From a virus, in the IMG/VR virus record IMGVR_UViG_3300045282_000052, positions 1 through 47,906 of that record: a stretch of 47,906 nt of DNA; one strand, given 5' to 3'. The notes under the pieces are model-generated. The model was not told the origin of the DNA. It was given only the letters and a program-made list of their open reading frames with translations, and made no database searches. Below, one piece after another: positions 1-47,906 of this stretch. Positions within the stretch are counted from its first letter, which is position 1. Each line of letters begins with the position of its first letter. The translations under genes and the position numbers were made by a program.

Positions 1-62
1 GTCCCGGCCAATCCGCCCCTACCTAGGGCTTGCCAGCATCTTGCAACGGGCATTCGAGTTGT

Positions 63-77
63 GTATGTAGTACATAC
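63..77. promoter_or_regulatory. 15-bp palindrome (possible operator)
   Basis: GTATGTA-g-TACATAC is a perfect palindrome with 7-bp arms around one central base. It lies in the gene-free region between the rightward early genes and the leftward late genes, and is repeated in the terminal copy. A symmetric site in this position could bind a dimeric regulator, but nothing else supports that. Confidence 0.35.
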
Positions 78-81
78 GCCG

Positions 82-92
82 TTGACGTAAGT
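82..92 (+). promoter_or_regulatory. TTGACGTAAGT element, divergent control region
   Basis: TTGACGTAAGT occurs here (and in the terminal copy at 47866-47876) on the + strand and again at 47279-47289 on the - strand. A shorter TTGACGTAA is at 47375-47383. TTGACG resembles a -35 hexamer, but no good -10 lies at the right spacing here. Copies facing both transcription directions in the same gene-free region suggest a shared promoter or regulator element. The 9-mer also occurs once inside a structural gene near 34853, so chance recurrence is possible. Confidence 0.4.
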
Positions 93-122
93 GCTTGTGG
101 GGAAAGGGGAAGGGGGCGAGTG

Positions 123-459
123 TTCACGCCATCCCTCGTCAATCGCCTCTGCAATCCGCTTTGAGCTGGCGGATTCGCTGGTTGCTCGGTTGCGGATCGT
201 GAGCTAGGGTTAGTTACGCGCGATGTCTTTTTCTTGAGTGTAAACTTTTGGGTGTAAAGGGGTTTACAACGATGTTGCGATATGTTTACAGTCTCGACGT
301 GCCCGTGCCGGGTGGCGAAAAACGGGTTTGGCATGGGTTTCGCATAGGGTTTTCCCGGCCCTGCCAGGCTCACCAAAATTTCACTACGCTGCACCAGACG
401 CCTACGCTTCACTCCTGGCAGGGTTTGGCTAGGCGATCTGGTGCCTTGGAGGATGACCG
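123..459. other. gene-free upstream region of the early operon
   Basis: No convincing gene is seen. The stretch holds TGTAAAC (239-245), TGTAAAG (253-259) and GTTTACA (262-268 and 284-290), giving an inverted pair and a direct pair of the same 7-mer. It also holds a 10-bp inverted repeat, CCCTGCCAGG (359-368) with CCTGGCAGGG (414-423). These are plausible operator or leader-structure elements for the first early transcript. No clear -35/-10 pair was found. Confidence 0.4.
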
Positions 460-621
460 ATGTACGCGATTGTTGCATCGCCGGATGATGGAATCTGGAC
501 GGTTGGCACGGTGGACGCGGCTACTCACTTGTGGGATGCCGTGGGAGACTTCGATTCGCTGGCCGACGCGCAGGACTGGATTGCCGAGCGGATGGGGACG
601 ATCATCCTCGCCCCTCAGTAG
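460..621 (+). CDS. hypothetical early protein, 53 aa
   Basis: Short acidic protein that starts MYAIVASPDDG and ends GTIILAPQ; not recognised. The start is chosen because GGAGG lies just upstream and the ATG sits in the TGACCGATG context shared with the next genes. It is the first gene of the rightward early block. A strong hairpin (629-662) follows its stop codon. No membrane segment or cysteine motif is visible. It is below usual length cut-offs, so it could be missed by automatic calls. Confidence 0.6.
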   Translation: MYAIVASPDDGIWTVGTVDAATHLWDAVGDFDSLADAQDWIAERMGTIILAPQ

Positions 622-628
622 GCCAATG

Positions 629-662
629 GGCCGCTTGCCCCTCACTGTACGGGCAAGCGGCC
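629..662 (+). terminator. 12-bp intergenic hairpin
   Basis: GGCCGCTTGCCC (629-640) pairs perfectly with GGGCAAGCGGCC (651-662) around a 10-nt loop. There is no T-run after it, so it is more likely an mRNA-stabilising or processing hairpin, or a weak attenuator, than a standard intrinsic terminator. Confidence 0.6.
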
Positions 663-699
663 ACTGTTACGAACCATGTACCCTTTGGGAGAATGACCG

Positions 700-897
700 A
701 TGAAGGCGATTAACGTGATGGAATTGGCTCGTTCCGTGCGTATCGACGTGGAATACGCCATCCGGCAGTTGGGCGAGTGTGGAGACGCGGAACGTGCAAT
801 GGATGCTCTTGAGCGTATCCGGGAGCTGGTAAGCGGGGAGATCGAATACGCGGACATCCTTGCCGAAATCGAAGCGGTGGAACCCTGGGAAGCATAG
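700..897 (+). CDS. hypothetical early protein, 65 aa, helical
   Basis: Starts MKAINVMELARSV and is rich in Glu, Ala, Ile and Arg with the spacing of two or three amphipathic helices. No known family is recognised. GGGAG lies upstream and the ATG is in the recurring TGACCGATG context. It sits between hairpins at 629-662 and 904-939. Function unknown; size and position suggest a small host-takeover or regulatory protein, which is only a guess from location. Confidence 0.65.
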   Translation: MKAINVMELARSVRIDVEYAIRQLGECGDAERAMDALERIRELVSGEIEYADILAEIEAVEPWEA

Positions 898-903
898 GCC
901 GAA

Positions 904-939
904 ACGGGCATGGATGCCCGTATGCCGGTTGTGCCGGCA
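904..939 (+). other. two tandem intergenic hairpins
   Basis: ACGGGCAT (904-911) pairs with ATGCCCGT (914-921), and TGCCGG (923-928) pairs with CCGGCA (934-939). No T-run follows. They occupy the gap before the next small gene, as hairpins do in several other gaps of this early block. Confidence 0.5.
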
Positions 940-980
940 CTGATGAGGCCAGATTACCACTAACCAAGAGGAATCGACCG

Positions 981-1286
981 ATGAACGACAGAATCCGATA
1001 CGATCTTGTTTACCAGTGCGGAATCGCCAACGTTTTCCGCGTGAACGTGCCATTTCCAGGGCAGGCGCAGACGCCAACCTATACGCGAATAATGCAGCAC
1101 GCTTACGAACCATGCGAGCGGTTTTGCGCTGGCCTAATCGAAGCTGGCGCAGAGGTTGCCGTTTGGCATTCCGATTCCGCTGGCGATGTTCTTTTGTGTC
1201 CTTATGGCCCTTGGCAGATGGGCAAGGGCGGATTGTGGGCGGATAAGAAGAATCCTCCCATCAAAGCGGCTTACGCCAACGATTAA
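981..1286 (+). CDS. hypothetical early protein, 101 aa
   Basis: Begins MNDRIRYDLVYQCGIANVF and contains Trp/Gly-rich stretches near the C-terminus (CPYGPWQMGKGGLW). Not assigned to a family. A GAGG box lies upstream and the start has the GACCGATG context. Codon use matches its neighbours. It is one of a run of single small genes, each with its own ribosome-binding site and a hairpin-bearing spacer. Confidence 0.7.
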   Translation: MNDRIRYDLVYQCGIANVFRVNVPFPGQAQTPTYTRIMQHAYEPCERFCAGLIEAGAEVAVWHSDSAGDVLLCPYGPWQMGKGGLWADKKNPPIKAAYAND

Positions 1287-1293
1287 CCCACTG

Positions 1294-1336
1294 GCCAGCA
1301 ATCCCGACGTACAGCCGTCTCGTCAACGGCGCTGGC
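1294..1336 (+). other. intergenic stem-loop
   Basis: GCCAGC (1294-1299) pairs with GCTGGC (1331-1336), and an inner stem GCCGT (1314-1318) pairs with ACGGC (1326-1330). The structure fills the gap between two small early genes; no T-run follows. Confidence 0.45.
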
Positions 1337-1370
1337 ATTTATTCGCCCGTAACCCTCTTTGGAGTGACCG

Positions 1371-1688
1371 ATGCCGAACATTAACGAAATCCTACGAAGG
1401 CCAGCGTACAAAGCGTGCGACCAATACGGCGCGGCAATGGGCCGACGCACGCAAAAGGAAGGCAAGCCCGAACGCTTGCACTTGCAGCGTTTGCGGTTTA
1501 TCGATCAATGCTACGACGTTGGCGGCGCGTATTGGGGATGCCCTGATAACGTCTACTGCGCGTTCTCTCCCGATGACACAGAGAACGAATTCACGATCAT
1601 GGTTTTCGCTCGCGGAGCCAATCGGGAGGAAGCGAAAAAGGCGATCCTCTCGCAACTTCACGGCGACGGCTGGACGTTCTACCGTTGA
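1371..1688 (+). CDS. hypothetical early protein, 105 aa
   Basis: Starts MPNINEILRRPAYKACDQYGAAMGRR and ends LHGDGWTFYR. The C-terminal half alternates strand-like and helix-like segments (FTIMVFARGANREEAKKAIL), suggesting a small alpha/beta fold. No family is recognised. TTTGGAG lies upstream and the start context is GTGACCGATG. Function unknown. Confidence 0.7.
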   Translation: MPNINEILRRPAYKACDQYGAAMGRRTQKEGKPERLHLQRLRFIDQCYDVGGAYWGCPDNVYCAFSPDDTENEFTIMVFARGANREEAKKAILSQLHGDGWTFYR

Positions 1689-1771
1689 TTCCCGGCTCCT
1701 CTCGCGCAAACCTTCGGCTCATCGGTCACGGAAGGGGAGGCGCGTTTATCCCTTGATTTCGTAGAATGAAA

Positions 1772-1802
1772 GAGCCGAACGGCCTTGTACTCCGTTCGGC
1801 TC
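1772..1802 (+). terminator. 11-bp hairpin upstream of HNH gene
   Basis: GAGCCGAACGG (1772-1782) pairs perfectly with CCGTTCGGCTC (1792-1802) around a 9-nt loop. It has no following T-run. It lies 30 bases before the start of the HNH gene at 1833 and could attenuate read-through into it or stabilise its mRNA. Confidence 0.55.
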
Positions 1803-1832
1803 ACAACATCAACCCGCTTTGGGAGAGCGAGC

Positions 1833-2369
1833 ATGTCGAAATCTCATTCTACCTGTTCATTTACCGATTGCAACAAACCCTGTCAGGCACGCGGACTTTG
1901 CGCGGCCCACTACCGGCAAAAACGGCTTGGGAAGGAACTTCGTCCGTGCAGGGAAAAAGGTATTCCATTGACGACGGACTCCCCATGCCTGATTACCGGC
2001 CTTCCTGGTCCGTGCAAGATTTTTTCCGGATGGCTCAAAAAAGGATACGGGATGATGTACATAAATGGCAAAAGAAAGAAGGCGCACCGCGTAGCATGGG
2101 AAAACGCAAAGGGGCCAATCCCGAAAGGATTAGTGATTGACCATATGTGCCGTGTCCGTAGTTGCTGCAACCCCGATCATCTTAGGCTCGTTACGCCAAA
2201 GATCAATGCTTTGGAGAACAACGTCGGGCAGGTGGCGTTCAACCGATTCAAAACAGTTTGCCCGCACGGACACCCATACGACATATTTGCAATTCAGCCA
2301 AACGGAGCAATCTGGCGGCGATGCAAAAAATGCAACAAGGCGAGGCTTGAACGCAAAAACAAGAATTAA
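1833..2369 (+). CDS. HNH homing-type endonuclease with two zinc modules
   Basis: 178-residue protein starting MSKSHSTCSF; the ATG at 1833 is preferred over one at 1785 because GGGAG lies just before it. The N-terminus carries a C-x5-C-x4-C-x5-H zinc knuckle. The middle has the HNH core of the HNH_3 type: HRVAWE, then VIDHMCRVRSCCNPDHL with the paired His and Asn residues. The C-terminus carries a second zinc module, CPHGHP...PNG...CKKCNK, which is also seen at the N-terminus of the small-terminase candidate at 45316-45879. Such free-standing HNH genes are typical selfish nicking or cleaving endonucleases in phages. Confidence 0.85.
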   Translation: MSKSHSTCSFTDCNKPCQARGLCAAHYRQKRLGKELRPCREKGIPLTTDSPCLITGLPGPCKIFSGWLKKGYGMMYINGKRKKAHRVAWENAKGPIPKGLVIDHMCRVRSCCNPDHLRLVTPKINALENNVGQVAFNRFKTVCPHGHPYDIFAIQPNGAIWRRCKKCNKARLERKNKN

Positions 2370-2388
2370 CTAAATGCTCCACCACAAT

Positions 2389-2418
2389 CCCGAAAAGCTT
2401 TCATCGGTCATTTTCGGG
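2389..2418 (+). other. intergenic hairpin
   Basis: CCCGAAAA (2389-2396) pairs with TTTTCGGG (2411-2418) around a 14-nt loop, between the HNH gene and the next small gene. Confidence 0.45.
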
Positions 2419-2506
2419 CGGCGTGCTAGTCCCTTCGTCGGGAGTGGGGCAATTCAGGAGTTTTCGGCAAGTAGTTTTCCACAACCTCTTTTCAGGAGTA
2501 CGAACG

Positions 2507-2818
2507 ATGACCGATCAACAAACCCGCCAGCAAATTGTGAACGAAAAACGCGCCGAGTACATGGAGGACAAGATCACCCACCAAGCGTATTACGAATGGC
2601 TCAGCGACTTTATCGGAATCGGATACATGAGCATTCCTTTTAGCGCCGAGCAAGTAGCCGCAAGCAAAGACCCGCACTTGAACGATCTTCCCTTAGCCCA
2701 ATGGGATTGGATGCATTCCTCCGTCCGTTCTAGCGCAGTCGGCCTATCGTGGTCGCTCAGTGATACCGTATGCTGCCTCAAGGCATTGGCTCGCAAGCGC
2801 CAAGCCGAGGCCAAGTAA
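2507..2818 (+). CDS. hypothetical early protein, 103 aa
   Basis: Starts MTDQQTRQQIVNEKRAEYM, mostly helical with a Trp/Ser-rich central part. No family recognised. The start at 2507 is supported by CAGGAG upstream; here the ATGACCGAT sequence itself is the start of the gene rather than the leader. It is followed by a T-tailed hairpin, so it probably ends a transcript segment. Confidence 0.7.
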   Translation: MTDQQTRQQIVNEKRAEYMEDKITHQAYYEWLSDFIGIGYMSIPFSAEQVAASKDPHLNDLPLAQWDWMHSSVRSSAVGLSWSLSDTVCCLKALARKRQAEAK

Positions 2819-2824
2819 CCCCGC

Positions 2825-2877
2825 AAGCCCTGGGGCGCGGACCAAGTTGGCCGTATCGCAAGCGGCAAGGGCTTTTT
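2825..2877 (+). terminator. intrinsic terminator, + strand
   Basis: AAGCCCT (2825-2831) pairs with AGGGCTT (2868-2874), with an inner GCCG/CGGC stem (2850-2853 and 2863-2866), and the 3' arm runs into five T residues (2873-2877). This is the best terminator-like signal in the early block. Confidence 0.6.
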
Positions 2878-2908
2878 GACCACAACCTTTAACCTGGAGG
2901 GATGACCG

Positions 2909-3526
2909 ATGAAGTTACAAGAGCAATTACGAAGCGCTGGCGCGTGCGAAGAGGCTCGCGAATGGGCCGAAGATTTTACCTCCGCTCAAAAAGCATGGGA
3001 CGCCTGCGAACGCGGCGATTGGATGCTGTGGGCTGTTGGCAAGTCAATTTACTCTGATCCGTGGACAGACGGCAGAAAGCCGCTACTGGCCTGCGCTCTC
3101 GATTGCGCTTTGACGGTCAAGCATCTTTGGCCAAATAAGCAAAAAGATAAGATCGGCGAAGCAGTCAAGGCTCTCCGACTCTGGATCAAAGGGAAGGCGA
3201 CCACGGATCAGGCTGTAGAGGCAAGAAGGCAACTGGACGCCGCCTGCGACGCCGACTCCGCCGCCTCCGCCGCCGCCTACGACGCCGACTCCGCCGCCTC
3301 CGCCGCCGCCTACGCCGCCTACGCCGCCGCCTCCGCCGCCGCCTACGCCGCCTACGCCGCCGACGCCGCCTCCGACGCCTCCGCCTACGCCTCCGACGCC
3401 TCCGCCTACGCCTCCTACGCCTCCGACGCCGCCTCCGACGCCTCGCGCGCAAAAACCTTGGCTAAATGCGCCAAGATCGTTCGTAAACACTTCCCGAAAC
3501 CTCCAACAACGAAGGGGAGAAAATGA
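2909..3526 (+). CDS. Imm-5-like protein with alanine-rich repeat tail
   Basis: 205 residues. Residues 1-110 carry the signature of a phage family annotated elsewhere as putative immunity protein (Imm-5-like): GACEEA...W, then ACERGDWMLW and a K. Residues 110-178 are a low-complexity tract made almost only of Ala, Ser, Tyr and Asp (units such as AASAAAY, DASAYAS), ending in a short basic tail. Every Ala in the tract uses GCC, so the DNA (about 3238-3447) is a trinucleotide-type repeat that can gain or lose units without frameshift. Start is in the GGAGG...GATGACCGATG context. Function unproven; immunity is only a family label. Confidence 0.75.
   Translation: MKLQEQLRSAGACEEAREWAEDFTSAQKAWDACERGDWMLWAVGKSIYSDPWTDGRKPLLACALDCALTVKHLWPNKQKDKIGEAVKALRLWIKGKATTDQAVEARRQLDAACDADSAASAAAYDADSAASAAAYAAYAAASAAAYAAYAADAASDASAYASDASAYASYASDAASDASRAKTLAKCAKIVRKHFPKPPTTKGRK
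3238..3447 (+). repeat. GCC/TCC/TAC/GAC codon-repeat tract
   Basis: About 210 bp composed almost entirely of the codons GCC, TCC, TAC and GAC inside the preceding gene. The tract is open in several frames on the other strand, which produces spurious poly-Gly and poly-Arg reading frames. Confidence 0.9.
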
Positions 3527-3768
3527 CCCTTAACGACCTACTCGCTCAATCAGCCGAGCGCCCGGACCAAGCCGAAGCCAAGCGACAAAACTACCTGCTC
3601 CGCAAGAGCGAGCAACGCGGGGTAGCCTCACGCTATCTCGGCAAAGACGCCAAGGGGCGACCGATCAAACAGCGGCGCATTGCGTACAGTTACAGCGAAG
3701 GCGAGTTTCAGCCGATTGAACTGACGACGGAAGAGTTACGGGAACTTGCGGGATTGGAGGATTTATGA
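3523..3768 (+). CDS. hypothetical protein, 81 aa, basic N-terminal half
   Basis: Starts MTLNDLLAQSAERPDQ; rich in Arg, Lys and Gln, then an acidic C-terminus. Its ATG overlaps the TGA of the alanine-repeat gene (ATGA), so the two are translationally coupled. It in turn overlaps the next gene by 4 bp. No family recognised. Confidence 0.75.
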   Translation: MTLNDLLAQSAERPDQAEAKRQNYLLRKSEQRGVASRYLGKDAKGRPIKQRRIAYSYSEGEFQPIELTTEELRELAGLEDL

Positions 3769-4025
3769 GCGAAGTTTACGACGCCTCAACCGAAGTTTGC
3801 GGCAAACTGGAGGAAATCCGGCAAGAACTGGATTACGCCTCGTGCAACATGCATCTGCGAAGAGAGCGGATTGCAACCGCTTGCCTTGCGGGGTTGCTGG
3901 CCTCGGAAGATTGGCGTGGAACAGTTGCGCGAAACGAAACGGGATTCGCTCGCGATGCAGTCGCCTACGCTGACGGACTCATTCGGGAACTTGACAAACC
4001 AGCGGAAACCACGAAACAGGAGTAA
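3765..4025 (+). CDS. hypothetical protein, 86 aa, helical
   Basis: Starts MSEVYDASTEVCGKLEEI; predominantly helical with no recognised motif. It overlaps its upstream neighbour by 4 bp, indicating coupling. It belongs to the small four-gene operon 2909-4338. Function unknown. Confidence 0.75.
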   Translation: MSEVYDASTEVCGKLEEIRQELDYASCNMHLRRERIATACLAGLLASEDWRGTVARNETGFARDAVAYADGLIRELDKPAETTKQE

Positions 4026-4029
4026 GACT

Positions 4030-4338
4030 GTGAACACCGAATCTCCGAATCATCGCGGCATGTACAACACTGGCCTTGCAATCTCTCAGATTCGCATCGC
4101 CATTGACTTTTTCGAGGACAGGGAGCGAGATGATGGACTGCACAGGCTCAAGCTTGCCATTGATCTGCTGGAAAAGGCCGACATGAACGTCGAGGAGCGT
4201 AACGCCGGTGCCGAATCTTTGGCGCAGCGAATCCTAGCCGACGATGGACGCGGCGAAATGTCTCCCGGACCTTGCGCCGATTTGCTCAAGGAATGGCGTA
4301 GGATGAAAGAATCCATTCCAATTCCCTCTTGCCAATGA
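4030..4338 (+). CDS. hypothetical protein, 102 aa, GTG start
   Basis: Read from GTG at 4030, which has ACAGGAG eight bases before it; a longer reading from 3871 would overlap the previous gene heavily and has no ribosome-binding site. The protein begins with MNTESPNHRG, then an amphipathic helical pair (FFEDRERDDGLHRLKLAIDLLEK is split here by residues 30-52) and a C-terminal KEWRRMKE. Not recognised. It is the last gene before a 600-bp non-coding stretch. Confidence 0.7.
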   Translation: MNTESPNHRGMYNTGLAISQIRIAIDFFEDRERDDGLHRLKLAIDLLEKADMNVEERNAGAESLAQRILADDGRGEMSPGPCADLLKEWRRMKESIPIPSCQ

Positions 4339-4937
4339 TCGGGGAATAGCTTAGAACTTCGGAGGAAATAAAACTAGCCAGCAGGTCTCGACAACCTCTG
4401 GCTACGGTCAGCGTTGAATACAGCGGATACGCGACGAAAGCAATTCTAGCCTCCCGCCTATCCAACGTCAACTAATTTTTCCCGGTTGTGAGTTCAGCGC
4501 GGACATTTACCGCGATAATCTTGACTTCTCAGCGTTCGGCGTGGAAGGACACGCACAAAGTAAAGGCGATGAGGCTGGCGAATCCCTGCTAAGTCTTAAT
4601 ACTAGCCAGCAGCCGGTATCAAGCCCGGCAACGCTGAGAAGTCTTTTTTATCGGCAATGGAAGCCTGCCCACGAGGGGACGAGGTACGTTTTTGAACCTG
4701 AAAAACGGAGGGTAGGCAGCGAAACCGGTTTCCCATCTCCGGATGGTTTACACCAGGCAACGGGCAAGTGAGTCGATCTTGCAAAGCGGGTTACGTCCTG
4801 GTCCACGAAGTCACGCAGAAAAACGTCGGGGTATAAGCTGTCTGTCCTTGATCTCGGAGCATCTGCTAAGAAGGCGTAATACTAGCCATCCCCTAGGTGA
4901 TGATGACTGGGAAACCCGCAGTACGCGCAGGATTCAT
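4339..4937 (+). ncRNA. 600-nt non-coding region with many stems (structured RNA candidate)
   Basis: No gene is supported here. Stems readable by eye: TAGCCAG (4375-4381)/CTGGCTA (4398-4404) with inner AGGT/ACCT; CGTTG (4412-4416)/CAACG (4463-4467) with GATA/TATC, followed by TTTTT; the 127-nt unit at 4523-4649 listed separately; GCCTGCC (4663-4669)/GGTAGGC (4711-4717) enclosing CGTTTTT (4687-4693)/AAAAACG (4701-4707); GAAACCGGTTTC palindrome (4721-4732); CCATC/GATGG (4733-4737, 4742-4746); ACCAGG (4752-4757)/CCTGGT (4797-4802) enclosing GCAAG/CTTGC. The 12-mer ACTAGCCAGCAG is at 4373-4384 and 4601-4612, and CTGCTAAG followed by TAATACTAGCCA occurs at 4586-4608 and 4863-4888. The adjacent HNH gene raises the possibility of an intron remnant or an HNH-associated RNA. 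Confidence 0.55.
4523..4649 (+). ncRNA. 127-nt multi-stem RNA with T6 terminator end
   Basis: A perfect 14-bp stem, GACTTCTCAGCGTT (4523-4536) with AACGCTGAGAAGTC (4630-4643), closes the unit and is followed at once by six T residues (4644-4649). Inside are GCGTG/CACGC (4539-4543, 4550-4554), GCTGGC/GCCAGC (4574-4579, 4605-4610) with a competing CTGCT/AGCAG pairing, and CCGG/CCGG (4613-4616, 4625-4628). That is the shape of a junction RNA that terminates intrinsically. It may be a small RNA or a riboswitch-like domain; no known class was recognised. Confidence 0.55.
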
Positions 4938-5378
4938 ATGAAAAAAGCATGGTGGAAGAAATTCGAGCGCAACGAGGAGCGAGCCAAGAGCAATTGGCGC
5001 GAGTACGGGATACGGAATAAGGCATTAGCGGAACTTGGCTTTGCTAGTTATGCCGAATATCTTGCAAGTCCTCTTTGGCAGGAGATCAGGAAGAAGCGAT
5101 TGGAGATTTCGTCAGGCTGCTCGTGTTGCCTGAACCCGGCAGACGTTGTTCACCACGACAAATACTACAAGAGGCTGCTGATAGGTGACGACGCTTCGGT
5201 CAGGCGAGACTTATATCCCCTATGCCATCCATGCCATCGCCGCGTGGAGTTTGACGGGGACAGAAAGCGAAGTTCTGGCGAGGCTGTTCGTGAGTTTCGC
5301 CGAATGCTGTACAAGTTCAAGCACGGAAAATCGAAAGGCCAGATGATCCGCGAGAAGATCGCGGCTAGGCGTTCCTGA
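4938..5378 (+). CDS. HNH endonuclease
   Basis: 146 residues from ATG 4938 (AGGA upstream); a longer reading from 4743 would run through the structured non-coding stretch and lacks a start signal. The N-terminus is basic and helical. The nuclease core is CSCC, then VVHHDKYYKR, then LYPLCHPCHRRVEFDGD: two CxxC zinc pairs framing the HH and H residues of a beta-beta-alpha metal finger. No fused DNA-binding repeat is visible. Location directly after a 600-nt structured region is unusual and suggests the two may form one mobile unit. Confidence 0.85.
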   Translation: MKKAWWKKFERNEERAKSNWREYGIRNKALAELGFASYAEYLASPLWQEIRKKRLEISSGCSCCLNPADVVHHDKYYKRLLIGDDASVRRDLYPLCHPCHRRVEFDGDRKRSSGEAVREFRRMLYKFKHGKSKGQMIREKIAARRS

Positions 5379-5414
5379 GATTTCTTGGTTTTGAGTACCT
5401 TGGAGGAAGCGAAA

Positions 5415-5564
5415 ATGCTTGACGAAAAGGAAACGGAAGAACTTGCCAAGCTTGAGGCGTCTATGGAGAGGATGAACGACCTTGAAGCGGAAGACATTGA
5501 TTCTGACTTCTACGAAGATGTTCTTGCAAGGATTGTTGCCTTGCGGGAGAAGCGAGACATTTAG
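5415..5564 (+). CDS. small hypothetical protein, 49 aa
   Basis: Starts MLDEKETEELAKLEASMER and ends LREKRDI; almost wholly acidic/basic helix with coiled-coil character. The start follows TTGGAGGAAGC, a strong ribosome-binding site with good spacing. No family recognised. Its length hides it from common cut-offs. Confidence 0.65.
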   Translation: MLDEKETEELAKLEASMERMNDLEAEDIDSDFYEDVLARIVALREKRDI

Positions 5565-5672
5565 ACTGCCGCCGACCTTATTCGGATGGGCAGTACCCCA
5601 GAGGCCAAGTCTTCGATCAGCAAGCGTCAAAGATTTGGTTGACCAGTTTAACCACCACAACAGGAGGATGAG

Positions 5673-5933
5673 ATGCCATACGAAGGCGAAATAAAAATCG
5701 GCGATCAATTTGAATGGTGTCCGTATGGCGATCCCGGCTGGCCCCATGCATGGGCGCTGGTAAAAGTAACCGGGATTCTCTCGCACGGTGAGGATATGCC
5801 TTTCACTGATTCCGAGGACGATCAACCGGAAGCGGCGGCGATTATTGAATGCGAAGACCAGAAAGGTAAACGGTACTGGAATGACCTTAGCCGGTTCCGG
5901 GAAGCGTGCAAAAAAGTTTCTTCTTCGACTTGA
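5673..5933 (+). CDS. hypothetical protein, 86 aa, beta-rich
   Basis: Starts MPYEGEIKIGDQFEWCPYGD with a CAGGAGG site upstream. Strand-rich with Trp and Gly, resembling a small SH3-like or barrel fold (WALVKVTGIL, then IIECEDQKGKRYWNDLSRF), as seen in many phage accessory proteins; the fold is a guess. The stop codon overlaps the -35 box of the next promoter. Confidence 0.7.
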   Translation: MPYEGEIKIGDQFEWCPYGDPGWPHAWALVKVTGILSHGEDMPFTDSEDDQPEAAAIIECEDQKGKRYWNDLSRFREACKKVSSST

Positions 5934-5958
5934 CAGGGCAGAAATAATCAGGCATACT
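5930..5958 (+). promoter_or_regulatory. sigma-70-type promoter
   Basis: Perfect -35 TTGACA (5930-5935), 17-bp spacer, and -10 CATACT (5953-5958, four of six). It would start transcription near 5965, just before an inverted repeat, and drive the gene at 6068 and on into the recombination block. It is the best bacterial-type promoter seen in the window. Confidence 0.7.
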
Positions 5959-5966
5959 CTCAACGT

Positions 5967-6028
5967 CTCCGGCGAAGTCAGCACAAACCATACACCCAAA
6001 CGATTCGCAACTCTTTCCTTCGCCGGAG
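5967..6028 (+). promoter_or_regulatory. 5' leader stem-loop
   Basis: CTCCGGCGAA (5967-5976) pairs perfectly with TTCGCCGGAG (6019-6028). The stem would form at the very 5' end of the transcript predicted from the 5930 promoter and closes a 42-nt A/C-rich, mostly unpaired loop. This could protect the mRNA 5' end or expose the loop for binding. Confidence 0.5.
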
Positions 6029-6067
6029 AGGATTTACCGGGTCGTTTGGGGTTTTAACGAGGGCACC

Positions 6068-6436
6068 ATGACACTCTCTGAAATCGCGGCAGAACTGGAA
6101 ACCGAAGCGAAGCGTATTCGCGACCTGGAACGGCACGAGCGATTGCCGGTTCAGGCAATCGACCTGAACGGCGCTCGCGCCAAGCTAAAAGCGGCTCTGG
6201 ACGGCGAAGATTTCACCATCGGGTTGAATGTCAGCGAAACGAAGACCTACCGAGGCAAGGAAACGGCCTGCAAGGTTCAGTGGATCGTTACCATCGCCTA
6301 CAAGAACCATTACGGCCCAACGCTTGCCTCTGCCGTCAACGCGGCCTTAGCGTCTCTGGAGCCGGAACCTGCTGGCAACTTGGCTACCGAAGTAGCCATC
6401 GTCGAAGAGGCGTTTGCCGAACCACTCCCCATGTAA
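6068..6436 (+). CDS. hypothetical protein, 122 aa
   Basis: Starts MTLSEIAAELETEAKRIRDLERHERLPV; N-terminal helix, then a strand-rich middle (FTIGLNVSETKTYRG, KVQWIVTIAYKNHYG) and a C-terminal acidic tail. No family recognised. First gene after the 5930 promoter, hence probably early or middle expressed and co-transcribed with the following gene. Confidence 0.75.
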   Translation: MTLSEIAAELETEAKRIRDLERHERLPVQAIDLNGARAKLKAALDGEDFTIGLNVSETKTYRGKETACKVQWIVTIAYKNHYGPTLASAVNAALASLEPEPAGNLATEVAIVEEAFAEPLPM

Positions 6437-6450
6437 ACGAGAGGCTGACC

Positions 6451-6810
6451 ATGCAGACGAAGCTTTTGGAAATCAGGGATCGCGGGACGTTCATCCCGGT
6501 CATGGCAACCGAGTTCAAGGGCAGCGAGTCCGGCTTACTCCGCGTTGCCGGGTACGCCGCCGACGAGTTCTACGTGATCGTAACCAAGCTGGCGGGCGGG
6601 GAAGTTTCCGCTGCCTACGATCCGCATGACTGGCCCGGCCATTCGCGGACGATGATGGAGGCGCACAAGTTTATCCGCCAGCATTTCGCCGCGCTCGCCG
6701 AGGGGCAGGTTATTGACGTTGAATTCATCTTGGGAGAAACGAAGGCTCCCAAGCGGAGCGATATTGAGCGCATCGATGACATCGCGTATCGTGCGCCGGA
6801 ACTCATTTGA
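6451..6810 (+). CDS. hypothetical phage protein, 119 aa
   Basis: Begins MQTKLLEIRDRGTFIPVMA and ends DIAYRAPELI. Its compact mixed sequence (VAGYAADEFYVIVTKL) has the feel of a conserved small protein found in many environmental phages, whose role is not known to me. Start at 6451 follows a GAGG site; an upstream in-frame extension to 6280 overlaps the previous gene and is rejected. Confidence 0.75.
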   Translation: MQTKLLEIRDRGTFIPVMATEFKGSESGLLRVAGYAADEFYVIVTKLAGGEVSAAYDPHDWPGHSRTMMEAHKFIRQHFAALAEGQVIDVEFILGETKAPKRSDIERIDDIAYRAPELI

Positions 6811-6817
6811 GCCATCC

Positions 6818-7008
6818 TATGGGCGCGCTCTGGCACCGTAGCGTGATGGGAAAACGGTGCATTTATTTAGCCGGGTTGTTCCGTAAGGGGCAACTCGGCT
6901 TGCGGCAGTAGAAGGCTGACGTGGAACCTGAAACGCTAGTGGGTGATCCGCCATGCCGCGTGAACCGGCCAGTCCGGTGAAGAAAGGGGCGGACAAGTCC
7001 ACGTCAGC
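6818..7008 (+). ncRNA. three-domain structured leader (riboswitch-like candidate)
   Basis: Domain 1: GCACCGT pairs with ACGGTGC and ATTTATTT follows (about 6831-6868). Domain 2: AGCCG-GTTG pairs with CAAC-CGGCT (about 6869-6900). Domain 3: an 11-bp perfect stem GGCTGACGTGG (6913-6923)/CCACGTCAGCC (6998-7008) encloses TCCGCC/GGCGGA and a terminal hairpin ACCGG-ccagt-CCGGT, and is followed by ATTTTT. It ends about 18 bases before the start of the zinc protein at 7027. Nested stems with a rich internal loop (GAAACGCTAGTGGGTGA) look like a ligand- or protein-binding RNA. No known riboswitch or ribozyme class was recognised. Confidence 0.55.
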
Positions 7009-7026
7009 CATTTTTGGAGAACTGCA

Positions 7027-7212
7027 ATGGAACATGACCAGTGGCTTTTGAGTGGCCCCGGTGGACCAGAGGACTCCAGCGATTGCGTTGGAACCTGCCC
7101 GACGTGCAAAGGCGAAGGCGAAGTTATCTGCCATCAAGACTTTGATTGCGGAACCATTAACATGATCTGCGATTGTCCCGAATGCAAAGGAACGGGGGTG
7201 ATTTGTGGTTAA
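7027..7212 (+). CDS. DnaJ-type zinc-finger small protein, 61 aa
   Basis: Carries CPTCKGEGEVIC and CPECKGTGVIC, two CxxCxGxG repeats of the DnaJ central zinc-finger type; no J domain is present. GGAG upstream. It overlaps the ERF gene by 8 bp, so the two are coupled. Small stand-alone DnaJ-like zinc proteins are common next to phage recombination genes; the role here is unknown. Confidence 0.75.
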   Translation: MEHDQWLLSGPGGPEDSSDCVGTCPTCKGEGEVICHQDFDCGTINMICDCPECKGTGVICG

Positions 7213-8098
7213 GCAACCTGAACTATTGACGCCAGTGAACGAGCAACTTGCCGAAGGTGAGATCGACACGGCATCGGGCAAATTCGATGATCCGGAGTTT
7301 TCGCCGAAGGGGGTCGTTAGCCGAAATACCGACAACCATTCCGCTATCGTCTCGGCTGATCCTGGGTCATGGATAACGTCTCTAGTCGGCCAAGGCGCTG
7401 ACCCGGCCAAACTGACGCAGCTTTACGACCTGTACGAGCGGTACAACCGGGATCAGGCGGTCAAGGCTTACAACGAGGCCATGCAGCGAGCGCAGGCCGA
7501 GATGCCGACCATCGTTTGTGACTGCACCAACCCGCAGACGCGGAGCAAGTATCCTTCGGTGGAAGCGATCAACCGGGGATGCAAGCCGATCTACACGCGG
7601 AACGGCTTCGCGCTCAGCTTCGGCGAGGGCAAGGCCGACGTTGAAGGTTTCGTGCGAACGACATGCACGGTGATGCATTCAGGCGGTCACTCGAAAGAGT
7701 TCTTCATCGACCTGCCTTCGGACGGGACCGGGATCAAAGGCAATAGCAACATGACCGCCATTCACGGTAGGCTGTCATCGAAGACCTACGCCCAATCGAA
7801 GCAGCTTCGGGAAATCTTCAACCTGACCGTGGCGGATGTCGGGGACGATACGGACGGAAACAAGCAGAACGAAGCTCTTGACGAGGACCAGATGGAGCGG
7901 CTGAATACGCTCCTCGAAGATACCGGGCATTTCGTTGACGAAGGCAAATTAAAGCGTTTCCTGAAGTGGTGCAACGACGCCTGCATTCGCTTGGGCCTCG
8001 GCAATGTCGAGAAGGTTTCCGACATCGGAACCGAGTTCTGGCAGACGGCGGTCAATGCCCTTGAGAATGACAAGAAAAAGAAAGCGGGTGCCAGGTGA
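7205..8098 (+). CDS. erf: ERF-family single-strand DNA annealing protein
   Basis: 297 residues from GTG 7205. The ERF core is clear: YDLYERYNRDQAVKAYNEAM, AQAEMPTIVCD, SKYPSVEAINRGCKPIY, GFALSFGEGKAD. ERF proteins form rings on ssDNA and anneal complementary strands in phage recombination and genome circularisation. The C-terminal third (residues 220-297) is acidic and helical, then lysine-rich. It is followed, with a GTGA overlap, by a YqaJ-type exonuclease, its expected functional partner (5'-end resection plus annealing). Confidence 0.9.
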   Translation: MVKQPELLTPVNEQLAEGEIDTASGKFDDPEFSPKGVVSRNTDNHSAIVSADPGSWITSLVGQGADPAKLTQLYDLYERYNRDQAVKAYNEAMQRAQAEMPTIVCDCTNPQTRSKYPSVEAINRGCKPIYTRNGFALSFGEGKADVEGFVRTTCTVMHSGGHSKEFFIDLPSDGTGIKGNSNMTAIHGRLSSKTYAQSKQLREIFNLTVADVGDDTDGNKQNEALDEDQMERLNTLLEDTGHFVDEGKLKRFLKWCNDACIRLGLGNVEKVSDIGTEFWQTAVNALENDKKKKAGAR

Positions 8099-8715
8099 TC
8101 CATCACGACGTAGAGCAATGCAGTAACGAATGGTGGGAGCTTCATCGTGGCCGCGCGACCGCCAGCAGTTTCGACAAGATCATCCAGCCAAAGAAGATGC
8201 TGTTGTCGGCCTCGGTCGATGACCTGATCGCGGAACTTATCGCGCAGAAGCTAACACCAATGTCGATGGTCCCGGAGGGTTTCATCAGCAAGCCGATGCT
8301 GAATGGCATAGCGATGGAACCGGAGGCAAGGTCGTGGTACGCAATGGAGCGAGGCATCGACGTTCAGCGCGTCGGCTTCTGCACCACGGACGACGGAAGA
8401 TTCGGCGCGTCTCCTGATGCTCTGTGCGATCAAGACGGCCTGATCGAGATCAAGTCTCCGCTGGCCAAGACGCACGTTCGCTACCTGATGGACGGGGAGT
8501 TGCCTTCGGAGTATCGCTGTCAGGTCCACGGAGAATTACTGGTGACTGGCCGGGCCTGGGCAGATTTCGTTTCGTATTGCCCGCCATTGCCGCCCTTCAT
8601 CGTGCGGGTTGTGCCGGATGACTTTACGAAGGCGCTCGCGGATTGCCTGGAGAAGTTCTGGACGAAGTACGAGGCCACGCTAAAGAAGATCACCGAAAGG
8701 AGCACTCATGCTTGA
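8095..8715 (+). CDS. YqaJ/lambda-exo type recombination exonuclease
   Basis: 206 residues from GTG 8095. The restriction-endonuclease fold signature is present: RGRATAS near residue 20, GIAMEPEA (Glu75/Glu77), FGASPDALCD (Asp108), LIEIKSP (Glu118-x-Lys120), and YRCQVHGEL (Gln143). These are the metal-binding and catalytic residues of the PD-(D/E)xK YqaJ family, which digests 5' strands of duplex DNA to load the annealing protein. Coupled to ERF by a 4-bp overlap. Confidence 0.92.
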   Translation: MIHHDVEQCSNEWWELHRGRATASSFDKIIQPKKMLLSASVDDLIAELIAQKLTPMSMVPEGFISKPMLNGIAMEPEARSWYAMERGIDVQRVGFCTTDDGRFGASPDALCDQDGLIEIKSPLAKTHVRYLMDGELPSEYRCQVHGELLVTGRAWADFVSYCPPLPPFIVRVVPDDFTKALADCLEKFWTKYEATLKKITERSTHA

Positions 8716-8950
8716 AATCGCTGGCGACATGCTGGAAATTCTGTCGGTAGCAGACGCAACCGCCCACGCCTTCAACAAGATAGCGAGCGACGAACTGATT
8801 GAGAATCAAGTTGTAAAGCTCGCCGACATTTTGAAACGCATCGCTAGGAAACATCTGTCGGACGGCGCAACTGTTGGCGAGAGGCAGGCGTTTGTGATCG
8901 AAGTTCTGGAGACTGCCGTGAAGATCGCCAAGGGAGAACTGGTGCCATAA
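8708..8950 (+). CDS. hypothetical helical protein, 80 aa
   Basis: Starts MLEIAGDMLEILSVAD with AAAGGAG upstream, overlaps the exonuclease gene by 8 bp, and is helical throughout. No family recognised. Linkage to erf and exonuclease suggests an accessory role in recombination, but that rests only on position. Confidence 0.7.
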   Translation: MLEIAGDMLEILSVADATAHAFNKIASDELIENQVVKLADILKRIARKHLSDGATVGERQAFVIEVLETAVKIAKGELVP

Positions 8951-8961
8951 AGGAGTACGCC

Positions 8962-9066
8962 GTGGAATGGATTTCAAACGCAATCGACCGATTCTTTGAC
9001 TGGATGCTTGATCTTCTCTACGGGGGAGATGATGAACAGGACCGACAAAGGGGACCGCCGAAATGA
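8962..9066 (+). CDS. very small hypothetical protein, 34 aa
   Basis: GTG start at 8962 with AAGGAG at ideal spacing. The product begins MEWISNAIDRFFDWMLDLLYGG, an amphipathic, Trp/Phe-rich helix that could lie on a membrane, and ends in a charged tail. Its stop overlaps the ATG of the next gene (ATGA), which supports it being translated. Confidence 0.55.
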   Translation: MEWISNAIDRFFDWMLDLLYGGDDEQDRQRGPPK

Positions 9067-9437
9067 GCGACGTATCGAAACTGCCGAAGTGGGCGCAAGA
9101 GAAGATCGCCGACCTCGAACGCGAAAAAGAGTCCGCGATCAAGGCTCTGAAAAGGTACCTCGACGATCAAACAGAATCGCCCATCTATGTGCCGGATCAC
9201 CTTTGCCTTGGCGATGGCGGATGCGGGCCTTCTCATGTGGTCCGATACATTCAGGGCAACAAGATCGCCGTAAAGTTCGGCGGCGTCGAGTTGGACATGC
9301 TGTTATCCGAGGCAGGAAATCAGAGGGATTGCGGAATCCATTTGACTTTTAACGCACTCTCATCGTACAGCCCGATAGCATTGCTTCCTCGTGCATCAAA
9401 TTCAATCTCTCTGGTCGCCAAGGAAAACATGCGATGA
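9063..9437 (+). CDS. hypothetical protein, 124 aa
   Basis: Starts MSDVSKLPKWAQEKIADLERE, an N-terminal coiled-coil-like helix followed by a strand-rich part (IAVKFGGVELDM). Similar small proteins with a KLPKWAQ...IxxLE opening are common in phages; role unknown. Overlaps both neighbours by 4 bp. Confidence 0.75.
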   Translation: MSDVSKLPKWAQEKIADLEREKESAIKALKRYLDDQTESPIYVPDHLCLGDGGCGPSHVVRYIQGNKIAVKFGGVELDMLLSEAGNQRDCGIHLTFNALSSYSPIALLPRASNSISLVAKENMR

Positions 9438-10474
9438 GCAGCATCATCAACATCAGTCTCGACGAACTCACACTTGATCCAAGGTTGCTCATGCGTGAGA
9501 AGTTGGATCAGGCCATCATCGACGAGTACGCCGACAATTTACTGCACCTTCCGCCCGCCGATGTTATCTGTGGACCAGAAGGCCAGAACTGGCTGTGGGA
9601 TGGCTGGAAGCGTTACCACGCCAACCGGAAGGCCAAACAGGACAAGATGCCCTGCCGAGTGACCAACGGCACCTTCTTGGAAGCCTTAGAGCGCGCGGCA
9701 GGAGCCAATTCTACTCACGGCCAGATGCGTTCGGACGAGGACAAAAAGATTGCCGTCATGAACCTTTTGGGCGAGGAAACCTGGGCCAACAAGAGCAGCC
9801 GACAAGTTGCCGCAGCGTGCCGAGTCAGCGGAACCTTTGTAGACAAGATTCGGGCCAGTATGACGGAAGATGCCAAAAACAAAGGACATGCGGAAACAGG
9901 AGAAGGAAGTCCAGATACCAAAAAACGGCGTGCAGCCGACTGCACGCCGAAAACCCGCACTGATTCATCTGGCCGACAGCAGCCAGCAATTAAGCCATCA
10001 AAGCCTCCGAAGGTTCTCTGCCGCCATTGCGAACACCGTCAGAACATCGGGAGGCCGCTTATCCCTGCCTGCCCTGATTGTGCCGCCTTGAACCAGCCAG
10101 GGGCCAAGAACGGCAAGCCAAAGAAGGAGCCGGAACCGGAATCGGACAAGGTTTTGGACGATGCGGGGACTGTGGTTCCTCAGCGGCTTCTGGACGTATT
10201 CCACGCCCGCAAGCTGTACCGGGAGATGGAATCTGCCCTGAATGCGGCTGCGAAGATCGCCAAAATGATCGAAGAAAGTCCGGCTGCCGACGCAAAACCG
10301 CTTGATCCGAAACGACCGTTCCAGAAGTTTTATCCGACGTTCAAAAGCGCGCGGCAGCGCTATCGCGACCTTTGCCCATCTTTGGTGTGTCCGAAGTGCG
10401 AAGGGGAAGGCTGCGATAAGTGCCATGATCTCGGCTGGATCACAAAGGAACAGGCAGATGCAGCCAAGAAGTAG
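9434..10474 (+). CDS. ParB-like protein with HTH and zinc ribbons
   Basis: 346 residues. Residues 1-85 match the ParB/sulfiredoxin-like fold (LTLDPRLLMREKLD, GPEGQNWLWDGWKRYHANRKA). Residues 105-145 resemble a helix-turn-helix (EETWANKSSRQVAAACRVS is the core, within that range). After a charged linker come a zinc ribbon (CRHC...CPDC) and a C-terminal CPKCEGEGCDKCHDLGW. Phage proteins of this make-up bind DNA and sometimes nick it or regulate; which applies here is not visible. It follows the recombination genes with a 4-bp overlap. Confidence 0.75.
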   Translation: MSSIINISLDELTLDPRLLMREKLDQAIIDEYADNLLHLPPADVICGPEGQNWLWDGWKRYHANRKAKQDKMPCRVTNGTFLEALERAAGANSTHGQMRSDEDKKIAVMNLLGEETWANKSSRQVAAACRVSGTFVDKIRASMTEDAKNKGHAETGEGSPDTKKRRAADCTPKTRTDSSGRQQPAIKPSKPPKVLCRHCEHRQNIGRPLIPACPDCAALNQPGAKNGKPKKEPEPESDKVLDDAGTVVPQRLLDVFHARKLYREMESALNAAAKIAKMIEESPAADAKPLDPKRPFQKFYPTFKSARQRYRDLCPSLVCPKCEGEGCDKCHDLGWITKEQADAAKK

Positions 10475-10486
10475 CCATTATCACAG

Positions 10487-10594
10487 GGCCACTCGTGGCC
10501 TTGGCCGGAAACCAAACCGGCGCAACGGAGCGAAGCCTACGCTCAGTATCTCCGGAGCGACTGTATAGCGTGGTGACAGGCCGGAAAGACGGCC
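10487..10594 (+). other. intergenic stretch with clustered hairpins
   Basis: Between two genes (10475-10626) the sequence holds GGCCA/TGGCC (10487-10500), GCCGG/CCGGC (10504-10521), GAGCG/CGCTC (10528-10544) with a competing CGGAG/CTCCG, and GGCCG/CGGCC (10579-10594). The run of short GC stems suggests a folded leader for the gene at 10627. Confidence 0.4.
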
Positions 10595-10626
10595 ATTCCA
10601 ATCCATTCACCTTCAGGAGATTCACC

Positions 10627-10905
10627 GTGGCAAAGAAAGCGAATGAACGTCCAGTAATTGTTTGCACCGAACACCGAGGGGTTTTCTTCGGTTACGCCGA
10701 CGACACGACCGGAACTACCATCATGCTCAAGCGGGCACGTATGGCGATATACTTCGGAACCAATCGCGGCGTCATGGAATTGGCCGAGACGGGGCCGACC
10801 GAGAAAAGCAAAGTCTCGGCTCGCGCCGACATTGACGTGCGCAAGATAACCGCAGTTTTCGAGGTAACTCCAGAGGCCACAAAGAAGTGGGAGGAAGCCA
10901 AGTGA
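10627..10905 (+). CDS. DUF6948-like small phage protein, 92 aa
   Basis: Read from GTG 10627 (CAGGAG upstream); an upstream in-frame extension to 10495 runs through hairpins and is rejected. The beta-rich pattern VIVCTEHRGVFFGYADD, IMLKRARMAIYFGTNRG, VMELAETGP and ITAVFEVTPEATKKW fits the family of short phage proteins I know as DUF6948. Function unknown. Coupled by GTGA overlap to the repeat protein that follows. Confidence 0.65.
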   Translation: MAKKANERPVIVCTEHRGVFFGYADDTTGTTIMLKRARMAIYFGTNRGVMELAETGPTEKSKVSARADIDVRKITAVFEVTPEATKKWEEAK

Positions 10906-11225
10906 TTCATCTCACCGACAGAATCACCGTAGCCGATTTCCTCGACGCTGGCGCGTGCTTTGAAGGCGTGAAAAAATTCGTCTCAGACACCAAGCAGATC
11001 GCCGGAAATGTCGCCGACCTCTCTGACGAAGCCAGAGAGTTTTTCGACGGGTACGGGTACGGGGACGGGTACGGGGACGGGGACGGGTACGGGTACGGGG
11101 ACGGGTACGGGTACGGGTACGGGGACGGGTACGGGGACGGGTACGGGGACGGGGACGGGGACGGGTACGGGGACGGGGACGGGTACGGGGACGGGTACGG
11201 GGACGGGGACGGGCAATGTGAATAA
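10902..11225 (+). CDS. Asp-Gly/Tyr-Gly repeat protein
   Basis: 107 residues from GTG 10902. Residues 1-48 form a short conserved-looking head ([19 protein letters not shown]), whose GACxEG motif echoes the Imm-5-like protein at 2909. Residues 49-104 are 28 consecutive dipeptides, each DG or YG, ending in QCE. The repeat is encoded by 28 hexanucleotides (GACGGG or TACGGG). Such tails are hydrophilic and probably disordered or sticky; the function is unknown. Confidence 0.7.
11046..11213 (+). repeat. 28-unit (GAC/TAC)GGG hexanucleotide array
   Basis: 28 uninterrupted hexamers, each GACGGG or TACGGG, in frame in the gene above. The coding strand therefore has 28 runs of three or four G separated by AC or TAC, a dense G-quadruplex-type pattern. 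Unit number can change without frameshift. Confidence 0.95.
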
Positions 11226-11251
11226 ACCTCTAACAAGCACAGGAGAAAATC

Positions 11252-11707
11252 ATGGCAAAGAAAGCGAAAGAGGAAATGTTACTTGACCTGCCGGTATCAT
11301 TCCAAGGCACGTCGTGCGGCAAGAAGACCGCCCGCGTGGGCATCTCGATTGCTCGTGGGGAGATCAAGATCACCGAGGCGGACAAGACGTTCTGTGACCG
11401 CCGGTTGACCGTGACGATCTTTGCGGACGGCAAGGACGACCAGCGAGGTCAAGGGCGATTGGCTGGCATGGAGGACAACCTTGAACTGGTAGGGGTCGCG
11501 GATGTCAAGTCGTTCAGCGTGCATTCCGAGACTTTTACCCTTGGCCTGACCTTCAATCGCATTGAGATGGAGAAGGTTAAGGCGGCGACGGGGGTTTCGT
11601 TTGCGGACTTTGCTTCGCGCGAAGGGCGGTTGATGATCGCCAGTGTCGCGGAGATTCCAGAGGCCGAGAAGAACGGCGAAGAAGACGAAGGCGGCGACGA
11701 GGAGTAA
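11252..11707 (+). CDS. hypothetical protein, 151 aa
   Basis: Starts [19 protein letters not shown] after a CAGGAGAAAATC site. Strand-rich with a lysine-rich start and a strongly acidic tail (EEDEGGDEE), a make-up seen in phage ssDNA-binding proteins and in other early proteins. No OB-fold signature can be confirmed by eye, so the role stays open. It lies within the DNA-processing block. Confidence 0.75.
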
Positions 11708-11710
11708 GCG

Positions 11711-11875
11711 ATGCCGATAAGACGTGTCACGCGAAAGGCGAGCAATCTTTGGTGGTGGAAGTGCCAAGCGTGTGGCTCAACGTTTCCGAAAACCAAGTCA
11801 GCGCCGCCGCGCGTATGTCCAATATGCAAACGAAAACACGGGCAGTTTTCGACGGCACTATCCGGGAGAGGATAG
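11711..11875 (+). CDS. small zinc-ribbon protein, 54 aa
   Basis: Begins MPIRRVTRKASNLWWWKC and contains CQACG then CPICKRKHG, a classical four-cysteine zinc ribbon with a basic N-terminus, suited to nucleic-acid binding. It starts three bases after the previous stop (GTAAGCG spacer). It is short and easily missed. No family name can be given. Confidence 0.65.
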   Translation: MPIRRVTRKASNLWWWKCQACGSTFPKTKSAPPRVCPICKRKHGQFSTALSGRG

Positions 11876-11880
11876 GGAGA

Positions 11881-12216
11881 ATGACCCGCACGTTCTTCAT
11901 CTACATCGATCTAGACCGCCGCCAGCAGCGGGTCTGCCGTGTCGAACACAAGACCAAGACCAACTGCAAGCGTGCCCATTCACTGCCGGATGGGATTTTC
12001 TGGTATGGTCTGGTTCCTGCGGATAGGCTGGGAGACTTCCAATCGGCCTTGCGGTTTGTTCGCAATGAGCATCGCAAGGCCGTTGGACGCTGGCTGCGGC
12101 GCAAGCAGCGGCTCTTGAAGACGCGAGCGGCCCCGGCTTTCAAGGCGTACTTGAAGTCCGAGATCGACAAGCGCGATGCAAAGAAGCCAGAGTTTAAGTT
12201 TTCGTGGAAACCATAA
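11881..12216 (+). CDS. hypothetical basic protein, 111 aa
   Basis: Read from ATG 11881 with GGGAGA upstream. Starts MTRTFFIYIDLDRRQQRVCR; rich in Arg and Lys in the second half (RWLRRKQRLLKTR), suggesting nucleic-acid contact. No family recognised. Strictly follows the zinc-ribbon gene, probably in the same transcript. Confidence 0.7.
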   Translation: MTRTFFIYIDLDRRQQRVCRVEHKTKTNCKRAHSLPDGIFWYGLVPADRLGDFQSALRFVRNEHRKAVGRWLRRKQRLLKTRAAPAFKAYLKSEIDKRDAKKPEFKFSWKP

Positions 12217-12266
12217 CGAAGCGGCGGCATGGGAGGCCGGGCTTTTGAGGCGAACGGATTTGCCCG

Positions 12267-12527
12267 ATGGAGTTGGAGATGCCCCAGCGAAGGCTCTGCT
12301 CTCTGTGCAACATCTTCCTTCTGGAGCCGCGCGAGCATAACATCTGCCCGGAATGCCAGATCAGAACCGAAATTGACAGGCTTACGGAATGGGGCGATTG
12401 CCCACGGTGCGGAAGGTATTCGGACTGTATTTTCGATTGTGGTTGGTGCGGCATGACTGTTTGCGACGGCTGCCTGTACGATGAGCATAACGACGACGAT
12501 TGCTCTTGGTGGGATGATGGTGATTAA
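12267..12527 (+). CDS. cysteine-rich zinc protein, 86 aa
   Basis: Contains CSLC, CPEC, CPRC, CGWC and a final CDGC followed by DEHNDDDCSWWDDGD, that is, several zinc pairs and a very acidic end. The layout resembles tandem rubredoxin/RING-like knuckles but no class is certain. The start may be 12267 or the in-frame ATG at 12279; neither has a strong ribosome-binding site. Confidence 0.65.
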   Translation: MELEMPQRRLCSLCNIFLLEPREHNICPECQIRTEIDRLTEWGDCPRCGRYSDCIFDCGWCGMTVCDGCLYDEHNDDDCSWWDDGD

Positions 12528-12725
12528 ATGAGCCAGAAACGCTCCATAGCCGCGAAGAAAATCGCGGACTTCAACGCGGCCCATGCTGTCGGGACGAAGT
12601 TCCTGCTGGATGGGGAGATCGTCAAGACATTTGGCAAGGCCGGGTACGACAAGACGTGGCGGGCGACGGTGTTTATCCATGAGCAACAAGAACCCGTCGA
12701 GATCGCGAGGCTGAAGAAGCCATGA
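12528..12725 (+). CDS. hypothetical protein, 65 aa
   Basis: Starts MSQKRSIAAKKIADFNAAHAVGT immediately after the previous stop codon; second half reads as strands (FLLDGEIVKTFGKAG, RATVFIHEQQEPVEIA). The same pattern (FNAxxxVGTxV) is frequent in small phage proteins of unknown role. Overlaps the next gene by 4 bp. Confidence 0.7.
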   Translation: MSQKRSIAAKKIADFNAAHAVGTKFLLDGEIVKTFGKAGYDKTWRATVFIHEQQEPVEIARLKKP

Positions 12726-13069
12726 CCCCAAACGGAATCCGCGAGTGGTGGCGGCATCATTGCTCCCTCGTGTGCATTCATCACGAGGACTACGACTTGG
12801 CTTTTGAGGAGGCGCTGCCGATCTTCCTTCGGATGCGGTCAACTGTTCAAGAACTCGACGACGCCTCTATCTGGTTGTGGTCGGAACCGGATCGGCTTGA
12901 GAAAAAATGGGGAGTCCACCTTTCGATGATCCGGAAGGAAATCCTCTGTCAGCGCCGCAAGGCCGAGGCCAGCAAGAAGCGGAAGGTTGAGGATTGGGAC
13001 AAGACCCCGCTGCCGCCCCTGAAATCGGTGATCGGTTCAATCGGAAAATCAGTGGAGGAATCTGCATGA
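12722..13069 (+). CDS. hypothetical protein, 115 aa
   Basis: Starts MTPNGIREWWRHHCSLVC; Trp-, His- and Lys-rich, with no recognised fold. It overlaps both neighbours by 4 bp (ATGA), so it belongs to the same coupled series. Confidence 0.7.
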   Translation: MTPNGIREWWRHHCSLVCIHHEDYDLAFEEALPIFLRMRSTVQELDDASIWLWSEPDRLEKKWGVHLSMIRKEILCQRRKAEASKKRKVEDWDKTPLPPLKSVIGSIGKSVEESA

Positions 13070-13263
13070 GACCGCCAAGCACGCCTCGCTGCCAGAAGTG
13101 CGGGCAACTGCACAGCCTTTACGGGAACTGCATTCCGCCGCCTCGCAAACCTCTCTCGTGGAGTCGGGATGGGTTCATGCAGATCGACCTTAGCGATGCG
13201 AAACTGGCCAGGCTGGAATTTCAGGACATGCTCCGTAGAATGAGCGAAGCCGCACGGCGTTAG
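13066..13263 (+). CDS. small zinc-knuckle protein, 65 aa
   Basis: Begins MRPPSTPRCQKCGQLHSLYGNC, giving a C-x2-C...H-x5-C metal site near the N-terminus, followed by a Pro/Ser linker and a helical end. GGAGG upstream. It fits a minimal nucleic-acid-binding zinc knuckle; no family name. Confidence 0.65.
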   Translation: MRPPSTPRCQKCGQLHSLYGNCIPPPRKPLSWSRDGFMQIDLSDAKLARLEFQDMLRRMSEAARR

Positions 13264-13312
13264 TCGCGCCGAACGGCTTCTACCTCACAGCCAGCTTTCA
13301 AGGAGCAAGGCC

Positions 13313-13954
13313 ATGTCTCCCAACGATCTTATCGGAAAAAAGTTCAACCGTCTAACAGTCATCAGGACGTGGACTGTCCCGAAGAGAAGGATATGCGAAG
13401 TCGTTTGCGATTGCGGCTCTGTCAAGTCCGTTCGTCTTGATGCTCTTACAAAGGGAACCACGAAATCTTGCGGCTGTCTTAACAAGGAAATGATTAGGCC
13501 GGGCAACGTCACTCATGGAAAATCGAAATTAAAAGCTTATGCCGTCTGGAATGGCATGATCCAGAGATGCACAAATAAAAACCTGAAGGGGTTTATGCTG
13601 TATGGAGGTCGAGGGATTTCCGTCTGCGAACGATGGAGGAAGTCATTTGCTGATTTCCTCTTCGACATGGGAGATAGGCCATCCAATCGGCACAGCATTG
13701 AAAGAATCGATAACAACGGCAACTACGAGCCTGGGAATTGTTGCTGGGCGACCGCCAAGGAGCAGAGCCTAAACCAAAGAAGAAGCCGGTTGATTGAGTT
13801 CAAGGGCGAGACTCTTAACTTGTGCGTCTGGGCGACGAGATACGGCATGAGCGACGGTCTTCTTTGGAGTCGTCTTAACGCAGGATGGAATATGGCTGAC
13901 GCATTGGAGATTCCGCCAAAGAAAGGACGCAATCAATATGAAAGTCGTCGATAA
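13313..13954 (+). CDS. HNH-type homing endonuclease with N-terminal zinc ribbon
   Basis: 213 residues after a CAAGGAG site. Residues 8-60 form a beta-ribbon (FNRLTVI..., VVCDCG, SCGCL). The catalytic part has YAVWNGMIQRCTN, YGGRGISVCERW, SIERIDNNGNYEPGNCCWAT, the typical HNH/AP2-associated phage homing nuclease pattern. A C-terminal helical module (residues 160-205) resembles a nuclease-associated DNA-binding segment. Overlaps the following HNH gene by 17 bp, which is odd for independent mobile genes. Confidence 0.88.
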   Translation: MSPNDLIGKKFNRLTVIRTWTVPKRRICEVVCDCGSVKSVRLDALTKGTTKSCGCLNKEMIRPGNVTHGKSKLKAYAVWNGMIQRCTNKNLKGFMLYGGRGISVCERWRKSFADFLFDMGDRPSNRHSIERIDNNGNYEPGNCCWATAKEQSLNQRRSRLIEFKGETLNLCVWATRYGMSDGLLWSRLNAGWNMADALEIPPKKGRNQYESRR

Positions 13955-14219
13955 GAAATTGCTGCGCAAAGTGTCCGAGAGGGTTATTTGCGAGAACTGC
14001 GGCAGGCCAGGACCAACTGATCCTCACCATTTATTTACGCGCGGCTCTGGCAGAGTAGACGTTTCCGAAAATCTTTTGGCACTTTGCCGTGAGTGCCATA
14101 ACGGATTTCATTCATGCGGAAAGCCGAGCCGGAATGAATTGCTGGCTATCTCCGCAAAGAAACACAAGACCACTCCAGAGAAGATAATGGCGAAGGTCTA
14201 TCGACTGAGGAGAAAGTGA
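13938..14219 (+). CDS. small HNH protein, 93 aa
   Basis: Contains CENCG, then DPHHLFTRGSG, SENLLALCRECH and NGFH: an HNH core with two zinc pairs and no extra domains. This class includes phage recombination or replication endonucleases as well as homing enzymes. Starts within the previous HNH gene and is coupled by overlap to the next gene. Confidence 0.8.
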   Translation: MKVVDKKLLRKVSERVICENCGRPGPTDPHHLFTRGSGRVDVSENLLALCRECHNGFHSCGKPSRNELLAISAKKHKTTPEKIMAKVYRLRRK

Positions 14220-14605
14220 TGCAATCAGTTCACGGCACCGCTCGCCTCTCCGATGACGGCAAAGTCTTAACCGTCACCACGAACGTCAAGAAGGGCAAGC
14301 GGTTCGTCGAGAAGACCGAGGAGTACGCGGTCGCAGACGCCAAGCCTGATCCCTCCGTGGCCTTCCCGGTGTTCTCGCTGACGAAGAAGGACGGGACGGT
14401 TTATCATGTCGGCGTCAATGAATATGGGCCGTTCTGTGATTGCCCGAACGCCATCATCAGGGAGAAGTACGGGGCAGTCGATTACTGCAAGCACGTTAGG
14501 ATTCTCCAGCGTGCATCGCTCTTACCGAAGGATCACCATGCCAACCGCAACCAAGAAGAAACGCAAGGAATCCCCGAACTCGAAGGCGATCAAGGAACTC
14601 CGTAG
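14219..14605 (+). CDS. SWIM-type zinc protein, 128 aa
   Basis: ATG at 14219 is preferred over GTG at 14216 for better spacing from AGGAG. Residues 60-100 contain FCDCPNAII...VDYCKHV, the CxCx(n)CxH layout of SWIM zinc fingers, which bind DNA or proteins. The C-terminus is Gln/Glu-rich. The role in this phage is unknown. Confidence 0.7.
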   Translation: MQSVHGTARLSDDGKVLTVTTNVKKGKRFVEKTEEYAVADAKPDPSVAFPVFSLTKKDGTVYHVGVNEYGPFCDCPNAIIREKYGAVDYCKHVRILQRASLLPKDHHANRNQEETQGIPELEGDQGTP

Positions 14606-14900
14606 GCTTGGCTTCGAGGCCGGGATGGTTGAGCAGACGATCCCGAAAACTTGGATTAAGCGTGACTTGTTCGGATGGATGGACATCCTCGCCTTCAACG
14701 GCACGAACACGATTGGCATTCAGGTCACGTCTGGAGGCGGGTCGAAGGGCGAGAGCAACCGCAATGCCCGCCGCGCCAAGATACTGGCCGAGCCGAGGGC
14801 GTTGCTCTGGATCAGGGCCGGGAACTTGTGCGAACTCTGGAACTATGACGCGAACGGGGTTCTTCAGCGTGAGGAGATCGTGGAAGGAGACTTTCAGTGA
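14538..14900 (+). CDS. PD-(D/E)xK-like nuclease or resolvase fold, atypical active site
   Basis: 120 residues from ATG 14538 (AAGGATCACC upstream). Helix SKAIKELRRLGFEAGMVEQ is followed by FGWMDILAF and TIGIQVTSGG, the strand-turn-strand of the restriction-like fold, but with Gln-x-Thr where Glu-x-Lys is expected. The later ALLWIRAGNLCELW strand matches the fold end. It could be a divergent Holliday-junction or nickase-type enzyme of the kind common in actinophages, or an inactive DNA-binding relative. Confidence 0.6.
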   Translation: MPTATKKKRKESPNSKAIKELRRLGFEAGMVEQTIPKTWIKRDLFGWMDILAFNGTNTIGIQVTSGGGSKGESNRNARRAKILAEPRALLWIRAGNLCELWNYDANGVLQREEIVEGDFQ

Positions 14901-15214
14901 TTCAGAATAATCTCTTTGACTCCGTTGCTGGCCAGCAAGCCAAAGAAGAAGGCATGGCAAAAGCAGCCGAGAACGCAGCCTCTCTTCTTGAAATCGCTCA
15001 ACGCATCGCCGTTCGACTGGCTAGTCAACATCCTGACCGGGAAACTGATATGGACGAAGTAGGAATGGAGTTGTTCCGAATCGGCATCAAGACGCTTGGC
15101 CCGGCAGCAGGGAGCGTGTTCAAGGGCGGTCAATGGCAATTCACCGGCAAGCGTCTCAAGAGCGCCCGCAAGAAGAACCATAGCCGAGAGATCAAAGTGT
15201 GGCGACTCAAGTGA
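14897..15214 (+). CDS. hypothetical phage protein, 105 aa
   Basis: GTG start overlapping the previous stop (GTGA). Starts MIQNNLFDSVAGQQAKEEGM; the C-terminal half has GPAAGSVFKGGQWQFTG and a basic Arg/Lys tail, like a winged-helix segment found in a widespread small phage family. Probably DNA-linked, given context; not proven. Confidence 0.7.
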   Translation: MIQNNLFDSVAGQQAKEEGMAKAAENAASLLEIAQRIAVRLASQHPDRETDMDEVGMELFRIGIKTLGPAAGSVFKGGQWQFTGKRLKSARKKNHSREIKVWRLK

Positions 15215-15423
15215 TGGGACTTAACTGGCTGCGCCTGGTCTACTGCGGAAGTTGCGGCTGCGTCCGGAGCATCAACGAACATCCGTGTCCTGATTGCCGA
15301 GACGTTCAGTTTGGACTTTACCCGAATGTCCTTTACACGCACGGATGGCTCAAGAGGCAGGCGAATAAGCCGTTTGTTCAAGGGGAGTTGTTTGAACCAT
15401 GCTCCTCAGAATCGCCGTCGTGA
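15214..15423 (+). CDS. small zinc-ribbon protein, 69 aa
   Basis: From ATG 15214 (GTG 15199 in the same frame is the alternative). It has CGSCGCVRS and HPCPDCRD, a four-cysteine ribbon, followed by a Phe/Leu/Tyr-rich part. It overlaps both neighbours. No family assigned. Confidence 0.6.
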   Translation: MGLNWLRLVYCGSCGCVRSINEHPCPDCRDVQFGLYPNVLYTHGWLKRQANKPFVQGELFEPCSSESPS

Positions 15424-15638
15424 TGCTGGAGACTGAACTGGCCGTGAAGCTGGCCGCGTTCGATCCCGTTCGCAAGGTCCATCGCTGCCTCTGGTGTCCC
15501 AAGCGATACCTCAAAGGCGACTACTACCACGGCAAACGAGATTTTCTTCTCGAAGTCGCTTATTCTCTGGGCGAACTTGAAGATTGGGGATGGCTCAGGG
15601 ATTTGGAGCGAAAAGAGTTTTTGGAGGAATACGGATGA
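15399..15638 (+). CDS. hypothetical protein, 79 aa
   Basis: Starts MLLRIAVVMLETELAVKLAAF; contains HRCLWCPKR (a single CxxC pair) and an acidic Trp-rich end. Overlaps the previous gene by 25 bp and the next by 4 bp. The dense packing supports translation; function unknown. Confidence 0.6.
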   Translation: MLLRIAVVMLETELAVKLAAFDPVRKVHRCLWCPKRYLKGDYYHGKRDFLLEVAYSLGELEDWGWLRDLERKEFLEEYG

Positions 15639-15811
15639 AGGTTCCAGTCGTCAGAATACGTGCAAAGATAGGAGTTCATGAATTCGACGCCAGAGGTCCA
15701 GAAGCGTCGGTTCGTAATGCTTATGAAATGTTCCTTTCCTCCATTTCCGAGAAGACTGTCAAAGATAAAGACGAGTCAATCGCCGTTGACACGAAAAAGG
15801 AGCAGCAATGA
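15635..15811 (+). CDS. hypothetical protein, 58 aa
   Basis: Starts MKVPVVRIRAKIGVHEFDARGP after TTGGAGGAATACGG. Short strand-helix pattern (VRNAYEMFLSSISEK), not recognised. Overlaps the neighbours by 4 bp on each side. Confidence 0.65.
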   Translation: MKVPVVRIRAKIGVHEFDARGPEASVRNAYEMFLSSISEKTVKDKDESIAVDTKKEQQ

Positions 15812-16269
15812 ACTTCGTTAAGACTCGCCCAAACATAGAGGCCATGACCACGGATGAACTGGTACACTTTTTGAACGAGCCGAGAAAGTGTACCGGGTGC
15901 GGAATCGAGAAGCTGAATTTCGACTTCTCGATCACCACCGAGCGAGGCAAGAAGGTCGCCCGCTCCCGGTGCAAGGTCTGCATGGCTAAGTATTACCAGA
16001 CGGTAGCAGACAGAAAGAAACATGGGCCACCGAAACAAGGCCAACTTTCCAAGCGGGACAGGGACAACAAGAGGACCGCTGTTAAGGCTAAGGCCAAAGT
16101 GACGTTTTCTGTTGTTCGTGACTCGCTTGGCAGCGCCGTTATTTGGCGTGTTCTCCGAAGTTTCAACGGATGTAAGCCGAAGCAGGTCGATTTTTTTATA
16201 CACGAACAGTCCGCCGAGGCCGAGGCGAAGAGACTGAATGAACTTTTCAACCCAACCCAAGGAGAATGA
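15808..16269 (+). CDS. zinc-module protein related to HNH N-termini, 153 aa
   Basis: Residues 27-62 carry CTGCGIEKLNFDF...RCKVCMAKYY, the same CxxC...F...R-CKxC module found at the N-terminus of the HNH gene at 32801. The rest has a lysine-rich linker and a C-terminal alpha/beta part but no HNH core. It may be a DNA-binding protein or a nuclease relative that lost its catalytic domain. AGGAG upstream. Confidence 0.65.
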   Translation: MNFVKTRPNIEAMTTDELVHFLNEPRKCTGCGIEKLNFDFSITTERGKKVARSRCKVCMAKYYQTVADRKKHGPPKQGQLSKRDRDNKRTAVKAKAKVTFSVVRDSLGSAVIWRVLRSFNGCKPKQVDFFIHEQSAEAEAKRLNELFNPTQGE

Positions 16270-16271
16270 TT

Positions 16272-16916
16272 ATGTGCGAAGACGAAGGCAGCGGCACTCC
16301 GATCAACCTGGACTCTTACAGTATCCGCTTGCGGATCAACGATGGCGTCGGTTCCACGTTCATGCCGAACAACAGTTACGATCTCACTATCGACGTTCTG
16401 AAGGATGGCGTCCCGACCGACGACAACGTTTTCCTTCCCAATGTCAGTTTCACCTGCACCGACACGGGCGCAACCCTGCCGACGACGTACCAGTTTGTTG
16501 AAGGCGACAATGGCACACATGTTCTGCCGATCACGTTTGGCACCTTGGGAACGTGGTCGCTGGTCGGTTCGGATTCAGTCAAGCCGACGACCTATGAGGT
16601 CATCTTTACCATCGCGGACTTCTTCAGGTTCACGATAGAAGGGCCGCTAAGTCCGGAGCCGAACGAGGCGAACAGTTACACGGTTACTTGTGTCAAGAAT
16701 AATCAGACATGCACGGATGGTTCGTGGTTGCCGAGCGTTGTCTTCGAGGTTGACGATGACCCAAACGCCAACCTGCCCGGCCAGTACACATTTTCCGAAG
16801 GCGATGCTGGGATTGCGTCCTTCGATGTTGTAATTAGCGTAGCGCAGCCAATGGCCCTGGGAGTAATCGAAGTTGGGGGCGGCGGCGCTTTCAAATGGAT
16901 TTACCTTTGGCAGTAA
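16272..16916 (+). CDS. tandem Ig-like (BIG-type) beta-sandwich protein
   Basis: 214 residues; ATG 16272 is favoured over 16266 because it sits seven bases from AAGGAG. Two repeats of the same pattern are visible: first half NSYDLTIDVLKDG...VSFTCTDTGATLPTTYQFVEGDNG; second half NSYTVTCVKNNQTC...VVFEVDDDPNANLPGQYTFSEGDAG (each split across its domain). Both end in a GxxSF or GTW-type strand. Such Ig-like pairs usually decorate virions or bind surface glycans, so finding one at the end of the early-strand block is unusual. Confidence 0.7.
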   Translation: MCEDEGSGTPINLDSYSIRLRINDGVGSTFMPNNSYDLTIDVLKDGVPTDDNVFLPNVSFTCTDTGATLPTTYQFVEGDNGTHVLPITFGTLGTWSLVGSDSVKPTTYEVIFTIADFFRFTIEGPLSPEPNEANSYTVTCVKNNQTCTDGSWLPSVVFEVDDDPNANLPGQYTFSEGDAGIASFDVVISVAQPMALGVIEVGGGGAFKWIYLWQ

Positions 16917-16928
16917 TAGGAGGAAAAG

Positions 16929-17195
16929 ATGGACCCGCAAGTCGCCGCCAGGATCGCTTGCCACGATCAGAAGATTCAAGAGCAAATGGAATGCTTCAAA
17001 CGAACGTTTGACACGGACCCGCAAAAGGTCTACGAGGTCATGCGCCAAACGACCTTGTTTCTGAAAGACCAGGAAGCAATTGCGAATGCGACCAAATATG
17101 GCCCGGCGATGATGGCGACTTCGATGGCCGGGATAGGAATGTACCTTCTTTACGAGCATCTTGCCAGATGGGAAGACGAGGCCAAGGAAAGCTAA
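16929..17195 (+). CDS. hypothetical protein with one possible membrane segment, 88 aa
   Basis: Starts MDPQVAARIACHDQKIQEQ after GGAGGAAAAG. Residues 55-78 (AMMATSMAGIGMYLLYEHL region) form a hydrophobic stretch that could span a membrane, preceded by a charged helical N-terminus. It could be a small membrane protein or minor structural protein. It is the last + strand gene and ends tail-to-tail with the giant - strand gene, overlapping it by 4 bp. Confidence 0.65.
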   Translation: MDPQVAARIACHDQKIQEQMECFKRTFDTDPQKVYEVMRQTTLFLKDQEAIANATKYGPAMMATSMAGIGMYLLYEHLARWEDEAKES

Positions 17196-17205
17196 CGCGG
17201 CCTCG
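17177..17205. terminator. inverted repeat across convergent stop codons
   Basis: CGAGGCC (17177-17183) pairs with GGCCTCG (17199-17205) around a 15-nt loop that contains both convergent stop codons. It is symmetric, so it could slow transcription in both directions, though no T-run follows on either strand. Confidence 0.4.
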
Positions 17206-20200
17206 CCCGTCTCGGCTCATGAACCTGAATCGACATGCCAAGAAGACCCAGCAGACTAACCGCAGTCCCCTTCGGCATTCCAAGATCAACCATCGCTTCG
17301 TAAACGTCCCGCGCGAACAGCGGCGTAGTAACCTGCATCGCTGTCTGCGCGGGCGTTACTCTTTGGCCGACAACGTTCTGGCCGGTCAACTGGTCCAAAG
17401 CGGCTCCAGGGATGGGGGCCAGCTTGCCCCTCGCGAACCTTCCTACCACGCTCGCGGTATCATCTCGACCGAAAGCAACCGGCGCTCGCAAGGAACGAAC
17501 AACTCCGGTGTTCGTCTTGGTCGATTGGCTGAATACGCGGCTCAAAAAGGTTCCCGTGTTGGCAAGCCCGCCCGTGAAGTCAAGGCGAGTGTTGCCCATC
17601 TTCAGTTTGAGAAAGTCGGTCGCTCGCGGGTCTTTCTCGAAGGTGAACCCGGCAGCGGAGGCCAAGCCGACCACGACGCCAAGGCCAACGGCAAGACGGG
17701 CGTATTCCTTGGCAACTTCAAGGCGGGCACGCGGGGCTGAGGTTCCGATCTGGGTCCACAAGGGCTGGCCGAGGAGCAGTTGAAACCGGGAGATCGCCCA
17801 CTTGGGAGCGAAGAACGTATGGTTTAACAGCGTGGCGGCTGGCTCCATCTTGCCAAGCGGCCCTCGCCCGGTGGAGACATTGGCCCAATTCGCGATGATA
17901 CTGGCCTCCGCTGGCGTCAATTTTCCATTGGTCGATAAGGATTCCGCCATTCCCTTGAACGTGTCGAAGCGAATCCGGTTGAGGATGGTCTGATAAGCCC
18001 GCTCGGAAGCCCTCGTGATATGGCCGACCACGGGAACCTTGCCGATCACGTTGGAAAGAAATCCTTCCTCCCTGCCACTCGACTTTCCTTCCGTGCTGCT
18101 GGTTATCTCAAGGCCAGCCGGTTCCGCAACCTTGAACATCGGATCGTGCCGGATTTCATAGAGCGCCCGCTGGGCCACGTCTTCCGAGAAGAACGACCGG
18201 AACATCTCCGGGATCGCCTTTGAGGTTCGGACGGGGTGAGACAACATCCCGACCATGCCCTGCCGAAGAAGCGGGAAGTCAATCGAGGCCATCAGGGACT
18301 TCGGAATACTGACCGCTTCCCCGGCCATTCGCAGAGCCTTGACCGGCCACGGGGCACGGGCCTCCCGGTCCTTTTGCAACTGCGTCTTTATCTTGGTTTT
18401 GATCCTCGTCAACTCGAAGTCGATATCCGAAGGCTCGCCCGGCTTGACGGTGCCTGCCTTTTCTGCGGCGTCAAGTTTGTCCTGAAGCTCCTTGATCTTG
18501 GCGGATAGTTCAGCAATCTCGACCTTTTCAGCCTCGGTCAGCGGACGGCCTAGTGCGGCTTCCTTGCTCTTGAGCAAACCGCGAAGGGAGAAGTCTTCGG
18601 CAATCAGGAGCCGCCGCAATCGGAATGAGCGGCCCGCTTCGCTGCCAGACAGGGACGCGGCTTTATCGGCCTTGTCGAGTAGTTCAGACAACTCGCGTTC
18701 CCTAACATCGTGGCCGTTGATAGTGGCTTCGTCGGCCTTTTGAGCGAACGACCGCACAAAATCCAGCATGGCCCGCTCGTGTTCATTGCGCAGAGCCGTC
18801 ATGTGGTAATCGAGCAGCGCGTTCTCTTCTGCCGTTGCCGGACGAGGGTTCTTGTTCAATTCTTCCACGAGGCGACTTGCTGCCGTTGGGTCTTTTTCGA
18901 GGGCATCCATTGCCTTCTGCCAAACCTCCGGGTCCGAGCGAGCTTCTTGTGCGAGGATCGGTTCCTTGCCCATCTTGACTCGCTCGGCATCGACGTGTTC
19001 GTAGGCCAAGGCTGTCAGTCGCCCTGGTCGTCCTGCTCCGGAGGCGTCTGGTTGTCCGCCGCTGGGGAGGATTCTCCGCTCGGCTGCTGTGACGGGTCGG
19101 CCAAATCCAGATTCGGCGGGTGATTTCGGCATCATTTCTTCGCGAATATATTTGGCTAGGTCGGCTCTACCATTCTGCTCTGCCTCCTTTGCAATATTTT
19201 CAAGTTGGCTCTTTGGGGAAGAGTCGAATATCCATTGGATGTTAAAGGTTTCGGCTTTCTTCCAGTCTTCCGCCGACATTACTCCTGATCGCTCTCCTCC
19301 GGAAGTGTCTGGTTGTCTTCCGTTGGCGGCATCTCGGCCTGCTGGTTCTCCTGTTCTTGGGGGAGCGGCGGCGGGCGCATTCCCTGCTGTCCTGGACTCA
19401 GCGGACGGAGCGGCTTCAGCGCCTTGAGGGGCTTCAGCATCCCGACCGACTTCAGGAGCCGCAACCTCTGAATGAGCTTCCCTTTCAACTTCACTTTTAA
19501 CGCCTGCAACGTCTTCGCGTACTTTGGCGGGCGCAAGCCCGGAAGACCGCGCGGCAGCGAGAGCTTCAGCTTCGGCATTGGCTATCTCCTCTGGAGTTAC
19601 TCGCGCCAAGTATTCAATCGCTTCTTGCGGAGAATGCCCGGCATCCTTGAATACTTTCATTATTTCGACAAGCGTCTGCTGTTCGGACTCTTGGCTCTGT
19701 GGACGCTTGGCCCTCTCCTCGAAAATACGGTCGAGGGCCAAGTCCAGTTCCTTGCCGTACTTATTGGCGATGAATTGCTCGCCTAGTACCCGCCCGCTGG
19801 CTGCGTTGCTGGTTTGCTTAGGTATAACGACATGATGGAAAACCGCATCGTCAGACATCGGATGGGGCGTATGCGAATCAGCCATCTTCTCTCTTATCGT
19901 CTCCCACGACCAACCTTTCTCGCCAGGGGATTGCTTCGCTCCGGCAGCTAAATCTTGCCGACTGCCTTCAAGATGGCCGCTCTGAATCATTTTGCCGACT
20001 TGTTTCTTGAACTCGGTAAGTGTCACATCTCCTTGGAGCCTGTCCTTGACCGCATCATAAAGATCACTGATAAAAACCTTGTGAACTGTTGGGCCAGTAA
20101 AAGGCTCATTCCCGAAATGATCGATGATGTTTTGGCCTGCTTCGTGAATGAGTCTAGCAAAAGCCTGAGCGTCATGCAGTGACACTTTCTCTGTTAATAT

Positions 20201-23200
20201 CCTCCTGCCGGTTGCGTTGCTGCTGGCTGAGGCAGGTGCATTGGCCCCGACGTTGGCTTCGTTGCCGGGCCGATTAACTTCGGGCTGCCCGGTGGGCGCT
20301 TGCCCGGCTGAGGCTGGAGGGCTTCCTTGGTCCGGAGCAACAGGCCCAGCCCCTTGCCCTGCGTTTGGTGCGGCTTCACCTTGAACGGCTGACGGCCCCG
20401 CAGCCTCGCTAGGACGCTGGAGATCGGTTCCACCGATATTTGCTTGACCTTCTTCGGGTCCAACTTTAGTAATGCCGCGAAGTTCGCCACGCGCCCTTTC
20501 CCCACGAGCTTCTCGTTCGGACTTATGAGCTTTAAGCCCTGCTTCTGCTTGTCTAACATCGGTGCCAACTCCAAAAGAGAAATCTGCTCCTATTAAATGG
20601 GAAACGCTCCCATCCTTTTCTTCGACGACGATTATCGTCTCGCGGAGAATCTGCCTTGCCGTTTCAAGTTGCTGTCTAAGAACTTGCGGATCGCCGCCCC
20701 GGTGCAGGAACTCGTCTCCCTTTTCGTGGTAGGCATCCACGCCCGCCGCCTTCAGCGCCTCGGCCTTGGCGTTCAACAGGGCATCGCCAGCCGCATAACC
20801 GAAGCGGTCATTGAAAGCTTTCAGTCCGTCCGCATCCGAGAAGCCGACGACGGGAGATTTCGGAGCCTCATCGAAGGCCCGCTTGTTCGGAAGATCGACC
20901 GTCTGCGAGGTCAGCAGTTCCTTGCGGGCTTCCTCATGCGTCATGTCGGCAACGCGGCGGCGCTCGCCTTGACGCCTTTCGACCGGAACTTCAACGGTTT
21001 GCTGGCGGCGTTCGGCTGATCTTTGCCCCATCGTTGCGACCAGTTCGACGGGAGGCAATCCAAACTCGGCCCGCTTCGTGTTCAGCGCGTCAACCGTTTC
21101 TTTTAACTTGGCGAAGTCCGGGGCCGACCCTTCACCCTTATACCGAACCTGCTTCAGAGCCGGGTCCATCTTCGGAGCGTTCTTGTTGTAGACTTTGGCA
21201 ATGCCTTCTCGTTCCTGAATAGTTCCGCCCGATTTCTCGATAGCGTTGCGGTCAAAGACGAGTGTTGCCGTTCCCTTCTCCGCGTTCGCATTCGACCTTT
21301 CGTGAGCCGGACCTAACTTCGATCCAGCCGTATCCGCCCACGTATCGATTGGCCGCATGGTGCCGCCTTCGAGGACTCGCTGGGCATCCCGAACAGACTC
21401 CTTCGGAGACTTGTAACTCAGCGTGTGGAACAACAGATTTTCAGGGGCTTGCGAACTTCGGCGACTTCGGTGCAGCCTTTCAGCAAGAGTCTGATGCGAT
21501 TCCATCGCAGCCGTCAACTCTGTTGCTGCCCGTTGCCTGCGATCTTTGGCAATTTGGGTGTCACCGCCCTCTGATTGTGCCGCACTATGCTCTTTTTGGG
21601 CAGCGTCAACTCTCTCGCGGGAAGCTGTCAATTCTGCGGATCGAGAAGCATCCATTCGCGGGTAGGAGGATTGTGAACTCTGCCCGCTCCCTTGCGCAGC
21701 CGCACCTTCCGCAGCAGCCTCGGTACGAAGTCGGTCTACCTCCGGAAGCGCCTGCTTATACGCTTTGTCCAACTCTCTGACTTTTGCCTTGGCCTCCGCA
21801 ATCTCTTTCGGGTTAGGGTTCACAAACTCCCTGGAAAGTCGCCGAAGATTAGCCTTTGCCTCGTCGAGTTGCCGATAAATCAGCCTTGATTGATTTTCTG
21901 CGGCATCTGATCGCTCCCTGGCCGTCATTGGTGGCTTAGCAGTCTGCCCAGGAACCCCCTGATTTGCCCCCGTCCCGGCATTCGGAGCGGTTTCGGCGGG
22001 ACTTCGGTTGCCTTGCGAGTTCCTGCCTTCCTGCTGCATCCTGGCCTGCTCATTGGCCAATCCAGTGTTGGCCTGATCGGGAGTCATTGGCGAATCGACC
22101 CGCGTGGCGGTTTCTGGGAGAGCGTCGGCTTGCGTTGCGGCAAATCTCCGGAGCAGAGGGTCAACTGCCGGGTTCTCGGAATACTGCTTCATGACCTCCC
22201 TGGCTTGCGATCTCGTCATGTTCGGGTTCTTGGCAAGGGCGTCTGCCATTGTTTTTTGGACGGCCTGAATTGCCTCGGCTGTGACCGACCTCGGCAAGCC
22301 GTTTTCGGACTGCTGGCGGGTATAGTCAAGGAAAGCGTCTGCATGTGCGCGGCCATTTTGACCCTCGTGCAAGGCTCCGAATGCTGAAAAGGTAAGAGCG
22401 GTAATCGCGGCCTGCTGGAACGCATTCTCCCTGCCGCCCGGTTTATCCCAATCGCGAACCAGTTGACCAATGGAACCGTACCCCGTCTCCCGACTGCGTA
22501 AGCCTACCAGCGTAGAGGCAACGTCGGCTGCTTGCTGCTCGGCAAATCCAATCGGGCCAGCGGCCCCGATCCGAGTTGCCATCGCTCGCATTCCGGTTCC
22601 GCGAGCAAGTCCGCTGGTCTGGCCGCCAAGCGATCCAAGAATAGCGACGTTGACCATTCCAAGGGCAAAGGCCGAAGGAAGACCTTCGATGTCCATTGGG
22701 TCGCGTCCAGCTTGGACATTATTCTGGGTCCATTCCGGTGCCCACATACCCGGCATCATGGCGGTAGTCGCGCCAACCCGGACTCCGGCTCGTCCCGCTT
22801 CGCCCGCCATGACAAGCGGAGAAGCAGCGCCTCGTCCGGATGCCCCGGCCAAATCTCCCAACTCGCCGCCAAGACCAATAGCCCTTGCACCGCGACCGAT
22901 AACTCCGGGGGCCTCGGCAGCAGCGCCAATCGCCCTACCAGCCAACCCAGCTTCCCCGGCCATCGCCGCCACGCGCAGGCCGAAATGACCAACTTCCTCG
23001 GCAACTCCTCGCTGGCCTTCGAGTTCGCGCGAACGCTCGACTTGAGCAACGATGTCATAGTCGCCAGATTCGGCCCGGTGTTCGGCAATCCTGGCGGCTG
23101 CTCGCTGGTACTGGACTTCGATTCTCGTGTTGTGGTAATTGCTGGCCAAAGGCATCGCCTGAATTGCCGTGTGGACGGCGGGAGGGGACCAATCTCGGTG

Positions 23201-23407
23201 CCGCTCGCGGGCGATACGAAGTTCTCTCGCAGTTTCCCATCGCTTTTGAAGGTCTGCCTGATCGAGATCGGGATAAGCCGTCTGGAAGTCGTTGGCAACT
23301 GCGGACCACGGGGCAGGCGCAGGAACTTCGTCACGGGCCGGGACATCGCTCGACTCGCCGCTAAAAGCAATTCCACCGAAGAGGGTATCGAGAGGGCCAT
23401 CAGCCAT
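17192..23407 (-). CDS. giant polyvalent ejection-type protein with GGDEF-like domain
   Basis: 2071 residues. Residues 130-300 are Gly/Ala-rich and hydrophobic, as in membrane-interacting ejection proteins. Residues 490-650 are coiled coil. Residues 835-965 match a GGDEF (diguanylate cyclase) fold: DLPNKRAF, then FSDADGLKAFNDRFG and AGDALL, the signature loop KGDEF (896-900; 20708-20722), then SFGVG and a final Ala/Lys helix. The first Gly of GGDEF is Lys, and no RxxD inhibitory site is seen. Residues 1000-1370 are linkers and helical modules; 1690-2065 match the large-polyvalent-protein C-terminal region (LPD38-like: GMVGMLSHPVRTSKAIPE, ANWANVSTGRG, NHTFFAPKW). Last gene of the late operon. 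It is probably packaged and ejected, then acts in the host; enzyme activity is unproven. Confidence 0.8.
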   Translation of the reverse strand: MADGPLDTLFGGIAFSGESSDVPARDEVPAPAPWSAVANDFQTAYPDLDQADLQKRWETARELRIARERHRDWSPPAVHTAIQAMPLASNYHNTRIEVQYQRAAARIAEHRAESGDYDIVAQVERSRELEGQRGVAEEVGHFGLRVAAMAGEAGLAGRAIGAAAEAPGVIGRGARAIGLGGELGDLAGASGRGAASPLVMAGEAGRAGVRVGATTAMMPGMWAPEWTQNNVQAGRDPMDIEGLPSAFALGMVNVAILGSLGGQTSGLARGTGMRAMATRIGAAGPIGFAEQQAADVASTLVGLRSRETGYGSIGQLVRDWDKPGGRENAFQQAAITALTFSAFGALHEGQNGRAHADAFLDYTRQQSENGLPRSVTAEAIQAVQKTMADALAKNPNMTRSQAREVMKQYSENPAVDPLLRRFAATQADALPETATRVDSPMTPDQANTGLANEQARMQQEGRNSQGNRSPAETAPNAGTGANQGVPGQTAKPPMTARERSDAAENQSRLIYRQLDEAKANLRRLSREFVNPNPKEIAEAKAKVRELDKAYKQALPEVDRLRTEAAAEGAAAQGSGQSSQSSYPRMDASRSAELTASRERVDAAQKEHSAAQSEGGDTQIAKDRRQRAATELTAAMESHQTLAERLHRSRRSSQAPENLLFHTLSYKSPKESVRDAQRVLEGGTMRPIDTWADTAGSKLGPAHERSNANAEKGTATLVFDRNAIEKSGGTIQEREGIAKVYNKNAPKMDPALKQVRYKGEGSAPDFAKLKETVDALNTKRAEFGLPPVELVATMGQRSAERRQQTVEVPVERRQGERRRVADMTHEEARKELLTSQTVDLPNKRAFDEAPKSPVVGFSDADGLKAFNDRFGYAAGDALLNAKAEALKAAGVDAYHEKGDEFLHRGGDPQVLRQQLETARQILRETIIVVEEKDGSVSHLIGADFSFGVGTDVRQAEAGLKAHKSEREARGERARGELRGITKVGPEEGQANIGGTDLQRPSEAAGPSAVQGEAAPNAGQGAGPVAPDQGSPPASAGQAPTGQPEVNRPGNEANVGANAPASASSNATGRRILTEKVSLHDAQAFARLIHEAGQNIIDHFGNEPFTGPTVHKVFISDLYDAVKDRLQGDVTLTEFKKQVGKMIQSGHLEGSRQDLAAGAKQSPGEKGWSWETIREKMADSHTPHPMSDDAVFHHVVIPKQTSNAASGRVLGEQFIANKYGKELDLALDRIFEERAKRPQSQESEQQTLVEIMKVFKDAGHSPQEAIEYLARVTPEEIANAEAEALAAARSSGLAPAKVREDVAGVKSEVEREAHSEVAAPEVGRDAEAPQGAEAAPSAESRTAGNAPAAAPPRTGEPAGRDAANGRQPDTSGGERSGVMSAEDWKKAETFNIQWIFDSSPKSQLENIAKEAEQNGRADLAKYIREEMMPKSPAESGFGRPVTAAERRILPSGGQPDASGAGRPGRLTALAYEHVDAERVKMGKEPILAQEARSDPEVWQKAMDALEKDPTAASRLVEELNKNPRPATAEENALLDYHMTALRNEHERAMLDFVRSFAQKADEATINGHDVRERELSELLDKADKAASLSGSEAGRSFRLRRLLIAEDFSLRGLLKSKEAALGRPLTEAEKVEIAELSAKIKELQDKLDAAEKAGTVKPGEPSDIDFELTRIKTKIKTQLQKDREARAPWPVKALRMAGEAVSIPKSLMASIDFPLLRQGMVGMLSHPVRTSKAIPEMFRSFFSEDVAQRALYEIRHDPMFKVAEPAGLEITSSTEGKSSGREEGFLSNVIGKVPVVGHITRASERAYQTILNRIRFDTFKGMAESLSTNGKLTPAEASIIANWANVSTGRGPLGKMEPAATLLNHTFFAPKWAISRFQLLLGQPLWTQIGTSAPRARLEVAKEYARLAVGLGVVVGLASAAGFTFEKDPRATDFLKLKMGNTRLDFTGGLANTGTFLSRVFSQSTKTNTGVVRSLRAPVAFGRDDTASVVGRFARGKLAPIPGAALDQLTGQNVVGQRVTPAQTAMQVTTPLFARDVYEAMVDLGMPKGTAVSLLGLLGMSIQVHEPRRARPR

Positions 23408-23410
23408 GCG

Positions 23411-24886
23411 TCACCTTCCGATTCCTAGTTGAGTCATCGCTCGTTGCCGCTGGGCTGGGCTGGCATTTGCCCAAAATTGTTCCGCTTCAAAGCGATTCTG
23501 GAAACGAGTGCGAGTGAGCCAAGGATTCATGAACCCATGTTGGACAAGTGCATCGATTACTCTGGAATTTCTGGCGTGCAATTCCGCCCGCTGACCAGCC
23601 CCGGCATCGCCTTGCGGAGTCGCCGCTTCGCCACCGGGAGCCGTTCTTGGGGCTACTGCCGGTTGAGCCATTGCATCGATACGCTGGAGGGCATCTTGCC
23701 TCTGTGCTGCCACGGGGTCTTGTTGTTGATCCGGAGCCGCTTCTTGTTGCTGATCTGGATTATCAGCCATTTCGTTAAGACGAGAGCCGAATCCTCCTCC
23801 AGCAGACGGCGGCGGAATTCTCGTGCTGGCCAAGCTGCGCCGTGGAGGGGTAGGCGGCGCATTTGTTTGCAAGGCTGCGCGCACCGTCCCTAGTCGCTCT
23901 CGGACCCTTCGGACCAATTCGGCTTCCCGAAGAACGCCCTCAGCTTGAGGAGTGGCGAAATTAGCGGGAAGATCACGCAGCCAAGACGGACGGCGAGCAG
24001 CAGTTTGCGCCGCAGTCTCATCAGGACGAGGCTTGAGTTCGTCATCCATTTCCTTCTTTATCACGTCAATGGTATGAGAAATCTGCTGAAGAGTCGGTTG
24101 CGGAGAGCCATCTTCTTGGGTTGGCGCTGGCTGACGAGTGCCGCTTGAACCTGCCGAATTCCTCGCGCCTGCCTGTCCTTGACGCACAACTGGCACCATC
24201 TCGCCGTTTCCGTTCCTGGTGTATTGAGTGATTCCACCTCTTGCATGAAGCTCGTCTTCGGTAAGCCGCTCGATCTCGGCTTGATGAGCCGCGTATTCTT
24301 CGGGACTTTGCGCCGATTCAAGAAGATGCGGATTTGCTGCCATTACTTCCTCGCGGACTTGCCTCTGCATGATTCGATCAGGAATACTGCCGACGCCATT
24401 TTCCATATGTTCCGCGTCGAACGCCATGTTTTGCTGCCGCGTAGCCGCCTGCATTGCCTGCTGATTCATGAACGCTGTAAGTTGCGCATTCTGCATAGCC
24501 TCCTGCGCACGCTGACGCCGCATTTCCAGAGGATGTTGCCGCGTCTGGATCATCAGCCGCATGTCATTCGCTTCCTGCTCGTTAATTGAGCCATTGTCAA
24601 TCGCCTCGTCAATCCCGGCCATGCCCTGATTGAGTTGGTTAAGCCGAAGTTCTTCGGCCTGATTTAATCGGCTATCGTCGTAGACTTGCTGAGCGCCGCG
24701 ACCGCCGCCTCCTCCTCCCCCGCCGCCATCGCCGCCCGGCTGCTGGGCATAACCGCCCCCGCCCCGTTGCTGCAATGCGGCCTGCTTCAGTTGGAACTCG
24801 CGGTCGAGATTCTGTTGCTGAAGAGCGCCGTATTGCTGGGCTACGCCAGAGTTATAGGCACCTGGTTGGGAAAATTCGATTGGCAT
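23411..24886 (-). CDS. Gln-rich internal virion protein, 491 aa
   Basis: N-terminus is rich in Gln, Gly and Ala (AQQYGALQQQNLDREFQLKQ within residues 15-40), followed by long helical segments and Pro/Gln-rich linkers, ending QRQRAMTQLGIGR. This is the usual look of internal core or ejection proteins of podoviruses. It lies directly upstream (4 bp) of the giant protein, so both are likely ejected together. AAGGAC site precedes its ATG. No enzymatic motif is seen. Confidence 0.65.
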   Translation of the reverse strand: MPIEFSQPGAYNSGVAQQYGALQQQNLDREFQLKQAALQQRGGGGYAQQPGGDGGGGGGGGGRGAQQVYDDSRLNQAEELRLNQLNQGMAGIDEAIDNGSINEQEANDMRLMIQTRQHPLEMRRQRAQEAMQNAQLTAFMNQQAMQAATRQQNMAFDAEHMENGVGSIPDRIMQRQVREEVMAANPHLLESAQSPEEYAAHQAEIERLTEDELHARGGITQYTRNGNGEMVPVVRQGQAGARNSAGSSGTRQPAPTQEDGSPQPTLQQISHTIDVIKKEMDDELKPRPDETAAQTAARRPSWLRDLPANFATPQAEGVLREAELVRRVRERLGTVRAALQTNAPPTPPRRSLASTRIPPPSAGGGFGSRLNEMADNPDQQQEAAPDQQQDPVAAQRQDALQRIDAMAQPAVAPRTAPGGEAATPQGDAGAGQRAELHARNSRVIDALVQHGFMNPWLTRTRFQNRFEAEQFWANASPAQRQRAMTQLGIGR

Positions 24887-24900
24887 GGCTTGTCCTTCGA

Positions 24901-26115
24901 TTAGGCGATCTGCTTGATGGACCCTTCGGCATTATACGTGACCGTCGTGAAAGTTCCGGTCGTGGCAAGCGTGATCGCCGTGCCCGCTTTCGCCCGAATG
25001 CTAAGCACAACACCTTCATAGGGGCCAGCGCCGGTAGCATTGGTGATGGCTGTGACAAAGGTGCCTGCAAGCTGGGAAAAGTTAAGTGTCAAAGTTCTGG
25101 ACGTATTCGTTTCGTCCGTGTACGTACAAGTGGCACCGAAACTGTGCAACGTTGATGTGGTAACGTTGATGTTTGCGGAAACCTCGAACGATCCGTCAGC
25201 CGCCCCCACCGTGTAATTTGCCAGCGATGCCACGGCTGCCGTGCGGCCCGTGAGTCTTCCGAAACCGTAAATAGCCGGGAAGCCGTATCCTGCGGTAAAG
25301 ACTCCTTTGTACAATGCGAATATGCCTGACGAATCCACAAAAAGCGTCTGAGTGCCGCCTGAAAGTTGCAACTCAAATATTATTCCTGACGAAGCTCCCC
25401 TAACAGACAGAGAAGTATTCCCGAAAGTAATGTTACTTATCGATATGCCTGATGATCTAACTATAATCGTGGTTCCAATATTAACGGGTCCAGAAGGACC
25501 AATACTTAGGAATCCAGAAGTAGTCTTATCAAGGGTATCAACAGAACTCATCAAGCCCAAAGCGACCATTGCAGCGCCAATGTCTCCGCTCTGCACGGCA
25601 AATGCAATCGGAAGCAATCTCGCGATCAACGATGAATCGAGCGGAGGGGCCGCATCCGAGCGCATGAACGTATTCGCTATTCCGTTCACGGGAGTCAGGC
25701 CAACTTTAGCGGACGGATTCGCCGCCAGTCCGAGAATGGAAGCCCCATCAAACTGAAGAATCCAAGTCGTCGGCCCAACCTGCTTCAGCGTCCCGGCCCC
25801 AATCAGTGAATTGAGAATCTGCGATACGAGTTGCGTGTGATGGTCCATGCGGCGCTTGCCGCCCACGCTGTCTGCTTCATAGACCCTCGGAATGAAAGAT
25901 GCTTGCGAGGTCGGCTGGATTGGCGAGGCGGGAACGACTAAGCTTGGGCGGTCAAGGACATGATACGGTCTGTGAAATCTTCGGTTCGCCTCACGAATGG
26001 CGGCGCGGAACAGGATGACGTTTTTGCCAACAGGGGGAGTAGAGGATGGAACCGCAAAGGCAATGCGCCGACTCAGAATCGGCTTGAACGGCTTCCTTCT
26101 CCCCAGACGAGCCAT
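24901..26115 (-). CDS. putative tail appendage/fibre protein, 404 aa
   Basis: The N-terminus is basic (MARLGRRKPFKPILSRR). The middle (about residues 110-260) contains regular beta strands with Ser, Gly, Ile and Val. The C-terminal 120 residues (DGSFEVSANINVTT, CTYTDETNTSRTLTL, GTFTTVTYNAEGSIK) match a beta-sandwich commonly seen in environmental phage surface proteins. Likely a receptor-contacting or decoration protein; the assignment rests on composition and operon position. Confidence 0.6.
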   Translation of the reverse strand: MARLGRRKPFKPILSRRIAFAVPSSTPPVGKNVILFRAAIREANRRFHRPYHVLDRPSLVVPASPIQPTSQASFIPRVYEADSVGGKRRMDHHTQLVSQILNSLIGAGTLKQVGPTTWILQFDGASILGLAANPSAKVGLTPVNGIANTFMRSDAAPPLDSSLIARLLPIAFAVQSGDIGAAMVALGLMSSVDTLDKTTSGFLSIGPSGPVNIGTTIIVRSSGISISNITFGNTSLSVRGASSGIIFELQLSGGTQTLFVDSSGIFALYKGVFTAGYGFPAIYGFGRLTGRTAAVASLANYTVGAADGSFEVSANINVTTSTLHSFGATCTYTDETNTSRTLTLNFSQLAGTFVTAITNATGAGPYEGVVLSIRAKAGTAITLATTGTFTTVTYNAEGSIKQIA

Positions 26116-26124
26116 GCCTTACTC

Positions 26125-26625
26125 CTAGAATCGGACCACGATGTACGTGTAGGCATTGACCGCCGTGCCCGCCGTCACCCGAACTCGAACCGCGTTGCCG
26201 ATGATAAGCTTTGGCCGCTCACCAAGCGGGAATTGCTTGACATAAGGGCCGGTGGGCGGGAGAAGTTGAAGATCGAAGTTGCGAGCTGCCACTATCGATC
26301 CTTCATTCGTGCAGGTATATCCCGTGGCCGACGTTCCCAACGTCAGCCCTGCCACGGAAGCAACCGCTTGCTCCACGCTATCGAACTTGGAGCAGTCTGC
26401 GTCTGCCGAGGCCGTGACCGTGCCGAAGACGGTTCCGGTATCGATCAACTCAACCTTGATCGGGAGCGCCGCCGCGAAGCCGTCGAATGAAATCCCCCAT
26501 TCGACAATCTCGCACACGTTGAACGGCTTTAACTGGAGCAGCGTCTTGATGGCCGTTCCGGTCGTGACCGTTGCAAATGCCGCCGTCGTCTGCATCGCGC
26601 CATTGGCCACCAAATAAGAACCCAT
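26125..26625 (-). CDS. beta-rich structural protein, 166 aa
   Basis: Starts MGSYLVANGAMQTTAAFATV after GGAGACTGAA. Strand-rich with Thr, Val and Gly throughout, no charged clusters, and a YTYIVVRF end: the usual pattern of small virion appendage or decoration proteins. No family known. Sits between two other beta-rich proteins of the same operon. Confidence 0.6.
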   Translation of the reverse strand: MGSYLVANGAMQTTAAFATVTTGTAIKTLLQLKPFNVCEIVEWGISFDGFAAALPIKVELIDTGTVFGTVTASADADCSKFDSVEQAVASVAGLTLGTSATGYTCTNEGSIVAARNFDLQLLPPTGPYVKQFPLGERPKLIIGNAVRVRVTAGTAVNAYTYIVVRF

Positions 26626-26634
26626 TTCAGTCTC

Positions 26635-27336
26635 CTAAAAAGTTGATGCCGCGTTCACGGCTTGAAGAATCGGAAGCTGGAGTCTGGCTACAGGAGCCGC
26701 CCCTGCCAATGCCTTGAAGGTCGCAATGGTTGCCGCGCTTAGTCCAGTCGAATTTCCCCACGTCCATGCGGGATTTGCCGCTGCCGCTGCTCCCTGAATC
26801 AAATAGGCACAAGCTCCACCGTAATTAGTGCCGCCGACAAGAGCGTCCTGATCGATAACCGAAAATCCTCCATTAATCGAAGCGTCTCCAGCAAAGGGAG
26901 AATCGTTGCCAAGGCCAGCAATAAGAAGCTGACCGTTCGTGCTGGGAGTTACCGATCCAGTAGAAATCGTGGTTCCCGATCCTGCCGTTGCGCCATTTTC
27001 CTGATCTGCGTTTTGCGTTGTATCTATTCCGCTAAAAGCAAGAAAATAAGCGCACGCCGCGATGACCGATCCAGTAAAACTCAAATTATGGCCCGTCCCA
27101 ACTACCGGGTTTTTTACATACCAGATTCGGCTGGCCGGTCCTGCGGTTGTCTTGTCTGTAAGGCCAATCCACGAATTCGACTTGCTATCTGCAATAGCCG
27201 GCGCTCCTGACCCAGACCCACTGTAACGAGCAGAAACGCAAACCAAAAGGGTCGCTCCCGTCGTGTCAATGTTGGGAGTCGTCCCCCCGCCTAGTGCTGG
27301 GGTTATTTTCGTATTCGCAAGGAGCGTTACGCTCAT
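26635..27336 (-). CDS. Gly/Ser/Thr-rich surface protein, 233 aa
   Basis: Starts MSVTLLANTKITPALGGGTTP; contains NSWIGLTDKTT, RIWYVKNPVVGTGHNLSFTG and repeated Gly/Ala/Thr stretches, a pattern I associate with phage and bacterial surface beta-sandwich domains. Composition and position point to a virion surface or tail-spike accessory role. GGAGCGAC precedes its ATG. Confidence 0.6.
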   Translation of the reverse strand: MSVTLLANTKITPALGGGTTPNIDTTGATLLVCVSARYSGSGSGAPAIADSKSNSWIGLTDKTTAGPASRIWYVKNPVVGTGHNLSFTGSVIAACAYFLAFSGIDTTQNADQENGATAGSGTTISTGSVTPSTNGQLLIAGLGNDSPFAGDASINGGFSVIDQDALVGGTNYGGACAYLIQGAAAAANPAWTWGNSTGLSAATIATFKALAGAAPVARLQLPILQAVNAASTF

Positions 27337-27346
27337 GTCGCTCCTT

Positions 27347-28471
27347 TTACTCGTCGTAGTAGGTGTCTTGGGCGGGCGGATTCATGTCACCTTCAAAAGC
27401 CCCTGCATCGGCTGGCCCCCACGAATCGGGAGCGTTCTGATTCAAGGAATCATCGACTCCACCAGACGGCGTAGAGCCATAACTTCGGCTTGCCTGATTC
27501 CCGGCAAAGGAACCCATCATCCCGTAAGGGTCGCCAGCGCCCATTCCCAACATGCTGGCCGCGTTCATGGCTTGGCTGCCACTGAATCCAGATGCGCCAT
27601 TGCCGCCGTATCCGTATTCCGCAGGCGACCACGGTTCGGCTTGGTTCTGATTCATTGGCTCATCCATCTGATCGGCGTTCTGCTGGCCGAATTCAAGGTT
27701 TTGCGAAGCCTGCTCGCCGCCCGAACGTTGATACGGCCTCGCTCCGTAGTTGGTGTAACTGCCTGTGCCGCTTGAGCCGCCTCCACCAGAAAAGTCCGCT
27801 CCCGGACCTTGCGGACCTCCTCGTGATGGCAGACTTCCCATGCTCATGTTGCCCATGCCAGCGCCCGCCCCTCGTGGAGAGTTACGGCCAGCGTTGGCCT
27901 GCCCGCGCATCATCTCCAAATTCATGTAGTCCTTGGCGTTCGGGTAGGGGGCATTGACTGAGTTCATCCAGTTGAGTTGCTGCGAGCCGAGGGCCGTATT
28001 CTGCATGTTGGCCTGATTGCCGTAGTTCAGCCCGGCTAACCCAAGTTGCGAACGATAGCCCGCCGTCAACTGCGCCATCTGATTCGCCAAGGCGATGTCG
28101 CTCTTTTGCTTGTCCAGCGTCAGCCCGCGCTGGACCGAGTTGGCAACGGTCGTATTGCCGAGGCCGCGATTGGTCAGCCCTTGGGCCTGCATTCCCTGCT
28201 GAGCGGCATAGGCGTCATTGATCGCCTGTTGCTGGGACTGGCCGATGCCCTGAATGTCGCTCATGACCGCCCCGGACAAGTTTGTGTAGCCCTGCTGAAT
28301 GGCCCGCTGACTGCTCATTTGCCCGGTCATCAACTGCTGATAGCCCTTCAGGATGTTGCTGTAATTGCTTTGGTTCAGCTTGAGCGCGTTGGCGTAAGCG
28401 CCGCCGTAATCGTCGGCTGCTGGAACGCTGCCGAAATCGAGGTTCCCGGAGATTTGGTACGGATTGGCCAT
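27347..28471 (-). CDS. internal virion protein, helical then Gly/Gln-rich, 374 aa
   Basis: Residues 25-185 are helical and rich in Gln, Asn, Ala and Leu (QSNYSNILKGYQQLMTG, GLTNRGLGNTTVANSVQRGL), a pattern shared by a class of podovirus minor virion proteins thought to be ejected. Residues 200-374 are low-complexity Gly, Ser, Asn, Gln and Tyr. GAGGAGC before the ATG. Enzymatic motifs are absent. Confidence 0.6.
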   Translation of the reverse strand: MANPYQISGNLDFGSVPAADDYGGAYANALKLNQSNYSNILKGYQQLMTGQMSSQRAIQQGYTNLSGAVMSDIQGIGQSQQQAINDAYAAQQGMQAQGLTNRGLGNTTVANSVQRGLTLDKQKSDIALANQMAQLTAGYRSQLGLAGLNYGNQANMQNTALGSQQLNWMNSVNAPYPNAKDYMNLEMMRGQANAGRNSPRGAGAGMGNMSMGSLPSRGGPQGPGADFSGGGGSSGTGSYTNYGARPYQRSGGEQASQNLEFGQQNADQMDEPMNQNQAEPWSPAEYGYGGNGASGFSGSQAMNAASMLGMGAGDPYGMMGSFAGNQASRSYGSTPSGGVDDSLNQNAPDSWGPADAGAFEGDMNPPAQDTYYDE

Positions 28472-28472
28472 G

Positions 28473-30107
28473 TTATGCTCCTCGTCTGCGAACTTTGCCT
28501 TGCCCCGCTATTCTAATGCGGATTTGCTCCAGCGCCCAAGGGGAACTTGACGATACCTTGATGTAGGTCGCGTGCGCTGTCTTCCGAATGAAGTTCGACA
28601 TATTCCTCCCCGGTCCCCACGTCCCGGAGAAAACAGGCGTAGACGCAAGGGCAACCTCTGCTGTACTCCCCTGAAATACCTCGAATGTTACCGTCGTTGC
28701 CGTGTTCATGGAAAGGATGGCCTGTATGTCCTTGAGCAGAACATCGTCCATGTCCGCCGTCAAGAACGGCCCGATTAAGACCGAACTGTCAATGGCAACT
28801 CCATCATCCGTGGTCGCTTCGGGAGATATTGCCCGCACATATCCGTCCCACGAGCCAATGAGCGGGGTTCGGTCGTTCGCATCGTTGCCATCAAAGGCCA
28901 CGCAGCAAAGCGGATCGTGGTTGTGATCGGCAAACCGATCCTGCCACCACGCCCCCGCGCGTGCCTCGTAGAAGAAGTGCGTCGTCGCCCCCGGCTCCAC
29001 GAGCGGAGTAATGAAGACGTGGCAGCCCTGGAACCGATCATCCCAGAGCATCCGGATAGCGTTCTGGCCGGTGTCGATCTGCTGCAAAATCTGCTCGATC
29101 TGCTGGCTGATTCGCTGCGGGGCTTGACCGGGAACCAGCGTGTAGATGCCGCAGCGGTTCGAGTAGAAGTACAGCGTGCCGAATGGGTCTTTTGTCCACG
29201 GCATCCCGAACGCCATGCCGATAGCGTCAGAGATAAGGTCGATCTGGCCCCCGGCCATCGGGTCTCCACGCATCATGTAAATCGTGTGGTCCCCGCCGAA
29301 GATCATCACATCGTCCGAGTACGGCACCAGCGAAGTCACTACGTCACCGATGAGGCCCAAGGGCGAGTTGTTGCCTGCAATGGCCTGATCGGGCGAGGTC
29401 GAGAGAGGCGAGTAATCATAATCCGTTGGCACCGCGACTCTGGACATGAACCAGTTTTGTGGATCGAGCAGCAGTCCGGACAATACCGTGCGGCCTCGCC
29501 AAGTGCAAATGAGCCGTGGAGTATTGCCGTCCGAATCGACCGGGAGAACGCCCGCCGTCGCGACCCACGGCAAGAGGACATTCGTATGCGGATCGTAATA
29601 GACCCAATTCGTGCCATCGGCAAACCAGAGCTTCTGATTGTTCGCCGCCGAAAACATGATTCCCGTGAAACTCAACGGCGGGTCTTCTCCCGTGCTATTC
29701 GTGGGAGATGACCATGCGGTATCACCTGGATTTGCGATCCGAACCTGACCTTGACTGACCGCCACGAGGGTCACAACCCGCCCGCTCTGTGAAGTTTGCA
29801 CGGCCCCTCCTCCGGGCGGACTGTAGCCGCTCCCGACCAACGTATAAAGTTCCTGCACCACGAAGTATTCGCCGTTTACCTGCACGGGAAGATGCTTCAC
29901 GAGTCCAGCCCGTGACCCGCCTCGCGAGCGATTCGATGTCGGTTCGTAGGTCCGGACATTGAGGCCGAGCGGCGTTGTCCTCGCATAGTCGCTCTTGCCC
30001 GGCCCCACGTTGCGGTTCGGCTGCTTCCCGAATGGGCAGGCCACGTCCATACCCGCTTTCGGGAAGTGAAGGTCTTTCAGGAGTTCATCGGCCTTTATCT
30101 GGTCCAT
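28473..30107 (-). CDS. tail tubular protein B-like/distal tail protein, 544 aa
   Basis: Read from ATG 30107, two bases after the upstream stop; a longer reading from a TTG at 30158 overlaps the upstream gene. The long strand-rich sequence with repeated IFGGDHTIYMMRG-, GIYTLVPGQ- and IGSWDGYV-type blades fits the large tail tubular (gp12/P22 gp10-like) proteins that form the short-tail nozzle. Its first 70 residues resemble those of the upstream protein (FPxxGxDV, QPxxN, NVRxYEPxxNRxRGxxRxGLVK), so the two share an attachment module. Confidence 0.7.
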   Translation of the reverse strand: MDQIKADELLKDLHFPKAGMDVACPFGKQPNRNVGPGKSDYARTTPLGLNVRTYEPTSNRSRGGSRAGLVKHLPVQVNGEYFVVQELYTLVGSGYSPPGGGAVQTSQSGRVVTLVAVSQGQVRIANPGDTAWSSPTNSTGEDPPLSFTGIMFSAANNQKLWFADGTNWVYYDPHTNVLLPWVATAGVLPVDSDGNTPRLICTWRGRTVLSGLLLDPQNWFMSRVAVPTDYDYSPLSTSPDQAIAGNNSPLGLIGDVVTSLVPYSDDVMIFGGDHTIYMMRGDPMAGGQIDLISDAIGMAFGMPWTKDPFGTLYFYSNRCGIYTLVPGQAPQRISQQIEQILQQIDTGQNAIRMLWDDRFQGCHVFITPLVEPGATTHFFYEARAGAWWQDRFADHNHDPLCCVAFDGNDANDRTPLIGSWDGYVRAISPEATTDDGVAIDSSVLIGPFLTADMDDVLLKDIQAILSMNTATTVTFEVFQGSTAEVALASTPVFSGTWGPGRNMSNFIRKTAHATYIKVSSSSPWALEQIRIRIAGQGKVRRRGA

Positions 30108-30108
30108 G

Positions 30109-31212
30109 TTAAACCGTGTTGAAGGAACCGCTTCCGCCTGTTGTATTTCCCCCGCCAAGGGCCAAGGTGTTCGTGAGGCTACGAGCGCGAAGCAAGCTTG
30201 CGTCCAAGGTCATTGCATCAACTTGGTATACCCCAGCATCCAAGATAACCCCAACCGAATTGACTCCATCGTCCGTCCACGTCACCTTAATTGCAATGAC
30301 GTGCGGCCCCGCTGCTGGTCTAGCGATAGGAGTATCGCCATCAAAGACGCCGCCGCCAGCGATCACATCCGGAACCGGGGAAAAGGTCAGCGGATACACT
30401 CCTCCGGTCAGTCTTGTTTCGTAATGCCAGAAGGCCGCATTGAAACTTGGGGTTCTGGTGGGCGAAAGCGATATAATCGAAACTCCGTCGAGCAACAATT
30501 CCGCCGTTGCCGCTCCCCCGGCAGAATTAAGGACCATCGCACTCAACATGAAAATGTATTCGATGGTCACAGGCGGATCGGAGACTGTCATTGACCCTAA
30601 TTGATAGATGATCTGATACTTGTTAAGGCCACTCCCAACGGCATTGCTGATGCTGATGTCATAGGCTCCCGCCGTTGCGCCTGATGGAGCGCCCGCACTC
30701 GTTATTGTCGCGCTGCTAACGGAATCTCCACCGATCAGACCCGTAGCCGTGAACTCGGTTCCAAGAAAGACGAACGTGTCGCCTGTGGTTTTAGTCTGAT
30801 CGTCTGCCCGGATTGTCAAAGCGGCCTTCGGCCTCTTCCGGTTCGGCTGCCTCCCGCTCCCCCCTCGCCTCAGCCGACGCCTTCCTCCCGGATTCCTGAC
30901 GCTCAAGTTGTTCGTCGAAGGGTCCGAAATCTCTCCCTCGGCATCGTCCGAGATCAAAGCGTCCGTGGTTGGGTCCACGATGATGTTCAAGTGCTGAATC
31001 TTCGATAGGCCGTTTACTCGGTCGTCGATGTATTTAACCAAGCCAGACCGAGCGGCCCCGCGTTGCCGGTTTGTGGACGGCTCGAACCCGCGCACGTTCA
31101 CCGCGTCCGGGGTCGTTTCGGCTGGCTGGGATTCAAGCTCAATGGAAACGTCAAGACCACGTTCGGGAAAGGTCAATTCTTCCAGGGATTCGCGTGGCTG
31201 AACGGGTTTCAT
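30109..31212 (-). CDS. tail protein sharing N-terminus with the nozzle protein, 367 aa
   Basis: Residues 10-75 (LEELTFPERGLDVS, VRGFEPSTNRQRGAARSGLVKY) parallel the first 75 residues of the downstream nozzle-type protein. The remainder is different: a Thr/Gly-rich beta region with VTIEYIFMLSAMVL and PHVIAIKVTWTDDG, like an appendage domain. It may be a truncated or refitted paralogue carrying an appendage on the same docking site. Starts with ATGA overlap with the upstream gene. Confidence 0.6.
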   Translation of the reverse strand: MKPVQPRESLEELTFPERGLDVSIELESQPAETTPDAVNVRGFEPSTNRQRGAARSGLVKYIDDRVNGLSKIQHLNIIVDPTTDALISDDAEGEISDPSTNNLSVRNPGGRRRLRRGGSGRQPNRKRPKAALTIRADDQTKTTGDTFVFLGTEFTATGLIGGDSVSSATITSAGAPSGATAGAYDISISNAVGSGLNKYQIIYQLGSMTVSDPPVTIEYIFMLSAMVLNSAGGAATAELLLDGVSIISLSPTRTPSFNAAFWHYETRLTGGVYPLTFSPVPDVIAGGGVFDGDTPIARPAAGPHVIAIKVTWTDDGVNSVGVILDAGVYQVDAMTLDASLLRARSLTNTLALGGGNTTGGSGSFNTV

Positions 31213-31793
31213 AGCAAGCTAACCAAGGCGTTCATGGTCGGGGTGTTTGTGGTCTGATCGAAAGTCAGTTCGATCTTCTCGTAGCCGTACAGCGGAATAA
31301 TCAGGTAGCCGGGGGTGTCATTGGCCGGAGACAGGATTTCGATCCTTCCCCAATTCGCATCAGCCGTCGAGATCGTGCCCCAGACGAGAGCTTGCCGAGC
31401 GGCAACAAGCACAATCGTATCGCAAAAGAACTCCGTGGCCGGAACTGGCGATCCGGCCACTCCGGTCACATTGCCCATGATGCACGTCACTTCGGCGATG
31501 ATCGTCGGATACCAAAGGATAGACCCAGGAGCGCCAGCGCCAATACGCTGCCAGCCGAGAATCCGCAGCGAGAAGGCGTCATTGTTCGCGCCCAAGCCAA
31601 TCGGCCATACCTTCGCAAACTGCGCAGAGATGCCGTCACCGTAAGCCGTCCCTGGAGCAGAGTCAGGGGTCAGGTTCAAGATGCCGTCGTTCGTCGGCTC
31701 CGTGATCGTTGGTATCTTCGAGGCAAAGGAAGACGTGTTGGCGTTCGTCGCCCAAACCCGCCTTGCCGGTCGCGTGATGCCTTCGAGTTGCAT
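31209..31793 (-). CDS. structural protein, 194 aa
   Basis: ATG 31793 with GGAGAAGG upstream is preferred over TTG 31805. Starts MQLEGITRPARRVWATNAN; strand-rich C-terminal half (GYLIIPLYGYEKIELTFDQ). No family recognised; probably a tail or head surface component by position. A T-tailed hairpin lies just upstream of it. Confidence 0.6.
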   Translation of the reverse strand: MQLEGITRPARRVWATNANTSSFASKIPTITEPTNDGILNLTPDSAPGTAYGDGISAQFAKVWPIGLGANNDAFSLRILGWQRIGAGAPGSILWYPTIIAEVTCIMGNVTGVAGSPVPATEFFCDTIVLVAARQALVWGTISTADANWGRIEILSPANDTPGYLIIPLYGYEKIELTFDQTTNTPTMNALVSLL

Positions 31794-31803
31794 GACCTTC
31801 TCC

Positions 31804-31843
31804 AAAAAGAAAGACCGCTGACCGTTGCCCGGCCAGCGGTCTT
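31804..31843 (-). terminator. intrinsic terminator inside the late operon, - strand
   Basis: Read on the - strand, AAGACCGCTG and CAGCGGTCTT (arms 31834-31843 and 31811-31820) form a 10-bp stem followed by TTTCTTTTT. It lies between the genes at 31914-32453 and 31209-31793, so it could cut expression of the downstream tail genes relative to the upstream ones. Confidence 0.7.
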
Positions 31844-31913
31844 CGTGTTACAGCCGCCCCCAGGTGGCGTTTGTCCGAGCAGGATTTCAAAAACAAACCG
31901 GGGACGGCGTGCA

Positions 31914-32453
31914 TCAAACGTGGCTGAAAGGCGTTGCCTCCGTGCTGTTGGAGGTCGTCTGCCCGTGGACTGCCCATACTCCAGCCAAAACGTCTTCAAG
32001 CGTGATCCAATCCCCGATGGTGAAGCCGCCCTGCGTTCCACCGTTCAGGGTAATGAGATTCGAGTTCGTCGAAGTGATCCACGGCTGCGACAAATCGGGC
32101 GTCTCCGTCGTCGAACAGGTATTGACGACCCCTTTGAAAATATCCGTCGTCGGTGCCGTGGCAATCGTGTACGATCCCGACGTATTCACGATTCCGATCA
32201 TGAACTTGACTTTCATCCCTGATCCGGTTGCTGCTGGAAGCGTGGACGCGAACCCGGCCAGCAGGCTCAGCAAAATCGTCTTGCCATCGTGCAGCGCCTT
32301 CGTTACCGCCAAAGTGGTAATCGCTGTCACCAGTGAGTTCGCGGAGTCAATCGTCTTGCCGCCAACGGTCGTTCCCGCAGGCAAGGCAATCGGGTCCGGC
32401 CACGTTTCCGTGCCCATGAGCCGCTTGACGATTGAAGTAGGGGTTGTCGGCAT
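31914..32453 (-). CDS. hypothetical structural protein, 179 aa
   Basis: Start at 32453 follows GTAAGGAGCATTCA. Sequence alternates strands and Thr/Ser/Gly turns (GMKVKFMIGIVNTSGSYTIATAP), consistent with a decoration or head-surface protein. The intrinsic terminator that follows it would make this gene and those upstream a higher-expressed segment. No family recognised. Confidence 0.6.
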   Translation of the reverse strand: MPTTPTSIVKRLMGTETWPDPIALPAGTTVGGKTIDSANSLVTAITTLAVTKALHDGKTILLSLLAGFASTLPAATGSGMKVKFMIGIVNTSGSYTIATAPTTDIFKGVVNTCSTTETPDLSQPWITSTNSNLITLNGGTQGGFTIGDWITLEDVLAGVWAVHGQTTSNSTEATPFSHV

Positions 32454-32463
32454 TGAATGCTCC

Positions 32464-32709
32464 TTACGCGATGTTGACCCAGGTTGCGCTCGTGGCCGTG
32501 CCGACGTTAACATAGAGGACCGAACCAACTGTCCCCTTCCAGTTCTGGAACAATGCCCCAGGAGCAAAACCAGCGATGCCGTTTGTCGGAACACCCGTAG
32601 TCGCTGCCGAAGACGTGCCCGGCATGGTCGGGAACCCTTTGAGATGGCCAAGGCCCGAAACAAACTCGTCTCGGTCTATGCCAGACTGCTTGTTAATTCT
32701 TGAACTCAT
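32464..32709 (-). CDS. hypothetical small structural protein, 81 aa
   Basis: Starts MSSRINKQSGIDRDEFVSGLG after GAGGTAAGCC; second half GALFQNWKGTVGSVLYVNVGTATSATWVNIA is a repeat-like beta motif seen in short phage virion proteins, split here for length at residues 52-81. Immediately downstream of the opposite-strand HNH gene, so transcription must cross or restart here. Confidence 0.6.
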   Translation of the reverse strand: MSSRINKQSGIDRDEFVSGLGHLKGFPTMPGTSSAATTGVPTNGIAGFAPGALFQNWKGTVGSVLYVNVGTATSATWVNIA

Positions 32710-32800
32710 GGCTTACCTCATACAATAAAAGCAGGCCGGACGGGAGTTACGATCCCGCTCGACCCTGACCATAAGCAAACCTGTTTTGGAGGTTCACGTC

Positions 32801-33322
32801 ATGGCTCAGGACATTGTACTGACCTGTTGCTCCTGTAAAGAAACTAAGCCAACTTCGGATTTTCATAAGCAACCATCGCTTCGGAGCGGTTTTGACCGCA
32901 AATGCAAGTCTTGCCGAAGGGCTATCACGGAAACTTATCGAAAAACGCCAAGAGCCAAGGAACTCATCAAGGAAAGAAGCAAAAGACCCAAGCAAAGAGC
33001 CGCCATGCGAAGATACAAGAAAAGTGAAAAGGGCCGGTCGGCATCTGCTCGTGAGCGAACGACAAATAAATTCAAACAGAGAATGGCCCGCTACTATGCA
33101 GCCAACGCCGGTTCCGACAAAATTAAATCCCGATGCGCAGTCGGCAACGCCATTCGTCGTGGAGCGATTCCGGCAGCAAAAACTTTGACGTGTCGCTGCG
33201 GGAAACCCGCCCAGCATTACCATCACCATCTTGGGTACGAAAAAAAGCATCGCCTTCACGTTATTCCTTTATGCACCGAATGCCACTACCTAGCAGATCA
33301 TCCGAAATTTTGCCCCATATAA
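32801..33322 (+). CDS. HNH endonuclease on the opposite strand within the late operon
   Basis: 173 residues, ATG 32801 with TTTTGGAGG upstream. N-terminus: CCSCKETKPTSDF...RKCKSCRRA, a zinc module shared with the 15808 protein. A basic helical linker (residues 45-115) leads to CRCGKPAQHYHHHLG and VIPLCTECHYLADHP, the HNH metal finger. It is the only + strand gene between 17195 and the right end and overlaps the end of the - strand gene at 33298 by 25 bp: a clear insertion of a selfish gene into a structural operon. Confidence 0.85.
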   Translation: MAQDIVLTCCSCKETKPTSDFHKQPSLRSGFDRKCKSCRRAITETYRKTPRAKELIKERSKRPKQRAAMRRYKKSEKGRSASARERTTNKFKQRMARYYAANAGSDKIKSRCAVGNAIRRGAIPAAKTLTCRCGKPAQHYHHHLGYEKKHRLHVIPLCTECHYLADHPKFCPI

Positions 33323-34086
33323 GTTGCTGGCCGTGGGAAGTTCAGCCCAATTCTCCGGTCCCACCTTGCATTGTCCGAGCGGTCCCCGTTATAGCCCAGA
33401 TTTTGCGGCTTGTTCTTCCGGTCCATGCCAATCGAGGCCATTAACCGCTCCGCGAACTTCATCGTGTGGACCGAAACCGCGTCGTCGTATCGTTGCTCCG
33501 CAATCGCCAGACAACTCTCAAGGATCGTCTCGACATGGGCCGCGCCTCCGTAAACGAATGGCGACTGGCCGTTGAGCATGTCGGGCAGGATGTAGTATTG
33601 AAACTGCAACTGGTAATTCTGATCCGCCTGCGGAAATAAGTACAACTGCTGCCTCTGCCCTGAATACTGCGTGGTCCCCTTTAACGGCTGAAGGGCAGCC
33701 ATCAAAGGTCGCCCTGTCTGAGTCGCGGTCAACGAATACTGCTGCCGGATGGACCCCTCGTTCTTCAGTTGGATCGGCGTCCAGCCGGTCGTTTGCGGCG
33801 ATAGTACCGTGATCTCGCCCTCGAATCCTCCGAAATCCTCCGGGAGCAACGCTGTTTGGTTTCCGACCGCGAAGTCCAATGTGCAGATGGGCCGAAGGAA
33901 AGACCAGTCATACGGACTGTTAGACCCCTGCATCGGAGGAGGAAAATAAAACTGCCGAATGCCAGACGCAACGCAGTCATCAAGAAACCCCTGATCGTGA
34001 ACGCTGAACGGAGGACCGGGCAGACCAAGGAAGTTTGCGACCTTGGCTAGGTAGTCATCATAACCGAGTACCAAAGTCGATTGCAC
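33298..34086 (-). CDS. tail tubular protein A-like/head-tail connector, 262 aa
   Basis: GTG start (34086) with GGTGGAAC upstream. The opening YDDYLAKVANFLGLPG and DDCVASGIRQFYFPPP, and the later AHVETILESCLAIAEQRYDD, fit the helical adaptor proteins (gp11-like) that join portal to tail in podoviruses. Downstream of capsid genes and upstream of tail genes, as expected. Its last 25 bp are overlapped by the opposite-strand HNH gene. Confidence 0.65.
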   Translation of the reverse strand: MQSTLVLGYDDYLAKVANFLGLPGPPFSVHDQGFLDDCVASGIRQFYFPPPMQGSNSPYDWSFLRPICTLDFAVGNQTALLPEDFGGFEGEITVLSPQTTGWTPIQLKNEGSIRQQYSLTATQTGRPLMAALQPLKGTTQYSGQRQQLYLFPQADQNYQLQFQYYILPDMLNGQSPFVYGGAAHVETILESCLAIAEQRYDDAVSVHTMKFAERLMASIGMDRKNKPQNLGYNGDRSDNARWDRRIGLNFPRPATYMGQNFG

Positions 34087-34094
34087 GTTCCACC

Positions 34095-34361
34095 TTACGA
34101 ATACGAGCAGTTATTGTGCATTCCCTTGCCGCCGCCCTTGGATTCCTTCTTGCCCTTCTTGCCCTTCTTCTTGGGCTTCTTCTCGGCCATCTCGTTGTCC
34201 GGATACTTCTCGCCCATCTCCTCTTTCGGCTTCTTCATGGCCTTCCCCTTCTTCACATGGGCTGGCAACGGGCCAGCGTTGTCAAAATGATGAGCCTTGG
34301 CAAAGGCTGCCCCTTTTACGCCGTAAATGAAACGGCGCTGAGCTTCACTTTTCGCTGGCAT
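34095..34361 (-). CDS. hypothetical Lys-rich protein, 88 aa
   Basis: Start at 34361 (MPAKSEAQRRFIYGVKGA); the N-terminus has the PAxSxAQRRFxxGVxxG pattern common in small phage proteins of unknown role, then a very Lys-rich tail (KKGKKGKKESKGGGKG). It may contact nucleic acid. It overlaps the end of the upstream gene. Confidence 0.65.
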   Translation of the reverse strand: MPAKSEAQRRFIYGVKGAAFAKAHHFDNAGPLPAHVKKGKAMKKPKEEMGEKYPDNEMAEKKPKKKGKKGKKESKGGGKGMHNNCSYS

Positions 34362-34677
34362 GATGCTTGCCCTTGTGCTTACCGTGGGCCTCTTCTTCCG
34401 GGGCCACTTCCGGGGGCGCTTCATCGGTTTTCTTGGCCATTGGTCCCGGAGGCGGTTGGTTCAGAGCCGCCAAGATCGCCTGAAGTAAGGCGGCGAAATT
34501 CGGCCCGTACTGCAAGAGCAAAGCGAACAGCGTTGCCCACGGGATGCCGATTGCCCGCGCCTGCTGAATGAGCGGCGCGACTTCGGGCATGGATTCGCTG
34601 ACAAGCGACTGAATCGCCTCCTCCTGTGGATGCGGTTCCTTGTCGAACGTCAAAGTCGCCTTGGCAAGATTGTGCAT
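34345..34677 (-). CDS. hypothetical protein with hydrophobic segment, 110 aa
   Basis: Starts MHNLAKATLTFDKEPHPQ after GGAGATAGTC. Residues 45-70 (PWATLFALLLQYGPNFAALLQ within it) are hydrophobic and could insert in a membrane, followed by a Pro/Glu/His/Lys-rich tail. A holin or other membrane role is possible but the length of the segment is borderline. Position is between capsid and tail genes. Confidence 0.55.
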   Translation of the reverse strand: MHNLAKATLTFDKEPHPQEEAIQSLVSESMPEVAPLIQQARAIGIPWATLFALLLQYGPNFAALLQAILAALNQPPPGPMAKKTDEAPPEVAPEEEAHGKHKGKHHASEK

Positions 34678-34690
34678 GACTATCTCCCTG

Positions 34691-35743
34691 TTACGAGTTG
34701 GCCAGTTGAAGAACGCGAATCCAGTCCACCTTGATCGTGCCCGGCGAGGAACCGGCGTCGTTCATCACGGCAATCGTCGGCCCCATGAAGCCGGTCGGGA
34801 ACGCCGTTCCTTGAACGTTGGTACTGGTCAAGAACGCCGCAGCCGGAAGGCCGTTGACGTAAATCTTGATGAGCGGACGGGCCAGAACGCCAACCGTCTG
34901 GCCGGTGGACGCCAAGGTAATCAGTGCCGCTGGGTTCCCTGCGGTCGGGTCGAACACGAAGCCGAGCTTGACTTGTTGGTTCGCCGTCAAGACAGCGCCG
35001 ATAACCGAGTTCATCAGCGTGGTCAAGTTGGTCGGGAGGACGACCGTTCCGCCCGCCAAGTTGTAAGCGAAAGACCATTCGTTCGCGACCGAACCCTTCG
35101 AGAAGAAGCCGATGAAGTTCGGCGTCGTCGAAAGCGTGTCGATGGTCGTGGTGATCGGGATGCCGCCAACCGCCAGACCCGAAGAGGTCGTGTGATCGCA
35201 CAGACCGACAAAGCAGTCGATCAGCGTTGCCGTCACCACGGAGCGGGCCAGTCGAGCCTCAAACCAGAGCGGCTGATTCAGGGCCAGCGTGGAAGTCGTG
35301 GTGATTCGGTACGAGGAGGCCGTGCTGCTGAGCGTCACGCCCTCATTGTCGCCGTCCGAACCCAGGACAATGACGCCGCCTTCCAACTGGCCGTCCGCCT
35401 GAATCGCGGCAGCGCCAATGTCGGCATAGCACGTCCACTGACCCATGCTCCCGGTAATGGCAGCCGTGTTCGGCCCCATGTTGCCGGTCATGATAAAGTC
35501 ATCGAAGAAGTACATGCCGAGGCTGGGATCTTCCATCACGGCGGCAAGCGGAGCCTTCGCCCAAATCGCCGGGGATGGTCCGCGAGTCGCATCGGCAGTC
35601 GTGATCGACCCCGCGTAGTTGGCGGTCTTGACGACGTTCGCGCGGCCAAGAGCTTCAAGGCGAAGGCGGCGCTGCGTTCGGCGCGAAAGCCCAACAATCG
35701 GAATATTGAGGGGATTGCCGGGAAGGTATACGCTCTTTTGCAT
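34691..35743 (-). CDS. capsid-associated concanavalin-like structural protein, 350 aa
   Basis: N-terminus basic (SRRTQRRLRLEALGR), then PSLGMYFFDDFIMTG, WFEARLARS, FIGFFSKGSVANEWSFAY and IKIYVNGLPA, a lectin-like beta-sandwich pattern common in capsid-linked proteins of environmental podoviruses. It lies just after the capsid gene and a small protein. Probably a head-decoration or fibre component. CAAGGAG precedes its ATG. Confidence 0.65.
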   Translation of the reverse strand: MQKSVYLPGNPLNIPIVGLSRRTQRRLRLEALGRANVVKTANYAGSITTADATRGPSPAIWAKAPLAAVMEDPSLGMYFFDDFIMTGNMGPNTAAITGSMGQWTCYADIGAAAIQADGQLEGGVIVLGSDGDNEGVTLSSTASSYRITTTSTLALNQPLWFEARLARSVVTATLIDCFVGLCDHTTSSGLAVGGIPITTTIDTLSTTPNFIGFFSKGSVANEWSFAYNLAGGTVVLPTNLTTLMNSVIGAVLTANQQVKLGFVFDPTAGNPAALITLASTGQTVGVLARPLIKIYVNGLPAAAFLTSTNVQGTAFPTGFMGPTIAVMNDAGSSPGTIKVDWIRVLQLANS

Positions 35744-35755
35744 GATGGCTCCTTG

Positions 35756-36115
35756 TTAAACCGCTTCGGCCAGTTCTTCCACTTCGGCCTTGACGTGCTT
35801 GGTGTACCACTCCAACGCCTCGTCCGCCGTGCAGTCACGATAAACGCGGGCGGAAACCCACAACTTCATCATGTGCGTTCCCGATTCGGTCTTCTGCGGA
35901 TATTCCGGGTTCACCAGAACGTCCTTTTTGCCCACCTTCTGCACGGTCTTGCAGGTCACGACCGGCTGATTCCGATGGTTCCAGATCAGCAGTTCGATCC
36001 GCTTGTTGTCGTTCGTGAAGCCGACCAGATGAGCGCAATAGTTGCGCTCGTCGAGTTCGGCGTCCGTGCAACCGAAGGGACAGTGATTCAGTTCGCGACC
36101 GTTTACGTCTTTCAT
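35756..36115 (-). CDS. hypothetical protein, 119 aa
   Basis: Read from ATG 36115 (a TTG-started extension to 36136 is less likely). Contains HCPFGCTDAELDERNYC near the N-terminus (cysteine/His-rich start), then strand-rich parts and a helical end. It follows the major capsid gene closely and may be a capsid-associated accessory; not recognised. Confidence 0.65.
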   Translation of the reverse strand: MKDVNGRELNHCPFGCTDAELDERNYCAHLVGFTNDNKRIELLIWNHRNQPVVTCKTVQKVGKKDVLVNPEYPQKTESGTHMMKLWVSARVYRDCTADEALEWYTKHVKAEVEELAEAV

Positions 36116-36144
36116 GATTGCATAAGTCCTTATCAATTAACTGT

Positions 36145-37191
36145 TTACGAGGGGTATGTCGTGCCATTACTCAAAACGAACCCGCCCTCGCGGATATTCT
36201 TCGACACCCATTGCAGCGTGCAATCGATGAAGTACGAGGCCACGGTATGCTGGCCGGGAGTGATCGGAACGTTCGTCTCGCGCATCCATTCGCCGCGAAG
36301 GATGTACGTCTTGAACCAGCCCCAATTGATGCCGTAGAACGGGTTCGTCGTGTCCCGATCCAGCCACGGAACCCACGTCACGGGAAGACGGCGGAACAAA
36401 GTCTTGCCGTCGTACTTCGCGATGTCGGGGCCGAGGTTGTCGTTCTGGGACTCGCACGCTTCCTCAAGGGGCTGGATGACCGCGTAATTCGTGTAGAAGC
36501 CCCACTTGTCGCCCGTGTTCGGCGTGGGAATACCTTCGGTCGGCGGACGGAAGCGGGTCTTCACCGCCGCCTGACGCGCCTCGCGAATGAAATCGTCGCG
36601 GGAAACTGCCGCGAATGGAGCCGCCCAATTCGCCCAACCTGCATACTGGGTCTTGGTCAGACCTGCCTTGTTTGGGAAACCGGAAAGCGTGTCGCCCGTG
36701 AAACCGCGCGTGGCATTCTTCGTCACCCAATAGGGCAGGCCGAAAGGCGTCTTCGCATCGGTGGGCGAGGGAGCGCCCCAGAACAGGCTCTCGACCAGTT
36801 CGGCCAGCGAGATCATCGCCTTGATGCGCTCCGTCTTCACGAAGTCCACGATGCGGGCCGGTTCCCGGTTCATCTCCATCAACTGACGGATAATCATGTA
36901 CGAGGTCTGGATATGCCGCCAAACTGTGCTGGCCTGCACCATCCCATCCACCATGTTCACGTTGTCCGATTCCGCCAAGCTGACGGTGCGGGCCGCGTTG
37001 GACTGATTGACGAGGACGTTGTACTGGATGCCGGAACCTGATTCGAGAACTGCCCGGTTCTCGTTCAGAAGCTCCTGCATCGCGACATGCTCTTGAATGT
37101 TCGAGCTAATGTCGGTGAACTTCGGCTTGCCCAAATCCTTCAGGGTATCGGCTACAAAATCGCCAACGTTTTCAGCTTGAATCACTGGCAT
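36145..37191 (-). CDS. major capsid protein
   Basis: 348 residues directly after the scaffold gene. Typical of podovirus coat proteins of HK97 fold: N-terminal arm (QEHVAMQELLNENR), long helix TVWRHIQTSYMIIRQLMEMNREP, then FGLPYWVTKNATRGFTG and a beta-rich end LRGEWMRETNVPITPGQHTV (each within its own segment). CAAAAAGGAAACTACG before the ATG is a strong ribosome-binding site. No decoration domain insertion is seen. Probably one of the most highly expressed genes of the window. Confidence 0.85.
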   Translation of the reverse strand: MPVIQAENVGDFVADTLKDLGKPKFTDISSNIQEHVAMQELLNENRAVLESGSGIQYNVLVNQSNAARTVSLAESDNVNMVDGMVQASTVWRHIQTSYMIIRQLMEMNREPARIVDFVKTERIKAMISLAELVESLFWGAPSPTDAKTPFGLPYWVTKNATRGFTGDTLSGFPNKAGLTKTQYAGWANWAAPFAAVSRDDFIREARQAAVKTRFRPPTEGIPTPNTGDKWGFYTNYAVIQPLEEACESQNDNLGPDIAKYDGKTLFRRLPVTWVPWLDRDTTNPFYGINWGWFKTYILRGEWMRETNVPITPGQHTVASYFIDCTLQWVSKNIREGGFVLSNGTTYPS

Positions 37192-37215
37192 CGTAGTTTC
37201 CTTTTTGTGAGTTGG

Positions 37216-38196
37216 CTACTTCAGCAACCCTGCTCGGATTTCTTGATCGCCTGTGTACGTTGGCGCAACACCCATCTTCGCCGCCAAGTTCCGGAGAGCC
37301 TTTTCCTCGCCCGGTGGAAGCTCCCCACCTCCTCGATTCGTCGGAACCTCCAATGCACCTTCTCGGTACTCTTCTTCGGTAAACTTCGGCTTGACGGCGG
37401 GAGCCTTGGGTTTACCGTTCCCGTTGGCGCTTGGGATGGCGTTGTAATCGTTGGCGGGAGCGACTTCGACTGCCGGGCCATACATTTCGAGGGCGGCGGC
37501 TTTGATCTTTTTCTGCATCATCTTCGGACTGTCTTCCGAAGAGAGATTGGCAGCGCCCAAAATGGCCATGCGGCGTTTGCGGAAAGGGTCGTTCGGCTGC
37601 ATCTCCAGACCGCTGCCCTTGCCGAAGAACTTCTCGTAGGGAGCGCCCAATGCCTCGAAGCCGTCATCGAAGATTTCGGCATTCGAGCGAGCCGTCCGGC
37701 GCTGCTCTTGCTCGACGAGTTGGCCTTGCGACTGGCGAAGCTCCTTGTTTTCTTTGGCGAGCTTCTTTAGAAGGTTAGCCATGCGCGGGTCAAGGTCAGC
37801 TTCCAAGTCGCCAAGGCCAAGCTCACCTTCGACCGGGGGGACTTCGGGAGGAAGAGGACGCACTTGCCCGTCTTGAATGGTTCGCTGAAGTGCCGCCTGT
37901 TTGCGATTCTCGTCTTGACGCAGCTTCATCTTCCACAGCATGTCGCTGAGCTTCTGCGTGGGAAGTTCGGCAACGTCGTCATCGGCCAATCCGAAATAGG
38001 CGGCGGCGTCGAGAATATGCTGAGGGTGTTGGGGCTTGACGGGGACTTCAACCGGAGTTTCGACGGGAGCTTCTTGGGGAATGAATCGCCCGGTGGCCGG
38101 GTCGCGAGGAGTTTCGATGGGTGCGGACCCTAGCAAGCCAAGGTCGGCTGTTTCTGGAGGAGTCGCTACTTCGCTCGGACTTTGTTCGTTTGGCAT
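37216..38196 (-). CDS. scaffolding protein
   Basis: 326 residues: Pro/Glu/Ala-rich N-terminus (residues 1-55), a helical charged centre (DMLWKMKLRQDENRKQA, KKLAKENKELRQSQGQLVE coiled coil), and a proline-rich C-terminus with helix at the end. Position just before the capsid gene and composition fit a capsid scaffold. A weak promoter candidate lies upstream. Confidence 0.75.
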   Translation of the reverse strand: MPNEQSPSEVATPPETADLGLLGSAPIETPRDPATGRFIPQEAPVETPVEVPVKPQHPQHILDAAAYFGLADDDVAELPTQKLSDMLWKMKLRQDENRKQAALQRTIQDGQVRPLPPEVPPVEGELGLGDLEADLDPRMANLLKKLAKENKELRQSQGQLVEQEQRRTARSNAEIFDDGFEALGAPYEKFFGKGSGLEMQPNDPFRKRRMAILGAANLSSEDSPKMMQKKIKAAALEMYGPAVEVAPANDYNAIPSANGNGKPKAPAVKPKFTEEEYREGALEVPTNRGGGELPPGEEKALRNLAAKMGVAPTYTGDQEIRAGLLK

Positions 38197-38238
38197 GTCA
38201 TGGTCTTTTCCCCTGCTCGGAAGAAGCCCACGCGCACA

Positions 38239-38267
38239 ATCCTATAACTCCGCAACATTTATTACAA
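38239..38267 (-). promoter_or_regulatory. possible promoter before scaffold and capsid genes
   Basis: On the - strand TTGTAA (38262-38267), a 17-bp spacer and TAGGAT (38239-38244) lie in the 80-bp gap ahead of the scaffold gene. Match to a sigma-70 promoter is four of six in each box, so support is modest. Confidence 0.35.
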
Positions 38268-38276
38268 GGACATTTC

Positions 38277-38633
38277 TCAGAAAAAGGAAATCTGGGTAAG
38301 GCCGGTCGTGTCGTCCGCCGCGTCAATGAACAAGTCCGAGGGCCGATTTGCCGTATCGAACAAGACTACAGAAGGCGCAGCCGGGGGAATATTTATTCCC
38401 GCGTCTCCGCTCGTAGTCTTCGCTCGAAGGGCCAGCGCGTTGCCAATCGGCGGCGAGATGATGACGCCCACCGTGTTGCCGGGAACTGGAATGGTATTTA
38501 GCCCGGAGGCTAAAGTTAGCGAAGTTATGGATGGCGTGATCGAACCGGCAACAGTGATCGGCCCGAAGGTAAAAGAGCCGAAGGGAAGCGTTGCCGCTCC
38601 GGTTGCCTGAATGGTCAGAGTTGCGGCGGACAT
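38277..38633 (-). CDS. hypothetical beta-rich protein, 118 aa
   Basis: Start at 38633 (GGAGATAATT upstream). Sequence of Thr, Ser, Gly, Ile and Leu with regular strands (PFGSFTFGPITVAGSI, TVGVIISPPIGNAL); resembles small virion decoration or cement proteins. Location is between a secreted protease and the scaffold gene. No family recognised. Confidence 0.6.
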   Translation of the reverse strand: MSAATLTIQATGAATLPFGSFTFGPITVAGSITPSITSLTLASGLNTIPVPGNTVGVIISPPIGNALALRAKTTSGDAGINIPPAAPSVVLFDTANRPSDLFIDAADDTTGLTQISFF

Positions 38634-38635
38634 AA

Positions 38636-39907
38636 TTATCTCCTTCGTCCAAGAATGCCAACCCTTGCCGGAATATTGCATTGGCCATTTGCACAATTAC
38701 TGGTTGTTGCCTGAACGGAAGCAGGGCGAGGAGCCTGAACCTCGGATACTTTTCGAGGAACTTCCGACTGTATCACCTTCCTTGCTGGAGGACCGGCTTC
38801 AGTGGAAACTTGCTGCCCGTACAAGGATTCCCATTGCGCATCGGTAAGTTGCTGTGACCACCAATCACCCTTGGTCTGCTTTTTTAATGGCGGCTCTTGC
38901 GGGCCATTCAACTCGTCGAGCAGGTCGCGGACCTTCTTCATCGTCCCCACTGGAAGAACCTCGTAAGTTCCGTCCGAGCCGGGGCCGAAACCGTTAAGGG
39001 TGATTATCCGCTGTCCAGTCGGCGGCGGGGGTGGAGGAGGAGGCGGGGGGGGCGGCGGCGGAGGAGGAGGAAGCACGTTGACCGTACACCAGATAGCCTC
39101 GGTCCCAATTTGATTTGCTCCATATTCGACCCAGATAAAGCCTCCTTCGCCCCATTGCGTTGACCACTGGTTCTGGCAAAGGACTGCTCCCTTTGGGGAT
39201 TTGCTATCGTCCCAGCCGATCATCATGTAAGCGTGATCTACCTGTCCGCCGTGGTTCTTGAACAAGCCCCCTGTGTAACTATCCCAGCCGTCCGCGCTCC
39301 CAGCAACGCTGATCGCTCCGTACTGGAATATCGCCGTTTTTAGTTCCTGATAGGTCGGGAAGCGGTCGCTCTGGTCTGAAGTGGCGAATCCGAAGTCAGC
39401 GATCTTCCAAAGCTTCGTGCCCTGCTTCAATTTGCACGAGGAAGATCGCGCGAGGTACGGCCCGTAATCCGCCTCGGTCGGCAGGCCATTCGACTTACAC
39501 CATGCAATGATGTCGTACTCATCCCCGCCATTGCAGCCACCCCAATTATGGCAATCCATTCCGTACTGCTCAGCGAACCCAGCGCCGATGGACGCCTTGT
39601 ATCCAGCCTTGTAATGCGATGCGCTGCACGTCATCGCACCGGAGAATTGGTAACAAGAACCGCAGTTGCCCTGATCCTTGACGGCGGGCACCCAACCAAA
39701 GTCGCGGCAGTCGAATTTTGATGGCGGGGTAACGCTTGCCATTAACGAACGCATACGGTGATCGTGCCGCTGAAAAGCCTCGGCGTGACGAATGGCCTTC
39801 TGCTCTTTTGTTGGCGGAACATGACCACGCCCGCGCGGAGGCTTCACGTCCTGAGCAAGTGCCAAAGAGGACAGTAACAGGCTGAGGATAATCGCTATGG
39901 TCCGCAT
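38636..39907 (-). CDS. secreted papain-family (C1A-type) cysteine protease
   Basis: 423 residues. Residues 1-19 are a signal peptide (MRTIAIILSLLLSSLALAQ). The papain signature is complete: oxyanion Gln79, Cys85 in QGNCGSCYQF, GGCNGG at 123-128, His225 in VDHAYMMIGW, and Asn246 in CQNQWSTQWGEGGF. A run of 17 prolines (280-296) links to a C-terminal 125 residues ending NCANGQCNIPARVG. It follows three small membrane proteins in the operon, in the place where a lysis enzyme is usual, and no peptidoglycan hydrolase was recognised elsewhere. Proteolysis of a host envelope or of virion proteins are the options; the signal peptide favours the former. Confidence 0.85.
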   Translation of the reverse strand: MRTIAIILSLLLSSLALAQDVKPPRGRGHVPPTKEQKAIRHAEAFQRHDHRMRSLMASVTPPSKFDCRDFGWVPAVKDQGNCGSCYQFSGAMTCSASHYKAGYKASIGAGFAEQYGMDCHNWGGCNGGDEYDIIAWCKSNGLPTEADYGPYLARSSSCKLKQGTKLWKIADFGFATSDQSDRFPTYQELKTAIFQYGAISVAGSADGWDSYTGGLFKNHGGQVDHAYMMIGWDDSKSPKGAVLCQNQWSTQWGEGGFIWVEYGANQIGTEAIWCTVNVLPPPPPPPPPPPPPPPPPTGQRIITLNGFGPGSDGTYEVLPVGTMKKVRDLLDELNGPQEPPLKKQTKGDWWSQQLTDAQWESLYGQQVSTEAGPPARKVIQSEVPRKVSEVQAPRPASVQATTSNCANGQCNIPARVGILGRRR

Positions 39908-39909
39908 AG

Positions 39910-40215
39910 TCAGTCCTTCGGCTTTAGTTGTGGTGTCGGTAAAACGGTCGGCGCTCGCCCCTTGTCTTCCGCCTTTACTTCGGCGACTGGCTCAGGGGCG
40001 TAAACGGTTCTCGTTGCCGGGACGGAGAAGTAGGTCAATGCCCATGTCGCGGCGGAGACAAGGACAGCATTCAAAAGGTGAGCGGTCTTTGGGTTGGCGG
40101 CGAGCCAATTCGACAGACCCTCCCAGAACGACGGCTTGGCTTCCAGCTTGGCGACCTCTTCCTTGAGTGCGTCTATCTGGGCCTGCATCTTTTCCATCGG
40201 GGTCGGTTCGGTCAT
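39910..40215 (-). CDS. membrane protein, holin or spanin-like, 101 aa
   Basis: ATG 40215 with AATAAGGAG upstream. N-terminal coiled coil (KMQAQIDALKEEVAKLEAK), one hydrophobic segment about residues 45-67 (HLLNAVLVSAATWALTYFSV) and a Pro/Lys-rich C-terminus outside. One membrane span with coiled coil fits a holin or a structural membrane component. It lies between two other small membrane proteins and the protease, hence the putative lysis cassette. Confidence 0.6.
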   Translation of the reverse strand: MTEPTPMEKMQAQIDALKEEVAKLEAKPSFWEGLSNWLAANPKTAHLLNAVLVSAATWALTYFSVPATRTVYAPEPVAEVKAEDKGRAPTVLPTPQLKPKD

Positions 40216-40224
40216 TGGCACTCC

Positions 40225-40383
40225 TTATTGAAGTGGTGCGCCGTAAACTTTCCAGCCAAGCAAGCCAAGGAGTACAAATAGTAAACCCTGAGTTGCGTAA
40301 ATCGCGTATGGCCACTGTCCGCCGAAAACGATGGAGATGAGCCAGAGGATCATCAAAATCCAGAACAAGATTCCCATCGGCAT
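40225..40383 (-). CDS. two-span membrane protein, 52 aa
   Basis: Starts MPMGILFWILMILWLISIVF, followed by GGQWPYAIYATQ and a second hydrophobic segment ending GWKVYGAPLQ. Both halves are strongly hydrophobic, giving two spans with a short loop. Similar very short two-span proteins occur near lysis genes of many phages. AAAGG is upstream. It is below common length cut-offs. Confidence 0.65.
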   Translation of the reverse strand: MPMGILFWILMILWLISIVFGGQWPYAIYATQGLLFVLLGLLGWKVYGAPLQ

Positions 40384-40397
40384 AATACACCAACCTT

Positions 40398-40655
40398 TCA
40401 ATCGTGCGGAAGTGGCGGCAAGGGTTCTGCCTTCTGGTCGGCCCTGCCCTGCTCCTTGCCAGCGGAAAAAGCCGCTTCTTTTGTCGCGTGTACAAGGGCG
40501 TCCTTCATGGAATTCGTGGCCTTTTCGATTGTCACCACGTTCTCCTTGACCTCCTGAATATCCGCCCTAGCAAGACTGGACCTTCGGCTATCAAGAAGCT
40601 CCTTGACGACCATGTAAATCAAACCGATGATTGCCAGCCAAACTGCATCGCTCAT
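40398..40655 (-). CDS. membrane-anchored helical protein, 85 aa
   Basis: Starts MSDAVWLAIIGLIYMVVKELL, a single N-terminal span, followed by a charged amphipathic helix (KENVVTIEKATNSMKDALVHA) and a Pro-rich end. GGAGGCAGGC precedes the start. Architecture fits a class-III-like holin or spanin partner. Directly follows a terminator on the - strand. Confidence 0.6.
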   Translation of the reverse strand: MSDAVWLAIIGLIYMVVKELLDSRRSSLARADIQEVKENVVTIEKATNSMKDALVHATKEAAFSAGKEQGRADQKAEPLPPLPHD

Positions 40656-40663
40656 GCCTGCCT

Positions 40664-40704
40664 CCCAAGAAAAGGCGGCTGGCCGCTCTCAGGTGCCAGC
40701 CGCC
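40664..40704 (-). terminator. intrinsic terminator, - strand
   Basis: On the - strand GGCGGCTGGC and GCCAGCCGCC form a 10-bp stem (arms 40695-40704 and 40674-40683) followed by TTTTCTTGGG. It lies between the coiled-coil gene (40715-41083) and the putative lysis cassette. Confidence 0.75.
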
Positions 40705-40714
40705 CCGAACGACC

Positions 40715-41083
40715 TTAGACGCCAGGCGGTACGACCGGAGGCGTCAGGGCGTCCAGCGCACTCACCTTATCGGCGACGGCGGCTGCCTTCGCCTCGATAC
40801 CATCCAGCAACGCTTGATCGGCTGGCGTAATCTGGCCAGCCGAGTTTTGCAGGGCCGTGATTTGCGCCTTGAGATTGTCCAGGTCGCCACTGATACCGGA
40901 AACAGCGGCGTCAACCTTGTCGTTGTGCGCCTTCATCTTGTCGGCGAAATCCGAAATCGCGCTCATGATCTTCTCCATTTTGTGAGATATTTCCTTCTGC
41001 CAAGCAACGCTGCTTAGCTGACTTTCGGTGATCTTGTGCAGCATCTCGTGGAGATGTTGAAGGCGTTCTTCGATGTTATGCAT
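40715..41083 (-). CDS. coiled-coil protein, 122 aa
   Basis: Starts MHNIEERLQHLHEMLHKITES and is almost entirely heptad-like coiled coil (KMEKIMSAISDFADKMKAH, DNLKAQITALQNSA), with a Pro/Val end. Such proteins can be tail or head assembly components or minor holin partners; not recognised. It ends just before the T-tailed hairpin. Confidence 0.65.
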   Translation of the reverse strand: MHNIEERLQHLHEMLHKITESQLSSVAWQKEISHKMEKIMSAISDFADKMKAHNDKVDAAVSGISGDLDNLKAQITALQNSAGQITPADQALLDGIEAKAAAVADKVSALDALTPPVVPPGV

Positions 41084-41094
41084 GAGATTTGCCT

Positions 41095-41427
41095 TTAGTC
41101 GCCGTAGGAACCGTTATTATCGTGGAACCCCAGCGATCTCATTATATCCCGTCTCTGCCCCCTGTCCTTGAGAATCATCCTTCCATCCTTCGGATCGTAT
41201 TCGCTGGCGATCCCCCGCTTGCGGTCCCGCTCCATCATTTCCGGTATCTGTTCCGGATGACAAGCGAGCGCGTCGGACTTCATCGGCCAACAAGCCGGGT
41301 TCTGTGCCTGCATCGGCACTCCCAGCGGCTTTTTCGGGAATGTGGTATCGAACTCGGCCTTCGTGACTTCGATGCCGTCGATGAAGTAAGTCTCGCCGCG
41401 CGATCCATAAACGACTTTGCCTTTCAT
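41095..41427 (-). CDS. hypothetical protein, 110 aa
   Basis: Starts MKGKVVYGSRGETYFIDGIEVT, overlaps the portal stop by 4 bp. Contains VTKAEFDTTFPKKP and CWPMKSDALACHPEQI, the pattern of a short conserved phage protein (often described as having an AFDxxxP-type segment) with unknown role. Follows portal in the packaging segment. Confidence 0.7.
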   Translation of the reverse strand: MKGKVVYGSRGETYFIDGIEVTKAEFDTTFPKKPLGVPMQAQNPACWPMKSDALACHPEQIPEMMERDRKRGIASEYDPKDGRMILKDRGQRRDIMRSLGFHDNNGSYGD

Positions 41428-43244
41428 TGCACCATCCCTTGAGGAGTTCCGTTCATTTGACCATTCGTGGGCTTGGCCGATCTCATGTTCGAGGCGAGAG
41501 CTTCTTTGGCTTGCTGGCTGTCTCCGCCGACCGAACGCCGCGTGATCTCGGTTTTCTTCTGCGCGGGAGCGCCCATCTGGTCGGACGGACCTTGCGAGCT
41601 TTGCTGTTCGGGAGGCTCCCGCATGGTGATGATCTCTTCCAGGTCCGGCATGTCCATGTACTTCGCGATTTTCTTTAGGAAGGCGTTCATGTCGAACGCC
41701 ACGCCCTGCGCCTGGAGAGTTTGAAGCTGAGGAATAACAACCGTCGTCACTACCTGATTCAACATCGCCAGCCGCATCTGGGGCGTCTGATGCTGCATCG
41801 AGTACGGGTCGATCTTGATGTCGATGTCGTCCCAACTCGCCTGCGCCCTTTGCTGCGGAGTCACTTGCCTCACAATCGAGAACTGCGGAAGTCCCGGCAA
41901 GGCAAACTTGGACTTCATCGTTTTGGTCGGATGATGATGATGGAACCAGATCGCCGCCCGAAGAATGTCCGCCGTGTAACTTATCGTGATGTCCTGCATA
42001 TCAGTGACGCCACGCGAGCTATTCGCGTTGAGCATCGTATCCTGCGTGGCCGTCTTCGATTGCGGGCCAAGGCCAGCCAGAATATCCAAGTTCCCGGCCA
42101 GTTTATTGAAGTGCCCGCCAAGCTGCTCCATCAACTGACCGATCATCTGGTCGGGTTGGTCCGTCACGATATGCTTCAGGCTCTCCGGGTTGTCGATGCG
42201 AACCACGTCGCCATCATTGCACTCGATCAACCGCTTGCCGTCCGCGTCGGCTCCCCCGGCAACAAAGGTAACGTGCTTCGAGCGGCGGGCCTGCTCGATC
42301 ACCTTGCGGCAAATATTGTTGATCGCCAAATGAAGATCGTACAAGTCCTGCATCGGCCCCTTCGGACACCAGTTGCCCGGTATCATCTTGTAGCCGAGAA
42401 TGTGATAGGGTCCGCAGTCGGGGCCGATCCACCTTTGCACCTTGAGCGCGCGAGCGCCATACTCGCCCGCCTTCTTGTCCTCGGCACCGGCAATGTAATC
42501 GTCGGCCAAAGTGACGATGACCTTGTGACGAGGAAGGTAGATTTCCCACAGGTCGATGAAGTCCTCGTACTCCTCAGTATCGGCGTAGTACCCTCTCCCC
42601 ATGACCGAGATACGTTCGTCGCCTTCGAGGTTGAACAACTTATCGTCCGTGGCCTCCAACTGCTTGCGACCTTTGCCGTACTCCTTCGACTGGCGGACCA
42701 CTTCGAGGGGAACCCGGAAGCGATGCCCAACAAAGCCGAAGTTGCGTTTGTCCCGTGCGTGAACATCGCAAACGAAATCGTCCGGGTCTACCGGCTCGAT
42801 CATCACGTCGCCAGCGCCAATGCTCCATGCCGTATTCGCCGAATCCGCAGGAGTCGCAAGGGCCACCTTGCAGACGCCGAACGAATAGAACGCATCCCGG
42901 ACAACCCGCTGAATCGTATTGGCAAGGTTGATGTCTTCGATGTATTTGTTGGCCCAGGTTTCCTCGGCAGAGATGATCGGTTTGGACGACTTATCGAACG
43001 TCGAAAGCATCACGCGAGGATTCTTCGGGACAAGAAGGCTGCCGTAAACTTGGTCGTAAAGCGAGAGGAGGTTGATCGGTTGAGACTGCTGAGGAACCGT
43101 GTCGGCCCCCCAATAAGGACCGGCACAGGCTCTCACCATGTCAGTGCGAATTTCCCGCTGCCGACGCATGACGAGGCGGGAACGCTGCATCGCAACGCAC
43201 AAGCGGCCTAAATCAAGGTCTTTCTCTTTGTTCTGCCGTGCCAA
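41424..43244 (-). CDS. portal protein
   Basis: 606 residues from TTG 43244 (the only in-frame start before an upstream stop; the next ATG would be at residue 19). Features of podovirus portals: N-terminal helical region, LVPKNPRVMLSTFDKSS, DIDIKIDPYSMQHQT, and a C-terminal helical barrel plus Gln-rich tail. Position directly after terminase supports this. It forms the dodecameric ring through which DNA enters and leaves. Confidence 0.8.
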   Translation of the reverse strand: MARQNKEKDLDLGRLCVAMQRSRLVMRRQREIRTDMVRACAGPYWGADTVPQQSQPINLLSLYDQVYGSLLVPKNPRVMLSTFDKSSKPIISAEETWANKYIEDINLANTIQRVVRDAFYSFGVCKVALATPADSANTAWSIGAGDVMIEPVDPDDFVCDVHARDKRNFGFVGHRFRVPLEVVRQSKEYGKGRKQLEATDDKLFNLEGDERISVMGRGYYADTEEYEDFIDLWEIYLPRHKVIVTLADDYIAGAEDKKAGEYGARALKVQRWIGPDCGPYHILGYKMIPGNWCPKGPMQDLYDLHLAINNICRKVIEQARRSKHVTFVAGGADADGKRLIECNDGDVVRIDNPESLKHIVTDQPDQMIGQLMEQLGGHFNKLAGNLDILAGLGPQSKTATQDTMLNANSSRGVTDMQDITISYTADILRAAIWFHHHHPTKTMKSKFALPGLPQFSIVRQVTPQQRAQASWDDIDIKIDPYSMQHQTPQMRLAMLNQVVTTVVIPQLQTLQAQGVAFDMNAFLKKIAKYMDMPDLEEIITMREPPEQQSSQGPSDQMGAPAQKKTEITRRSVGGDSQQAKEALASNMRSAKPTNGQMNGTPQGMVQ

Positions 43245-43279
43245 GGGGGAATCGCTTTTCTACCTGCTCGGAAGGAAAG

Positions 43280-43456
43280 CTACTCGCCGATCACGATGTC
43301 TGGCTTGACTTCTTCATCGCGAAGCCTGTTGACGATTTTCTGGATTCTCTCGTCGATCTCTTTCATATCAGATTCAGAGATGACAGGATAGCCGATGCCA
43401 ATCGCAGGCAGCTTGAGTATTTCACTAAGGCTTTTTCGATAGTCCCAATCAAGCAT
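43280..43456 (-). CDS. small hypothetical protein, 58 aa
   Basis: Starts MLDWDYRKSLSEILKLPAIG and ends EVKPDIVIGE; helical and charged. It fits exactly between the large terminase and portal genes and so is probably translated, although the ribosome-binding site is weak (GGTGAGTT). Not recognised. Confidence 0.6.
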   Translation of the reverse strand: MLDWDYRKSLSEILKLPAIGIGYPVISESDMKEIDERIQKIVNRLRDEEVKPDIVIGE

Positions 43457-43459
43457 AAC

Positions 43460-45316
43460 TCACCACGCCTCTTGCTTGCGCCGGTTCTCGTGCTGCTCGC
43501 GCCGCCACGCCAGCGACAAAACCTGCACTTCTTCGGCGATCCGCTTCTCTTCGAGTATAACCCCGCCCTTCGCCATTGTCCACGCAATAGCGTCCGCCAT
43601 CGTCCGATCCCCGTGATTCACCCGCGCGCCCGAAGGGTCGTTGCCGCCCTCGATATTCTGATGTTCGATCTTCCCTCCCTGACCATACCGAAAGAAAAGG
43701 CATTCCTTCAAGGCGTACTTGCACGGGTTCAAAAAGCTGTGCTTGTATAAAGCCTCCTTATAATGCGAGAGAAGAAGCCGAAGGCGTTCCCCGCCGTCGT
43801 TCATCCAGCCGGGCCGGTCGGACTTCTTGAATTTGACGTTGCCCTCGTCGGCCATGTAGTAGAGTCTGCGATAGCCAAGTTCCAAAACCCGCGAGCCGAA
43901 TTTGATTCCGGGGCCGGGAATTTCCCAACCCAGCATTGCCCCATCATCGATCTCGTTTTTGAATAGCCAGCACAGAGCAACCATCTTCGCCGCCGCGTCT
44001 TCTTCCTTGATGAACGGGTCCACGTAAGCGCCGACCTTGTTCCCGGTCCTGCCGTCCAGAATAGAGAAGCAGGTCGGGGTGGCTCCCGTGCCCGTGGCAA
44101 TGTCCCCGGCGATCAGATAGAAACTTGGCGGAGGGCAGCCCTTGGCGTCCGGGTATATCCACAAATGCAACCGGCCATCACTCTTCCTTGTCAGGCGGAT
44201 AGGTTTGCCGGTGTTCGGGTCGAATTCCACGTCGCCCTTCCAGACCGGCTCGCGTGCGAACTCACGCTCCAACTTGGAAAGTAAGAGTTGATCGAAGAAC
44301 TGCTTGGACGCCCCCATGCGGTCGATGTCAAGGTCCATCGCAATCGCGCGGGAGTCTTTGCGGACCCGGCACTCGTTGTCGTACCACGGACTTCTTAGCT
44401 TTCCGTCCATGACGAAGTTGAAGTCGGTGCCGTGGAAGAAGAACGGCTGAACGGTTTCAACGTCTCCCGTCTCCGGGTTGTAACGCTTATGTTCGACCTT
44501 CTTCTTCGTGTCGTTGTACTGGTAAAGACCAGCGTTCTTGGAAGGGTGCATCGACCAGTGAAGGCGCAGCTTGGCCACGTCTACCCGTTCGGCCAACTCA
44601 CCTGCGCAGTCACCGTCATCTCTGTGAGTAAAGTTAAAGATGCGGCAAAGGGATGTGTCGCGGGTATGTCGAAGAAGCCCATACGCAGTTTTACGATCCA
44701 TCGCGGAGAACTCGTCAAGGAACGCCCCAGTTGCACGTCCGCCTGTACCGGAGACTTTCGTGCTGGCTTCGCCCGTGATCGTCGAGTCGGTTTTCGGGTA
44801 GCCAAAGTACATATCCTTTCGGTCGCAATGAGGAGCCAGCCAGTCCGGAAGATACTTGTGGATGAAGTCGATCTTCCAGAAAAGCGAGTTAGGAGAAAAA
44901 GAGTCCACCGCCTCTGCCGAACGTGAGATCATCAAGAACTGCTTATTGGGGTGAAATTGGCATATCCAGTCCATCACCATCAGGCACATCCACGAAGCGC
45001 CCATCTCGCGGGACTTCTCGATCACCAAGTCTTCGCGGTTCTCTATCGCCCAGAGGATTTTCTGGAAAGCGCCCGTGCGCGGGTTGTCTTGAAAGTTCCA
45101 GGTGATGAACGGTTCAACCTCATGGCCTTCTCGGAGGGGGTTGAACTGGAAGACGAACGTGTTGATGTAGAAGATGATGTCGCGACGGCAGGCTTCGATC
45201 ATTGCCCACTGAGCGTCCTTGTCCTCGCGGCAACGCTTGAGAACCCACTTCCGCCAGTCCATGTTTTCGAGCGGGTCTTTCGGGACTTGCAGATGGTCTT
45301 TACCGGGAGACAGCAT
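43460..45316 (-). CDS. terminase large subunit
   Basis: 618 residues from ATG 45316 (AAGGAAG upstream; GTG 45319 is the alternative). ATPase: variant Walker A EKSREMGASW (about residues 100-109) and Walker B AFLDEFS (198-204). Nuclease: AGDIATGTGATP carries the first metal-binding Asp, and the final NHGDRTMADAIAWTM carries the last. It pumps DNA through the portal and cuts concatemers. The Lys-to-Ser variation in the P-loop is common in terminases, which place the catalytic Lys/Arg differently. Confidence 0.9.
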   Translation of the reverse strand: MLSPGKDHLQVPKDPLENMDWRKWVLKRCREDKDAQWAMIEACRRDIIFYINTFVFQFNPLREGHEVEPFITWNFQDNPRTGAFQKILWAIENREDLVIEKSREMGASWMCLMVMDWICQFHPNKQFLMISRSAEAVDSFSPNSLFWKIDFIHKYLPDWLAPHCDRKDMYFGYPKTDSTITGEASTKVSGTGGRATGAFLDEFSAMDRKTAYGLLRHTRDTSLCRIFNFTHRDDGDCAGELAERVDVAKLRLHWSMHPSKNAGLYQYNDTKKKVEHKRYNPETGDVETVQPFFFHGTDFNFVMDGKLRSPWYDNECRVRKDSRAIAMDLDIDRMGASKQFFDQLLLSKLEREFAREPVWKGDVEFDPNTGKPIRLTRKSDGRLHLWIYPDAKGCPPPSFYLIAGDIATGTGATPTCFSILDGRTGNKVGAYVDPFIKEEDAAAKMVALCWLFKNEIDDGAMLGWEIPGPGIKFGSRVLELGYRRLYYMADEGNVKFKKSDRPGWMNDGGERLRLLLSHYKEALYKHSFLNPCKYALKECLFFRYGQGGKIEHQNIEGGNDPSGARVNHGDRTMADAIAWTMAKGGVILEEKRIAEEVQVLSLAWRREQHENRRKQEAW

Positions 45317-45879
45317 CACGCTTCCTTTCCCGGCGTGCCTTCTTCAGTGCCCTCGCCAACAACAGCCTCGCCCGCTCCACTCTCGATAGTTCCCGCAAAA
45401 CGTCCATCAGCCGGGTTTCTTTTAGCGGACGCTTTAAGTGCCGCTTTCTTTTCATTTGCATCTTTGTATTCCTTGATGAGCCGGTCCAGCAGTTCAACCG
45501 CTGTATCCGACCCCTTATCGATCACCGGAGCCTCCGCAAACTCCTTGAACGCCTCAAGCTCCAGATGCCGCTCCTTTATCTCCGCATCCTGAATGTGTTC
45601 CTCCATCCTTGCATAGTCCTTCATGAACTCCTTGGGTGAATCCTCCATCATCTTCCGGTAGGCCCGCTGCAAAGGATGCTTGTCTTCTTCTTTATTCTTC
45701 TTCAAGACGTGACGCATCGCCACCAGAAGGGGAAACTTGAGTTGCTTGCCAAGACGCCGACGCTTCCTCGCCCAGAGCTTGTGACATACCCGGCAACACT
45801 TTGATCCGTTCGGTCGGATATGCAAGTTCTCCGGAGTAAGAGGGTGGCCCTTGATACAGTGGGTTTTCAGTTTGGCCAT
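45316..45879 (-). CDS. putative small terminase with N-terminal zinc module
   Basis: 187 residues. Residues 6-40 form a zinc module (CIKGHP...RPNGSKCCRVCHKLW) that also forms the C-terminus of the HNH nuclease at 1833. The rest is helical: MMEDSPKEFMKDYARMEEHI and VELLDRLIKEYK, the pattern of small terminases that bind packaging sites. It precedes the large terminase with a 1-3 bp overlap. The unusual zinc head may supply the DNA-binding part. Confidence 0.7.
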   Translation of the reverse strand: MAKLKTHCIKGHPLTPENLHIRPNGSKCCRVCHKLWARKRRRLGKQLKFPLLVAMRHVLKKNKEEDKHPLQRAYRKMMEDSPKEFMKDYARMEEHIQDAEIKERHLELEAFKEFAEAPVIDKGSDTAVELLDRLIKEYKDANEKKAALKASAKRNPADGRFAGTIESGAGEAVVGEGTEEGTPGKEA

Positions 45880-46106
45880 CACTTGCCCTCGATCACGATG
45901 TCTGGCTGAACTTCTTCAAGCCCAATGTCAAGGTCCAGAGTTGAATCGAGAATGGGACTTCTGTATCGATGGCCGACGAAATGAACCAACGGGCCAGAAG
46001 GAATCACATGAACCGTTCCATCCGGAGGATTGGTCTTCGTCCTGACCCACCACTGCCCATTGGTGGGTTTATAATCCGACCAGTCAATCTGGAACTCCTC
46101 AGCCAT
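45879..46106 (-). CDS. hypothetical protein, 75 aa
   Basis: Starts from ATG 46106 within a GTGATG pair; MAEEFQIDWSDYKPTNGQWW, beta-rich middle and acidic end (IVIEGK). No family recognised. Overlaps the flanking genes, giving tight translational coupling to the terminase genes. Confidence 0.65.
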   Translation of the reverse strand: MAEEFQIDWSDYKPTNGQWWVRTKTNPPDGTVHVIPSGPLVHFVGHRYRSPILDSTLDLDIGLEEVQPDIVIEGK

Positions 46107-46345
46107 CACTTCCCCCTATCCAGAATAGCTGCCGCAATCGAACCGCAGGTAACGTCGTTCACCTGCTCTTTGGTTATGTAAGAAAGCATTCCGTTGTTCT
46201 CGGAACGGTAAGCCTCGGCGACCTTGGCGCACGCTTCCCGTTCCTCGGAAATCGCATCGCGAACGACCGACAGAAAGAAGTCAATGTCTTGGCTCTGCAA
46301 GTTGCATCGACGGGCATACTTCAATATATATTCCGAAGGACTCAT
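46106..46345 (-). CDS. hypothetical protein with EREACAKxA helix, 79 aa
   Basis: From ATG 46345 in a GTGATG pair. Contains EEREACAKVAEAY, a helix motif also present in the next gene to the right (AEREACAKIA). This motif is widespread in small phage proteins of unknown role. The two genes look like diverged duplicates. Confidence 0.7.
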   Translation of the reverse strand: MSPSEYILKYARRCNLQSQDIDFFLSVVRDAISEEREACAKVAEAYRSENNGMLSYITKEQVNDVTCGSIAAAILDRGK

Positions 46346-46632
46346 CACTTCCCCCTCGCGCGAATCTCATTCGCTACCATTGATGGTTCCGTGTACGGAT
46401 AAAAACAACTCCCAGCAATCTTCGCGCACGCCTCCCGCTCAGCAGCAACCGCTTTCTTGACCTCGGCCATCACCCGAAGACCATCCTCCCCGAAGATGTC
46501 CGAGTAATACTTGATCTCGGCTAGTTCCGATTCCGTGACCATGATCTCTCCAACAAGAACCGGAGAACATTCCTTGATGGGAGAAGGAATGTCCAGCCAA
46601 AACAACTTAGACCCAAGGCCATCGTCCATCAT
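46345..46632 (-). CDS. hypothetical protein with EREACAKxA helix, 95 aa
   Basis: Starts MMDDGLGSKLFWLDIPSP and contains AAEREACAKIAGSC, matching the previous gene's motif; the C-terminus IRARGK also matches. It is the first gene of the continuous late series after a 230-bp gap that holds no gene. Function unknown. Confidence 0.7.
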   Translation of the reverse strand: MMDDGLGSKLFWLDIPSPIKECSPVLVGEIMVTESELAEIKYYSDIFGEDGLRVMAEVKKAVAAEREACAKIAGSCFYPYTEPSMVANEIRARGK

Positions 46633-46863
46633 CTACTCCAGAATAGGTAGCGGTTGATCAGGGCAGCCTAGCGATTTAGGCACATCTTCTGTTTACCGGC
46701 CAGTCTTATAACGTCGGCGTGTCCGGAGTAACCTTCCCCATTTAATGGGTAGTCCGCCTCCGTCACTCGGCCCGAACATGCTCCCGGATAAAGCCCCGCT
46801 TACTCGGACGGCGCGCCGCCCGCCTGATTCCCCGCATCAATGCCCCCTGAATGAAGCCGGCGA
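46633..46863. other. short gene-free gap with palindromes
   Basis: No gene is supported. It holds the 13-bp palindrome CCCATT-t-AATGGG (46737-46749) and a small hairpin GCCTA/TAGGC (about 46663-46677). A 12-codon reading frame on the - strand behind AGGGGG is too short to call. Confidence 0.4.
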
Positions 46864-47025
46864 TCATCCTACCTTCTCAGAAATAATATCAGAAGGAACC
46901 GGATAACTCACCGTCAACTGCGTCAAGTCAACCGCCGCCCGAAGACGCTCCGAATGGTCAGCATCCGGATAGGCCTCGTCCACCGCAGCAGCCGCTTGAG
47001 CGAATATTGCCAGAACTGAATCCAT
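46864..47025 (-). CDS. small hypothetical protein, 53 aa
   Basis: Starts MDSVLAIFAQAAAAVDEAY with AGGGGAC upstream and begins one base after the stop of the gene to its right (TGACATG), so the two are coupled. Helical with a strand-like end (LTVSYPVPSDI). Not recognised. Confidence 0.65.
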   Translation of the reverse strand: MDSVLAIFAQAAAAVDEAYPDADHSERLRAAVDLTQLTVSYPVPSDIISEKVG

Positions 47026-47026
47026 G

Positions 47027-47218
47027 TCAATGTCCCCTGAACGAAGCCGAAGACCGATACCGCGCCAACACCGCCTCCAACCGATCCCCTTCCAGCACCT
47101 CGCCCGCCTTGGCCCAGACGAAAAGCTCCGCGTCCTCATAGTTAAGGAACAAAGCGATACGCTTGCCGTCCTGCTTAACGCGGAACGCATCATTATCAAG
47201 TTGATCGATCTCAAACAT
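47027..47218 (-). CDS. small hypothetical protein, 63 aa
   Basis: Starts MFEIDQLDNDAFRVKQDGKR after CAGGGGGCTTT; ends ARYRSSASFRGH. Strand-helix make-up with an aromatic core (IALFLNYEDAELFVWAKAGE). It is the right-most gene on the - strand and thus the first late-strand gene next to the divergent control region; an early regulatory role is possible but unproven. Confidence 0.7.
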   Translation of the reverse strand: MFEIDQLDNDAFRVKQDGKRIALFLNYEDAELFVWAKAGEVLEGDRLEAVLARYRSSASFRGH

Positions 47219-47278
47219 AAAGCCCCCTGTTCCTCAAGAACCTTAACCCACAAAGCAGGTCAAGTCAAACGAATTCCT

Positions 47279-47289
47279 ACTTACGTCAA
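47279..47289 (-). promoter_or_regulatory. TTGACGTAAGT element, - strand copy
   Basis: Same 11-mer as at 82-92 but on the other strand, overlapping the end of the TATAAT box. See the entry at 82-92. Confidence 0.4.
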
Positions 47290-47584
47290 TTATACCCAAA
47301 GCGCCGCCCCGTGGCACAAGGGCATTTCACTCTATGCCCGCCTTTCCGGACAAAACCACCCCTTTCTACAGGAATTGACGTAACTATCCCAAGAAGGTTC
47401 GGACTCAGGAACCCCTCTGCGACGTGGGAGCCGCGCGCACCAGAAACTCTCATAAATCAACCCTTACACAGCAAGGACTTACGACGCGACCCTGACAAAC
47501 ACTGGCAAGCGTACACTACTTTCGGAGCAATCATTCCTCCTCGCGGAGTAATTCAGGATCCCAACAACCAATCACTCCTCTTAG

Positions 47585-47608
47585 TCCGAATAAATACTCC
47601 GAATAAAT
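47585..47608. repeat. tandem TCCGAATAAAT repeat (iteron-like)
   Basis: Two exact copies of TCCGAATAAAT at 47585-47595 and 47598-47608, 13 bp apart, in an AT-rich pocket. Spacing near one and a quarter helical turns and the AT-richness are suggestive of an initiator-binding or melting site; two copies is few for an origin. Confidence 0.4.
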
Positions 47609-47645
47609 CCAATCAATTATTCTGTCTTCATCCGCTGACCGACGA

Positions 47646-47659
47646 AATAATTAATTATT
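47646..47659. promoter_or_regulatory. 14-bp AT palindrome
   Basis: AATAATTAATTATT is a perfect 14-bp palindrome, standing out in an otherwise GC-rich genome and lying about 40 bp from the tandem repeat. It could be an operator or part of an origin. Confidence 0.35.
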
Positions 47660-47785
47660 GCGCCTGGCATCTTTGCTGTAAGGTGGTATTCGTGCAGGGG
47701 TTAGCCCCGCCCCGCCTCCGCACAAACCCCCCAGGGGGCCGGCTCGCCCTGCCACAAGCCTGCCCTGCCCTAAAGGATGCCCAAT

Positions 47786-47906
47786 TCCCGGCCAATCCGC
47801 CCCTACCTAGGGCTTGCCAGCATCTTGCAACGGGCATTCGAGTTGTGTATGTAGTACATACGCCGTTGACGTAAGTGCTTGTGGGGAAAGGGGAAGGGGG
47901 CGAGTG
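47786..47906. repeat. 121-bp terminal direct repeat, right copy
   Basis: Identical to 2-122; see that entry. Confidence 0.97.

What the first reader, a model, noticed from the sequence alone, without database searches (positions are those of the whole stretch)
20500..20930. GGDEF-family (cyclic-dinucleotide synthase-like) domain inside a giant ejection-type phage protein
Seen: residues about 835-965 of the 2071-residue protein read DLPNKRAF, DADGLKAFND, AGDALL, KGDEF, SFGVG and a closing Ala/Lys helix, in the order and spacing of a GGDEF domain. Known: GGDEF enzymes make c-di-GMP; the signature loop holds the catalytic Asp/Glu, and the first Gly tolerates change. Here the loop is KGDEF and no RxxD inhibitory site is seen. 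Inferred: the protein is probably packaged and ejected, given LPD38-like C-terminus and the last-gene position, so the phage may deliver a nucleotide-signalling or decoy enzyme at the moment of infection. That would be a novel way to change host signalling or blunt cyclic-nucleotide defences (for example CBASS).
Basis: partly seen in the sequence, partly recalled or inferred. Interest (0 to 1): 0.85.

Follow-up and report, generated by a model that had tools for sequence, protein, structure and literature searches.

The report
GGDEF domain in giant phage protein
A phage carries, in the middle of a giant protein that is probably injected into the host, a signal-nucleotide-making (GGDEF) domain from a virus-specific branch of that enzyme family; the general idea was published in 2017, but the branch's conserved active site, missing feedback site and cut-and-paste spread make it worth a direct enzyme test.

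Summary
Residues ~815-976 of the 2071-aa minus-strand protein form a GGDEF domain: a profile of the family hits only GGDEF/diguanylate-cyclase structures in the PDB (best E 7e-14), and the AlphaFold model (pLDDT 89.8) matches them in a fold search. It belongs to a discrete viral clade: 35 relatives score 134-229 bits against at most 67 for cellular GGDEFs, and tree support is 100/95. Most of these domains sit inside unrelated giant phage proteins of 650-4052 aa, several with classic polyvalent-protein domains. Catalytic and guanine-recognition residues are essentially invariant. The RxxD feedback site is absent from all. The first Gly is usually Ser or Lys, and the Arg before the motif is His. 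Sister phages have the same giant protein at the same place without the domain, so it is a swappable cargo. Best reading: a constitutive, guanine-specific nucleotidyl cyclase delivered with the virion. Delivery and activity are inferred; Lys at the first position inactivated the one diguanylate cyclase in which it was tested. LPD38 was not found. Iyer et al. 2017 already reported GGDEF domains in polyvalent proteins and proposed interference with host nucleotide signalling, so the concept is not new. The CBASS link is untested.

The parts
17192..23407 (-). Giant protein gene (P0001, 2071 aa), last gene of the minus-strand late cluster
   Evidence: syntenic homologues of 1744-2268 aa in sister phages
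20480..20965 (-). GGDEF domain, residues ~815-976
   Evidence: Pfam, PDB profile (37, 55), AF2 and fold search (49, 56); only region shared with the giant proteins
20819..20836 (-). DADGLK, residues 858-863: metal-binding Asp858 (PleD D327), Asp860, Lys863 (K332)
   Evidence: alignment to DGC structures; all invariant in 35 viral relatives
20783..20815 (-). FNDRFGYAAGD, residues 865-875: Asn866 (N335) and Asp875 (D344), guanine recognition
   Evidence: N in 35/35 and D in 31/35 relatives
20708..20722 (-). KGDEF signature loop, residues 896-900, at a predicted beta-hairpin turn; His894 two residues before it replaces the usual Arg
20510..20527 (-). HKSERE, residues 961-966: Lys962, phosphate-contact Lys (K442 equivalent)
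   Evidence: K in 33 of 33 relatives with a residue there; aligned to SiaD 7e6g
21968..23320 (-). Conserved N-terminal part, residues ~30-480, present in sister phages
20993..21370 (-). Small module just upstream of the GGDEF, residues ~680-805; part (711-789) also in a sister giant that lacks the GGDEF
   Evidence: E 7e-6, about 28% identity
17195..19108 (-). Conserved C-terminal part, residues ~1434-2071; no LPD38 detected
   Evidence: related C-terminus in MW202497 giant protein; LPD38 tests
41427..43244 (-). Portal / head-tail adaptor protein, same strand
   Evidence: phrog_332 E 1.4e-10
43463..45319 (-). Terminase large subunit, same strand
   Evidence: phrog_2 E 3e-8; tblastn to phage TerL

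Best explanation
The window protein is a giant late (probably internal-virion/ejected) phage protein whose middle section carries a swappable GGDEF enzyme. Shown: GGDEF fold; retained metal-binding, guanine-recognition and phosphate-contact residues; no product-inhibition site; membership of a viral GGDEF clade that moves between unrelated giant proteins; absence from the otherwise homologous giant proteins of sister phages. Inferred: the protein enters the cell with the DNA, two copies pair (GGDEF catalysis needs a dimer), and the domain condenses GTP into c-di-GMP or a closely related guanine dinucleotide without feedback control, giving a pulse of signal at the start of infection that changes host state or interferes with nucleotide-based defence.
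For: Family profile hits only DGC/GGDEF structures; fold search likewise; AF2 pLDDT 89.8. In 35 viral relatives 7 of 8 known functional positions are invariant, among only 11 invariant columns of 168 (hypergeometric P 4e-9). No RxxD site in 36 viral domains against 15 of 18 cellular. Score gap 134 or more against 67 or less bits and one clade at 100/95. The GGDEF is the only part shared between P0001 and the giant proteins found. Relatives carry LPD38, LPD5, LPD1, LPD22, ART-PolyVal, ddrB-ParB, PBECR5, RadC, 2H and RelA/SpoT domains. Structural neighbours: TerL and portal in the window; internal virion protein in the same strand cluster as L021's giant and tail proteins near those of L018 and L028. 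Sister giants lack the GGDEF (82, 83, 85).
Against: Lys at the first motif position was among the substitutions that lost activity in V. cholerae VCA0965 (PMC3974145), and no paper held mentions KGDEF. The conserved Arg before the motif is His here. No packaging data. No second enzymatic domain was recognised in P0001 by Pfam. Dimerisation inside a 2071-aa protein is unproven.
Confidence: 0.5

Rival explanations
1. A guanine nucleotidyltransferase with an altered product: the Ser/Lys in place of the first Gly and His in place of Arg stop normal cyclisation, so it makes linear pppGpG or another guanine (di)nucleotide, used as a decoy signal or as a primer.
For: Both substitutions are near-fixed in the viral clade (first Gly kept in 3/35, Arg in 5/35; cellular 18/18 each) while the catalytic Asp/Glu/Lys/Asn stay invariant. 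c-di-GMP lies over the first Gly in DGCs (PMC3974145).
Against: Ser at that position occurs in an active DGC (ECA3270, cited in PMC3974145). No product data. The D344 equivalent is Asn in 4/35.
Confidence: 0.2
2. A catalytically dead GGDEF used as a sponge or decoy that binds GTP or cyclic dinucleotides and so lowers host signals.
For: KGDEF-type change inactivated VCA0965; degenerate GGDEFs can act as binding modules (PMC3974145).
Against: Strict invariance of catalytic residues in 35 relatives; the product-binding RxxD site, through which degenerate GGDEFs are known to bind c-di-GMP (general knowledge), is absent from all 36.
Confidence: 0.15
3. An active cyclase that is not injected: the protein acts in the infected or lysogenic cell after expression.
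For: Solo members exist outside structural clusters, for example the Yuavirus 156-aa gene upstream of the terminase genes, after DNA-replication genes. Bordetella LK3 lysogens, whose phage has such a gene, form more biofilm (PMC8471281).
Against: In the window and in several relatives the carrier is a giant protein at the end of, or beside, structural genes. The clade was seen in 1 of 274 same-class bacterial genomes, so lysogeny seems rare.
Confidence: 0.15

Closest known systems
GGDEF domains in phage polyvalent proteins (Iyer et al. 2017, PMC5512222)
   Same: GGDEF embedded in a giant phage protein, thought to be injected and to interfere with host nucleotide signalling
   Different: That paper calls such GGDEFs 'not very widespread' and, in the passages read, gives no clade, I-site or active-site analysis; LPD or other polyvalent domains were not found in the window protein itself
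Solo GGDEF proteins of Yuavirus and Bordetella Vojvodinavirus phages (e.g. Churro UNA02230.1)
   Same: Same viral GGDEF clade (Bordetella phage CN1 protein is the second viral fold match)
   Different: Stand-alone, ~156 aa, SGDEF, not part of a giant protein
Cellular diguanylate cyclases (PleD, WspR, SiaD, TpbB)
   Same: Fold and catalytic residues
   Different: The viral clade lacks the RxxD I-site, has Ser/Lys for the first Gly, His for Arg, and shorter segments before DxD and before the hairpin
mCpol / OptS of Panoptes and Cas10 palm
   Same: Related palm fold; cyclic nucleotide synthesis in phage-host conflict (PMC12657218)
   Different: The window domain keeps the GDEF motif and matches DGCs, not Cas10/mCpol, in sequence and fold searches

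Membership tests
GGDEF domain (PF00990) | Sequence profile match | tested here: met
   6e-5 for the domain, just under the curated cut-off; 26/26 family members match; PDB profile 7e-14
GGDEF domain (PF00990) | GGDEF fold | tested here: met
   AF2 pLDDT 89.8; DGC structures are the top Foldseek hits
Active diguanylate cyclase | Metal Asp, catalytic Asp/Glu-Glu, Lys, guanine Asn/Asp | tested here: met
   D858, K863, N866, D875, D898, E899, K962; conservation
Active diguanylate cyclase | (G/S/A)G(D/E)EF motif | tested here: not met
   KGDEF; Lys inactive in VCA0965; K fixed in the window's sub-clade except GGDEF in L010
Active diguanylate cyclase | c-di-GMP synthesis, dimerisation | not testable with these tools
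   needs enzyme assay
I-site-regulated DGC | RxxD upstream of GGDEF | tested here: not met
   0/36 viral domains, 15/18 cellular
Hypr (cGAMP-making) GGDEF | Ser at the D344 position | tested here: not met
   Asp875 in the window; D 31, N 4 in relatives; the Hypr rule itself is from general knowledge
Phage polyvalent protein (Iyer 2017) | Several disparate enzymatic or LPD domains in one polypeptide | tested here: inconclusive
   only GGDEF recognised in P0001; relatives meet it clearly
Phage polyvalent protein (Iyer 2017) | Gene among late/virion genes | tested here: met
   last gene of the strand cluster with TerL and portal
Phage polyvalent protein (Iyer 2017) | Packaged and injected | not testable with these tools
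   needs virion proteomics
LPD38 | Pfam PF18857 / profile match at the C-terminus | tested here: not met
   no hit at E<1; hhalign probability near 0 (shallow profiles)

The most novel reading that the evidence does not exclude
A virus-specific branch of GGDEF enzymes, injected as interchangeable cargo of giant virion proteins, makes a guanine dinucleotide other than ordinary c-di-GMP (for example linear pppGpG or a decoy signal) at infection onset to blunt or mimic host defence signals; at least one relative pairs it with RelA/SpoT and 2H phosphoesterase domains as a nucleotide-signalling kit (L007).
Probability: 0.15. Interest if true: 0.85.

Novelty: new variant of a known kind. Interest (0 to 1): 0.52.

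Why it matters
Phage counter-measures to nucleotide-based immunity known so far mostly degrade or sponge signals; a virion-delivered synthase would be the opposite strategy. The clade gives a sharp, cheap test: express one small domain, identify its product by mass spectrometry, and look for it in virions. Its modular spread also shows that giant ejected proteins act as cargo carriers with a swappable middle.

Tried and rejected
LPD38 at the C-terminus: not found by Pfam or by profile-profile comparison. Close relatives of the whole giant protein in IMG/VR by P0001 itself or by its C-terminus: none; they were found through the neighbouring 561-aa gene. The Hypr/cGAMP type was rejected by the Asp at the D344 position. 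Cas10/mCpol was rejected because DGCs are the only strong matches. Other enzymatic domains in P0001 were sought with Pfam, PHROGs and PDB: none. Pfam on the sister giants gave only weak, non-meaningful hits, so what fills the slot there is unknown. Residue-level distances in the AF2 model could not be read; secondary structure and fold match were used instead.

Full report
The observation. The 2071-aa ORF lies on the minus strand, 17192-23407. The isolated domain scores 23.3 bits against Pfam GGDEF (cut-off 23.8), so a single-sequence search leaves some doubt. The doubt disappears with relatives: a profile of 26 members hits only GGDEF/diguanylate-cyclase chains in the PDB, 48 of them at E below 0.001, and each member matches PF00990. 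AlphaFold2 gives pLDDT 89.8 and pTM 0.82, with beta strands at residues 92-97 and 100-105 of the construct, flanking the G-D of KGDEF as in the canonical hairpin, and the first Asp (D59 of the construct) at the end of a strand. Top PDB fold matches are diguanylate cyclases; TM-scores are moderate (about 0.5-0.6), as expected of a shortened, divergent domain. The best viral fold matches are a large unnamed phage protein (40% identity) and the Bordetella phage CN1 GGDEF protein.

A viral clade. Two scans of IMG/VR found 30 and 37 loci, largely overlapping; in most, the domain sits in an ORF of 650-4052 aa, while Yuavirus types and L042/L047 are small stand-alone proteins. Searching all fetched loci with the profile gives two separate groups: 134 bits or more for the viral type and 67 or less for cellular-type GGDEFs, some of which are also on viral contigs. 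In the tree the 35 viral-type rows form one side of a branch with 100/95 support; cellular sampling was small (17 rows). In MAGs with up to 33 GGDEF matches the only high-scoring copy stands alone on one contig, and 1 of 274 genomes of that class had one (at most 13 candidates per genome were scored).

Active-site pattern. Among 35 viral relatives (window excluded) the equivalents of PleD D327, K332, N335, G369, D/E370, E371 and K442 are invariant; D344 is D in 31 and N in 4. The first Gly is S in 23, K in 7, G in 3, T 1, H 1 (cellular: G in 18/18), and the Arg two residues before the motif is H in 30 and R in 5 (cellular: R 18/18). RxxD is absent from all viral domains and present in 15 of 18 cellular ones (the pattern search saw only part of the two Yuavirus-type rows, whose full sequences also lack it). 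The K442 column rests on the alignment to SiaD, since local matches of cellular rows mostly stop before it. PleD residue numbers and roles are from general knowledge of that enzyme. Lys is fixed in the window's sub-clade apart from L010 (GGDEF), across giant and solo proteins, so it is not random decay; yet Lys was inactive in VCA0965, where only A, G, H and M worked, and the authors note that tolerance depends on the enzyme (PMC3974145).

A cargo module. P0001 shares nothing but the GGDEF with the giant proteins of the other carriers. The neighbouring 561-aa gene led to sister phages at 47-66% identity with related gene order. Their giant proteins (1744-2268 aa) match P0001 at residues ~30-480 and/or ~1434-1690, and none of the six sister records has a GGDEF at E up to 10 (the tool warns that virus records may be fragments, but the giant ORFs of five of them were fetched and compared). 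One sister shares residues 711-789 shortly before the GGDEF. So the domain is an insertion or replacement in a conserved carrier. In another pair, L007 and L011, proteins of ~3690 aa are 97% identical except mainly for the second half of the GGDEF domain, about 50% identical, which suggests exchange within the domain itself.

Delivery. Evidence is contextual: the gene closes a same-strand cluster with terminase and portal; its C-terminus resembles a giant protein two genes downstream of a 'phage stabilization protein' in MW202497; relatives lie in clusters with an internal virion protein (L021) or tail proteins (L018, L028); and several relatives are textbook polyvalent proteins. None of this shows packaging.

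Prior knowledge. Iyer et al. 2017 already report GGDEF domains in polyvalent proteins, including a giant Acetonema prophage protein, and propose both interference with host nucleotide responses and action against rival elements. Yuavirus and Bordetella phages have annotated solo GGDEF proteins, and biofilm changes in LK3 lysogens have been linked to one without proof (PMC8471281). What is added here is the clade, its consistent active-site and I-site changes, and the carrier-with-swappable-cargo evidence. Nothing found bears on CBASS.

Noticed in passing
L007:5112-16160: 3682-aa phage protein with RelA/SpoT, 2H phosphoesterase and GGDEF domains in a row: three nucleotide-signalling activities in one polypeptide.
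   Followed up: partly
L007 and L011 giant ORFs, residues ~1055-1145: Two ~3690-aa proteins 97% identical overall differ strongly (about 50%) only in the second half of the GGDEF domain, as if that half had been exchanged.
   Followed up: partly
window 28473-31212: Adjacent genes 28473-30158 and 30109-31212 appear to share an N-terminal segment of ~80 residues (both hit the same places in sister phages), possibly a tandem pair of virion-anchored fibre or spike proteins.
   Followed up: no
L042 and L047 (39.6 kb and 187 kb contigs): Stand-alone KGDEF proteins (193 and 352 aa) in near-identical neighbourhoods, in the same sub-clade as the window's domain.
   Followed up: no
window 4743-5378, 13313-13954, 45316-45882: Three HNH-endonuclease-like genes, plus an Erf-like annealing protein (7205-8098) and a RecE-like exonuclease (8095-8715) that may support domain shuffling.
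   Followed up: no

Follow-up and report, generated by a model that had tools for sequence, protein, structure and literature searches.

The locus raises the question of what a papain-type protease gene is doing behind a run of small membrane genes in a phage genome, at a place where an endolysin gene might be sought. Bacterial walls are generally regarded as made of peptidoglycan and phage lysis as its cleavage, the S-R-Rz genes of phage lambda being an example of the holin-endolysin lysis cassette; for planctomycetes, it has been argued over for decades whether the wall is protein or peptidoglycan. The window analysed in this study (the whole stretch of 47,906 bases, IMG/VR record IMGVR_UViG_3300045282_000052) is a complete tailed-phage record, completeness being indicated by a direct repeat of 121 nt at both ends. 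On the minus strand, its right arm holds, in order, the terminase gene, an SU10-type portal gene, a small conserved gene, the protease run, a scaffold-like gene, the capsid gene and the tail genes (Table 1). The reading favored here, with a probability of roughly 60%, is that the run from 40655 to 38636 is a holin/protease lysis cassette with a true protease substituting for the endolysin and acting on a protein-based wall.

Table 1. Features of the window bearing on the protease run, by position.
Feature	Position	Strand	Basis or remark
End repeat, copy 1	2..122	+	121 nt
Major capsid protein	36145..37191	-	Position, conservation, related prophage; query for finding relatives
Scaffold-like protein	37216..38196	-	By position; downstream border of cassette slot
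Small protein downstream of protease, between cassette and scaffold-like gene	38277..38633	-	
C1A papain-type protease, 423 aa, putatively exported	38636..39907	-	Pfam, PDB match, active-site residues
Small protein, one weak span, Pro-rich C-terminus	39910..40215	-	Kyte-Doolittle peak 1.53
Two-span protein, 52 aa	40225..40383	-	Kyte-Doolittle peaks 2.52, 1.59
One-span protein, 85 aa, holin-like candidate	40398..40655	-	Kyte-Doolittle peak 1.75
Coiled-coil protein, head of run	40715..41083	-	Weak matches below cut-off only
Small conserved gene behind portal gene	41095..41427	-	Upstream border of cassette slot in relatives
Portal protein, SU10 type	41424..43244	-	
Large terminase subunit	43460..45319	-	Placement and conservation; PHROG terminase match for one window member
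End repeat, copy 2	47786..47906	+	121 nt

The run begins with the coiled-coil gene, followed by the genes for the 85-aa, the 52-aa and the Pro-rich small protein and finally by the protease gene; the last four are spaced 2-14 nt apart in an operon-like manner, with the Pro-rich protein's gene stopping 2 nt ahead of the protease start. These four ORFs, which the initial annotation had listed, are present on the minus strand, and the one or two membrane spans it had read in each small gene are recovered by Kyte-Doolittle hydropathy, that of the Pro-rich protein being weak; hydropathy was the only computed measure of spans, and spans and leaders were also read by eye. Three span-bearing genes therefore lie upstream of the protease, providing the small membrane neighbor that characterizes a lysis cassette. 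The two-span protein has relatives in G004 (53%) and G021 (50%).

The protease comprises a putative leader (residues 1-19), a spacer of approximately 40 residues, a catalytic domain (62-269), a Pro-rich linker (280-297) and a small C-terminal region. Residues 62-269 match PF00112 at E 1.6e-32, scoring 113.8 bits where the cut-off is 20.7, and the closest PDB match is a cysteine protease (2.9e-19). The complete set of Gln79, Cys85, His225 and Asn246, which the initial annotation had named, is identical across all four aligned C1A members, as in peptidase family C1A. The C1 papain domain was the sole domain matched in Pfam, with no muralytic catalytic domain in the protein and no I29-type inhibitory propeptide at E<=0.01; such a propeptide is not universal among C1A papains. 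The signal peptide that had been proposed corresponds to a hydrophobic stretch over residues 1-19 ending ALA-Q, which appears Sec-like by eye and by hydropathy (1.88 at residue 3).

Relatives were collected through the capsid protein, whose alignment brought out 116 relatives among viral contigs, 80 of which were kept. Seventeen besides the window reach a capsid identity of at least 50%; with L028, L031 and L068 set aside as short pieces (9.7-21 kb), the comparison set consists of the window and 14 phages (n=15; capsid identity >=50%, contigs >=29 kb, spanning 29-52 kb). The capsid protein has no relative in INPHARED, and a terminase scan found no relatives. All 15 phages contain a cassette enzyme gene, and protease superfamilies cover 12 of these enzymes: C1A papains in four (the window, G002, G004 and G007), two other papain-superfamily groups in seven, and an S53 sedolisin in one. 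The first of the two groups, termed C1-like (G010, G011, G012 and G013, and additionally G021, at 46% capsid identity), has invariant Gln86, Cys92, His208 and Asn227 in the four phages of the set and matches PDB papains at 2e-9 and the C1A profile at 2.4e-6. The second, marked by the motif NDQYGDC and called QYGDC below (G003, G008 and G015), matches C1A by group profile at 9.4e-8; its AlphaFold model, with a mean pLDDT of only 52.6, resembles the papain fold, with 135 PDB chains matched at E<=0.001, and aligns with xylellain at Z 13.3 and 2.8 A over 179 residues. The sedolisin of G016 matches kumamolisin over residues 32-352 (3.9e-37) and carries the catalytic Ser motif GGTSLATP of a kumamolisin-type domain. 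By eye and hydropathy, a leader is visible in none of the phages' non-C1A enzymes. The remaining three enzymes belong to G001 and G017 (members of a single family with 77% identity across 266 residues) and to G014; the G001/G017 enzyme yielded no usable model (pLDDT 40) and no profile match, and its PDB matches were discounted as lying mostly on a Gly-Ser linker. A cassette enzyme was not found in G005, a 19.6-kb piece, or in G030 (44% capsid identity).

The membrane genes connect these enzymes to one another. The membrane genes immediately preceding the QYGDC enzyme of G015 and the sedolisin of G016 were combined into a profile, which was searched among 1,152 proteins; its only non-seed matches below 1e-3 were the 85-aa protein of the window (6.3e-5) and a gene of G004 (8.9e-5), both in a run leading to a C1A papain. 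This family thus adjoins three enzyme types (C1A papain, papain-fold QYGDC and sedolisin), which suggests that enzymes were exchanged behind a common partner. In addition, small membrane genes lie within four genes of the enzyme in 32 cases, compared to 9.2 expected at random places in the 16 records, with P about 5e-5, the smallest value that 20,000 random draws allow; G003 and G021 contribute none to the 32, in G003 because its membrane gene was called with a shorter start in that count. The cassette itself occupies three genome places. In the window, G001, G003, G007, G008 and G011-G014 it is found between portal and scaffold; in G004, G010, G015, G016 and G017 it precedes W38 within the tail genes, with that of G021 nearby; and in G002 it follows the largest structural gene. 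Lysis modules typically move and are swapped in this way.

The initial annotation had further noted that no muralytic enzyme was visible elsewhere, and this agrees with the absence of peptidoglycan-hydrolase families among the 74 window ORFs (Pfam, E<=1e-3) and of PHROG lysis families among the families listed for the window (25 of 49 and 25 of 48) and for 10 window proteins searched separately. Since the genome is complete, this absence is meaningful at the Pfam and PHROG sensitivity used; divergent muralytic domains can escape Pfam, for example inside the 2071-aa protein at 17192-23407. Pfam scans at the same threshold likewise gave no hydrolase for G001, G003, G004 and G007 (76 non-core genes) or for G008, G010, G014 and G016 (98 non-core genes) among the 25 of 28 families listed in each case, the other three families having E no stronger than 0.00031 and 0.00018, respectively. 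Both scans took non-core genes of at least 110 aa lying within the 20-kb pieces, genes across piece borders being excluded, and G002, G011, G012, G013, G015 and G017 were outside the Pfam hydrolase scan. No peptidoglycan hydrolase was found among the 80 proteins of prophages P432 and P245 (Pfam, E<=1e-3), while the 68 proteins of G021 and G030 gave one match, to an S11 D-Ala-D-Ala peptidase (5.7e-13), which an SxxK-like motif would place in gene 6 of G021 (L144:5185-6861). With this S11 match aside, hydrolases were absent alike from the window, which has the papain, and from those scanned relatives whose enzymes are of other kinds.

Several findings point to planctomycetes as hosts. Scanning genomes with the C1-like alignment gave matches in two of them: L162 is a contig of Planctomycetaceae bacterium UBA4732 (65% identity) whose C1-like gene shares a neighbor family with G010, and L163 belongs to a genome, G051, that also came up in the phylum search and so is a member of that phylum. 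A capsid scan of genome contigs gave no match; the later phylum search with the capsid profile matched one of 392 planctomycete-phylum genomes, G432, on a contig of 6.96 Mb. The prophage there, at about 3.0 Mb of the chromosome, contains relatives of the terminase, portal and capsid genes and of four more window genes (27-33% identity), and to its right we read a recombinase-like gene and chromosomal ABC-transporter-like genes. A C1-like cassette is also found inside an unrelated planctomycete prophage in G245, where we identified the enzyme's neighbor as a trypsin-like gene matching Trypsin_2. Additionally, G016 encodes a TIGR02996 domain (1.5e-12), a model whose name refers to Gemmata obscuriglobus. 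The planctomycete host suggested at the outset is thus backed for the family by a prophage in a planctomycete chromosome, and the window's own host would, through these relatives, probably be a planctomycete as well.

YTV wall-protein domains occur in all four planctomycete genomes carrying the prophage or cassette, compared to 0 of 14 controls. The gene mraY, which serves peptidoglycan, is above cut-off in only one carrier (G245), and murG, strong and near but below cut-off, likewise appears among the four in G245 only; across the phylum, mraY is above cut-off in 333 of 392 genomes (340 at E<=1e-30). The lack of mraY in three of four carriers against a background of 52/392 gives P 0.008, in a test with few carriers (n=4), three of them also inside the background sample, and with two of the three mraY-lacking genomes (G050 and G051) in many contigs and possibly incomplete. 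The literature on such walls is divided (PMC4432640 against PMC8567305): the portions available of Jeske et al. (PMC4432640) report peptidoglycan in planctomycetes, with lysozyme-sensitive cells and sacculi, a Gemmata among them. Among the titles and abstracts listed, mostly not from subscription papers, none dealt with this point for planctomycete phage lysis or endolysins, and the accessible part of a survey of lytic proteins from viruses (PMC12596118) contains no occurrence of papain, cysteine or Planctomycet.

Under the favored reading of a protease lysis cassette, the inner membrane would be disturbed late in infection by at least one of the small membrane proteins, which would also set the timing; the papain, exported by its leader, would reach the periplasm and cut either the Cys-rich, YTV-type structural protein wall of a planctomycete or its wall-membrane links, and the cell would burst. 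Relatives would exchange the catalytic gene (C1A papain, the two other papain-superfamily groups, sedolisin) while the membrane partners in front of it are conserved, we propose because any broad protease would do. The idea of proteolytic lysis, already raised for the window, gains from proteases of unrelated folds filling the same cassette, and the presence of a sedolisin among the exchanged enzymes speaks for protein, not stem peptides, as the substrate. That the relatives' proteases serve in the same role suggests that unusual bacteria are burst by cutting wall protein, not peptidoglycan. The wider proposal, that a whole phage family on peptidoglycan-poor, YTV-walled planctomycetes lyses by interchangeable proteases ("proteolysins") and that the load-bearing layer is protein, is tentative, and we place it somewhat below even odds. 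Weak points of the protein-wall reading are the S11 peptidase of the G021 set, the mraY and near-cut-off murG of G245, the reported planctomycete peptidoglycan and the three cassette enzymes of 15 (G001, G014 and G017) that fall outside the protease assignments.

There are several potential alternatives to lysis by cutting wall protein. The papain-fold enzymes of the cassettes may cut peptidoglycan stem peptides, a role attributed to CHAP, NlpC/P60 and LysA N5, and would then be conventional, albeit divergent, endolysins. According to the portions consulted, wall peptidases often have a papain fold (PMC10318531), the host phylum has reported peptidoglycan (PMC4432640), and the N5 domain of mycobacteriophage LysA (PMC3314691) is a precedent, being a papain-superfamily domain assigned to phage lysis; unlike the C1A enzyme of the window, N5 is C39-like and part of a modular endolysin against peptidoglycan. 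However, a sedolisin occupies the same cassette in G016, a trypsin-like gene is present in the P245 cassette, three of four carrier genomes are without mraY, and the window enzyme is nearest to general proteases, which together leave the stem-peptide explanation quite unlikely.

It is also conceivable, though unlikely, that the enzyme aids passage through the wall without bursting the cell or, carried in the virion, opens the envelope at entry. Non-lytic release has been described for a planctomycete phage in the accessible text of PMC10945688, and the protease gene sits among structural genes; however, the putative leader on the C1A members is ill-suited to cytoplasmic packaging, and the linked membrane genes and the movement of the cassette resemble lysis modules. 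An accessory secreted protease, serving receptor shaving (superinfection exclusion), defense against grazers or nutrient supply, would accord with the related papains that 4 of 392 planctomycete genomes have in their chromosomes at E<=1e-12. We consider it very unlikely, as the gene is kept in 15 of 15 phages, a better fit to an essential than an optional role, and the chromosomal papains L173, L174 and L177 are without cassette neighbors. Recent host-to-phage transfer of the C1A gene was rejected on the latter ground and because the planctomycete chromosomal matches are at most 38% identical.

Compared to known systems, the run resembles a holin-endolysin cassette in combining small membrane proteins and one envelope-degrading enzyme in a tight run that is swapped between relatives as a module, but here the enzyme is a protease and no muralytic domain was found among the 74 window ORFs. 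PeiW and PeiP of methanogen viruses, as described in the text available of PMC12596118, are likewise peptidases breaking a non-murein wall; compared by description, their substrate is the pseudomurein cross-link peptide, whereas a wall protein is proposed here. The window enzyme shares its catalytic set and sequence with the C1A papain/cathepsin family and differs from it in that no I29 propeptide was found and the catalytic domain follows the leader after a mere 40 residues or so. Because a phage has to break whatever keeps its host intact, a family with exchangeable proteases, whose scanned members gave no muralytic enzyme apart from the S11 match, makes the wall question directly testable with single purified enzymes. 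If the reading is true, phages would cast an independent vote in the planctomycete wall dispute, and their enzymes could be used for opening planctomycete cells.

Some minor candidates and observations concern the reach of the enzyme families. A direct scan of viral contigs with the window papain found no close relatives, and INPHARED returned four faecal records only (23-25% identity). A search of 44 further records, several named ones included, with PF00112 only gave six matches, among them G048 and G049, which came from the papain query itself and whose called genes contain no capsid relative. Papain assignments for G014 (the motif GSCVG alone) and gene 13 of P432 (GGSCYHAS, by eye) were rejected, as no match supports them. 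A C-terminal module shared behind the Pro-rich linkers was also considered; a profile from the window and G002, then with G017 added, found no further member at a useful E, and the claim was dropped. Among the short pieces set aside above, L068 bears a fragment of a G001-type protein.

The C-terminus of the window papain, a putatively exported C1A protease, ends in ...NCANGQCNIPARVGILGRRR, and an exported protein on a contig of planctomycete genome G051 (L163) ends in ...SCANGACAAPTTSYRRGLFR. Judged from the two sequences, their CxxGxC...RR tail is a candidate motif that may serve planctomycetes as a tag for sorting or for the wall. Elsewhere among planctomycetes, a contig of Planctomycetaceae bacterium UBA4732 (L162) carries a cassette with a protease of the C1-like papain-superfamily group, and no phage genes were recognised around it within the 7.9 kb of contig examined; the cassette could represent a remnant or domesticated module.

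Locations of the features discussed
Feature	Location
Window papain C-terminus	window:38636-38700
Exported protein with similar tail	L163:4852-5730
Cassette: Pro-rich protein, C1-like protease, hydrophobic-helix protein	L162:4154-6193
Exported trypsin-like protein	L171:18535-19668
S11-like protein (G021)	L144:5185-6861
'QLGDC' protein with insert	L158:725-2698
Low-complexity proteins	window:10887-11225; window:2909-3526
Phosphatase-like proteins	L016:12925-13332 (G001); L023:1332-1727 (G003)
Probable DUF2201 and AAA genes (G004)	L024:1184-3920

In P245, a prophage unrelated to the window phage, the C1-like protease adjoins an exported protein in which a trypsin-like domain precedes a thioredoxin-like region, both recognised by eye, with a Trypsin_2 match in one member of the protein set that the Pfam scan covered (prophages P432 and P245); the protein perhaps reduces disulphides in a Cys-rich wall. 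A long protein of the related phage G021 seems to contain an S11 D-Ala-D-Ala peptidase-like domain, its gene lying three genes from that phage's C1-like protease gene.

An intein-like insert (end ...GIITHNC) interrupts the papain-fold 'QLGDC' protein of L158 at its presumed active-site Cys. Because active sites are favoured places of intein insertion, this position would support a catalytic role for the Cys.

Short tandem DNA repeats give rise to two low-complexity proteins of the window, one with a tail of (D/Y)G repeats and one with a repeat rich in Ala. Among the relatives, G001 and G003 share similar phosphatase-like proteins (Pfam DSPc, 7.6e-11 in one member), placed by eye amid structural genes. 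The early region of G004 probably contains a DUF2201 metallopeptidase/VWA gene adjoining an AAA ATPase gene, with families taken from the Pfam scan and placement made by eye from HExxH.
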